Below, piece after piece: positions 1 through 37,273 of a DNA stretch of 37,273 bases. The stretch is from the NCBI GenBank assembly GCA_007988785.1, contig BJUU01000028.1, positions 1 to 37,273 of the forward strand, read 5' to 3'. Within the stretch, counting starts at the first letter, position 1. The number at the start of each line of letters is the position of its first letter. The position numbers and the translations under genes were made by a program. This DNA comes from Agrococcus baldri. Lineage in GTDB: Bacteria > Actinomycetota > Actinomycetes > Actinomycetales > Microbacteriaceae. A model generated the notes under the pieces. The model had not been told where the DNA came from. It saw nothing but the letters and a program-made list of their open reading frames with translations, and made no database searches.

Positions 1-361
1 CGACCCCCGCGTCCAGCCCCTCGGGGATGCGCGCGAGCCGCTCCCGAACGGGGTCGACGACCGTGCGATCCTGCAGGGCACGCGTGCGGGCCGATCCGAA
101 GACACGATCGCCGACGCCCCATCCCCTCACGCCCTCGCCGACCTCGTCGATCGTGCCGGCGATGTCGTTGCCGACGCCCATGGGCGGCTGGAGGCCGCGG
201 CGCTCGGCGCCCGGGCCGGTGAAGACCTTCCAATCGACCGGGTTGAGGGCGGCCGTCTCGACGCGCACACGCACCTGACCCGTGCCCGCGTGGGGCTCGT
301 CGACCCGACGCAGCTCGAGCACCTCGGGGCCGCCGAAACGCTCATGCATCACCTGGCGCAT
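1..361 (-). CDS. MDR-family NAD(P)H:quinone oxidoreductase-like protein, C-terminus cut by window edge
   Basis: Only the first ~120 residues are present; the gene runs off the left edge. The N-terminus (MRQVMHERFGGPEVLEL, then a VRVETAALNPVDWK segment and a GVGNDIAGTIDEVG segment) is the GroES-like catalytic domain of the medium-chain dehydrogenase/reductase superfamily. It looks like the zinc-free quinone oxidoreductase branch, which reduces quinones or activated double bonds with NADPH. The nucleotide-binding Rossmann domain would lie outside the window, so the cofactor cannot be checked. ATG at 361 is preferred because TAGCGT lies 6 nt upstream, as at other leaderless starts here; ATG at 349 is an alternative. 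It follows the LysR gene on the same strand after 40 nt but probably has its own promoter. Family confident, substrate unknown. Confidence 0.8.
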   Translation of the reverse strand, partial: MRQVMHERFGGPEVLELRRVDEPHAGTGQVRVRVETAALNPVDWKVFTGPGAERRGLQPPMGVGNDIAGTIDEVGEGVRGWGVGDRVFGSARTRALQDRTVVDPVRERLARIPEGLDAGV

Positions 362-367
362 GGGGCA

Positions 368-373
368 ACGCTA
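368..373 (-). promoter_or_regulatory. -10 box of a leaderless promoter for the MDR gene
   Basis: On the minus strand TAGCGT is followed by six bases and then the ATG at 361, which puts the predicted transcription start on or next to the start codon. No Shine-Dalgarno sequence fits in between. The identical hexamer precedes other starts in this window. Confidence 0.5.
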
Positions 374-401
374 CCGGCGCGTGCGGAAGGGGCGATCGTC
401 G

Positions 402-1319
402 TCAGGTGGTCTCCGCGAACCGCTTGAGCACGGCACGGAGCCAAGCAGTCTCGGGCGCGCTGTCGGCGCGGGTGCTCCAGCTCGCCGAGACCGAGAAGCG
501 GGGGGACTCGATCGGCACCGGGCTCGTGGCGAGGCCGGTCGCCGTCGAGATCGCGCGCGCGGCGTGCTCGGGGATCGTGGCGACCGCAGCCACGCCTCTC
601 AGCAGTGAGCCGAGGCCGGCGAAGTGGCTGATCGTGCAGAGCGTCCTGCGTGTGAGGCCCATCGCCGCCATCCGGTCATCGACCCAGCCACGCTGGAGGT
701 CGAACGACACGCGCACGTGATCGGCGTCGAGATAGGCCTGCGACGACATCGGCCCGTCGCAGCCGAGCGCCTCCGCATCGAACAGGCACAGGTAGCGCCC
801 CGAGAACAGCGGTTCCGACTGGTAGCTCGCAGCGTGCGGCTCTGGCTGCGCCCCGCAGACCACCAGGTCGACGCGAGGATCTGCCAGCGACTCCCGCCAC
901 AACGTGCTGTTGGTCTGGTGGATGGCGAACTCGACCGACCAGCCCTCGCGGATCTTCTGTGCCATCAGCCACGGTGCGAAGACCATCTCGATGTCGTCCG
1001 ACATCGCCAGGTGGAAGACGCGAGCCGTGCGCTGCGGATCGAACGCCACATCATCGAAGATCAGATCGACGATCGACGAGAGCGTGGGCGCCACACGGGA
1101 CGAGATGGCGAGCGCCTTCGGCGTCGGGGTCATCCCCTCGCGGCTGCGGACGAAGAGCGGGTCGTCGAAGAGCGCGCGCAGACGCGAGAGGGCTGCGCTG
1201 ACGGCGCTCTGGCTGAGGTTCAGCTTCAGCGCCGCTCGCGTGACGTGCCGTTCCTGGCAGAGCACCTGGAACACGACGAGCAGATTCAGGTCCACGCGAC
1301 GAAGATCGACGGTGTTCAT
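402..1319 (-). CDS. LysR-family transcriptional regulator
   Basis: A 305-residue protein of normal LysR size. The N-terminal winged helix-turn-helix is plain: VDLNLLVVFQVL, then HVTRAALKLNLSQSAVSAALSRLRALFDDPLFVR. The rest is a periplasmic-binding-like effector domain (residues ~90-300). The start at 1319 (MNTVDLRRVDLNLL) fits the family best; in-frame ATGs at 1337 and 1328 would add a few residues. It is divergent from the MHS transporter-nitrilase operon, the usual arrangement for a LysR activator controlling a neighbouring catabolic operon, so it probably regulates that operon and itself. The DPLFVR segment and overall pattern recall NodD/PcpR-type members that respond to aromatic compounds, but the effector cannot be read from sequence. 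Confidence 0.92.
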   Translation of the reverse strand: MNTVDLRRVDLNLLVVFQVLCQERHVTRAALKLNLSQSAVSAALSRLRALFDDPLFVRSREGMTPTPKALAISSRVAPTLSSIVDLIFDDVAFDPQRTARVFHLAMSDDIEMVFAPWLMAQKIREGWSVEFAIHQTNSTLWRESLADPRVDLVVCGAQPEPHAASYQSEPLFSGRYLCLFDAEALGCDGPMSSQAYLDADHVRVSFDLQRGWVDDRMAAMGLTRRTLCTISHFAGLGSLLRGVAAVATIPEHAARAISTATGLATSPVPIESPRFSVSASWSTRADSAPETAWLRAVLKRFAETT

Positions 1320-1334
1320 AAGACCCATGATAAT

Positions 1335-1373
1335 CATCGATGAAACGGGACGGTAATACCGTATGACCGTATG
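1335..1373. promoter_or_regulatory. Candidate operator region between the LysR gene and the transporter-nitrilase operon
   Basis: The divergent intergenic region holds three short symmetric or repeated elements: the palindrome CATCGATG (1335-1342), the inverted repeat ACGGT-AAT-ACCGT (1350-1362), and a tandem direct repeat ACCGTATG-ACCGTATG (1358-1373) sharing an arm with it. Such clustering just upstream of a LysR-controlled operon suggests regulator binding. Only the repeats are seen; binding is inferred. Confidence 0.4.
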
Positions 1374-1410
1374 CTGGCAGTCCGCTCATGCAGTGGACAA
1401 GGGAGATCAC

Positions 1411-2736
1411 ATGCAGCCAGCAACGGCCGACCACAGCGTCGGACAGCACCACCTTCGCGAGCTCAGTCCTGCCGACCTGCGCAAGCGCATGGTCGCCGTC
1501 GGCATCGGCAACTTCATGGAGTGGTTCGACTTCGCCATCTACGGTTACGTCGCCGCGATCATCGGGGCCCAGTTCTTCCCGTCCGGCGATCCGACCGCGG
1601 AGATGCTCTCCGCCCTCGCGGTCTTCGCCGTCGGCTTCATCTCACGCCCGGTCGGCGCGCTCATCCTGGGTCCGATGGGCGACCGGCTCGGTCGCAGAGC
1701 GGTGCTCATCATCACGGTGATGGGCATGGGCATCATCACCGCGCTCATCGGGCTCACCCCGGCGTACGGGACGATCGGCATCATCGCCCCGATCGTGGTC
1801 GTGGTGCTGCGACTCCTGCAGGGCATGATGGTCGGTGGGGAGTGGACCAGCGCGGCAGCCTACATCGGCGAGAGCGCCCCGGAGCGCAAGCGCAGCCTCT
1901 ACGCGAGCATCATGCCTGCCACGGCGGGTCTGGCCTTCCTCGTCGGCACACTCGCCGCCGTCGTGCTCACGACCACGATGGATGGCGAGGCGCTCGCAGC
2001 CTGGGGATGGCGCATCCCGTTCATCGCATCGTTCGCGATGGCCATCCTGGCGGTCTACATCCGCCGCAAGCTCGACGACACCCCCGTCTACGAGGAGATC
2101 GAGCGCAAGCGCAGGGAGAACGCCGTCGAGGCCACCTCCGCCGGCGAGAAGGCCCGGGCCTTCATCCTCACGCTCGCCTTCGCCGGCATCTTCGGTGTCA
2201 GCCTGTACTACCTGGTGACCTACGCCAACAACCACCTGACGGGTGCGGTCGGCATGGAGCGCTTCGAGGCACTGTGGGCCACGGCGATCGTGATGGTCAT
2301 CTACGTGGGGTTCAACCCGCTCATGGGCATCGCGGCAGACCGTTGGGGGCGCAGGCCGGTCAACCTCTTCGGCGTCATCGGCGTCACGGTCTGGGCGCTG
2401 CCGGCGTTCATGCTGATGAACACGGGCAACCCGGGGCTCGTCATCGTCGGACTCGTGCCCTTCGCGCTGTTCGTCGCCGCGACCGCCGTCACGAACAATG
2501 TCCTGCTCGTGGAGGTGTTCCCCGCGTCGGTGCGCGCGACAGGCTCGGCGATCGGTTACAACGTCGCGTACGCGCTGCTCGCCGGGCCCGGACCGCTCAT
2601 CGCTGCGGCACTCGTGGCGGCGACCGGCTCGCTCATCTCGCCCGCGTTCTACGTCATCGCCGTCGGCATCCTCGCGTTCGCTGTGCTCGCGCCGATGCTG
2701 CCAGAGACCAAAGGTCGAGACATCTCGCACGGCTGA
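1411..2736 (+). CDS. MFS transporter, metabolite:H+ symporter (MHS) family
   Basis: A 441-residue, 12-helix secondary transporter. The GIGNFMEWFDFAIYGYVA opening, the GDRLGRRAVL loop between helices 2 and 3, the RLLQGMMVGGEW segment in helix 4 and a second ADRWGRRPVN loop are hallmarks of the MHS family (ProP, ShiA, citrate and dicarboxylate carriers), which import organic acids or zwitterions with protons. The start at 1411 has an AAGGGAG ribosome-binding site ending about 6 nt upstream; an in-frame start at 1363 lacks one and would run into the candidate operator. It is followed after 20 nt by the nitrilase, so the pair is very likely one operon, and the carrier may import the nitrilase substrate or export its acid product. 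The exact substrate is unknown. Confidence 0.92.
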   Translation: MQPATADHSVGQHHLRELSPADLRKRMVAVGIGNFMEWFDFAIYGYVAAIIGAQFFPSGDPTAEMLSALAVFAVGFISRPVGALILGPMGDRLGRRAVLIITVMGMGIITALIGLTPAYGTIGIIAPIVVVVLRLLQGMMVGGEWTSAAAYIGESAPERKRSLYASIMPATAGLAFLVGTLAAVVLTTTMDGEALAAWGWRIPFIASFAMAILAVYIRRKLDDTPVYEEIERKRRENAVEATSAGEKARAFILTLAFAGIFGVSLYYLVTYANNHLTGAVGMERFEALWATAIVMVIYVGFNPLMGIAADRWGRRPVNLFGVIGVTVWALPAFMLMNTGNPGLVIVGLVPFALFVAATAVTNNVLLVEVFPASVRATGSAIGYNVAYALLAGPGPLIAAALVAATGSLISPAFYVIAVGILAFAVLAPMLPETKGRDISHG

Positions 2737-2756
2737 CGAGCAGGAGGAGCCACCAC

Positions 2757-3680
2757 ATGTACAAGGTCGCTGTCGTCCAAGCTGCCTCGGTGCCGTTCGA
2801 TGCCGATGCCGCCACCGGCAGAGCCGAGCAGCTCATCGCGGAGGTCGCCGACAACGGCGCCGAGCTCGCGGTCTTCCCCGAGGCGTTCATCGGCGGGTAC
2901 CCGAAGGGCACATCCTTCGGCACCGCGACTGGCATCCGGACGGAGCGCGGACGCGCGGAGTACGAGCGATACGTCCGCGGTGCGGTGACGCTCGAGGGCG
3001 AGCAGGTGCGCCGGCTCGTCCACGCCTCCGCCGAGCATTCGGTGCACCTGGTGATGGGCATCATCGAGCTGCTGGGCAGCACCCTGTACTGCACGGCACT
3101 GATGATCTCGCCGACCGATGGACTCGTCGGGAAGCACAGGAAGCTCATGCCGACCGCGAGCGAGCGGCTCGTGTGGGGCTTCGGCGACGGCTCGACGCTC
3201 GACACGATGGACACCCCGGGCGGCCGCGTCGGCACGGTCATCTGCTGGGAGAACTACATGCCGCTGCTGCGCCAGGCGATGTATGCCAAGGGGGTGCAGA
3301 TCTACTGTGCCCCCACCGCGGACGACCGGCCGACGTGGCAATCGACCATGCAGCACATCGCGATGGAGGGCCGCACCTTCGTGCTCTCGAGCTGCCAGGT
3401 GATCACGCGCGACGCCTTCCCGGATGACCACCCGATCGAGTTCGAGCTGCCCGGCGGCGACACGCTCATGCGAGGCGGCAGCGTCATCATCGACCCTGCC
3501 GGCACCGTGCTCGCAGGCCCTGTGTTCGACGAGGAGACGATCCTCTACGCCGAGCTCGACCCAGGGGCGAAGATCCGCTCGCACCTCGACTTCGACGCGG
3601 TCGGCCACTACGCCCGGCCCGATGTCTTCTCGCTGACGGTCAACGAGGCGCCGGCGGAGTCGGTGCGGTTCGCGGGCTGA
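2757..3680 (+). CDS. Nitrilase-family carbon-nitrogen hydrolase
   Basis: A 307-residue cytoplasmic enzyme of the nitrilase superfamily, which hydrolyses nitriles (or amides) to acids and ammonia by a Glu-Lys-Cys mechanism. The triad is visible: E42 in VFPEAFIGGYP, K129 in KHRKLMPT, C163 in VICWENYMPL. The CWEN motif and the FIGGYPKG segment fit true nitrilases of the aliphatic/aromatic branch better than amidases or beta-ureidopropionase. Length is slightly short but complete, ending in the usual C-terminal strand region. The start at 2757 follows CAGGAGGAG by about 8 nt. The reading frame is open far upstream across the transporter gene in another frame, but the ribosome-binding site and domain start show two separate genes, not a fusion. 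Operon partner of the MHS transporter. Confidence 0.93.
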   Translation: MYKVAVVQAASVPFDADAATGRAEQLIAEVADNGAELAVFPEAFIGGYPKGTSFGTATGIRTERGRAEYERYVRGAVTLEGEQVRRLVHASAEHSVHLVMGIIELLGSTLYCTALMISPTDGLVGKHRKLMPTASERLVWGFGDGSTLDTMDTPGGRVGTVICWENYMPLLRQAMYAKGVQIYCAPTADDRPTWQSTMQHIAMEGRTFVLSSCQVITRDAFPDDHPIEFELPGGDTLMRGGSVIIDPAGTVLAGPVFDEETILYAELDPGAKIRSHLDFDAVGHYARPDVFSLTVNEAPAESVRFAG

Positions 3681-3690
3681 GGCGAGCTTC

Positions 3691-3738
3691 GGTCTCGTGA
3701 CGCGAGCGGCCTGCGGCCGCGCGCTCCTCGACCTGCGG
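3691..3738. repeat. REP-like palindromic element, copy A, between convergent genes
   Basis: The element begins GGTCTCGTGACGCG, has a hairpin core GCGGCC-TGC-GGCCGC, and ends GCTCCTCGACCTGCGG. The same ends occur in two copies near 21285-21397. It lies between the converging ends of the nitrilase and the ABC exporter, where its hairpin could act as a two-way terminator; there is no U-tract. The repeat family is seen here; its genome-wide copy number is inferred. Confidence 0.6.
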
Positions 3739-3756
3739 GTGCGGCGGCCGCGAGCG

Positions 3757-5538
3757 TCAGTCGGCGGGGGCGAGCAGCTGGTGGGTGGCGAGCTCGCGGT
3801 AGAGGGGCGACGACAGCAGCAGCTCGTCGTGCGTGCCGGTGGCGAGCACGCGCCCGCCGTCGAGCACCACGATCTGGTCGGCGTCGACGACCGTCGCGAG
3901 CCGGTGCGCGATCACGAGCGTCGTCCGGCCCTCGCTCGCGACGTCGAGCGCCACCTTCAGCGCCGCCTCGTTGCGGGCGTCGAGGTTGGCGGTCGACTCG
4001 TCGAGCAGCAGGATGGGCGTCGACGCCAGCAGCGCGCGGGCGATCGCCAGCCGCTGCCGCTCGCCGCCCGAGAGCAGCACGCCGCCCTCGCCCACCTCGG
4101 CGCCCAGCCCCTTGGCCGCGCGCGTGACCAGCCCACCGAGGTTGACCGAGCCGAGCGCCGCGAGCAGCTGCTCGTCGCTCGCCTGCGGGGCACCCAGCAG
4201 CAGGTTGTCGCGCAGCGTGCCGGCGAGCACCGGGGCATCCTGCTCGACGTAGCCGACCCGCGAGCGCAGCGATGCGCGATCCACCTCGCGCACGTCCTCG
4301 CCGCCGACCACCACGCGGCCGCCCGTCACGTCGTAGAAGCGCTCGACGAGCGCGAAGGCGGTCGACTTGCCGGCGCCGGATGGGCCGACGAGCGCCGTGC
4401 GGGATCCCGCCGGCACCGCGAACGAGACGCCCTCGAGCACCGCGCGCTCGGCGTCCGCCGGGTACGCGAACGAGACGTCCTCGAACGCGACCATGGGTGC
4501 GCCCGGCCGGGGTGACAGCGCCGTGCCGGCATCCGCATCCGTCTCGCTGGGCAGCCGCACGATCTCCTGGATGCGGCCGAGCGCGCCGAGCGCGACGCTC
4601 ACCGCCGCGATCGCGCCGGCCAGCTGGCCGAGCGGCATCACCATGAGGAACAGGAACAGCAGGAAGCCCACCAGCTGCGAGATCTCGATCTCGCCGGTCG
4701 CGACCCGCAGGCCGCCGACGCCCAGGACCACCAGGAACGACAGGTTCACGGCGACGCCCAGGATGGGCACCACGAACGCCGAGATGCGGGCGACGCGCAC
4801 GCCGGCGCGGAAGGCGTCGCCCGCCCGCTCGCCGATGCCGTGCACCTCGCGCTCGGTGGCGCCGGCGGCGCGCACGGTGCGCACGGCGCTGATGGCTCGC
4901 TCGAGCGCGCTCGTGAGGTGCCCGACCTCCTCCTGCGCCCTGCCCGATGCGCGGGTCAGCAGCGGCATGACGACGAGCATCGCCGCGATCGCCACCGCGA
5001 GCACCGCCACCGTCAGACCCAGCAGCAGCGGGTCGATGATGAGCATGGCGATGACGGCGCCGACGAGCGTCAGCACGCCGCCGATCGACTCCACGAGGCC
5101 CTGCGTGAGCACGGCGCGCAGCAGCGTCGTGTCGCTGCCGACGCGGCTGACCAGGTCGCCCACCCGGCGCGCGTCGAACTCGCTGATCGGCAGTCGCAGC
5201 ATGCGCGCGACGAGCGTGCGGCGCGTGCGCAGCACGACGTGCTCGCCCAGCACCTGCAGCAGGAAGTGCTGGAACCCGTCGCTCACGGCGCCGACGATCA
5301 CCACGACCACCAGCAGCCACGGCAGCCACTCCATCGGCTGCGTGTTCTCGACGCGCGCGATCACCTCCTGCACGAGCAGCGGCTGCGCGAGCGCGAAGGC
5401 GGCGCCGACGACCGACAGCGCGATCGCGGCGGCGAGCAGCCCCTTCTTCGGGAAGAGGTAGGGCAGCAGCTCCTTGACGCTGGCCCGCGGCCCGTCGTCG
5501 CCGCGCTTGCGGCCGAACATGCCTCGTCGTTCGCTCAT
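3757..5538 (-). CDS. ABC exporter, fused transmembrane and ATP-binding domains
   Basis: A 593-residue half-transporter of the type IV (MsbA/LmrA-like) exporter class that should dimerise in the membrane. Six transmembrane helices occupy residues ~30-320. The nucleotide-binding domain follows: Walker A GPSGAGKST (385-393), Q-loop at 433 (GYVEQDAPV), signature LSGGERQ (489-495), Walker B with E514 (ILLLDEST) and H-loop H545 (VIAHRL), all intact. Such proteins export drugs, lipids or peptides; no substrate domain is visible. The chosen start at 5538 precedes MSERRGMFGRKRG; an ATG at 5520 is equally possible. It lies 46 nt downstream of the small HTH gene on the same strand and probably shares its leaderless transcript. 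Confidence 0.93.
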   Translation of the reverse strand: MSERRGMFGRKRGDDGPRASVKELLPYLFPKKGLLAAAIALSVVGAAFALAQPLLVQEVIARVENTQPMEWLPWLLVVVVIVGAVSDGFQHFLLQVLGEHVVLRTRRTLVARMLRLPISEFDARRVGDLVSRVGSDTTLLRAVLTQGLVESIGGVLTLVGAVIAMLIIDPLLLGLTVAVLAVAIAAMLVVMPLLTRASGRAQEEVGHLTSALERAISAVRTVRAAGATEREVHGIGERAGDAFRAGVRVARISAFVVPILGVAVNLSFLVVLGVGGLRVATGEIEISQLVGFLLFLFLMVMPLGQLAGAIAAVSVALGALGRIQEIVRLPSETDADAGTALSPRPGAPMVAFEDVSFAYPADAERAVLEGVSFAVPAGSRTALVGPSGAGKSTAFALVERFYDVTGGRVVVGGEDVREVDRASLRSRVGYVEQDAPVLAGTLRDNLLLGAPQASDEQLLAALGSVNLGGLVTRAAKGLGAEVGEGGVLLSGGERQRLAIARALLASTPILLLDESTANLDARNEAALKVALDVASEGRTTLVIAHRLATVVDADQIVVLDGGRVLATGTHDELLLSSPLYRELATHQLLAPAD

Positions 5539-5584
5539 CCCCACGCTCTCTCGGCCGCCGCGGGATCCGTCCCTCGCGCGCCGC

Positions 5585-5788
5585 TCACCGCTTGCCGTGC
5601 TTCTTGTGCACTGCCTGGCGCGAGACGCCGAGCGCATCGGCGATCGCCTGCCAGGCGAACCCCTCCATTCTTGCGCGTCGCACGAGCGTCGACTCCTCCC
5701 GCTCGAGCTCGCGCCGCGCCGCGGCCGTCTCGGCGAGCTGCTCGAGGGTGCCGCGGGGCCGCTCGCCCGATGCCGTGATCTTCTCCAT
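5585..5788 (-). CDS. Small helix-turn-helix protein (67 aa)
   Basis: A 67-residue basic protein. Residues ~46-65 (WQAIADALGVSRQAVHKKHG) form a clear helix-turn-helix of the sigma-region-4-like type; residues ~15-40 are a charged, probably helical arm (LEQLAETAAARRELEREE). No ligand-binding domain is present. Small HTH proteins of this kind are common in actinobacteria next to transporter or Clp-N genes, but their targets are largely unstudied. It is the first gene of a unit with the ABC exporter and starts directly behind a paired inverted repeat, so autoregulation, and perhaps control of the divergent ABC-2 operon, is plausible. There is no room for a ribosome-binding site between the promoter and the ATG, which suggests a leaderless message. 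Confidence 0.8.
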   Translation of the reverse strand: MEKITASGERPRGTLEQLAETAAARRELEREESTLVRRARMEGFAWQAIADALGVSRQAVHKKHGKR

Positions 5789-5789
5789 C

Positions 5790-5835
5790 TGTCAATAATG
5801 GTTGACACGAGTGGATGTGTCAACACATGTTGACG
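5790..5835. promoter_or_regulatory. Double inverted-repeat operator between divergent ABC transporter units
   Basis: Two copies of the same dyad are seen: TGTCAA-N6-TTGACA (5790-5807) and TGTCAA-N6-TTGACG (5818-5835), with centres 28 bp apart. The half-sites also supply -35-like TTGACA sequences for both strands. Bound protein would therefore cover promoters in both directions. The binding protein is unknown; the adjacent 67-aa HTH protein is the obvious candidate. Confidence 0.6.
5795..5823 (-). promoter_or_regulatory. Consensus-like promoter for the HTH-ABC exporter unit
   Basis: On the minus strand a perfect -35 TTGACA (5823-5818), a 17-bp spacer and a -10 CATTAT (5800-5795) precede the ATG at 5788 by 6 nt. 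The predicted start of transcription falls at or beside the start codon, giving a leaderless message. The promoter lies within the double inverted repeat. Confidence 0.6.
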
Positions 5836-5868
5836 ACATTCGTCCTACGCCGTGTGGGCGGCACGGTC

Positions 5869-5874
5869 TAGCGT
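5869..5874 (+). promoter_or_regulatory. -10 box of a leaderless promoter for the ABC-2 operon
   Basis: TAGCGT is followed by 8 nt and the GTG at 5883. No ribosome-binding sequence lies in between. The upstream -35 is weak, as is common in actinobacteria. This box supports the GTG as the real start. Confidence 0.5.
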
Positions 5875-5882
5875 GGAGTCTC

Positions 5883-6821
5883 GTGCCGACCACCGCATCC
5901 GCCCCCGTCATCGCCGCCACGGGCCTCACCAAGCGCTACGGCGACTTCACGGCCGTCGACGGCATCGACTTCGAGATCGCGCCGGGGGAGGCGTTCGGGT
6001 TCCTGGGCCCGAACGGAGCCGGCAAGTCGACCACCATGCGCATGATCGCCGCGACCTCGACCCGCACCTCCGGCGAGCTGAGCGTGCTCGGCTTCGACCC
6101 CGCCGACCACGGCCCCGAGATCCGCGCGCAGCTCGGCATCGTGCCGCAGGCCGACCAGCTGGACGAGGAGCTGCGGGTGATCGACAACCTCATCGTCTAC
6201 GGCCGCTACTTCGGCCTGCCGCTGCCCTACGTGCGGCGCCGTGCCGAGGAGCTGCTCGAGTTCGCCCAGCTCACCGAGAAGCGCAAGGCCCGCGTCGACG
6301 GCCTCTCCGGCGGTATGAAGCGCCGCCTCACCATCGCCCGCGGCCTCATCAACGCGCCCAAGGCGATGCTGCTCGACGAGCCCACCACCGGCCTCGACCC
6401 GCAGGCTCGGCACGTGCTCTGGGATCGCCTCTTCCGGCTCAAGGAGGAGGGCACGACGCTCGTGCTCACCACCCACTACATGGATGAGGCCGAGCAGCTC
6501 TGCGACCGCCTGGTGGTGGTCGACAAGGGCGCCATCGTCGCGGAGGGGAGCCCCTCGGCGCTGATCCGGCAGTACTCCACCCGCGAGGTGCTCGAGGTGC
6601 GCTTCGGGTCGGCGCGCAACGAGGAGGCCGCCAGGGGCATCGAGGGCATCGGCGAGCGCATCGAGGTGCTGCCCGACCGCGTGCTCGTCTACGCCGACGA
6701 CGGCGAGGCCGCCATGTCGGCCGTGCACGATCGCGGCCTGAGCCCCGTCACGAGCCTCGTGCGCCGCTCGAGCCTCGAGGACGTCTTCCTGCGCCTCACC
6801 GGCAGAAGCCTGGTCGACTGA
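5883..6821 (+). CDS. ABC-2 type transporter, ATP-binding protein
   Basis: A 312-residue ATPase of the DrrA/NodI (CcmA-like) group, which powers ABC-2 exporters for drugs, polysaccharides or lipids. Motifs are intact: Walker A GPNGAGKST (42-50), Q-loop in GIVPQADQL, signature LSGGMKR (141-147), Walker B MLLDEP with E166, and H198 in TTHYMDEAE. A C-terminal regulatory extension (~220-312) is typical. An upstream in-frame ATG at 5802 would place the promoter inside the gene and adds residues with no homology to the fold, so the GTG at 5883 (protein begins PTTASAPVIAATGLTKRYG) is preferred. The stop codon shares one base with the ATG of the first permease, and three genes in a row form one ABC-2 exporter. 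Confidence 0.93.
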   Translation: MPTTASAPVIAATGLTKRYGDFTAVDGIDFEIAPGEAFGFLGPNGAGKSTTMRMIAATSTRTSGELSVLGFDPADHGPEIRAQLGIVPQADQLDEELRVIDNLIVYGRYFGLPLPYVRRRAEELLEFAQLTEKRKARVDGLSGGMKRRLTIARGLINAPKAMLLDEPTTGLDPQARHVLWDRLFRLKEEGTTLVLTTHYMDEAEQLCDRLVVVDKGAIVAEGSPSALIRQYSTREVLEVRFGSARNEEAARGIEGIGERIEVLPDRVLVYADDGEAAMSAVHDRGLSPVTSLVRRSSLEDVFLRLTGRSLVD

Positions 6822-7675
6822 TGAGCGCGATCGCCAGCAGGATCACGGCGGATGCCGATGCCGTCGACCACGCCGTCGTCGCTCGCCGTGCGCGCACCAG
6901 GGGCTGGTGGTACGTCGCCGAGCACCGCATCCGCTCGATGCGCTCGTACGTCGCCTCGTGGTTCGGCCTCAGCATCGGTGAGCCCTTCCTGTTCGTCATG
7001 GGCCTCGGGCTCGGCCTCGCGCTGCTCGTCGACGCCAATCAGGGCGCGCAGGGCGTGGATGGGGTGCCCTACCTCGTCTTCATCGCGCCCGCGCTCATGA
7101 TGGCCTCCGCGATGCAGACCTCGGCGAACGAGAACACCTGGGGCGTGTTCGGCGGCTTCAAGTGGTTCCCGATGTTCTTCGCCATGAACGGCACCCCGAT
7201 CAGCGCCGCCCAGATCGTGCTCGGCTACCAGCTGGCGACCCTCGTGCGCGTGGCGCTGCCGCTCGTGACGTTCACGGCGATGATCCTGCTGCTCGGGCTG
7301 GGTGATGCCGCCGGGGCCCTGCTGCTGCTGCCGATCGGGCTGCTGCTGGCCGCGTCGATGGGCTTCGCGGTGATGGCGTGGGTCGCGACCCAGACCCGGG
7401 ACCGCGGGCAGCTCTCGTTCATCGAGCGCTTCGTGGTGCTGCCGCTGACGCTCTTCTCGGGCACCTACTTCCCGCTCGAGACGCTGCCGTGGTTCCTGCA
7501 CTGGATCGGGTGGATCTCGCCGCTGTGGCACGCGGCAGAGCTCGGCCGAGCCGCGCTGTACGGCGCCCCGCTGACGCCGCTGATGGCGCTCGTGCACGTC
7601 GGATTCCTGATCCTGCTCGCCGTCGTGGCGTGCGCGCTCTCGATCCGCATCTTCCGGAAGCGGCTCGACAGGTGA
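6821..7675 (+). CDS. ABC-2 type transporter permease, first subunit
   Basis: A 284-residue inner-membrane protein with about six transmembrane helices after a ~35-residue cytoplasmic lead. The FIAPALMMASAMQTSANENTW segment and the LTLFSGTYFPLETLPWFLHWIGWISPLWHAAELGRA segment match the ABC-2/NodJ-type permease fold, including the late SGTYFP re-entrant region. It overlaps the ATPase stop by one base and the next permease by 4 bp (GTGA), so the three products are probably translated together at fixed ratio. Together with the second permease it should form a heterodimeric channel. The substrate is unknown. Confidence 0.9.
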   Translation: MSAIASRITADADAVDHAVVARRARTRGWWYVAEHRIRSMRSYVASWFGLSIGEPFLFVMGLGLGLALLVDANQGAQGVDGVPYLVFIAPALMMASAMQTSANENTWGVFGGFKWFPMFFAMNGTPISAAQIVLGYQLATLVRVALPLVTFTAMILLLGLGDAAGALLLLPIGLLLAASMGFAVMAWVATQTRDRGQLSFIERFVVLPLTLFSGTYFPLETLPWFLHWIGWISPLWHAAELGRAALYGAPLTPLMALVHVGFLILLAVVACALSIRIFRKRLDR

Positions 7676-8508
7676 GCGCGCTGCGACCGGAGGAGCTGTT
7701 CGAGGCGCCGGCCCCCGCCGTGCGCGGGCCGCTGCGCGGGCTGTACTCGGGCAACACCCGATCGGTGGTCGCCCGCGGCCTGCACGTCATGGCCCGCACG
7801 AACTGGGTCGTGGTGCTCACGGGCTTCTTCGAGCCCGTGTTCTACCTGTTCTCGATGGGCATCGGCCTCGGCGCGCTCATCGGCGGGGTGGAGTTCTACG
7901 GCAGCGAGGTGCCCTACGCGGCCTACATCGCGCCCGCGCTCATGGCGGTGAGCGCGATGAACGGCGCCGTCTACGACTCGACCATGAACGTGTTCTTCAA
8001 GATGCGGCACGCGAAGCTCTACCAGCAGATGCTCTCGACCTCCCTCGGCCCGCTCGACGTCGCCCTCGGCGAGATCCTGCTCGCCCTGTTCCGCGGCCTG
8101 CTCTACGCGTGCGGGTTCATGGCGGTCACGACGCTCATGGGGCTGAACCTGTCGTGGACGGCGGTGCTCGCGATCCCGGCGGCGCTCGTGATCGCGTTCG
8201 GCTTCGCCTCCTTCGGCATGGCCGTGACGAGCTACATGAAGACCTTCCAGCACCTCGACTACGTGTTCTTCCTGATGGCGCCGATGTTCATGCTCTCTGC
8301 CACGTTCTTCCCCATCGAGGTCTACCCGCAGGGCTTCCAGGCGGTCATCCAGGCGCTGCCGCTGTGGCACGGCGTCGACATGATCCGCCAGCTCACCACC
8401 GGCCTCATCCAGCCGTCGATCTGGCTGCACCTGCTGTACTTCGCCGTCATGATCGCGCTGGGCCTGTGGTTCACCACGGCGCGCCTGCGAGCGCTCTTCC
8501 TGCGCTGA
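7672..8508 (+). CDS. ABC-2 type transporter permease, second subunit
   Basis: A 278-residue paralogue of the preceding permease, with about six transmembrane helices; YIAPALMAVSAMNGAVYDSTMN and MLSATFFPIEVYPQGFQAVIQALPLWHGVDMIR correspond to the same two landmark segments. The GTG start at 7672 overlaps the previous stop (GTGA); open reading frame continues upstream in this frame but the domain starts here. Two distinct permeases with one ATPase is the NodIJ-like arrangement with duplicated membrane subunit, suggesting a heterodimer. The gene ends just before an independent promoter for the kinase. Confidence 0.9.
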   Translation: MSALRPEELFEAPAPAVRGPLRGLYSGNTRSVVARGLHVMARTNWVVVLTGFFEPVFYLFSMGIGLGALIGGVEFYGSEVPYAAYIAPALMAVSAMNGAVYDSTMNVFFKMRHAKLYQQMLSTSLGPLDVALGEILLALFRGLLYACGFMAVTTLMGLNLSWTAVLAIPAALVIAFGFASFGMAVTSYMKTFQHLDYVFFLMAPMFMLSATFFPIEVYPQGFQAVIQALPLWHGVDMIRQLTTGLIQPSIWLHLLYFAVMIALGLWFTTARLRALFLR

Positions 8509-8526
8509 CGCCCAGGCCGGCGCGCT

Positions 8527-8532
8527 TAGGGT
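8527..8532 (+). promoter_or_regulatory. -10 box of a leaderless promoter for the pfkB-surE unit
   Basis: TAGGGT followed by 7 nt and the ATG at 8540. It sits in the 31-nt gap after the ABC-2 permease, which separates the two transcription units. Confidence 0.5.
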
Positions 8533-8539
8533 GGGCGAC

Positions 8540-9472
8540 ATGGCGCGCGTCGTGATCTTCGCCCCCGCACCGATGCTGACCGTGACGGTGGAGGAGCATC
8601 GCGGCGAGCCCGACGTGCACTTCCACGTCGGCGGGCAGGGCGTCTGGCAGGCGCGGATGCTCACGGCGCTCGACGTCGACGTGGTGCTCGTGTGCACGCT
8701 CGCGGGCGAGGCGGGCACGGTGGCGCTCAACCTGCTGGAGGCCGAGGGCTTCCGGGTGGTCGCGATCGAGACCGAGGGGCTCAGCCCCGCGTACATCCAC
8801 GACCGCCGCGGCGGCGAGCGGAAGGCGATCGTGGAGGCGCAGGGCGAGCCGCTCTCGCGCCATGCGCTCGACTCGCTGTACTCGGCGACCCTGCGGGAGG
8901 CGGCGGATGCCGAGCTCGTCATCCTCTCGGGGCCGGACGGCGAGGAGATGCTCGAGCCGGACGTCTACCGGCGTCTCGCGAGCGACATGCGGCAGCTCGG
9001 CAGACCGGTGCTCGTCGACCTGGCGGGCCCCCGCCTCGCCGCCGCGCTCGAGGGTGGCGTCGACCTGCTCAAGGTGAGCCACGAGGAGCTCGTCGCCGAC
9101 GGCCGCGTCGAGGACGGCGAGGACGAGTCGCAGCTGCTCGCCGCCGCCGTCGAGCTCGCCGAGGACGGCGCCTCGCTCGTCGCGGTCACCCGCGCCGAGG
9201 CGGGCTCGCTCGTGGTCGGCAGCGAGGGCCGCTGGCGGGTCGTCGCCCCCGAGCTCGAGCCGGTCGACACCCGCGGGGCCGGCGACTCGTACACCGCCGG
9301 CCTGGCCGCGGTGCTCGCCGCGGGCGGCAGCCAGGCCGAGGCGGTGCGGATGGGCGCCGCCGCCGGCGCGGTCAACGCCACCCGCCGGGGGCTCGGCACC
9401 GGCGACGCCGAGGCGATCCGCGCGATCGCGGAGCGCGTCGAGCTGCAGCCGATCGAGGAGGAGGACGACTGA
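8540..9472 (+). CDS. PfkB-family carbohydrate kinase (1-phosphofructokinase-like)
   Basis: A 310-residue cytoplasmic sugar kinase of the ribokinase/PfkB fold. The second signature is clear, DTRGAGDSYTAGL with catalytic base D249 and the GAGD anion hole (246-249); the N-terminal HVGGQGVWQARML segment replaces the usual GG-N-A motif and looks like the fructose-1-phosphate/tagatose-phosphate kinase branch. The C-terminus is acidic. Substrate is uncertain: a sugar phosphate is likely, a nucleoside possible given the partner. The ATG at 8540 is preferred over a GTG 9 nt upstream because of the promoter position. It overlaps surE by one base (TGATG), implying coupled translation. Confidence 0.85.
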   Translation: MARVVIFAPAPMLTVTVEEHRGEPDVHFHVGGQGVWQARMLTALDVDVVLVCTLAGEAGTVALNLLEAEGFRVVAIETEGLSPAYIHDRRGGERKAIVEAQGEPLSRHALDSLYSATLREAADAELVILSGPDGEEMLEPDVYRRLASDMRQLGRPVLVDLAGPRLAAALEGGVDLLKVSHEELVADGRVEDGEDESQLLAAAVELAEDGASLVAVTRAEAGSLVVGSEGRWRVVAPELEPVDTRGAGDSYTAGLAAVLAAGGSQAEAVRMGAAAGAVNATRRGLGTGDAEAIRAIAERVELQPIEEEDD

Positions 9473-10230
9473 TGCGCGCACTCATCACGAACGACGACGG
9501 GATCGACTCCCCGGGGCTCCTCGCGCTCGCGCGGGTGGCCGCCGAGGCCGGGCTCGAGGTGGTGGTCGCAGCGCCCGCGCACGAGCACTCCGGTGCCAGC
9601 GCATCCATCATCGCCACCCAGGGGGCGTCCGTCACGGCCGCCGGCGGCAAGGGCACCGTGCGCTCCGAGCGCCGCAGCCTGCCGGGCATCGAGGGGCAGG
9701 CCTACGCGGTGCACGCCGCGCCCGCCCTCATCACGCTGCTCGCCCTGCACGGCTCGTTCGGTCCCGCGCCCGACCTGGTGCTCAGCGGCATCAACCGGGG
9801 CGCGAACGTCGGCGGCGCGATCATGCACTCCGGCACCGTCGGCGCCGCGCTCACCGGCGCGCAGGGCGGGCTGCGCGCGCTCGCCGTCTCGCTCGACGTG
9901 GGCCTCGCCGAGGACGGCGAGGAGCACTGGGAGGCCGCCGCCGCCGTCGCGGGCAGGGCGATCGCCGCCCTGCTCGAGGCGCCCGCGGGCGCCGTGCTGA
10001 ACCTCAACGTGCCGAACCGCGCCGACGCCGCGGGGCTCGAGCCGGTCGATGCGCCGCTCGCGCCCTTCGGGATCGTGCAGACCACCATGACCGAGATCGA
10101 CGGCGACGAGGTGCGGCTCTCGATCCGCGAGCACCGCGCCGACGAGGCGCCCGGCAGCGACATGGAGCGGCTCGCCGCGGGCGACGCGACCCTGACCGCG
10201 GTGCGCACGATCGCCGAGCGCACCGGCTGA
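9472..10230 (+). CDS. surE: 5'/3'-nucleotidase SurE
   Basis: A 252-residue metal-dependent phosphatase that removes phosphate from nucleoside monophosphates, and from short polyphosphate in some species. The N-terminus MRALITNDDGIDSPG carries the metal-binding D8-D9 pair. PAHEHSGASASI supplies the conserved serine, and LSGINRGANVGGAIMHSGTVGAA the asparagine and GTVGAA motifs of the family. Length is normal. It starts on the last base of the PfkB stop codon, so the kinase and nucleotidase are made from one message, an unusual pairing that could interconvert phosphorylated and free forms of a related metabolite. Confidence 0.95.
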   Translation: MRALITNDDGIDSPGLLALARVAAEAGLEVVVAAPAHEHSGASASIIATQGASVTAAGGKGTVRSERRSLPGIEGQAYAVHAAPALITLLALHGSFGPAPDLVLSGINRGANVGGAIMHSGTVGAALTGAQGGLRALAVSLDVGLAEDGEEHWEAAAAVAGRAIAALLEAPAGAVLNLNVPNRADAAGLEPVDAPLAPFGIVQTTMTEIDGDEVRLSIREHRADEAPGSDMERLAAGDATLTAVRTIAERTG

Positions 10231-10285
10231 GCGGGCCACGGCGAGCAGGGCACTCCTCCCCATCGCCGCACCCGAGGCGCCGGGA

Positions 10286-10291
10286 TAGGTT
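10286..10291 (+). promoter_or_regulatory. -10 box of a leaderless promoter for the small membrane protein
   Basis: TAGGTT followed by 6 nt and the ATG at 10298, matching the other leaderless starts in the window. Confidence 0.5.
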
Positions 10292-10297
10292 CGGCCC

Positions 10298-10762
10298 ATG
10301 GTCATCTGGCGCGGCTGGGGCATCCTGGCACTGTTCATCGTCCTCATCCCGCTGAGCATCGGGATCGGCTTCGTCGGCCCCGCCGCGGGCTTCCTGGTCG
10401 GCGGCATCGTCGCCGGCGTGCTGCTGCTGATCGCCGCGGTCGGGCTCTGGTTCCTGGGGCAGTGGCTGAACGTGACGCGCCCGCGCCAGAAGATCGACGA
10501 GCACCTGCAGTCGCAGGCGCTCCGGTACGAGCAGCTCTTCCACGAGGGCAGGTTCCAGGCGGCGCCGGGGATGGCGGTCGCCACCGATCCGCGGATCGCC
10601 AAGACGCAGGCCGACGCGATGCTCGATGCCGAGCGCCAGGCGCTGCGCGCGAGGATCCCGATCAACCACTCGATGTTCTGGATCCCGCTGCAGTGGTGGT
10701 CGGTGGTCGCGGTGCTCGTCGCGTTCATCGCGATCATCGCCGGCATCCTCGCCAGCAGCTGA
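10298..10762 (+). CDS. Hypothetical membrane protein, three predicted TM helices
   Basis: A 154-residue protein I do not recognise. Two hydrophobic helices (residues ~7-30 and ~32-56) are joined by a short loop; a soluble stretch of about 70 residues (RPRQKIDEHLQSQALRYEQL onward) contains charged helices; a third helix ends the protein (~132-154). The layout suggests a small integral membrane protein with a cytoplasmic domain between helices 2 and 3. No motif for catalysis or transport is visible. It has its own leaderless-type promoter, is single, and ends before a large hairpin shared with the convergent transporter. Confidence 0.75.
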   Translation: MVIWRGWGILALFIVLIPLSIGIGFVGPAAGFLVGGIVAGVLLLIAAVGLWFLGQWLNVTRPRQKIDEHLQSQALRYEQLFHEGRFQAAPGMAVATDPRIAKTQADAMLDAERQALRARIPINHSMFWIPLQWWSVVAVLVAFIAIIAGILASS

Positions 10763-10775
10763 CGCCTTCCCCACG

Positions 10776-10820
10776 ACGCGAGCGGGCCGCGACCACCTCG
10801 TGGCCGCGACCCGCTCGCGT
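10776..10820. terminator. Large hairpin between convergent genes
   Basis: An inverted repeat of about 21 bp per arm with two mismatches and a CTC loop; outer arms ACGCGAGCGGG and CCCGCTCGCGT. It lies between the end of the small membrane protein and the end of the convergent MHS transporter. No U-tract follows, as often in high-GC actinobacteria, so bidirectional termination is inferred from position and stem strength. Confidence 0.6.
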
Positions 10821-10858
10821 GCGTCCGCGGACGCATCCGCAGTGCTGAGCCGAGGGGC

Positions 10859-12220
10859 TCACCGCTCCATGTCGACGTCCTTGGTCTCCTTCGAGATCAG
10901 CAGGGCGACGAGCGTCAGCGCGCCCGCCCCGGCCAGGTAGACGCCCACCCAGAAGGGGCTGCCGCCGCCGGCCGTCCACAGCGCCACCGCGATGAACGGG
11001 GCGAGCGCGGCGCCGAGGATCGACGAGACGTTGTAGCTCACGCCCGAGCCGGTGTAGCGCACGTTGGTGGGGAAGAGCTCGGGCAGCAGCGCGCCCATCG
11101 GGCCGAACGTGAAGCCCATGAGCGACATGCCGATGATGAGCCACGCCATGACCCCGAACGTGCCGCCGCCGGTGAGCGGCACCCACAGCAGGCCGAAGGC
11201 GATGATCGCCAGCGTCACCCAGATCAGCAGGCGACGGCGGCCGAGGCGGTCGGCGAGCGGGCCGGAGACGAGCGTGAAGATACCGAAGAACACCACGCCG
11301 ACGATGAGCATGAGCACGAAGGTGTTGTACGAGTAGCCCAGGCCCGGCACCGCGGCGTCCACGGGGGCGCGACCGTAGGTGAGCGAGAAGGCCGTCATCA
11401 GGTAGAAGAGCACGTAGGTCGCGAGCATGAAGAAGGTGCCGAGGATGAGCTCGCGCCAGTGTGCGGTGAAGACCGTCGCCAGCGGCAGGCGCTGGATCGT
11501 GCCGGTCGACCTCGCCTTCTCGAACGAGGTCGACTCGACGAGCTTCAGCCGCACCCACAGGCCGACGATCACCATGACGGCGGAGAACAGGAAGGGGATG
11601 CGCCAGCCCCACTCGAGGAACGCCTGGGAGGGCATCGAGGGGTCGTCGCTCGGCAGCGCCGCTGCGATGATGAGGAAGAGCCCGTTGGCGATGATGAAGC
11701 CGATCGGGGCGCCCAGCTGCGGGAAGGTGCCGTACCAGGCGCGCTTGCCGACCGGCGCGTTCTCGGTCGCCACGAGGGCGGCGCCCGACCACTCGCCGCC
11801 GAGCGCGAAGCCCTGCGCCAGGCGCATGAGCACGAGCAGCGCCGCGGCGATCCAGCCGACCTGCCCGTAGGTGGGCAGCACGCCGATCAGGAACGTCGCG
11901 ATGCCCATCGTCAGCAGCGCGCCGACGAGCGTGAGCTTGCGGCCGTGCTTGTCGCCCAGGTGGCCGAAGACCACCGAGCCGATCGGGCGGGCGACCATCG
12001 CGGCGCCGAAGGCCGCGAACGACGCGAGCAGCGCCGTGGTGTCGTCGCCGGTGGGGAAGAAGAGGTGGGGGAACACCAGCACGGCCGCGGTCGCGTAGAC
12101 GTAGAAGTCGTAGAACTCGATCGTGGTGCCGATGAGGCTGGCGAAGATGACGCGGCCGCGCGAGTTGGCCGGCTGCTGCTGCGACGACGCCGAGGTCGCC
12201 TGGCTTGCTGAGATGGACAT
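10859..12220 (-). CDS. MFS transporter, MHS family (second copy type)
   Basis: A 453-residue, 12-helix proton symporter of the metabolite:H+ symporter family. Landmarks: SLIGTTIEFYDFYVYATAA in helix 1, GHLGDKHGRKLTL in the 2-3 loop, RLAQGFALGGEWSGAALVATE in helix 4 and LADRLGRRRLL in the 8-9 loop. It is more like the ShiA/YhjE/inner-membrane organic-acid carriers than the transporter at 1411, with which it shares only family motifs. A Gln/Ser-rich N-terminal tail (residues 1-20) is cytoplasmic. The ATG at 12220 has an AGGAAAG ribosome-binding site. It stands alone, so the substrate cannot be guessed. Confidence 0.92.
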   Translation of the reverse strand: MSISASQATSASSQQQPANSRGRVIFASLIGTTIEFYDFYVYATAAVLVFPHLFFPTGDDTTALLASFAAFGAAMVARPIGSVVFGHLGDKHGRKLTLVGALLTMGIATFLIGVLPTYGQVGWIAAALLVLMRLAQGFALGGEWSGAALVATENAPVGKRAWYGTFPQLGAPIGFIIANGLFLIIAAALPSDDPSMPSQAFLEWGWRIPFLFSAVMVIVGLWVRLKLVESTSFEKARSTGTIQRLPLATVFTAHWRELILGTFFMLATYVLFYLMTAFSLTYGRAPVDAAVPGLGYSYNTFVLMLIVGVVFFGIFTLVSGPLADRLGRRRLLIWVTLAIIAFGLLWVPLTGGGTFGVMAWLIIGMSLMGFTFGPMGALLPELFPTNVRYTGSGVSYNVSSILGAALAPFIAVALWTAGGGSPFWVGVYLAGAGALTLVALLISKETKDVDMER

Positions 12221-12325
12221 GCTGCTTTCCTGCTGTGGGTGGGCGCGGGAGGTGCGGGTGTGCAGCGCGCCGGTCAGCGGTCCGCTCGTGACGGGCCGGC
12301 CGTGTCGGAGACTGCTTCGGCTCCC

Positions 12326-12345
12326 TGGGACGACGTTCCAGTGTA
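12326..12345. promoter_or_regulatory. Candidate operator and -10 box upstream of the MHS transporter
   Basis: TGGGACG-A-CGTTCCA (12326-12340) is a near-perfect 15-bp dyad. Abutting it on the minus strand is TACACT (12345-12340), a possible -10 for the transporter, which would give a leader of about 110 nt. Only the symmetry is seen; function is tentative. Confidence 0.3.
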
Positions 12346-12379
12346 ACGAGCGAGTCCTCTCACGGACGATTCCGGTGCG

Positions 12380-12868
12380 TCAGCCGCGGAGCGAGCGCAG
12401 CGCGAGCGCCGCCTCGACCACCGCCTCCGCGGCCTCCCGACCCTTGTCCTCCTTCGAGCCGGGCAGGCCGGCGCGGTCGATGCCCTGCTGCTCGTCGTCG
12501 AGGGTGAGCACGCCGAAGCCGACCGGCTTGCCGGTGCGCACCGCGACATCCGTCAGCCCCATCGTGGCCGCCTCGGAGACGTACTCGAAGTGCGGGGTGC
12601 CGCCGCGGATGATGACGCCGAGCGCCACGACGCCGTCGGAGCCCGCCTCCAGCGCCGCCTGCGCCACCACCGGCAGCTCGAACGAGCCGGGCACCGGCAG
12701 CTCGGTCACCTCGGCGCCCATCTCGGCGAGCGCGCGGCGGGCGCCCTCGAGCAGCCCCGTCGCGATCTCCTCGTGCCAGCGGCCGTGCACGATCGCGATG
12801 CGCAGCCCGGCGGCATCCAGCCCCGCGCCCTGCGCCGTCATGCCCTGCGGGCGTCCTTCTCCAGCCAT
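12380..12868 (-). CDS. ribH: 6,7-dimethyl-8-ribityllumazine synthase
   Basis: A 162-residue enzyme that condenses 5-amino-6-ribitylaminouracil with 3,4-dihydroxy-2-butanone 4-phosphate, the penultimate step of riboflavin synthesis. Family landmarks: RIAIVHGRWHEEIATGLLEGA near the start, PGSFELPVVAQ (the substrate-binding FE region) and VIIRGGTPHFEYVSEAA with catalytic H93. A ~20-residue N-terminal extension precedes the conserved core. It is the last gene of the rib operon, starting 3 nt after the ribBA stop. The multimeric enzyme often encloses riboflavin synthase. Confidence 0.95.
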   Translation of the reverse strand: MAGEGRPQGMTAQGAGLDAAGLRIAIVHGRWHEEIATGLLEGARRALAEMGAEVTELPVPGSFELPVVAQAALEAGSDGVVALGVIIRGGTPHFEYVSEAATMGLTDVAVRTGKPVGFGVLTLDDEQQGIDRAGLPGSKEDKGREAAEAVVEAALALRSLRG

Positions 12869-12871
12869 GGC

Positions 12872-14140
12872 TCAGCCCTCTCCCTGCTCGTCGTTCTGCG
12901 TGATGGCCGCCGGCAGGCGATGGCCCATGCGGTCGCGCTTGGCCTCGAGGTACTGCTCGTTGTGCGCGCCGACGCCCACGAGCAGCGGCACGAGCTCTCG
13001 CACCTCGACCCCGTGCTGCTCGAGCGCCTCGCGCTTGAGCGGGTTGTTCGAGAGCAGCCGGATGGACTGCACCCCCTGCTGCCGGATGATGGCCGCGGCC
13101 GCGCCGTACTCGCGCGCGTCGGCGGGCAGGCCGAGCGCCAGGTTGGCGTCGAGCGTGTCGAGGCCCTCCTCCTGCAGCCGGTAGGCGCGCAGCTTGTTGA
13201 TGAGCCCGATGCCGCGCCCCTCCTGGCCGCGCAGGTAGACGACCATGCCGCTGCCCTCCTCCTGGATCTGCTGCATGGCGTCGTCGAGCTGCGGCCCGCA
13301 CTCGCACTTGAGGGAGTGCAGCGCCTCGCCCGTGAGGCACTCCGAGTGCACCCGCACGAGCGCGCCGTCGGCGAGCGCGTCGCCCGCGATGATCGCCACG
13401 TGGTCTGCGCCCGTCTGGCGGTCGCGGTAGGCGGCGATGCGGAAGCTGCCGTAGCGCGTCGGCACGGTGGTCTCGACCTCGAAGGAGACGCGGGCCGACT
13501 CCTCGTCGCTGCCGCCGCACGCGCTGGCGAGGCCGCCGGCGTCGAGGTAGGCGATCAGGTCGGCGATGGTGATCACCGGCAGGTCGTGCTCCTCGCCGAA
13601 CGCGATGAGCGACGGCAGCCGCCGCATCTCGCCGGCGTCCTCGACCAGCTCGCCGATCACGCCGACGGGGGAGAGGCCGGCGAGCTGCATGAGCTCGACC
13701 GCCGCCTCGGTGTGGCCGGGGCGCGAGCGCACGCCGCCCTCGACGGCGCGCAGCGGCACGATGTGCCCGGGCCGGCGCAGGCTCGAGGCCGTCGAGGAGG
13801 GGTCGGCGAGCACCCGCAGCGTGTGCGCGCGGTCGTCCGCCGAGATGCCCGTCGTGGTGCGGTCGGCGGCGTCGACGGTGATCGTGTAGGCCGTCTGGCG
13901 CTCGTCCTGGTTCTCCAGCACCATGAGGGGCAGACCCAGGTCGTCGGCGCGCTCGGCGGTGAGCGGCGCGCACAGGTAGCCGGAGGTGTGCCGCACCATG
14001 AAGGCGATCCACTCGGGCGTCGCCAGCTGCGCCGACATGATGAGGTCGCCCTCGTTCTCGCGGCCCTCGTCGTCGACGACGATGACGGGCTTGCGCTCGC
14101 GCAGCGCCTGCAGCGCAACGTCGATCGTGGTGATGCTCAT
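12872..14140 (-). CDS. ribBA: Bifunctional 3,4-dihydroxy-2-butanone-4-phosphate synthase / GTP cyclohydrolase II
   Basis: A 422-residue fusion making both precursors of the lumazine. Residues ~1-205 are the DHBP synthase: acidic loop DDEGRENEGD (23-32), TTTGISADDRAHT, RPGHIVPL and RPGHTEA with H143. Residues ~215-410 are GTP cyclohydrolase II: zinc ligands C268, C279 and C281 in HSECLTGEALHSLKCECG, and the GQEGRGIGL segment. Both sets of catalytic residues look intact, so both activities are expected. The start at 14140 overlaps the ribE stop (ATGA), implying coupled translation. A short acidic tail follows the second domain. Confidence 0.96.
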   Translation of the reverse strand: MSITTIDVALQALRERKPVIVVDDEGRENEGDLIMSAQLATPEWIAFMVRHTSGYLCAPLTAERADDLGLPLMVLENQDERQTAYTITVDAADRTTTGISADDRAHTLRVLADPSSTASSLRRPGHIVPLRAVEGGVRSRPGHTEAAVELMQLAGLSPVGVIGELVEDAGEMRRLPSLIAFGEEHDLPVITIADLIAYLDAGGLASACGGSDEESARVSFEVETTVPTRYGSFRIAAYRDRQTGADHVAIIAGDALADGALVRVHSECLTGEALHSLKCECGPQLDDAMQQIQEEGSGMVVYLRGQEGRGIGLINKLRAYRLQEEGLDTLDANLALGLPADAREYGAAAAIIRQQGVQSIRLLSNNPLKREALEQHGVEVRELVPLLVGVGAHNEQYLEAKRDRMGHRLPAAITQNDEQGEG

Positions 14141-14751
14141 CGCGTGGCCTCCACTTGCAGCATGCGCTCGACGTGGCGGGCGACGATGTCGGTCTCGATG
14201 TTGACCCGGTCGCCGACGGCGCGGAACCCCAGCGTCGTCGACGCGAGGGTCTCGGGGATGAGCGAGACCTCGAACCACTGCTCGGCGGCGCCCGCCTCGC
14301 TGATGCCCGAGACCGTCAGCGAGATGCCGTCGACCGCGATCGAGCCCTTCGTGGTCACCAGGCGTGCGTGCTCGTCGTCGAGCGAGCAGCGCACGGTGCG
14401 CTGCCCGTCGCCCTCGGTGATCGCGAGCACCGTCGCGGTGCCGTCGATGTGCCCCTGCACGATGTGCCCGCCCAGCCGGTCGCCGACCGCGGCCGCGCGC
14501 TCCAGGTTGACGCGGTCGCCAGCCCGGCGGTCGCCCAGTGTGGACATGTCGACCGAGACCTGCATGACGTCGGCCGTGAAGGCATCCGCCGTCTGGTCGA
14601 CCACGGTGAGGCAGAGGCCGTTGACCGCGATCGAGTCGCCGTGGGACGCGTCGCTGACCGCCAGCGGGCCGCGGACGGTGAGGCGCCACGCCTCGCCATT
14701 GGGCTCGAACGAGACGATCTCGCCGAGCTCTTCGATGATGCCGGTGAACAT
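14137..14751 (-). CDS. ribE: Riboflavin synthase, alpha chain
   Basis: A 204-residue enzyme that dismutates two 6,7-dimethyl-8-ribityllumazine molecules to riboflavin. It has the two tandem lumazine-binding repeats: the first opens with the invariant MFTGIIEELGE, contains SIAVNGLCLTV and is followed by the GGHIVQGHIDG junction; the second contains SIAVDGISLTV. The first-repeat cysteine and serine pair usual in the active site is represented by C47 in NGLCLTV. Start and stop overlap ribD (one base) and ribBA (4 bp). Called ribC in some species. Confidence 0.95.
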   Translation of the reverse strand: MFTGIIEELGEIVSFEPNGEAWRLTVRGPLAVSDASHGDSIAVNGLCLTVVDQTADAFTADVMQVSVDMSTLGDRRAGDRVNLERAAAVGDRLGGHIVQGHIDGTATVLAITEGDGQRTVRCSLDDEHARLVTTKGSIAVDGISLTVSGISEAGAAEQWFEVSLIPETLASTTLGFRAVGDRVNIETDIVARHVERMLQVEATR

Positions 14752-15773
14752 CACTGCTCGCTCTCTGTCGTGGCCTCGACCAGGAGGTCGCTGCCGAGCT
14801 GCTCGAGCCGCGTCACCGTGAGGCGGCGCTGCTCGTCGATGGTCTCGACGCCGAGTGCGTCGAGCGCGGTGCGCGGGCCACCGAGGAGGGTGGGCGCGAG
14901 GTAGACGGTGAGGCGGTCGGCGAGCCCGGCGCGGATGAACGCGCTCGCGAGCGTCGGCCCGCCCTCGACGTAGAGGGACTGGATGCCGTCGGCGGCCAGG
15001 GCGCGCAGCTCGCGGTCGAGCTCGTGGCCGGCGGTGCGCAGCGGGCGCGGGTGCCGGCGCAGGGCGGCGGTCTCGGGGATCGCGCGGTCGCCGAAGACGA
15101 CGGGGATCGGCTGCGGGGCGTCGGCGCGCCCCTCGATGCGCGCCGTCAGCTGCGGGTCGTCGGCGAGCACGGTGCCGGTGCCGACCGCGATCGCGTCGTG
15201 CGCGCTGCGCTCGCCGTGCACGTGGGCGCGCGCCTCGGGGCCGGTGATCCACCGGCTGGTGCCGTCGGCGGCGGCGGCGCGGCCGTCGAGCGACTGCGCC
15301 CACTTGACCGTCACGAAGGGGCGGCCGGCGCGCTGCACGAACAGCCAGTCGGCGATCAGGGCGTCGGCCTCGGGCTCGTCGAGCCTCGTCACGTCGATGC
15401 CGGCCGCGCGCAGCCGGCCGGAGCCGTTGCGCGAGGCCTCGCCGGGATCGGCGCTGCCGTAGACGACGCGCGCGACGCCCGCCTCGATGAGCGCGACCGC
15501 GCAGGGCCCGGTGCGGCCGGTGTGGTTGCAGGGCTCGAGCGTGACGACGGCGGTCGCGCCGGCTGCCGCGCCGGGCGCGAGCCGCGAGAGCGCGTCGACC
15601 TCGGCGTGCGGGGTGCCGGCGCCGCGGTGGTGGCCCTCGGCGAGGGTGCTGCCGTCGGGCGCGAGGATGACGGCGCCGACCTGCGGGTTGATGCCGCGCG
15701 GGCCCTCGAGCGCGAGCTCGCGCGCGCGGGCCATCGCGCTGCGCTCTGCGGCGCTGATCACAGCCATCTGCAT
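14751..15773 (-). CDS. ribD: Bifunctional diaminohydroxyphosphoribosylaminopyrimidine deaminase / 5-amino-6-(5-phosphoribosylamino)uracil reductase
   Basis: A 340-residue bifunctional enzyme for the second and third steps of riboflavin synthesis. The N-terminal deaminase has the zinc site H56-A-E58 and PCNHTGRTGPC with C82 and C91. The C-terminal reductase (~145-340) shows VTVKWAQSLDGR, the IAVGTGTVLADDPQLTAR segment and YVEGGPTLASAFI. The ATG at 15773 is chosen; a second ATG lies two codons later. First gene of the rib operon, directly behind the FMN riboswitch, so expression should fall when FMN is plentiful. Confidence 0.95.
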   Translation of the reverse strand: MQMAVISAAERSAMARARELALEGPRGINPQVGAVILAPDGSTLAEGHHRGAGTPHAEVDALSRLAPGAAAGATAVVTLEPCNHTGRTGPCAVALIEAGVARVVYGSADPGEASRNGSGRLRAAGIDVTRLDEPEADALIADWLFVQRAGRPFVTVKWAQSLDGRAAAADGTSRWITGPEARAHVHGERSAHDAIAVGTGTVLADDPQLTARIEGRADAPQPIPVVFGDRAIPETAALRRHPRPLRTAGHELDRELRALAADGIQSLYVEGGPTLASAFIRAGLADRLTVYLAPTLLGGPRTALDALGVETIDEQRRLTVTRLEQLGSDLLVEATTESEQ

Positions 15774-15780
15774 CCCGGCA

Positions 15781-15830
15781 TCCGTCCCTCTCCGAACGAG
15801 CGCGGGGAACGGAGGGTCGCTGGCGACCCT
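15781..15830 (-). promoter_or_regulatory. Probable expression platform of the FMN riboswitch
   Basis: On the minus strand a perfect hairpin AGGGTCGC-CA-GCGACCCT (15830-15813) follows the aptamer, and a CTCCG segment (15814-15810) can pair with CGGAG (15794-15790) just before the ribD start. The two pairings share bases, so they are mutually exclusive, as expected for a switch that hides the ribosome-binding region. No U-tract is seen, which favours translational control. Confidence 0.45.
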
Positions 15831-15831
15831 G

Positions 15832-15967
15832 CGTGCGCCTCCCCTCCGGACTCTCACCGTCGGTGCTGGAATTCCACCAGCTCAGCCGATCGACCGCTCG
15901 TGAAGACGCGGGCTCTCGGGTCGCGGACTCTCACCGCCGGTTCAGACTTGCACTGACCCCGGGCACG
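15832..15967 (-). promoter_or_regulatory. FMN riboswitch (RFN element) upstream of ribD
   Basis: Conserved aptamer segments are readable in order on the minus strand: CGTGC (P1 left arm), CCGGGGTCAGTGCAAGTC, GAACCGGCGGTGA, AGTCCGCGACCCG, the variable arm, TGGTGGAATTCCAG, ACCGACGGTGAGAGTCCGG, GGGAGGC and GCACG (P1 right arm, pairs with CGTGC). The element binds FMN and represses riboflavin genes in bacteria. It lies about 60 nt before ribD. The sequence matches the known consensus closely by eye; spacing is normal. Confidence 0.95.
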
Positions 15968-16035
15968 TTGCACTGCCACCCTACAACTCGCGCCCGCCGG
16001 CGCCCATTCCCGCCTGGGCGGCGACGGCGAGCGCG

Positions 16036-16091
16036 GGGTGGTCACGACACGCCGCTCAGCTGTGGAGGCTCGCGGCGTGTCGTGACCACCC
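16036..16091. repeat. Perfect 20-bp palindrome between two operons
   Basis: Arms 16036-16055 and 16072-16091 are perfect reverse complements (GGGTGGTCACGACACGCCGC and its partner) around a 16-nt loop. It sits about 70 nt beyond the riboswitch and 43 nt beyond the acetyltransferase stop, so it can terminate transcripts of the trpS operon arriving from the right. The length and perfection also fit a repeated extragenic palindrome. Together with the riboswitch it fills the 361-bp gap between ribD and the acetyltransferase gene. Confidence 0.65.
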
Positions 16092-16134
16092 TGCTCAAGC
16101 GCTGCGGATGCGGCGGGCGGCAGGGCGGCAGCGG

Positions 16135-16719
16135 TCAGTCCAGGGCGGGCCAGGGGCGGGCGCCGGCCGGCATGCCGGCCGCGACCCGCACCGCGCGGTG
16201 CTGCAGGGCCGGCTCGCCCCGCTGCGTGCCCTCGCGCGTGCCGAGGTAGGTGAAGCCCGCGGCCTTCGCCACCCGCATCGAGCCGATGTTGCCGTCGTAG
16301 CAGCTCCAGAAGACCTCCGGCCACGTCAGGCAGCCCTCGGCGTGCCCGACCACGGCGCGCAGCGCATCCGCCATCAGGCCCCTGCCCTGCGCCTCCGGGT
16401 GCAGCCAGAAGCCCACCTCGCCCTGCACCGTGCGCAGGCCGACGACGCCCGCGAGCGGCCCGCGCAGCGACTCGCGGATCGCCCACACGCGCTCCTCGTG
16501 CTCGCCGCGCCAGCCCGCGGGCGCGAACTCGCGCACGAAGCCCTCGGCATCGGCGCGCCCGTACGGCCACGGCGTCTCGAGCCAGCGCCGCGCCTGCTCG
16601 GTCGTGCACGCCTCGAGCACGCGGTCGATGTCCTCCTCGCGCAGCGCCGTCAGCACGACCTTGCCGCCCATCACCGGCAGCATCGGCCCGGCGAGCCGGG
16701 CCTCCTGCTCGGCGCTCAT
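16135..16719 (-). CDS. GNAT-family N-acetyltransferase
   Basis: A 194-residue protein of the RimJ/RimL-type GNAT branch, which moves the acetyl group of acetyl-CoA to an amine, often a protein N-terminus. The acetyl-CoA loop is in GFWLHPEAQGRGLMADALRAVV (Q/R-x-x-G-x-G/A pattern), and the later N-x-x-S-motif NIGSMRVAKAAGFTYLG is typical of this branch. The start at 16719 overlaps the trpS stop (ATGA), so it is translated with the tRNA synthetase. No substrate can be inferred from the fold. Confidence 0.9.
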   Translation of the reverse strand: MSAEQEARLAGPMLPVMGGKVVLTALREEDIDRVLEACTTEQARRWLETPWPYGRADAEGFVREFAPAGWRGEHEERVWAIRESLRGPLAGVVGLRTVQGEVGFWLHPEAQGRGLMADALRAVVGHAEGCLTWPEVFWSCYDGNIGSMRVAKAAGFTYLGTREGTQRGEPALQHRAVRVAAGMPAGARPWPALD

Positions 16720-17711
16720 CGCAGGCCCATGGCCTCCAGCGCGCGGCCGAGCGTCGCGTCCGCGACCTCGGCGGCCCGCTCGGCGTTGGCAGCCAGCAGC
16801 CGGTCGAGCTCCGCCGGGTCGGCGAGCAGCTCGAGCGTGCGCTCCCGCACCGGTGCGAGCTCGGCGACCACCGCATCCGCCACCGCCGTCTTGAACACGC
16901 CGTAGCCCTGGCCCGAGAACTCCGCCTCCAGCGTCGCCACCGGCGAGCCGGTGAACGCGGACAGGATGCCCAGCAGGTTCGTGACGCCCGGCTTCTCCGC
17001 CCTGTCGGCGCGGATCGCGCCATCGGTGTCGGTGACCGCCGAGCGGATCTTCTTCGCGGTCTTCGCGGGGTCGTCGAGCAGCCACACGATGCCCTTGTCG
17101 TTGTCGGCGGACTTCGACATCTTCGACTCGGGGCTCTGCAGGTCGTAGATGCGGGCGCCATCAGCGCGGATCACCGGCTTCGGCGCGCGGAAGGTCTGCC
17201 CGAAGCGCTTGTTGAAGCGCTCCGCCAGGTCGCGGGTGAGCTCGACGTGCTGCTTCTGGTCGTCGCCGACCGGCACGACGGCGGTGTCGTAGAGCAGGAT
17301 GTCGGCGGCCATCAGGATCGGGTAGGTGAACAGGCCGACCGAGGCCGCCTCCTGCCCGCCCTTGGCCGTCTTGTCCTTGAACTGGGTCATGCGGCTCGCC
17401 TCGCCGAAGCCCGTGATCGTGCCCAGCAGCCACGCGAGCTGCGCGTGCGCGCTCACGTGCGACTGCACGTACAGGCACGCGCGATCGGGGTCGATGCCGC
17501 CCGCGATGTACTGCGCGGCGAGCGTGCGCACCTGCTCGCGCAGCACCTCCGGCTGCTGCGGCACCGTGATGGCGTGCAGGTCGACGATCGAGAAGAAGGC
17601 GTCGAAGTCGCCCTGCATCGCGCGCCACTGCTGCAGCGCGCCGATGTAGTTGCCGAGGTGGAGCGAGCCCGAGGAGGGCTGGATCCCCGAGTAGAGGCGG
17701 GGCTGTGCCAT
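16716..17711 (-). CDS. trpS: Tryptophanyl-tRNA synthetase
   Basis: A 331-residue class I aminoacyl-tRNA synthetase of normal bacterial TrpRS length. The HIGH-type motif is PSSGSLHLGNYIGA (residues 12-25, HLGN) and the KMSKS motif is intact at 197-201. The GVGDDQKQHVELTRDLAERFN-like segment after PVG and the IRSAVTD segment are characteristic of TrpRS. No second trpS copy is visible. The start lies 7 nt beyond the xthA stop; the TAGGA around that stop can serve as its ribosome-binding site. Part of an xthA-trpS-acetyltransferase unit. No T-box or tryptophan leader is seen upstream. Confidence 0.97.
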   Translation of the reverse strand: MAQPRLYSGIQPSSGSLHLGNYIGALQQWRAMQGDFDAFFSIVDLHAITVPQQPEVLREQVRTLAAQYIAGGIDPDRACLYVQSHVSAHAQLAWLLGTITGFGEASRMTQFKDKTAKGGQEAASVGLFTYPILMAADILLYDTAVVPVGDDQKQHVELTRDLAERFNKRFGQTFRAPKPVIRADGARIYDLQSPESKMSKSADNDKGIVWLLDDPAKTAKKIRSAVTDTDGAIRADRAEKPGVTNLLGILSAFTGSPVATLEAEFSGQGYGVFKTAVADAVVAELAPVRERTLELLADPAELDRLLAANAERAAEVADATLGRALEAMGLR

Positions 17712-17718
17712 GAGGTTC

Positions 17719-18546
17719 CTAGAGGTTGTAGTCGACGACGACGGGGGCGTGGTCGGACCAGCGGGTGTCGTAGCTGGGGTAGCGGTCCACGCGGTAGTCG
17801 CTCGCGACCGCCGCGAGGGCGGGGGAGGCCATGTGGTAGTCGATGCGCCAGCCGGTGTCGGTGTCGAAGGCCTTGCCGCGCTGCGACCACCAGGTGTACG
17901 GGCCCTCGACCTCCGGATGCGCGGTGCGGCCGACGTCGACCCAGCCGTGCCCGCGGCCCCGCACGCCGTCGACGCCCGTCACCATGCCGGTGCCGAAGAA
18001 GCGGTCGAAGTACGAGCGCTCCTCCGGCAGGAAGCCGGCGCTCTTCTGGTTGCCGCGCCAGTTCTTGATGTCGAGCGGCGTGTGGCCGACGTTGAGATCG
18101 CCCATCACCACCACGTGCTCGCTGTGCTGGCGCAGCTGCGGCAGCCGCTTGACCATCGAGTCGAGGAAGCGGTACTTGTCGTCCTGCTTCGGCGTGCCGA
18201 CCGCGCCCGAGTGCACGTAGGCGGAGACCACGGTGAGCGGCGTCTCGCCGATGAGGAAGTCGGCCTCGAGCCAGCGGCCCTTCGTGTCGAAGGTCTTCAG
18301 TCCGATGTCGGTGCGGTGCGCGATCGAGGGCTCGCGCGAGAGCACGGCGACGCCCGCCCGCCCCTTCGCGGTGGCGGGGTCGTGCAGCATGTGCCAGCCG
18401 GGCACGAGCGGCAGCAGATCCTCATCCTGCGCCCGCACCTCCTGCAGCGCGACGATGTCGAAGCCGCCGGCCTCGAGCCAGTCGCCCATGCCCTTGCGGA
18501 AGGCGGCACGGACGCCGTTGACGTTGACGGAGGCGATGCGGACCAT
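17719..18546 (-). CDS. xthA: Exodeoxyribonuclease III (AP endonuclease)
   Basis: A 275-residue DNA-repair enzyme that cleaves at abasic sites and has 3'-5' exonuclease activity. Family motifs in order: NVNGVRA (residues 8-14), LQEVRAQDEDL with metal ligand E36, the VMGDLNVGHTPLDI segment with catalytic Asp/Asn, WRIDYHMAS, and SDHAPVVVDY with the catalytic histidine. The ATG at 18546 has TAGGCT 7 nt upstream, pointing to leaderless transcription. First gene of the operon with trpS and the acetyltransferase. Confidence 0.95.
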   Translation of the reverse strand: MVRIASVNVNGVRAAFRKGMGDWLEAGGFDIVALQEVRAQDEDLLPLVPGWHMLHDPATAKGRAGVAVLSREPSIAHRTDIGLKTFDTKGRWLEADFLIGETPLTVVSAYVHSGAVGTPKQDDKYRFLDSMVKRLPQLRQHSEHVVVMGDLNVGHTPLDIKNWRGNQKSAGFLPEERSYFDRFFGTGMVTGVDGVRGRGHGWVDVGRTAHPEVEGPYTWWSQRGKAFDTDTGWRIDYHMASPALAAVASDYRVDRYPSYDTRWSDHAPVVVDYNL

Positions 18547-18553
18547 GCCCACG

Positions 18554-18559
18554 AGCCTA
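18554..18559 (-). promoter_or_regulatory. -10 box of a leaderless promoter for xthA
   Basis: On the minus strand TAGGCT is followed by 7 nt and the ATG at 18546. Confidence 0.5.
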
Positions 18560-18573
18560 CCGATCACCGCTGA

Positions 18574-18605
18574 CGCCTCCGCCCCGAAAGGAGAGAGGCG
18601 GGCGG
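18574..18605. terminator. Possible terminator after the YihY gene
   Basis: Two alternative short stems can form: CGCCTC (18574-18579) with GAGGCG (18595-18600), or CCGCCC (18579-18584) with GGGCGG (18600-18605). The position just after the YihY stop and before the xthA promoter fits a terminator. Stems are short and no U-tract is present. Confidence 0.3.
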
Positions 18606-18620
18606 ATGCGCGGGTGCGGT

Positions 18621-19586
18621 TCAGCGCCCGCGCTTCGCCAGCCGCCGGTGGGTGCGCACGGCGTCGACGTTCGGCTGCTTGCCCTCCTCGATCTGCTCGA
18701 GCAGGGCCTCGGCCTGCGCGGGCGTGAGCCGGGCGTCGATGCCGTCGGCCTCGACGAGCCTCGTGTAGGCGCGGCCCGCGGGCATGACGGCCACGAACGC
18801 GAGCGCCACCAGCAGGATCTGCATGATGAAGCCGAGCCAGATGAGGATGATGACGGGCGCGGCGATGCCGCCCAGCAGGGGGTTGTTCTCGACCGCGCCG
18901 AACAGCAGCGACGCGAGCAGCTTCAGCACCAGGAACGCCACGGCGCACGCGAGCGCGGCGGGCACGACGAGCTTCGCGGGCAGCCGCAGCCGGCCGCCGA
19001 AGCGGTAGAGCAGCAGCACGATGCAGGTGTCGAGCAGCAGCTGCGAGCCGATGCCCAGCAGCTCGGTCGTCCAGCCCAGCCCGAGCGCCTCGGCGAAGCC
19101 CCGGGTGGCGACCAGCAGGCCGGAGGAGACCAGCACCAGCAGGCCGATGCCGAGCGCGACGCCCAGGTCGCCCAGCTTCAGCAGCACGAAGTTCGACGCC
19201 GGCGTGCCGAGGTCGAACATGGCGCGGAAGCCCTCGCGGCTCACGCCGATCCAGGCGATCGCGGTGAAGAGGATGCCGACCGCACCGATCGCACCGGCCC
19301 AGCCGGCGATGCTCGAGGAGAGCAGCAGCTCGACGTCGATCGCGCCGCCCTCTCCCAGCAGCCCGGGGATCGCCTCCGAGAGCGAGTCGATGACCGCGCG
19401 GCGCAGCTCGACGTTGCCCCCGAGCACCGCCGAGAAGATGGCGAACGCCACGAACAGCCCCGCGAAGAGCGAGAGGAAGGCCTGCAGCGTCATGCCCTGC
19501 GCCAGCACGGGCCCGCGCATCTCGCCGTAGCGCTGCCAGGCGCGCACCGGCAGGGAGCGCATCACGCGCTCGATCAGCTGCTTCAT
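18621..19586 (-). CDS. YihY/BrkB-family inner membrane protein
   Basis: A 321-residue integral membrane protein with six predicted helices, of the YihY/BrkB (RNase BN-misnamed) family. The N-terminal WQRYGEMRGPVLAQGMTLQAFLSLFAGLFVAFAIF segment and the late NPLLGGIAAPVIILIWLGFIMQILL segment are family landmarks. Its function is unsettled; members have been tied to lipid export and to serum resistance, and it is not a ribonuclease. A cytoplasmic tail (~275-321) is rich in charged residues. A GGGAGG ribosome-binding site precedes the ATG at 19586. Divergent from the PTS enzyme I gene across 55 bp. Confidence 0.88.
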   Translation of the reverse strand: MKQLIERVMRSLPVRAWQRYGEMRGPVLAQGMTLQAFLSLFAGLFVAFAIFSAVLGGNVELRRAVIDSLSEAIPGLLGEGGAIDVELLLSSSIAGWAGAIGAVGILFTAIAWIGVSREGFRAMFDLGTPASNFVLLKLGDLGVALGIGLLVLVSSGLLVATRGFAEALGLGWTTELLGIGSQLLLDTCIVLLLYRFGGRLRLPAKLVVPAALACAVAFLVLKLLASLLFGAVENNPLLGGIAAPVIILIWLGFIMQILLVALAFVAVMPAGRAYTRLVEADGIDARLTPAQAEALLEQIEEGKQPNVDAVRTHRRLAKRGR

Positions 19587-19628
19587 CCCGACCTCCCGTC
19601 GTCGTGGCGACGCTTCGACGGCTCAGCG

Positions 19629-19634
19629 TAGTGT
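19629..19634 (+). promoter_or_regulatory. -10 box of a leaderless promoter for ptsI
   Basis: TAGTGT followed by 7 nt and the ATG at 19642; no ribosome-binding sequence between them. Confidence 0.5.
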
Positions 19635-19641
19635 TGCCACC

Positions 19642-21288
19642 ATGAGTGCGCTCTCAGGGGTCGGAGTCGGTCGGGGCATCGCCGCCGCCAAGGTGCTGAA
19701 GATGCCGGAGCCGCTGGCGCCGCCCAGCGATGAGCCGCTCGCCGCCGATGCGGGCGCCGAGCACCAGCGGGTGCAGGCGGCCCTCACCGAGGTCGCCGAC
19801 GACCTGAACGCCCGCGCCGCGGCCGCGGGCGGCGACGCGCAGCAGGTGCTCGAGGCCGCGGCGCTCATGGCGCAGGATCCGGCGATCCTCGACGACGTCA
19901 GGTCGCGGCTCGACGTCGGTGCCAACGCCGAGAAGGCGGCGTGGGACGCGTACGCGGCGTTCCGCGACATGCTCACGCAGATGGGCGGGTACATGGCCGA
20001 GCGGGCCACCGACCTCGACGATGTCGCCCAGCGCGTGGTCGCGCGGCTGCGCGGCGTGCCCGCGCCCGGCGTGCCCGCCTCCGACGAGCCGTTCGTCCTG
20101 GTCGCGCGCGACCTGGCGCCCGCCGACACCGCCACGCTCGACCTCGAGCAGACGCTCGCGCTCGTGACGGAGGACGGCGGGCCGACCTCCCACACCGCGA
20201 TCCTGGCGCGCTCGAAGTCGCTGCCGGCGGTCGTGGGCGTCGTCGGCGTGCTCGACGCGGTGGCCGACGGGCAGCTCGTGATCGTGGACGCGAAGGCCGG
20301 GACGGTCGCGCTCGACCCTGACGACGCATCCGTCACCGCCGCCGGCGCGGAGCGCGCCTCGCGCCTGGCCGCCGCCTCGGCGCCGATCACCGACGGCGCG
20401 CTCGCCGACGGCACGAAGGTGCCGCTGCTGGCCAACGTCGGCTCCGGCAAGGATGCGCCCGGCGCCGTCGAGGCGGGCGCGGAGGGCGTGGGGCTGTTCC
20501 GCACCGAGTTCCTCTTCCTGGGCGCGAGCGCCGCGCCCTCGGTCGAGGAGCAGACCGCCGCCTACACCGAGGTGCTGCGGGCCTTCCCCGGCAAGAAGGT
20601 CGTGGTGCGGGTGCTCGACGCGGGCGCCGACAAGCCGCTGTCGTTCCTGAACGACGCGCACGAGGAGAACCCGGCGCTCGGCCTGCGCGGCATCCGCGCG
20701 CTGCGGGCGAGCGAGCAGATCCTGCGCGACCAGCTCACGGCGCTCGCGAACGCGCAGGCCGCGACCGAGGCCGAGCTGCACGTGATGGCGCCGATGATCG
20801 CCGACCGCGAGGAGACCGAGTACTTCGTCGCGCTCGGCAAGGAGCTCGGGCTGGCGAGCGTCGGCGCGATGGCCGAGGTGCCGTCGATCGCGGTGCTCGC
20901 CGACCAGGTCACCGAGGTGGCCGACTTCGTCTCGATCGGCACGAACGACCTGACGCAGTACACGATGGCCGCCGACCGCCAGCTCGGCTCCGTCGCCGCC
21001 CTGCAGGATCCGTGGCACCCGGCGGTGCTGCGGCTCGTGAAGATGCTGGGGGATGCGGGGGCCGCGGCGGGCAAGCCCGTGGGCGTGTGCGGCGAGGCGG
21101 CCGCCGACCCGGCGCTGGCGGTCGTGCTCGTGGGGCTCGGCGCCACCTCGCTGTCGATGAGCGCCTCGGCGATCGCCGAGGTGCGGGCAGAGCTGCTGAC
21201 GGTGACCCTCGAGCAGGCGAAGGAGCGCGCGGCGCGCGCCCTCGCTGCGAGCTCGGCGGCGCAGGCGCGGCAGGCCGTCAGCTCGTAG
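19642..21288 (+). CDS. ptsI: Phosphoenolpyruvate-protein phosphotransferase (PTS enzyme I)
   Basis: A 548-residue enzyme I, which takes phosphate from PEP onto a histidine and passes it to HPr. The phosphorylated H184 lies in TEDGGPTSHTAILAR; the PEP-binding barrel has GLFRTEFLFL, the SIGTNDLTQYTMAADR segment and C483 in GVCGEAAADP. All key residues are present, and length is close to normal. No HPr or enzyme II gene is adjacent, so partners must be elsewhere in the genome. Its TAG stop (21286-21288) lies inside REP-like copy B. Confidence 0.95.
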   Translation: MSALSGVGVGRGIAAAKVLKMPEPLAPPSDEPLAADAGAEHQRVQAALTEVADDLNARAAAAGGDAQQVLEAAALMAQDPAILDDVRSRLDVGANAEKAAWDAYAAFRDMLTQMGGYMAERATDLDDVAQRVVARLRGVPAPGVPASDEPFVLVARDLAPADTATLDLEQTLALVTEDGGPTSHTAILARSKSLPAVVGVVGVLDAVADGQLVIVDAKAGTVALDPDDASVTAAGAERASRLAAASAPITDGALADGTKVPLLANVGSGKDAPGAVEAGAEGVGLFRTEFLFLGASAAPSVEEQTAAYTEVLRAFPGKKVVVRVLDAGADKPLSFLNDAHEENPALGLRGIRALRASEQILRDQLTALANAQAATEAELHVMAPMIADREETEYFVALGKELGLASVGAMAEVPSIAVLADQVTEVADFVSIGTNDLTQYTMAADRQLGSVAALQDPWHPAVLRLVKMLGDAGAAAGKPVGVCGEAAADPALAVVLVGLGATSLSMSASAIAEVRAELLTVTLEQAKERAARALAASSAAQARQAVSS

Positions 21289-21328
21289 GTCGAGGAGCGC
21301 CGCGCGCAGCGCGACGCGTCACGAGACC
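21285..21328. repeat. REP-like palindromic element, copy B (minus orientation)
   Basis: Reads on the minus strand as GGTCTCGTGACGCG, a palindromic core, then GCGCTCCTCGACCTAC, matching copy A at both ends. Its end supplies the TAG stop of ptsI. Confidence 0.65.
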
Positions 21329-21347
21329 GTGGCACGTCGCGCGCTCC

Positions 21348-21397
21348 GGCCTCGTGACGGCAGCGACCCCGCGGGTCGCTGCCTCCTCGACCTACGG
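21348..21397. repeat. REP-like palindromic element, copy C (plus orientation)
   Basis: Opens GCCTCGTGACG, has a perfect core hairpin GCAGCGACCC-CGC-GGGTCGCTGC, and ends CTCCTCGACCTACGG. The CTA near its end is the complement of the TAG stop of the convergent GTPase gene. Copies B and C face each other across about 20 bp and can pair over 13 bp at their outer ends (GTAGGTCGAGGAG with its complement), forming one large cruciform-like terminator between converging genes. Confidence 0.65.
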
Positions 21398-23020
21398 TCG
21401 CCCCGCCGCCCGCGCGACCGCGACCGCGAACTCGCGCGCCCGCTCCCGCTCGCCCTCGATCGGCAGCACCACGCGCTCACGGGCCACGGCGCCCACCTGC
21501 TTGCGCAGCCGCCGCCGCGCGCGCGACCGCCGCGCCGTGCCGACGGCGCCGCCGATGAGCGCCCCGAGCAGGCCCAGCACGATGCCCAGCAGCACCCCGG
21601 CGATGAGTCCCAGCAGCGGGACGGGCCAGCCGTCGAACCAGCTCTCGGTGCCCTCCACCTGCGGGATCGCCGGCGGCACCATGCCCCACAGCGGCAGCAG
21701 CACCGGCAGCAGCAGCCAGACCCCGCCGATCACGGCGACGATGAGCGCGAGCCACTGGATCGCGGCGAGCAGCGGCCACCACCACGATGCGCGCGCGCCG
21801 AGATCGGTGCGCGCGACCGCCCGGTCGAGCTCCGCCGGCAGCGCCGTGAGCGCATCCGCCGCGTGCTCGTGGATCGATGCCGCCCAGCCCTCGCCGAGCC
21901 CGGCGGCGGCCGAGTCGGCATAGGCGCGCACCGCGAGCCCCGCCTGCGCGCGCTGCGCGGCGCTCATGGGCGGCATGCTCGTCCGATGCAGGTCAGCGCG
22001 GTGCACCTCGGCGCCGCCGCGGTCGCGCCCGAACGCCAGGTGCAGGCGGCGCAGCGGGTCGGGGGCCAGCCGCAGCAGCCATGAGGTCAGCGGCCAGCCG
22101 GTGGCCTGCCCGGCGCGCTTGCGGTACGAGCCGGCGACGGCCTGCGCGACCGCCTCGACGCCGGCGGCGCTCGCGAGCCCGCGCTCGAGCGCCTGCACGT
22201 CGGCGCCCCGCACCCTGCCCGGCACGCCTGCCGCCTCGAGCCGCCCGGCGATCGAGCGCACGTCGGCCGCGAGCCGCTCGGAGGCGGCCTTCCGCTCGCT
22301 CGCGAAGCGCGCGATCAGCTGCCGCAGCTCGCCGATGCCGGAGCCCTCGGTCGCCGACACCGGCAGCACCTGCACGCGATCGAGCCCGTCGCGCCGCAGC
22401 AGCCCGCGCAGCGAGTCGACGACCTGCCCGACCTCGGCCTGCGGCAGCCTGTCGACCTGGTTCAGCACGGCGGCGGTGACGGATGCGTGGGCGGCGAGCG
22501 GCGCGATGAAGTCGCGGTGGATGACGGCGTCGGCGTACTTCTGCGGGTCGACCACCCACACCAGCACGTCGACCTGCCCGGCGAGCCGCTCGGCGACCGC
22601 CCGGTGCTCGAGCGCCACCGAGTCGAAGTCGGGCAGGTCGAGCAGGATGAGCGAGAGCTGCTGCCCCTCGGCGAACGGCTGCTCCATCACGCGCCGGTCG
22701 CTCACCTGCAGCCAGTCGAGCAGGGCGGATGCGCCGCGCGGGTTCCACACGGCGGCGAGCGGCACCGACGTGGTCGGCCTGCGCACGTGCGTGCGGGCGA
22801 TGGGCTCACCGGTGAGCGCGTTCAGGAGTGAGGACTTGCCGGATCCGGTGGCGCCGAAGAAGCCGACCACGGTGTGCTCGCTCGAGAGCGCGCGCCGCTC
22901 GCCGGCCCGCTCGGCGATGCGGCGCACCTGCTCGAGCTCGTCCTCCGGCACGCGGCCCGCGCCGAGCTCCGCGGCCTCGGCGAGCGCACCGAGCAGCCGG
23001 TCGACGCTCTGCTCGCTCAC
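21392..23020 (-). CDS. Membrane-associated GTPase, second of a pair
   Basis: A 542-residue protein with an N-terminal Era/dynamin-like GTPase domain: P-loop GATGSGKSS (56-64), switch-II D128LPD, and G4 motif N187QVD190. A helical middle region follows, then two hydrophobic stretches (roughly 405-445 and 465-495) and a basic C-terminal helix. This recalls the actinobacterial paired GTPases sometimes named YfjP-like; their function is not established, though membrane remodelling or trafficking is a plausible role by analogy with dynamin-like proteins. The GTG start at 23020 overlaps the upstream GTPase stop (GTGA). The stop TAG is within REP-like copy C. Confidence 0.82.
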   Translation of the reverse strand: MSEQSVDRLLGALAEAAELGAGRVPEDELEQVRRIAERAGERRALSSEHTVVGFFGATGSGKSSLLNALTGEPIARTHVRRPTTSVPLAAVWNPRGASALLDWLQVSDRRVMEQPFAEGQQLSLILLDLPDFDSVALEHRAVAERLAGQVDVLVWVVDPQKYADAVIHRDFIAPLAAHASVTAAVLNQVDRLPQAEVGQVVDSLRGLLRRDGLDRVQVLPVSATEGSGIGELRQLIARFASERKAASERLAADVRSIAGRLEAAGVPGRVRGADVQALERGLASAAGVEAVAQAVAGSYRKRAGQATGWPLTSWLLRLAPDPLRRLHLAFGRDRGGAEVHRADLHRTSMPPMSAAQRAQAGLAVRAYADSAAAGLGEGWAASIHEHAADALTALPAELDRAVARTDLGARASWWWPLLAAIQWLALIVAVIGGVWLLLPVLLPLWGMVPPAIPQVEGTESWFDGWPVPLLGLIAGVLLGIVLGLLGALIGGAVGTARRSRARRRLRKQVGAVARERVVLPIEGERERAREFAVAVARAAGRP

Positions 23021-24975
23021 CGGCCGGGCCCCTGCTCGTGGTCGTCGCCCTGCTCGCCGGTGCTGCCTGCGGCCACGGCGCCGTCGCCCGCGCCGACCGC
23101 GGGCAGCGCACCGGTGCCGGGCCCGAGCTCGCGCACGTCCTCCGACTCGCCCTCGATGGGCGACTCGGCCTCGTCGTCGAGCGCCTCGGCCTCGACGACA
23201 TCGCTCGGCAGCAGCGAGCGCGAGGGCTCCTGCGGTCGGCCGACCGCCGCCATCGCCGCCTCCAGCTCGGCGGCGGCATCCCGCAGCGCGTCGCCGTCGG
23301 CCCCCGACTCCACGGGGGCGAGCAGCGCATCCCATCTGGCGGCCTCTGCGGCCATGAGCGCGTGCACGCGCGCCTCGAGGTCGTCGCGCGCCTGCGCGGC
23401 CAGGCGACGCACCGCACCCTCGCCGAAGATCGTCTCGAGCAGCTTCTGGCCGACGACCGCCGAGCCGCCGGCGATCGCGATCTCGCCGCCGGTCAGGCCG
23501 CCGGTGGAGGCGAACACCACCACCATGAGCGCCACCGTGATGACGTTGAGGCCGAGCGACATGACGCGCGCCCTCGTGCGCTTGCCGGCGGCCTGCTCGG
23601 TGATGAGCTCGATGAGGCCCTGCTGCCACTCGCGCACGAGCCGCGACGCCCGCTCGGGCAGCTCCGGCGAGGGCTGCGCCAGGTCGGCACCGCTCGTGAG
23701 CTGCCGGCCGACCGCGCTCTGGCGCACGCGCGCCCAGGCCTCGGCGGCCGCGCGGCCCGCCTCGTCGACCATCACCGCGTGCAGGCCCGACTCGATCTCG
23801 TGCTCGACCTCGATCGCGGGCGCCGGCCTGCCCTGGAACCAGGCGGTCACCCGGTCGCGGGCGCGGGAGAACCAGGATTCCACCGTGCGGAAGACGTCGG
23901 AGGTGCCGACGAAGTCCTGCCAGCGCGCCAGCACCTCGCCGCGCAGCAGCACGCCGTCGCGGGTGGCGTCGTCGACGCGCTCGGCGGCGTCGTCGTGGAT
24001 GGCGGCGATCGTGGCGCGCAGGTCCTTCGCCGTCACGAGCTGCTCGTCGCGGGCGTCGGCCACCGCGCGGGCGGTGACGCCGAGCCGCTCGACCGTGCCG
24101 GCGAGCGTGCGGCCGGCGATCCGGGCGCGCTCTGCGCGGTCGCCGGCGATGCCGGTGAGCCAGGCGCGGATGCCGGCGACCGCGGGCGCCGGCAGCATGC
24201 CGCGGCCGTCGAGCGGCGACTCGGCGACCACGAACACCGGGGCGGTGCCGAGCCCGCGCCGGGCCAGCATCTGCCGCAGGTCGGCCTCGACCTCGGCCTC
24301 GGCGCCGGGCGGCACGCGGTTCAGCACCACGCCGACCGTGATGTCGCGCGCGGCGGCGTCGTCGAGCAGCCGCCACGGCACCGCGTCGGCGTAGCGGTTG
24401 GCGGTGGTGGCGAACAGCCAGAGGTCGGCGGCCGCGAGCAGCTGGGCGGCGAGCTCACGGTTCTCGTCGGCGATCGAGTCGACATCGGGGGCGTCGAGGA
24501 TCGCCAGGTCCTGCGGCACGCGCGCGTCGGCGACCAGCACCACCGAGCCGATCTGCGCCGCATCGGGCTCCTCGCCGGCCTCGTTCGAGGGCGCCTCGCG
24601 CACGACACCGGTGACCCTGGCGAGGCCGGGCAGGATGCGCGTGGAGGCGAACCAGGCCGCGTCGACGGGGGAGTGCAGCAGGATCGGCTGCCGGGTCGTG
24701 GGGCGGATCACGCCCGTGCGGGTGACGGGGATGCCGATCAGCGCGTTCACGAGCGTCGACTTCCCGGCGCCGGTCGAGCCGCCCACGACCGCCAGCAGCG
24801 GTGCGTCGAGATTGCTCAGCCGCGGCTGGATGTAGTCGTCGATCTGCCGCACCGCCGCCCTGCGCGCGTCGCGCGCGGCATCCGCACCGCCGATCGCGAG
24901 CGGCAGCGCGACGCCGTCGAGCGCGCCCCGCAGGGCGTCGAGCCGGTCGAGCGCGGCGATCGTGGCGTCGTTCAC
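23017..24975 (-). CDS. Dynamin-like/Era-like GTPase, first of a pair
   Basis: A 652-residue protein. The GTPase domain has P-loop GGSTGAGKST (65-74), DAPDVDS at ~162 for switch II, and a degenerate G4 (NRVP at ~220 in place of NKxD), so guanine specificity is uncertain. A long helical region and a hydrophobic stretch with two short helices (around VMSLGLNVITVALMVVVFAS and the following GGEIAIAGGSAVVG) follow; the last ~90 residues are acidic and low in complexity. The GTG at 24975 is preferred over one 18 nt upstream because CAGACT lies 6 nt before it. The pair is probably translationally coupled and acts together as a heteromer. It lies 31 nt downstream of the secretion operon on the same strand. 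Confidence 0.82.
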   Translation of the reverse strand: MNDATIAALDRLDALRGALDGVALPLAIGGADAARDARRAAVRQIDDYIQPRLSNLDAPLLAVVGGSTGAGKSTLVNALIGIPVTRTGVIRPTTRQPILLHSPVDAAWFASTRILPGLARVTGVVREAPSNEAGEEPDAAQIGSVVLVADARVPQDLAILDAPDVDSIADENRELAAQLLAAADLWLFATTANRYADAVPWRLLDDAAARDITVGVVLNRVPPGAEAEVEADLRQMLARRGLGTAPVFVVAESPLDGRGMLPAPAVAGIRAWLTGIAGDRAERARIAGRTLAGTVERLGVTARAVADARDEQLVTAKDLRATIAAIHDDAAERVDDATRDGVLLRGEVLARWQDFVGTSDVFRTVESWFSRARDRVTAWFQGRPAPAIEVEHEIESGLHAVMVDEAGRAAAEAWARVRQSAVGRQLTSGADLAQPSPELPERASRLVREWQQGLIELITEQAAGKRTRARVMSLGLNVITVALMVVVFASTGGLTGGEIAIAGGSAVVGQKLLETIFGEGAVRRLAAQARDDLEARVHALMAAEAARWDALLAPVESGADGDALRDAAAELEAAMAAVGRPQEPSRSLLPSDVVEAEALDDEAESPIEGESEDVRELGPGTGALPAVGAGDGAVAAGSTGEQGDDHEQGPGR

Positions 24976-24981
24976 GCGGCT

Positions 24982-24987
24982 AGTCTG
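24982..24987 (-). promoter_or_regulatory. -10 box of a leaderless promoter for the GTPase pair
   Basis: On the minus strand CAGACT is followed by 6 nt and the GTG at 24975, consistent with the other leaderless starts, though the hexamer is less canonical. Confidence 0.4.
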
Positions 24988-25006
24988 CCCCACCGCACGC
25001 GAGAGC

Positions 25007-25537
25007 TCAGCGCACGCGCAGCGCCTGCAGCGTCAGGCTCGCCCAGCGGTCGAGCGCCGTGCGCGTCTGGGCGCGGTAGCCCGCGCCGCCGTCGGCGATC
25101 CGCCCGGGCCGCGTGAGCAGCGGATCGCGCGGCACGAGCAGCGCGTCGACGGCGATGTCGGTGCGGATGCGCGAGGGGCGTCCGAAGAGCGCCGTGCGCA
25201 CGACGATCACCCGGCCGGGCAGCTCCTCGGCGCCGATCCGCTCGAGCAGCGGGGCGAGCACGGCGTCGCCGAGCGGCGTCGCCGCGCTCACGATCGCGAT
25301 CGTGCCGCGCTCGAGCGCCGCGGCGCAGCGCTCCGGGGTCGCGCGGCCGGCGTCGTGCACGAGTCCGGGTCCGCGGCCGCGGCCCTGCTCGTCGCTCGCG
25401 AGCCTGCGGGCGAGCGGCATGGGGTCGACGGCCTCCACCGCGGGCGCCGCCTGCCCCTGCGCTGCGGCGATCGCGAGCGCCGTGAGGGTCGTCGCGCCCA
25501 CCCCGCCCGTCGTGCCGAGCACCGTCAGCGTGCTCAT
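25007..25537 (-). CDS. Degenerate MinD/ParA-like ATPase, last gene of the type VII arm
   Basis: A 176-residue protein with a MinD/ParA (SIMIBI) opening MSTLTVLGTTGGVGATTLTALAIA. The deviant Walker A motif KGGxGKT is reduced to TGGVGATT: both the signature lysine and the P-loop lysine are missing, as in CpaE/TadZ-type proteins, so ATP hydrolysis is doubtful. Later strands carry IAIVSAATPLGDAVLAPLL and DALLVPRDPLLTRPG, consistent with a shortened fold. The start at 25537 overlaps the eccC stop (ATGA), tying it to the secretion operon. A structural or positioning role in the secretion machine is inferred, not shown. Confidence 0.75.
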   Translation of the reverse strand: MSTLTVLGTTGGVGATTLTALAIAAAQGQAAPAVEAVDPMPLARRLASDEQGRGRGPGLVHDAGRATPERCAAALERGTIAIVSAATPLGDAVLAPLLERIGAEELPGRVIVVRTALFGRPSRIRTDIAVDALLVPRDPLLTRPGRIADGGAGYRAQTRTALDRWASLTLQALRVR

Positions 25538-28500
25538 CGCTGGGTCTCCTCGGGCGGCTGGGGCGCGGCCTCGGGCTGGGGGGAGGGCGCGGGCTCCTCG
25601 GCCGCGACGGCGGGCGCCGGTGCGGGCTCGACCTCCTGCAGGTTCGCGACCTGCACGACGAAGGGCGGCACGCCGCGGCGGGCGAAGCGGCCGCGTCCGG
25701 GCGGGAAGCGCTCGGGGTAGATGCGCGGCAGGATCTGCCCCTCGGCCCGGTCGCCCGAGAGCAGCAGCATCGAGCCTCCCGTGTCGCGCGTCATCTGCAT
25801 CGTCGAGCTGTAGAGCGCACGCGATGCGCCGGCGATGGGTCGCGCGATGACCAGGTGGAACTCCAGGTCGCGGGCAGCGGGCATGTGCTGCAGCAGCGGG
25901 GCCAGGGGCTCCGTGCCGCCGGCCGACACGATGTCGTAGTCGTCGACCAGCAGCACGATGCGGGGCGCGCTCGCGCGCTCTGCCGCCGAGCGGCCCGCGC
26001 GCTGCGCCAGCTCCGCGGCGATCGAGGCGGCGAGTCCCTGCGCCTGGCTGACCGACTTCGCGTGCGCGGCGAGGTAGCCGTCGGGGATGCCCTCCGGCAC
26101 GTGGCCGCGCGTGTCGATGATGGCGATCGCGAGCTCCTCCGGCGAGAAGCGCTCGACCAGCTGGTGGGCGATGAGCCGCAGCACGGTCGACTTGCCGCTC
26201 TTCGAGTCGCCCATGACGATGAGGTGCTGGTCGTCGCCCAGCAGATCCCAGCTCGCGGTCGTCATGGTGTCCTGCCGCAGGCCGAGCGGCACGGTGTCCG
26301 GCTCGTCGAACGCATCCGGGAGCGCCTCGGGGTCGAGCAGCAGAGGGAGGAGCCGGATGGGCGCGGCCGCGGGGCCGCTCCAGGATTCGCGGGTGCGGCG
26401 GCCGAGCGCCTCGAGCGCCTCGGCGACCTCCTCGTCGTCGACGAGCTCGAGCGTCGGCAGCGCGACCTGGGCGAGCGTCATGCGGTCCGTGAGCGCTCGG
26501 CCCTTCGCGTCCTTCGAGATCGTCTTCGACAGCTTGCGGTCGATGACGGAGTCGGCCGGGTCGTTGAGGTGCAGCTCGATGCGCGTGCCGAACAGCGACT
26601 GGTGGGCCATGCGCAGCTCGCTCGAGCGCGTCATCGCCAGCACGAGGTGCACACCGTGGCTCGCGGCGCGCGACATCAGCTGGGTGAAGGCGTCGTCGAG
26701 CTCGTCGAAGTCCTGCCGGAGCGCGCCGTAGCCGTCGACCAGCAGCACGATGTCGGCCGAGTCGAGGCCGGGGATCCTGCCGGCGGCGTGCATGGTGCGC
26801 AGCTGCGCCATCGAGTCGATGCCGTGCTCCTTGAACAGCTGCTCCCGGCGCGCGACCATGCCGGCGAGCTCCTCGAGCAGACGGCGGAGGCGCCCCCGGT
26901 CGGCGCGCGTCGCGACGCCGCCGACGTGCGGGAAGTGCTCGAGCCGTCGCAGGCCGCCGCCGGTGAGATCCATGCCGTAGATGGCGACCTCGCGAGGCGT
27001 CTTCGTGAGCGCGAGCGAGGTCGCGATGGTGCGCAGCAGGGTGCTGCGGCCGGAGCCCGGGGCGCCGACGATCCACAGGTGGCCGCCGGCTCGGGTGAGG
27101 TCGAGGCGCCACGGATCCTGCGCCTGCTGCTCGGGTCGGTCCTCGAGCCCGATGACCACATCCAGGGCCGTCGCGCCGGTGTCGGCGCCGTCGAGCACCT
27201 GTCCGAGGGCGAGGCGCGTCGGCAGCGGCGCGACCCAGACGGGCGCGACCGTGCGGTCGTCGCTGCGCAGCCGGTCGACGGCCTCGTCGACGAGGTGCCT
27301 GCCGGTGTCGACCGGCTGCAGGCCCGAGGCCGAGGAGCCGCCGCCGTCGGACTCCTCGTCCTCCTCGATGCCGTTGAACGTCGGCAGCGCGTACACGAGC
27401 CGGCCCGGCTCGTCGTCGTCGCTGCTGCGGCGCACGGGCTCCGAGCGGATCGGGCCGGAGACGTAGCCGGCGCGGAAGCGCTGGTACACCGAGGTGTCGA
27501 CCTTGAGGAATCCGTAGCCCGGCAGCGCGGGCAGGTGGAACGCATCCGGTGTGGAGAGCACGACCTGCGACTCGCCCTCGCTGAAGGTGCGCAGCCCGAG
27601 CCGATAGGAGAGGTAGGTGTCGAGGCCGCGCAGCTTGCCGGCCTCGATGCGCTGGCTCGAGAGCAGCAGGTGCACGCCGATCGAGCGGCCGATGCGGCCG
27701 ATCTGCAGGAACAGGTCGACGAAGTCGGGCTCGGCCGTGAGCAGCTCGCCGAACTCGTCGATGACGACGAACAGGTGCGGCATCGGCGCCATCTCGGGGT
27801 TCTCGGCCCGCATCTGGCGGTAGTGGGTGATGTTGGGCGCCGAGTCGGCGTCCTTCAGCATCTGCTGGCGCCGCACGACCTCGCCCTGCAGCGACGCCCG
27901 CGCGCGGGTGGTGAGCTGCGGGTCGTCGGCGAGGTTGTCGATCAGGCCGGCGAGATGCGGCAGGGGCGCGAAGGGCGCGAAGGCGGCGCCGCCCTTGTAG
28001 TCGACCAGGATCATGCTGAGATCCTCGGGCGGGTGCCCGATGGCGAGCGCCAGGATGAGCGTGCGCAGCATCTCCGACTTGCCCGAGCCGGTGGCGCCGA
28101 CGCAGATGCCGTGCGGGCCCATGCCCAGCTGCGCACTCTCCTTCAGGTCGAGGTGCACGGGGCGGCCGCCGTCGTCGACCGCGAAGGGCACGCGCAGGAA
28201 GTCGTTGGGCCGGCGCGGCTTCCAGATCTTGTCGGGGCGCAGGTCGTCGAGGCGCTCGAAGCCGAGCAGCTCGGTGATGTCGAAGGCCTCGACGTCCTCG
28301 GCCTCCTGGCTGCGCACGGCGCGCGAGAGGCGCATGGCCGACAGGCTCCGCGCGATCGCCTCGAAGCTGCCGCCGCTCACGCCGTCCGGGTCGAACTGCA
28401 GCCGCAGCGCCGACGGCGTGCTCGCACCGGTCGTGAGCGCGGCCCGCTCGCCCAGCTCGATGCGCACGTCGACGTCATCGGGCTCCTGCAGCCGGTCGTC

Positions 28501-29559
28501 GAGCAGGTGGATGACGGTGATGCCCAGCCCGAGCATGCCGAAGGAGCGATCGGGCACCGGCAGCGGCGCCGCGTTCTGCCCGTGCTCGTCGAGCACGACG
28601 ACCAGCCGGCTCTGCGAGCGATCCGCCGTCCCCGCGCGCCGGGCCGCCGTGGCCGCCTGCATGCGGTCGGCCAGCGAGGCGCCCAGCACGGCGACGAGCG
28701 AGCGGCCGTCCTCGGCGATGCGCCGCGCGGGCACCGGCCCGTCGAAGAGCTTGGGGTCCTGCGCGTGCGGCAGCAGGTCGAAGCCCCGCCAGTCGGCTGC
28801 CCGGTCGCGCGCGAAGGCCGCGGCGAGCTGCAGGTCGTCGGGGGAGTGGTGCGTCGCGAGCTGCAGCAGCAGCGCCCGCACGGCGGGCAGCGTCTGCTCG
28901 CGGTCGCCGATGATGGAGACCACCCCGGCGTCCCGCAGGCGCGCGCGCAGCGGCATGCCCTCGACGTTCGCGTACGTCTTGACGATCAGCTCGGCCTCGT
29001 CGACGAGGATCGGGTCGGCGGGCTCGGTCGGGCTGCTCGCGTCGGGGATCGTGATGTCGAACCACGGCACCGGCGCCGTGCCGACCCGCACTGCGAGCGC
29101 ATCCGCGTCGCCGCGGCGGCGCTCCCACAGCCGCGCCGGGTCGCGCACGATGCCGGCGAGGGCGGCCGGCTCGGGGTCGAGCAGCAGCGCCGACTCCTTC
29201 GCCTCCTGCGCGCGCTCGCGAAGCCCCTCGCGGAAGCGCTCGAGGTAGTCGAGGTACAGGCCGCGGCGGAATCGCGCCTGGCGGGCGGCTCGGCCGCGGG
29301 ACGACAGCGCGAAGCCCACACCGCCCACGACGGCGACCAGGAACATCACGCCGGCGAGCACCAGGAACAGCGGCTGGCCGTTGCGCAGCACCACCATCAT
29401 GATGACCGAGGTCATGGCCCCGACGATCGGCAGCAGCATCTGGATCGGCGGGCCCTGCTGCTCCTCGACGATGGGCGGCGGGGCTGCGAGCACCTCCTCG
29501 GGCGGCGCCTCGACGGGCGTCGTGATCCGGGTGGGCCGGTGGAACAGCTCGCGGCTCAT
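25534..29559 (-). CDS. eccC: Type VII secretion ATPase EccC (fused EccCa-EccCb)
   Basis: A 1341-residue membrane-bound FtsK/SpoIIIE motor that recognises and drives ESX substrates. Two transmembrane helices lie at ~40-58 and 62-86. Three ATPase domains follow. Domain 1 has Walker A GATGSGKS (488-495) and Walker B VVIDEF (D601-E602), fully active. Domain 2 has GAPGSGRST (832-840, R for K) and VDGYG instead of DE. Domain 3 has GDSKSGKST (1117-1125) and VDDYD. This fits the known pattern in which domain 1 hydrolyses ATP while domains 2 and 3 regulate or bind substrate. The last ~40 residues are a Pro/Glu-rich tail. It overlaps its neighbours on both sides by 4 bp. Confidence 0.96.
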   Translation of the reverse strand: MSRELFHRPTRITTPVEAPPEEVLAAPPPIVEEQQGPPIQMLLPIVGAMTSVIMMVVLRNGQPLFLVLAGVMFLVAVVGGVGFALSSRGRAARQARFRRGLYLDYLERFREGLRERAQEAKESALLLDPEPAALAGIVRDPARLWERRRGDADALAVRVGTAPVPWFDITIPDASSPTEPADPILVDEAELIVKTYANVEGMPLRARLRDAGVVSIIGDREQTLPAVRALLLQLATHHSPDDLQLAAAFARDRAADWRGFDLLPHAQDPKLFDGPVPARRIAEDGRSLVAVLGASLADRMQAATAARRAGTADRSQSRLVVVLDEHGQNAAPLPVPDRSFGMLGLGITVIHLLDDRLQEPDDVDVRIELGERAALTTGASTPSALRLQFDPDGVSGGSFEAIARSLSAMRLSRAVRSQEAEDVEAFDITELLGFERLDDLRPDKIWKPRRPNDFLRVPFAVDDGGRPVHLDLKESAQLGMGPHGICVGATGSGKSEMLRTLILALAIGHPPEDLSMILVDYKGGAAFAPFAPLPHLAGLIDNLADDPQLTTRARASLQGEVVRRQQMLKDADSAPNITHYRQMRAENPEMAPMPHLFVVIDEFGELLTAEPDFVDLFLQIGRIGRSIGVHLLLSSQRIEAGKLRGLDTYLSYRLGLRTFSEGESQVVLSTPDAFHLPALPGYGFLKVDTSVYQRFRAGYVSGPIRSEPVRRSSDDDEPGRLVYALPTFNGIEEDEESDGGGSSASGLQPVDTGRHLVDEAVDRLRSDDRTVAPVWVAPLPTRLALGQVLDGADTGATALDVVIGLEDRPEQQAQDPWRLDLTRAGGHLWIVGAPGSGRSTLLRTIATSLALTKTPREVAIYGMDLTGGGLRRLEHFPHVGGVATRADRGRLRRLLEELAGMVARREQLFKEHGIDSMAQLRTMHAAGRIPGLDSADIVLLVDGYGALRQDFDELDDAFTQLMSRAASHGVHLVLAMTRSSELRMAHQSLFGTRIELHLNDPADSVIDRKLSKTISKDAKGRALTDRMTLAQVALPTLELVDDEEVAEALEALGRRTRESWSGPAAAPIRLLPLLLDPEALPDAFDEPDTVPLGLRQDTMTTASWDLLGDDQHLIVMGDSKSGKSTVLRLIAHQLVERFSPEELAIAIIDTRGHVPEGIPDGYLAAHAKSVSQAQGLAASIAAELAQRAGRSAAERASAPRIVLLVDDYDIVSAGGTEPLAPLLQHMPAARDLEFHLVIARPIAGASRALYSSTMQMTRDTGGSMLLLSGDRAEGQILPRIYPERFPPGRGRFARRGVPPFVVQVANLQEVEPAPAPAVAAEEPAPSPQPEAAPQPPEETQR

Positions 29560-30332
29560 GCGCTCCTCCCCACCAGGCGCGCGGTGCCCGAGGACTCGGA
29601 TGCGCGGCGCACCGTCGAGGCCGCGAGCCGCAGCAGCGCGAGCGCGCTCGCGTCGCGCAGGCGGCCGAGCGGCACGTGGCGGGAGCGCGCGTGCGCGCGG
29701 TCGTGCGGCAGCAGCACCGTCGGCACGGGCATGAGGCCCGCGAGCGTGGGGATGGACGGATGCGCGGTGCCGTCGACGTCGACGAGCGCGATCGCGGCGA
29801 GGCAGTCGCCCGTCGACTCGACCTGCGCCGCGAGGTCGATGGCTCGCTGGGCGTCGTCGCGGTGGGCGCGCGCGACGATCACCGCGACGTGCGAGAGGGC
29901 GATGATCTCCTGCGTGCGCTCACGCGTCGGCGCTCCCCAGTCGCTGATCGAGAGCGCGCTGGCGCGCTGGCGCTCGCTGGCCGCCGCCCACCAGGCGCTC
30001 GTCGAGGCCTGCTCGCCGACGAGCGAGAGCAGCCGGATGCCTGCGGGAGGCTCGGGGTCGGCGGCGTCGCCGTAGCGGTCGCCCAGCGCCCCCGCGTGCC
30101 AGGCGGCTGGCACGCCGCGTCCGTCCGCGTCGACGAGCAGCACGTGCCCCTCGCGGCGCGCGGCGATGACGGCGGCCGCCCGGCCGGCGACGATCGAGGT
30201 GCCGACGCCGCCCGCGGTGCCGAGCACGGCGATCCGGCGCGAGATCGGCAGGGGCGCGGCGATGGCGGCGTCGAGCTCGGCGAGCTCGTGCATGCCTCTG
30301 GCCGTCGCGGCGTGCAGCAGCATGCGCATCAT
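29556..30332 (-). CDS. Degenerate MinD-like ATPase between eccD and eccC
   Basis: A 258-residue protein of the MinD/ParA fold: RRIAVLGTAGGVGTSIVAG (residues 32-50), then HVLLVDADGRG (63-73) for the A' strand, and VAVIVARAHRDDAQRAIDL later. The Walker A motif again lacks both lysines (GGVGTSI), so it is a second degenerate family member in the same operon as the one at 25007. Residues 1-30 are a short lead. The chosen ATG at 30332 overlaps the eccD stop; ATG codons at 30329 and 30323 are alternatives. ESX loci of mycobacteria carry an unrelated ParA-like protein (EspI), so a role in assembly or placement is plausible but unproven. Confidence 0.78.
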   Translation of the reverse strand: MMRMLLHAATARGMHELAELDAAIAAPLPISRRIAVLGTAGGVGTSIVAGRAAAVIAARREGHVLLVDADGRGVPAAWHAGALGDRYGDAADPEPPAGIRLLSLVGEQASTSAWWAAASERQRASALSISDWGAPTRERTQEIIALSHVAVIVARAHRDDAQRAIDLAAQVESTGDCLAAIALVDVDGTAHPSIPTLAGLMPVPTVLLPHDRAHARSRHVPLGRLRDASALALLRLAASTVRRASESSGTARLVGRSA

Positions 30333-31633
30333 CCGAAGGTCTCCGTGAGATCGGCGAGCACGCCGAGCTTGCCCAGCAGGAGCGTGATGGCCGCCAGCAC
30401 CGCGAGGAACTCGAGCACGCCCGCCCAGCGGCGACGGCGGGCGAGCGCGGGTGCCGAGGGGCGCAGCGCGAGCACCGCGACCACGAGGAGCGCCGCGGCC
30501 GCGGCGACAGCGGGCCGCCACGCTCCCTCGAGCATCGGCGAGGTCGCGATCCACAGGATGACCGGCACGGTCGCGGCCAGCAGCACGACGAGCCGCTGCG
30601 GTCCGAGCGGCAGCATGCGGGCGCGCAGCGCGACGATCGCGGCGATCACGAGGGCGAGCAGCACCGCCCAGGTGCTGGCCTCCAGCACCAGCACCGTCCC
30701 TGCCGCGGCTGCCGTCGCGGCGGCCGCGGCCACCATCGCGGTGAGCCCGAGGAATGCGGTCTCGATCGAGGTGCGCACATCGGCTCGCGAGACGCGGCCG
30801 CCCGCGACCACTCGGTCGTCGAACGAGGTCAGGCCGCTGGTCGACAGCGCGATGCCGGGCAGCAGGCCCAGCAGCACCGCGCTCACCAGCCCCACGACGG
30901 CGGCGACGTCGCTCGGGTGCATGCCGAGCGACTGCAGGATCCCGGCTGCTCCGCAGGCGGCGACGACGAGGCCCGTGCCGAGCGCGATCCCGCGGGAGCC
31001 GAAGCCGATCTGCGCGACGAGCCCGATGACGAGCGCGATGGCGGCGGCCGAGGCGAGGGCTCCCTGCGCCCAGTGCCCGTCGCCGGCCAGGGCTGCGGCG
31101 GCCGCTCGCTCGGCGACGCCTGCGGCGACGGCCGTCGCCGCGATGGCGGCCGCGGTGCGGTCCGTGCGGGCGAGCAGCACGGCTGCGGCCACCAGCACCA
31201 TCGCGAGCATGCCGGCGCCCCAGGGGGCGAGCCATCCGCCGTCGCCGGCGGCAGTGGTGCCGAGCGAGCTCAGCACGAGCAGCGGCAGCGCGGCGGCGGT
31301 CGCGGCGTGCCTCGTCGACCATCGGTTCGGCCGCGAGGCGGTGACCTCGCCGACGGCCTCGGTGACCTCGGCGACATCCGGCGGCGGCGGCGCCTCGTCG
31401 ACGGCGACGACGCGCAGCCTGGTGCCGTGCCCGACGGCCTGCTCGTCGAGGGTGAGGGATGCGTCGATCTGCTCGCCGGTGAGCGTGGTCAGCACGACCG
31501 GGCGCGCTCCGGCGGCCGGCTCCTCGAGCAGCTCGAGGATCTCGGGCATGAGGGCCTCGACCGGCTCGTCGTCGGGCACGACGATGTCGGCGCGGCGCGT
31601 GCTGCCCTGGATGGAGAGTCGGGTGTATTCCAC
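30329..31633 (-). CDS. eccD: Type VII secretion integral membrane protein EccD
   Basis: A 434-residue membrane core component of ESX secretion. An N-terminal ubiquitin-like (YukD) domain (~1-80: YTRLSIQGSTRRADIVVPDDEPV, then GTRLRVVAVDEA) is followed by about 11 hydrophobic helices, as in mycobacterial EccD, which forms a dimer that walls the channel. GTG at 31633 is the start, one nucleotide after the stop of the small TM gene. The gene lies in the fixed order FHA protein, small TM protein, eccD, MinD-like, eccC. Identity rests on domain order and context rather than strict sequence motifs. Confidence 0.9.
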   Translation of the reverse strand: MEYTRLSIQGSTRRADIVVPDDEPVEALMPEILELLEEPAAGARPVVLTTLTGEQIDASLTLDEQAVGHGTRLRVVAVDEAPPPPDVAEVTEAVGEVTASRPNRWSTRHAATAAALPLLVLSSLGTTAAGDGGWLAPWGAGMLAMVLVAAAVLLARTDRTAAAIAATAVAAGVAERAAAAALAGDGHWAQGALASAAAIALVIGLVAQIGFGSRGIALGTGLVVAACGAAGILQSLGMHPSDVAAVVGLVSAVLLGLLPGIALSTSGLTSFDDRVVAGGRVSRADVRTSIETAFLGLTAMVAAAAATAAAAGTVLVLEASTWAVLLALVIAAIVALRARMLPLGPQRLVVLLAATVPVILWIATSPMLEGAWRPAVAAAAALLVVAVLALRPSAPALARRRRWAGVLEFLAVLAAITLLLGKLGVLADLTETFG

Positions 31634-31634
31634 G

Positions 31635-32144
31635 TCAGTCCTGCTCCTCGACGACCTGCAGGGTCGTCGGATCGATCGTGATGCCGGAGGTCGGGTCGGT
31701 GTAGTAGCCCGTCTGGGGGTCGAAGAACCAGTCGAGCCTCGGGTCGATCGTGCGGCCCTCGAGGTCGGTCGCCAGCATCGTCTCCCGGTCGACGCGGAAG
31801 CCGGTCTGCGGGTCGATGAGGTCGTCGGATGCCGGGTCGACGAGGAACCCGGTCGCCTCGTCCTCCGGCATCTCGTCGGTCGGCTGGATCGGGTTCGAGG
31901 CGAGCGCCTCCTGGAAGGCGGTGATCGCAGCCTCGTTGCGGTTGCTCTCGAGCAGGTCGAGCACGAACGAGGTGCCGATGCAGCCGATGCACACGACGGC
32001 AGCCAGGACGATCGAGCCGGTCACCCGCCCGACGTTGGTCTGCACGGCGCGGCGCTCGCGCTGCCTGCCGAAGACGAATGCGGATGCGAGGCGCGTCCTG
32101 TGCGACTTGGTCGCCTCGAGCAGGTTGCGGTCGATGTCGGTCAC
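31635..32144 (-). CDS. One-TM protein with acidic DPxTG-like repeats, type VII operon
   Basis: A 169-residue protein. The short basic N-terminus (LLEATKSHRTRLASAFVFGRQRERR) recalls the cytoplasmic head of EccB, and one helix follows (~41-65). The outside part is acidic and holds repeated DP-turns: VDPASDDLID, DPQTGFRVD, DPQTGYYTD, DPTSGITID (residues ~102-158). These could be calcium-binding or extended turns; that is inference. The large R-domains of a true EccB (usually ~450+ residues in total) are absent, so it may replace or shorten EccB. GTG at 32144 overlaps the FHA gene stop (GTGA). Confidence 0.75.
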   Translation of the reverse strand: MTDIDRNLLEATKSHRTRLASAFVFGRQRERRAVQTNVGRVTGSIVLAAVVCIGCIGTSFVLDLLESNRNEAAITAFQEALASNPIQPTDEMPEDEATGFLVDPASDDLIDPQTGFRVDRETMLATDLEGRTIDPRLDWFFDPQTGYYTDPTSGITIDPTTLQVVEEQD

Positions 32145-32947
32145 GCGGCACCCCCTGGAGTCGCGGTCCTGCGCGCCCGCGTGCCGAGCACGAAGCGCCG
32201 GTCGCCGAGCTCGAGCGTCTGCCCGACGGTCAGGCGCGCTCGCGAACCGGCGGCCACCTCCGTGGCGCGGCCGTCAGCGCCGAGGATGCGCGTGCCGTTC
32301 GTGGACGACAGGTCGGTCACGTCCACGCCCGCATCGCCCGGCGCGGCGGCCGGCTCGAGCAGCGCATGCGACTTCGACATCGACCTCGAGACATCCGTGA
32401 ACCCGAGCAGCGCCCGCTCCTCGCCGTCGCCGAGATCCTGCGGCACGCGGCCGAGCACCGTCGCGCGCTGCACCGGCAGCCAGGTCTGGTCGTCGGCGAG
32501 CAGACCGAGGCCGTCGAGCTTCGCGGCGAACTGCTGCCAAGGGGCTGGGGCGCTCGCGAGCGCACCGGCTCCGCTCGGGGCGAGCGCCAGCGGGTCCCTG
32601 CCGGCGCGCAGGTCGTAGACGGCGGCGCGCCCGAGCGTCGGCAGGCCGTCGGCGCCGATGCGCCGCAGGCCGAGGGCAGCGGATGCCGGGGTCGCCCCCG
32701 TGCGGACGGTCGAGAGCGCGAGCACGCCGGCCGCCAGCAGCAGGCCGACGAGCGCGGGCACCGCGAGGCCCGCGCCGCGGAAGCCGCACAGCCAACCCGC
32801 GCCCGTGAGCACGGCGACGACCAGCAGCACCGTGGCGGCGTCGAGCGCGAGCGCGGCGGCCCGGCGCGAGGCTGACGCCGGCATCAGCTGCGCGGTCGCC
32901 TCGCCGCGTGCCGCAGCACGCGAGCCGGCGTCGACGGTGGTCGCCAT
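32141..32947 (-). CDS. RDD-FHA domain protein, first gene of the type VII arm
   Basis: A 268-residue protein. Residues ~28-80 form an RDD-like membrane region with two helices (SRRAAALALDAATVLLVVAVL, then GLAVPALVGLLLAAGVLAL). The C-terminal ~160-255 is a forkhead-associated domain that binds phosphothreonine: GR (166-167), SRSMSKSHA with S191 and H194, and SSTNGT with N217. FHA proteins are linked to several ESX systems and to Ser/Thr kinases. ATG at 32947 has an excellent GGGAGGAA site. It is the promoter-proximal gene of the minus arm. Its phospho-partner is unknown; no kinase gene is within the window. Confidence 0.87.
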   Translation of the reverse strand: MATTVDAGSRAAARGEATAQLMPASASRRAAALALDAATVLLVVAVLTGAGWLCGFRGAGLAVPALVGLLLAAGVLALSTVRTGATPASAALGLRRIGADGLPTLGRAAVYDLRAGRDPLALAPSGAGALASAPAPWQQFAAKLDGLGLLADDQTWLPVQRATVLGRVPQDLGDGEERALLGFTDVSRSMSKSHALLEPAAAPGDAGVDVTDLSSTNGTRILGADGRATEVAAGSRARLTVGQTLELGDRRFVLGTRARRTATPGGAA

Positions 32948-33000
32948 CGTTCCTCCCGGTCGCAGAGCTCAGCGCGCCCGCTCATGGGCGCGGCCCCCTT

Positions 33001-33006
33001 ACGCTA
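33001..33006 (-). promoter_or_regulatory. -10 box for the minus-strand type VII arm
   Basis: On the minus strand TAGCGT precedes the ATG at 32947 by about 53 nt. Unlike most starts here, this message would have a real leader with a strong GGGAGGAA ribosome-binding site. The -35 is unclear. Confidence 0.4.
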
Positions 33007-33009
33007 GCG

Positions 33010-33120
33010 GCCCCAACTGGAGAGATCCCACTCCTGGGGCGCTCGCGGCTGGGGGAGTTCTCCCCATCGCGCTCCCAGTCGCAACTTGCGAGACTGTCGT
33101 CGGCCGGTCACCGAACCGGC
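33010..33120. promoter_or_regulatory. Cluster of inverted repeats between the two type VII arms
   Basis: Four dyads in ~110 bp: GCCCCA...TGGGGC (33010-33040, with inner GGAG/CTCC), GGGGAG-TT-CTCCCC (33052-33065), TCGCAA-C-TTGCGA (33079-33091) and GCCGGT-CACCGA-ACCGGC (33103-33120). The region holds both divergent promoters and no gene, so these are good candidates for regulator sites or leader hairpins. The plus promoter itself could not be assigned. Confidence 0.45.
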
Positions 33121-33144
33121 GAGCCATCGAACCAGGAGGATCCC

Positions 33145-33501
33145 ATGGTAGGCACCTTCAACATGACGCAGAACGCGCTGCTCGATCTGGGCAAGCGTTC
33201 CGAGACCGAGTCTGAGGATCTGGGCACGCTCGTGCGCCAGCTCGTCGAGGCTGCAGAGCCGCTGCAGAACACCTTCAACGGGCCCGCGAAGGGCACGTTC
33301 AACAGCTTCAAGGGCAAGACCGACATGATCGCCTCGCAGCTGAACGGCGCATTGGGCGCCATCGTGGGCTCGATCTCCGGCCAGAACATGTCCTTCGTGC
33401 AGGGCGCCGAGGACGGCGCGGACACGCACAAGTCGACCGAGGGCGCGACCGACTTCAGCGACGAGACCTTCCTCCAGCGCATCGCCGGCCACAACGCCTG
33501 A
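33145..33501 (+). CDS. ESAT-6-like (WXG100-type) secreted protein with FxG turn
   Basis: A 118-residue protein of two predicted helices joined by a turn. The family's WxG is replaced by F44-N-G46, with the usual downstream small residue and aromatic kept (GPAKGTF). Such small proteins dimerise and leave through the ESX machine. The C-terminus lacks a clear YxxxD/E signal; FVQGAEDGAD is the closest. ATG at 33145 follows an AGGAGGA site; the reading frame runs upstream to 32908 but that part overlaps the intergenic repeats. First gene of the plus arm. Confidence 0.85.
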   Translation: MVGTFNMTQNALLDLGKRSETESEDLGTLVRQLVEAAEPLQNTFNGPAKGTFNSFKGKTDMIASQLNGALGAIVGSISGQNMSFVQGAEDGADTHKSTEGATDFSDETFLQRIAGHNA

Positions 33502-33533
33502 ACCGGCACGAACACACGAGCAAAGGACACGAC

Positions 33534-33860
33534 ATGATCGGCGAAGGCCAGTACGAGAACAAGCAGGACAAGAACGACTACTCCGTCGGTGCGTCGCAGT
33601 CGACGCAGGACAACTTCGAGCGGGTCGCCGGCCAGCTCGAGTCGGCGCTCGACCGTCGCGACAAGGACGTGAAGGCTGCGATGGCCGAGTACCAGGCCGA
33701 CGGCGTCAGCGACGAGTACGCGGCGATGGAGCAGCAGTGGAACACGGCGGGCGCCGCGGTTCGCACCGTCATCAAGAGCATCCGCTCGTCGCTCGCCGAG
33801 AACGACGACGTCGCGCTGGCCACCCTCAAGAAGGCCAAGTCCTTCGTTCCTGGCGCCTGA
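33534..33860 (+). CDS. ESAT-6-like type VII substrate, partner protein
   Basis: A 108-residue all-alpha protein, charged and rich in Gln, Asp and Lys at its head (YENKQDKNDYSVGASQSTQDNFERVAG). Its turn is near QQWNTAG (W69-x-x), a loose WxG. It resembles the group annotated as pore-forming ESAT-6 family proteins in actinobacteria, recalled from memory and not checked. It follows the first Esx-like gene by 32 nt and probably forms a heterodimer with it. A GGACACGAC stretch precedes the ATG with only a weak ribosome-binding site. Confidence 0.82.
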   Translation: MIGEGQYENKQDKNDYSVGASQSTQDNFERVAGQLESALDRRDKDVKAAMAEYQADGVSDEYAAMEQQWNTAGAAVRTVIKSIRSSLAENDDVALATLKKAKSFVPGA

Positions 33861-33862
33861 GC

Positions 33863-34885
33863 GTGCAGTACGTCCACCCCGTCGCCGACGAGTGGACCGA
33901 CCAGTACGCCCTCTACGCTCCGTCGTCGAGGCAGGTGCTGCGGTCGGCACCCGTCGGGGCGTTCCTCGACTACTGCCGTGAGGAGGGGCTCCGGCCCGTC
34001 CTCCTCACGGGTGAGCACGCATCCGTCAGCCCCCTCCTGTCGCTCGCGATGGGTCAGGCGGGCGGTCACTGGGCGATGCGTACCGCCGACGGCACCGTCT
34101 ACGACGCGGTCTCGGGCTACCGCATCACGGCGTTCGAAGACCTGTGGCTCGACGGCTCGACCGATCGTCCGCGGCACCCGGCGTTCGAGCAGACGTCTCG
34201 GACCGACACGATCGGCGTGCTCACCTTCGACGTCTACGTGCACCATTCGGCCGTCGCGGAGACGCGCATCGGTCCGGTCGTCGAGCACATGCTCGCCGGC
34301 CTCGGTGGCGCGACGCCGACCGCGTGGGGCCACGTCGAGCCCCTCGCGCGGCGCTGGAGCATCGACGATCTGACGATGGCGCTGCGACCCGAGATGCCGC
34401 AGTCGAGCGCGATCGGCGTCGCCGCGACCCGTGGCGGGTACAGCGAGCTCACGGTCGGCCGCACGCGGCGCGGGCTGCTGGAGCGCGTGCGCGGTGGCGT
34501 GCCGGTCGGCTCCTTCGATCCGGACGACGCCGAGACGCGCGCTCGCGCCTGGGGAACGCTCGAGTCGCTCAGCGAGCGGTTCCGCCCCACGGTCGCGTTC
34601 GCGAGCTACGCAGAGACCGAGCCCGGCGGGGCGCGACCGGCGGCGAAGAACCCTGAGCAGCCGCTCGGCGTCTACCTCGGACCCCGGGCCGTGCGCGACC
34701 TGGCGCTCGACTTCGACACGCTGCAGGCGCAGTACGACCTCGTGCGACTCGGCCGTGACCGCGTGCCCGGTGCACTGCTGCGGCTGTCGGGCAGCGACCC
34801 GCTCTGGCACCAGCTGGTCGCCTTCTCGTTCGACCTCGACAGGGAACGGCTCGTCGAGGCCGTCCGCCCTGAGATCGGAGGATGA
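33863..34885 (+). CDS. Type VII locus accessory protein, DUF6177-like
   Basis: A 340-residue soluble protein with no signal peptide or TM helix. Opening VQYVHPVADEWTDQYALYAPSSRQV, then LRPVLLTGEHASVSPLLSLAM and GGHWAMRTADGTVYDAVSGYRI resemble the family I recall as DUF6177, found beside actinobacterial WXG100 genes; the assignment is from memory. A role as substrate chaperone (the job of EspG in mycobacteria) is an attractive inference from size and position, without sequence proof. GTG at 33863 lies 2 nt after the previous stop; an upstream open frame in other genes is not used. Its stop precedes the next ATG by 1 nt. Confidence 0.72.
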   Translation: MQYVHPVADEWTDQYALYAPSSRQVLRSAPVGAFLDYCREEGLRPVLLTGEHASVSPLLSLAMGQAGGHWAMRTADGTVYDAVSGYRITAFEDLWLDGSTDRPRHPAFEQTSRTDTIGVLTFDVYVHHSAVAETRIGPVVEHMLAGLGGATPTAWGHVEPLARRWSIDDLTMALRPEMPQSSAIGVAATRGGYSELTVGRTRRGLLERVRGGVPVGSFDPDDAETRARAWGTLESLSERFRPTVAFASYAETEPGGARPAAKNPEQPLGVYLGPRAVRDLALDFDTLQAQYDLVRLGRDRVPGALLRLSGSDPLWHQLVAFSFDLDRERLVEAVRPEIGG

Positions 34886-34886
34886 C

Positions 34887-35222
34887 ATGCCCACGGAGCT
34901 CGTGATGACGAGTGCGACGCACCCGACCCGCGGTGCCGTCGTCGACGCGGTGCAGGACCTGCACCCGCAGGGCTACCTCGCCGACTACCGCGGCGGCGAG
35001 ATCGTGCAGGTGATCGACGCCGACGGCCGGGGGCTGCTGACGCTGTTCCCGCCGCGCCCGATCGAAGCGATCGAGGAGGCCTCGCGCACCGTGCGGGGCG
35101 AGGTTCGGTCGCTCGACATGTGGACCGACATGACCATTCCCTATGGCGACCCGACGCAGGGCCGCGCGCTCGCCGAGGCGATCGCCGTGCGTGCCGGCGG
35201 CCGCATCCACGAGCGGAACTGA
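34887..35222 (+). CDS. Small conserved-context protein of the type VII arm (111 aa)
   Basis: A 111-residue protein I do not recognise. It reads as alternating strands and helices: ELVMTSATHPTRGAVVDAVQDL, then GEIVQVIDADGRGLLTLFPPRPIE, with a conserved-looking WTDMTIPYGDPTQGRALAEAIA end. The layout suggests a small alpha/beta domain, perhaps a partner of the preceding 340-aa protein, because the two genes are 1 nt apart. GAGGATGAC upstream overlaps the preceding stop and may serve as ribosome-binding site. Not an Esx-type hairpin protein. Confidence 0.65.
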   Translation: MPTELVMTSATHPTRGAVVDAVQDLHPQGYLADYRGGEIVQVIDADGRGLLTLFPPRPIEAIEEASRTVRGEVRSLDMWTDMTIPYGDPTQGRALAEAIAVRAGGRIHERN

Positions 35223-35239
35223 GAGCAGGAGCGAGAGCG

Positions 35240-35605
35240 ATGTCGAAGTGGAAGATCGATCCTGCCGGCGTGCAGACCGTGCTGGACAACGTGAAGCCTG
35301 ACAAGGAGAGCCTGGAGAAGGCGCTGACCGAGGAGAAGTTCCAAGGCGTCTACGACGGCCTCGACTGGGGCTCGATCATCACCGACGCAGTGCCGACCGC
35401 AGTCTCGAACGTGCTGAACGACCAGGGCACGAACCTGAAGAACATCAGCAACCGCATCAACGCCGGGGTGATCGGCGTCGCGAACGCGACGATCGCCTAC
35501 AACAACGGCCAGGAGGAGATGGTGGGCAACTTCCAGACCAACATGGTCTCCTCCGCCGAGGACGGCGACTTCTCCTACTTCGAAGAGCACGGATACAAGG
35601 GCTAG
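35240..35605 (+). CDS. Small helical ESX-associated protein (DUF6507-like)
   Basis: A 121-residue protein of Esx-like size: MSKWKIDPAGVQTVLDNV, a LDWGSII turn (W43-G44), then helices ending AEDGDFSYFEEHG. The N-terminal WxIDPAGV is like the family I recall as DUF6507 beside WXG proteins (from memory). It may be the small partner of the large substrate that starts 2 nt after its stop, as small helical proteins often pair with LXG-type toxins. A GAGCAGGAGCGAGAG stretch provides the ribosome-binding site. Confidence 0.75.
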   Translation: MSKWKIDPAGVQTVLDNVKPDKESLEKALTEEKFQGVYDGLDWGSIITDAVPTAVSNVLNDQGTNLKNISNRINAGVIGVANATIAYNNGQEEMVGNFQTNMVSSAEDGDFSYFEEHGYKG

Positions 35606-35607
35606 AC

Positions 35608-37273
35608 ATGGGTGGCAACGACACGCAGGCGGTAGCGGAGCAGGGCACGAGCAGCGACGGGCTGATCAACCCCTATCTCTTCCCGTGCCGATCCTGGAAC
35701 CTCAACACCGAGAAGATCACCGGTGCTGCCGATTCGGCCAAGACCATGGGATCGACGGTGAAGTCCAAGATGGACGACATCGTGACGACGTGGGGCGGCC
35801 TGCCCGCGAGCTACGAGGGTCCTGAGCAGCAGCAGGTCTACGATCTGATGGATCCGGCCAAGACCTCGGCTGCCGACCTCGACACCGTGCTGACGAAGGT
35901 CCACGGATATCTCGACACCTACGCGAGCGCGCTCGACGGCATCAAGGGCGAGCTCGAGACGTGCGAGGACGAGGCGCTGGAGTTCCGCAACCGCGTCAAG
36001 GACGGCGTGATGGTCGACCGCTCCGAGTCGAACGACGCGAACTTCGGCGACCACTGGAACAACGCGTGGGAGTGGACAGGCCTCACGGACGAGGAACAGA
36101 TCCTCGTCCCGTGGAACGAGGACAGCGACACCGTCGACGAGAACAAGCGGCACCTGGAGAAGTACGCGGGCATCCTGGAGAAGATCTCGACGGCCGCGAC
36201 CCAGTGCGCCAACGACATCAACGGCCTGCTCGAGAACATGTGCGTCGCGACCGAGGAGGCAATCCCCGCCGAGGCATTCACCAATCCGCAGCAGCCGATG
36301 CCGTGGGGCTCGCCCGTCGAGGAGGACCGCAACTGCCCCGAGTCGGTCGGGCACGGCGTGTACTCGTTCGGCGCGGGCACGGTCGAGGGCCTCGCGTCGC
36401 TCATCGGGCGCGACCCCACCACGGGTGAGTGGAGCTGGGGCGCCGCGGGCAACGCGTGGGGCGGCACGGTCAACGTGCTCGGCTCGATCGTCGTCACGGC
36501 GGTCGTGCCCCCGGTGCTCAAGCCCTTCATCTACGCGAGCGACGACCCGGTATCGAACTGGATCACCGAGCGCGACGAGGTCACGACGACCGTCGTGACG
36601 GGCCTGATCGGATTCGACTACCAGGCGCACAAGGCCGGCGAGGACGGCTGGCACGCCTGGAAGGAGGACGGCGTCGCGGCGTTCACGGAGTCGCTGCTGA
36701 ACGTGGGCACCTTCTTCATCCCCGGCGCCGGCCAGGTCGGTGCGGGACTCAAGGCCGGCAGCGCCGGCTCGCGGCTCGCGCGCATCTCGGCGGTCGCGGC
36801 AGACTTCGCGATCCCTGGCGGCTCGTGGGCGGTCAAGGGCGGCGTGCGCGTGGTCGAGGCGCTCTCGACGACGATCCGCATCGGCGACGACGTGCCGCTC
36901 GGCCGTCCGAACCTGCTGCCCGGTGGCACGCAGAGCCTGCTCGACGCAGTCGACGACGTCCCCGCGGCGCCGCCGACGCGGGGCGTCACGAACGACGTGT
37001 TCCCGAACCAGGGCACGCCCGATGTCCAGCCGTCGCCGGCGACCAGCAGCACGTCGCCGACGAACGGCACGTCGCCCTCGGTGACGCCGGATGCTGGCGA
37101 CGCCAGCCCTTCATCGTCGGGCACGCAGCGCCCTGGCGGCTCGGAGACGCCCGCGCCAGCTGCGGATGCATCGCCGTCCTCCGGTGGCCAGCGCCCCGGC
37201 GGCTCGGAGTCGCCGGCGTCGGACGCCGCGCCGAGCTCCGGTGGCCAGCGCCCGGGCGGTTCGCAGTCGCCGG
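35608..37273 (+). CDS. Large type VII substrate, probable polymorphic toxin, C-terminus outside window
   Basis: At least 555 residues; the frame is open to the right edge. Residues ~30-130 are an Esx-like helical hairpin with a W62-G-G turn (TTWGGLPASYEGPEQQQVY). Residues ~170-220 are more helices. Residues ~245-420 are Gly/Ala-rich and hydrophobic (VLGSIVVTAVVPPVL, SLLNVGTFFIPGAGQVGAG), like the pre-toxin region of other LXG/WXG toxins. From ~450 on is a Pro/Ser/Thr/Gly stalk with repeats. The effector domain and any immunity gene should follow beyond 37273. Toxin activity is inferred from architecture alone. The start is 2 nt after the previous stop. Confidence 0.8.
   Translation, partial: MGGNDTQAVAEQGTSSDGLINPYLFPCRSWNLNTEKITGAADSAKTMGSTVKSKMDDIVTTWGGLPASYEGPEQQQVYDLMDPAKTSAADLDTVLTKVHGYLDTYASALDGIKGELETCEDEALEFRNRVKDGVMVDRSESNDANFGDHWNNAWEWTGLTDEEQILVPWNEDSDTVDENKRHLEKYAGILEKISTAATQCANDINGLLENMCVATEEAIPAEAFTNPQQPMPWGSPVEEDRNCPESVGHGVYSFGAGTVEGLASLIGRDPTTGEWSWGAAGNAWGGTVNVLGSIVVTAVVPPVLKPFIYASDDPVSNWITERDEVTTTVVTGLIGFDYQAHKAGEDGWHAWKEDGVAAFTESLLNVGTFFIPGAGQVGAGLKAGSAGSRLARISAVAADFAIPGGSWAVKGGVRVVEALSTTIRIGDDVPLGRPNLLPGGTQSLLDAVDDVPAAPPTRGVTNDVFPNQGTPDVQPSPATSSTSPTNGTSPSVTPDAGDASPSSSGTQRPGGSETPAPAADASPSSGGQRPGGSESPASDAAPSSGGQRPGGSQSP
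37105..37273 (+). repeat. Tandem repeats encoding a QRPGGSE-type stalk
   Basis: Units of 22 and 19 residues start at residues 500, 522 and 541, each with a core SSGGQRPGGSESP (first unit SSSGTQRPGGSETP). Synonymous codons differ between units, so the protein sequence rather than DNA copying seems to be conserved. The array continues past the window edge, so copy number is unknown. Confidence 0.85.

Follow-up and report, generated by a model that had tools for sequence, protein, structure and literature searches.

The window, by which we mean the whole stretch of 37,273 nucleotides that was analysed, is the entire contig C28, one of the 48 contigs in the draft assembly of the Agrococcus baldri genome (completeness 99.83%). 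Its right-hand part is occupied by a type VII secretion (T7SS) locus, related to the export machinery of tuberculosis bacteria, that touches the contig end and is made up of the following features.

25002..25006: left border of the T7SS island; G049, the sister species, is collinear up to 25001 (blastn, window 23116-25001 against L160 14754-12864)
25007..25537, minus strand: second MinD-like protein; its P-loop, GTTGGVGAT, lacks the Walker lysine
25534..29559, minus strand: EccC ATPase, 1341 aa; TIGR03924 and TIGR03925 above cut-off
29556..30332, minus strand: first MinD-like protein; its P-loop, GTAGGVGTS, lacks the Walker lysine
30329..31633, minus strand: EccD; N-terminal ubiquitin-like domain and transmembrane (TM) domain (PF08817, PF19053)
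31635..32144, minus strand: one-TM protein, here called the mini-EccB or stub; EccB-like N-terminus, OCRE domain (PF17780) above cut-off
32141..32947, minus strand: FHA-RDD membrane protein; RDD and FHA matches below the Pfam cut-offs
32948..33144: divergent intergenic region separating the two arms (from the gene calls)
33145..33501, plus strand: Esx1, WXG100-like; TIGR03930, below cut-off
33534..33860, plus strand: Esx2, ESAT6_3-like; NF035935, below cut-off
33863..34885, plus strand: DUF6177 accessory protein; predicted immunity-protein-like fold
34887..35222, plus strand: 111-aa accessory protein; no Pfam family match
35240..35605, plus strand: DUF6507 small protein, directly 5' of the substrate gene; PF20117, E 4.9e-15
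35608..37273, plus strand: large substrate, N-terminal part; predicted helical, possibly EsxA/PPE-like domain followed by a Pro/Ser/Gly-rich linker, interrupted by the contig end

This layout agrees in coordinates and gene content with the two divergent arms described in the first-pass annotation, and with its tightly overlapping minus-arm operon, in which four of the five junctions are 4-bp overlaps while EccD and the one-TM gene are spaced by 1 bp. The further claim that these overlaps make the minus arm one functional unit is reasonable, with the conservation of the arm providing a better argument. Neither a sigma-70-like promoter nor a terminator was found in a scan of positions 32900-33200. 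EccC, the only one above cut-off in its genome, scores 735.8 bits against TIGR03924 (cut-off 509.15) and 617.6 bits against TIGR03925 (cut-off 346.55); it has two N-terminal TM segments by hydropathy, and no FHA domain was found on it among the 25 families listed in the Pfam scan. EccD lies narrowly above the TIGR03920 cut-off (95.9 bits against 94.95). Esx1 is a weak member of its family (TIGR03930, 17.2 bits, cut-off 44.85) and Esx2 falls slightly short of the NF035935 cut-off (96.1 against 100), which the copy in locus L032 passes with 127.3. The FHA domain exceeds the Pfam cut-off in all three relatives that were scanned (L100, L102, and L034). The first MinD-like protein gives weak ParA/CbiA matches in Pfam and the second gives no Pfam match.

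The same set of genes is found well outside this genome. A scan of named genomes with an alignment of the stub returned 31 loci, distributed over Cellulomonas, Actinotalea, Pseudactinotalea, Nesterenkonia, Curtobacterium, Compostimonas, Homoserinimonas, Frondihabitans, Leifsonia, Promicromonospora and other Microbacteriaceae, and a phylum scan added six more, five in a single genus (6-10 Mb genomes, taken as Streptomyces-like) and the sixth in another family of the same order. The class, represented among others in Microbacteriaceae and Cellulomonadaceae, recurs in many soil- and plant-associated actinobacteria; Cellulomonas cellasea is one of its carriers (L100 and L106). Together with 13 loci from the family, and after five repeats had been left out (L107, L108, L114, L119, and L121), these make 45 loci, which are not independent, 16 of them being from Curtobacterium; L109 and L123 were kept despite interrupted EccC frames, and L042 and L120 end at contig ends. 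By HMM, the stub, EccD, and EccC were each detected in 44 of the 45, Esx1 and Esx2 in 43, the first MinD-like protein in 42, DUF6507 in 40, DUF6177 in 39, FHA in 38, and the second MinD-like protein and the 111-aa protein in 32 each, the last two, FHA, and DUF6177 therefore not being universal. The stub and EccD adjoin on the same strand in 44/44 loci. Because it recurs in 45 loci, the gene set is not a product of chance.

Neither EccB nor MycP was detected in any of the 45 loci, the window included, the sole HMM matches up to an E value of 10 being three stub frames. For MycP we used our own HMM, built from three loci, because the TIGR03921 cut-off was reached in 0/150 family genomes, even among those bearing EccB. 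The stub served as bait for 32 of the 45 loci, so that its presence there is no test; the 13 loci picked by EccC score alone have it beside EccD, with Esx1 and Esx2 also present, in 12 cases (the 13th is cut), with EccB in none and MycP in none. MycP was found in 16 of 18 EccB-bearing comparison loci (it is missing from L145 and L147), these loci having been chosen for EccB, which is accordingly present in 18/18 by construction.

The EccC proteins of the class form one clade in three trees (supports 100*, 93/95, and 100/100*), apart from the ESX EccCs. The tree set leaves out the five repeats named above together with L109 and L123, whose frames are broken. How the clade relates to the EccC rows of EccB-bearing loci differs from tree to tree: a quick 61-row tree nests it among them (support 87-90, with long-branch warnings), and a careful 28-row tree places it (93/95) as their sister (99/97). 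Forcing the class together with L045-L047, a grouping chosen after the quick tree, gave a p-AU of 0.044. In a careful 35-row tree the EccB-bearing rows were not one clade, and a constraint keeping them in a single clade was not rejected (p-AU 0.439). As the trees disagree on a nested versus a sister position, the stub may represent either a loss or a primitive state. The EccC of T. curvata from the PDB groups with the EccB-bearing rows, and the EccC of the window falls in a 10-row branch with rows from Cellulomonas, Actinotalea, Pseudactinotalea, and Nesterenkonia (100*). The NBD1 motif GATGSGKSE is present in 42/42 class rows. At NBD2 the Walker lysine is replaced by arginine in 36/42 class rows and is kept in all 13 readable EccB-bearing rows. 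The corresponding tally for the MinD-like proteins took the first pattern in each stop-to-stop frame, and some of its entries are spurious. The EccC of the window falls inside no described ESX group, which supports the reading of the first-pass annotation that the locus is a distinct subtype with a reduced core.

Judged by its sequence, the one-TM protein (31635-32144) is a stub of EccB, meaning that EccB is present here as a stub rather than absent. Approximately its first 65 residues comprise an EccB-like cytoplasmic helix and one TM segment, with a DPxTG/OCRE-like tail where EccB has its periplasmic domain. This region has the conserved pattern L-L-E, H-R-x-R-L, A-F, G, R-R, followed by the TM segment, and most EccBs of the family begin with a similar pattern of (I/V)-E-A, R-R-R-L, A-F, G and one TM segment. 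An HMM of 12 full EccBs matched 10 of the 12 stubs in a 12-sequence test at E<0.01, near HMM positions 5-70, and these matches align N-terminus to N-terminus. In hhalign the trimmed stub scored 31.0, against a maximum of 25.5 in 400 within-segment shuffles and of 21.0 in 400 shuffles of the stub cytoplasmic part alone, and a comparison of 46 EccBs with the stub gave an E value of 6.9e-6 and a probability of 84.5. Furthermore, when the family EccB HMM was run, with a search space of 9000, against 12340 frames taken from the collected loci, the first 21 non-EccB ranks were all stubs, representing 19 distinct loci as near-identical contigs repeat; with distant EccBs alone, stubs took 18 of the first 25 ranks and non-stubs seven. 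The best E values in this rank test are modest, at 0.008 for the family HMM and 1.5e-4 for all EccBs. A profile of the stub matched nine of 396 phylum-wide genomes, seven of these matches being true stubs, and in G363 it matched the N-terminus of a canonical EccB. A match in G301 was confined to the TM segment and was taken as chance. Two of 18 stubs reach PF05108, weakly (best E 0.061), and searching the PDB with the stub profile yielded no EccB chain.

The tail is more restricted. DPxTG occurs in nine of the 44 loci showing a stub, all nine rows of the window's branch with a visible stub carry it, and OCRE is above cut-off in the stubs of the window, L100, and L103. The gene that was initially described as a one-TM DPxTG protein is thus confirmed, and its description is amended to an EccB N-terminal homologue whose tail is not class-wide. 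It could be argued instead that the protein is an unrelated new subunit that replaces EccB, its similarity reflecting convergence of a short basic helix and a TM segment. The scores between individual stubs and EccBs are indeed weak, and other T7SS types contain small one-TM proteins without known kinship, TsdH and TseK (excerpts of PMC11217815). However, convergence of this kind sits poorly with the shuffle controls, the ranking of the 12340 frames, and the match of the stub profile to an EccB N-terminus among the 396 genomes, and we regard it as unlikely.

The cargo end of the locus points to toxin export. Toxin domains above the Pfam cut-off (TNT, Endonuclea_NS_2, Ntox15, GH-E, or Gln_amidase) were found on 12 of the 15 substrates of relatives that were scanned. 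The substrates of L039, L130, and L139 (the last assigned by position) gave no toxin domain, and the end of the L039 substrate matches an XopAD-family model far below cut-off. In L102 an Imm35 gene comes after the toxin gene. Because 12 of the 15 substrates end in known toxin domains, it is likely that the locus exports antibacterial toxins, and the variable toxin tips together with the immunity-like genes would fit interbacterial toxins, for which EsaD and EsaG of Staphylococcus offer a parallel (excerpts of PMC9484751). The N-terminal domain of the substrate is predicted to form long helical hairpins and, though not decisively, would be EsxA/PPE-like. The model of DUF6177, which is a confident one (pLDDT 89.3), finds its best structural matches in BPSL2088 and Imm52-type immunity proteins, with EspG absent among the best matches listed; since DUF6177 stays with different toxins, a role as adaptor or chaperone appears likelier than one in specific immunity.

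Comparison with other genomes of the genus enabled us to locate the right flank of the island. G049 and G119 both have the neighbouring dynamin pair and no adjacent T7SS. Collinearity with G049 ends at window position 25001 (L160 12864) and is picked up again at G000:C13:3563 (L160 12826). The island therefore runs from window position 25002 to 37273, across an assembly gap, and on through C13:1-3562, at a site that occupies approximately 37 bp in G049. C13 opens with a frame (1-1617) containing an Endonuclea_NS_2 domain (E 5.8e-19), which is probably the distal piece of the large substrate. Next come a 164-aa gene whose match stays under the cut-off, a gene with an SseB domain (E 7.5e-8), and two genes that resemble YezG, likewise under the cut-off (E 0.0013 and 0.017); YezG belongs with EsaG. 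Most likely the cargo here would be an antibacterial nuclease, with the small downstream genes conferring immunity. No secretion core genes were found in C13:1-3562, leaving the C28-C13 assembly gap, and the suggestion that the missing parts lie to the right of the window is contradicted by this flank. That the locus is present in only one of the three genus genomes examined, together with the interrupted EccC frames of L109 and L123, might be taken to indicate a decaying ESX remnant without function. The intact frames and tight overlaps of the window, and a gene order that recurs with diverse toxin tips, are hard to reconcile with decay, making this explanation very improbable.

No full-length EccB (PF05108) was found anywhere in the genome, all contigs having been searched. 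EccE (PF11203) was not matched either, with 31 of 71 first-look candidates scored, and two weak mycosin-model matches were obtained (best E 1.2e-8). The genome-wide profile search recommended by the first-pass annotation upholds its account of the locus insofar as full-length EccB is absent and neither EccE nor mycosin was detected at the locus; that account is amended by the EccB stub. As the 14 named control genomes were without EccB, the family and phylum scans served as positive controls. Within the 150 Microbacteriaceae genomes, EccB is present in 12 and EccC is above cut-off in 24, and the latter divide into an upper tier (best score at least 740 bits) of 12 genomes, which are exactly the 12 with EccB, and a lower tier (627-684 bits) of 12 genomes, our own included, in which EccB occurs in 0/12. 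One genome, G019, carries both kinds of locus, one each. Each of the 13 EccB places listed has a match to the mycosin model (219-255 bits) no more than 8 kb away, whereas no mycosin match among those listed is found 25 kb or less from a lower-tier EccC. EccE matches in the family are few and weak (24/150 genomes match, 15 above cut-off, none exceeding 35 bits), with no match near a lower-tier EccC among those listed. Mycosin-model subtilases are common across the family, and a protease acting from elsewhere in the genome is conceivable. The idea that the system is a complete one of the ESX-4 type, with EccB, EccE, and MycP lying past the contig end or unlinked, draws on the position of the locus at the end of a contig in a 48-contig draft and on the remaining gap, but is scarcely tenable given an EccB search that came back empty in this genome while succeeding in 12 others of the family, a C13 flank without core genes, and 12 lower-tier genomes that all lack EccB, which for EccB nearly refutes it.

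Set against known systems, the locus resembles T7SSa/ESX-4 in its EccC without FHA, its EccD with a ubiquitin-like domain, its Esx-like pair, and its EccB-like N-terminal helix and TM segment. It differs in having no EccB periplasmic domain, no mycosin, and no detected EccE, in the separate clade of its EccC, and in the addition of FHA-RDD, two MinD-like proteins, DUF6177, DUF6507, and a polymorphic toxin. EccE is missing in some ESX-4 systems, and EspG is not found in all of them. At the cargo end, the polymorphic nuclease toxin, the small partner genes, and the downstream immunity-like genes are reminiscent of T7SSb of the EsaD/EsaG type, whereas here EccC has no FHA, a domain that T7SSb carries at the N-terminus of EssC, and the ubiquitin-like domain is fused in EccD.

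The types T7SSc to T7SSj have been described in PMC11217815, the excerpts of which mention neither an EccD nor a stub EccB among them and give T7SSd as the sole new actinobacterial type, the other non-ESX type in Actinomycetota. As in T7SSd and T7SSe, whose small one-TM proteins are TsdH, TseH, and TseK, the cluster contains a small one-TM protein, and as in T7SSe it has a separate FHA protein (excerpts of PMC11217815). Conversely, T7SSd and T7SSe have their own kinase, the Ig-like TsdI/TseI, and an FHA-bearing ATPase, and EccD is undescribed there in the same excerpts. T7SSd is marked by the kinase TsdD, the Ig-like TsdI, the FHA-bearing TsdC, and the lack of a ubiquitin-like protein; no kinase or Ig domain was found among the island proteins scanned, and the EccD of the island has a ubiquitin-like domain. 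No description of the class was recognised by title or abstract in the literature searched, whose scope stopped short of subscription papers and outside preprints, and DUF6177 and DUF6507 are unmentioned in the publications checked for these words.

These findings enable us to propose that the locus encodes a T7SSa-related system with a minimal membrane core, in which EccC as the motor and EccD are joined by a stub that has only the cytoplasmic helix and the single membrane helix of EccB, a reading to which we assign a probability of about 0.76. In ESX-3, the tail, linker helix, and TM segment of EccB3 contact EccC3 and EccD3, and the periplasmic domain of EccB3 is thought essential for oligomerization (excerpts of PMC6986878). 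The EccB5 ectodomains of ESX-5 make up a dome, which MycP5 caps and stabilizes (excerpts of PMC8131196). On the evidence of sequence comparison, the class retains the part of EccB that binds the motor and the raft, and the dome and cap are missing. It is plausible that the stub links EccC with EccD in the manner of the EccB N-terminus of ESX-3, and that cargo exits without passing a chamber of dome and protease, a structure that monoderm cells may be able to do without. In this model, the large substrate would have Esx1, Esx2, and DUF6507 as its partners in secretion, the role of adaptor or chaperone may fall to DUF6177 and the 111-aa protein, and regulation or scaffolding could be the task of FHA-RDD and of the two MinD-like proteins that lack the Walker lysine.

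A more speculative possibility, which we consider rather doubtful, is that the stub is a primitive EccB and the class an early sister of all ESX systems, an intermediate between WXG-FtsK clusters and ESX that predates the dome and mycosin. ESX-4 has been derived from WXG-FtsK clusters by the gain of eccB, eccD, and mycP (excerpts of PMC4791881), and a class that is a primitive sister of ESX would bear on the stepwise build-up of type VII secretion. If true, EccC, EccD, and an EccB membrane helix would suffice for a working type VII channel, and the stub may have its counterparts in the small one-TM proteins known from other types of T7SS.

The ESX-3 and ESX-5 structures assign the EccB dome and the mycosin cap central roles in assembly. 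A recurring natural system that has only the membrane anchor of EccB would separate the core from the dome, making the role of the dome testable in monoderms. The class also adds a probable route of interbacterial toxin delivery in Micrococcales and in Streptomyces-like genomes.

In the second nucleotide-binding domain (NBD2) of EccC (window 26000-28000), the Walker A lysine is replaced by arginine in 36 of the 42 EccC rows of the class with a stub EccB. In two loci, L109 of Frondihabitans sucicola and L123 of Curtobacterium flaccumfaciens Sample7_18, the EccC reading frame is broken, as are several others, reflecting either decay or sequence error; both records were kept as they stood, with the frames unrepaired. 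The tail of the stub is present in a single sub-branch, in the window and in loci L100-L106 and L117.

31635-31850: DPxTG-repeat tail of the stub EccB, 3' of the TM-coding part, scoring as an OCRE domain

The DUF6177 accessory gene is present in two copies in the Promicromonospora locus L130.

A further EccC-like class is common in Microbacteriaceae, for example at loci L048-L051 (genomes G049, G119, G023 and G051); it scores roughly 276-373 bits against TIGR03924 and resembles T7SSd/e. At L049 the ATPase bears an FHA domain and is neighbored by kinase, FHA, PP2C, RDD and transglutaminase genes, and an Ig-domain protein is present at L048. A subtilase matching the mycosin model occurs in 136 of the 150 family genomes, exceeding 200 bits in at least 105 of these and lying mostly away from any EccB, among the matches listed.

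Two further genes adjoin the secretion island.

21392-24993: two dynamin-like GTPases

Because this pair is kept, at 81-90% identity, in both sister species, which are without a T7SS at that place, it is no part of the island. Elsewhere, in genomes G110 and G134 (loci L034 and L035), the T7SS class lies near genes that cluster with those left of the window's island, the common genes (window 16716-21288) being exonuclease-family, trpS or ptsI-like. These like neighbors suggest a favored site for the T7SS class.
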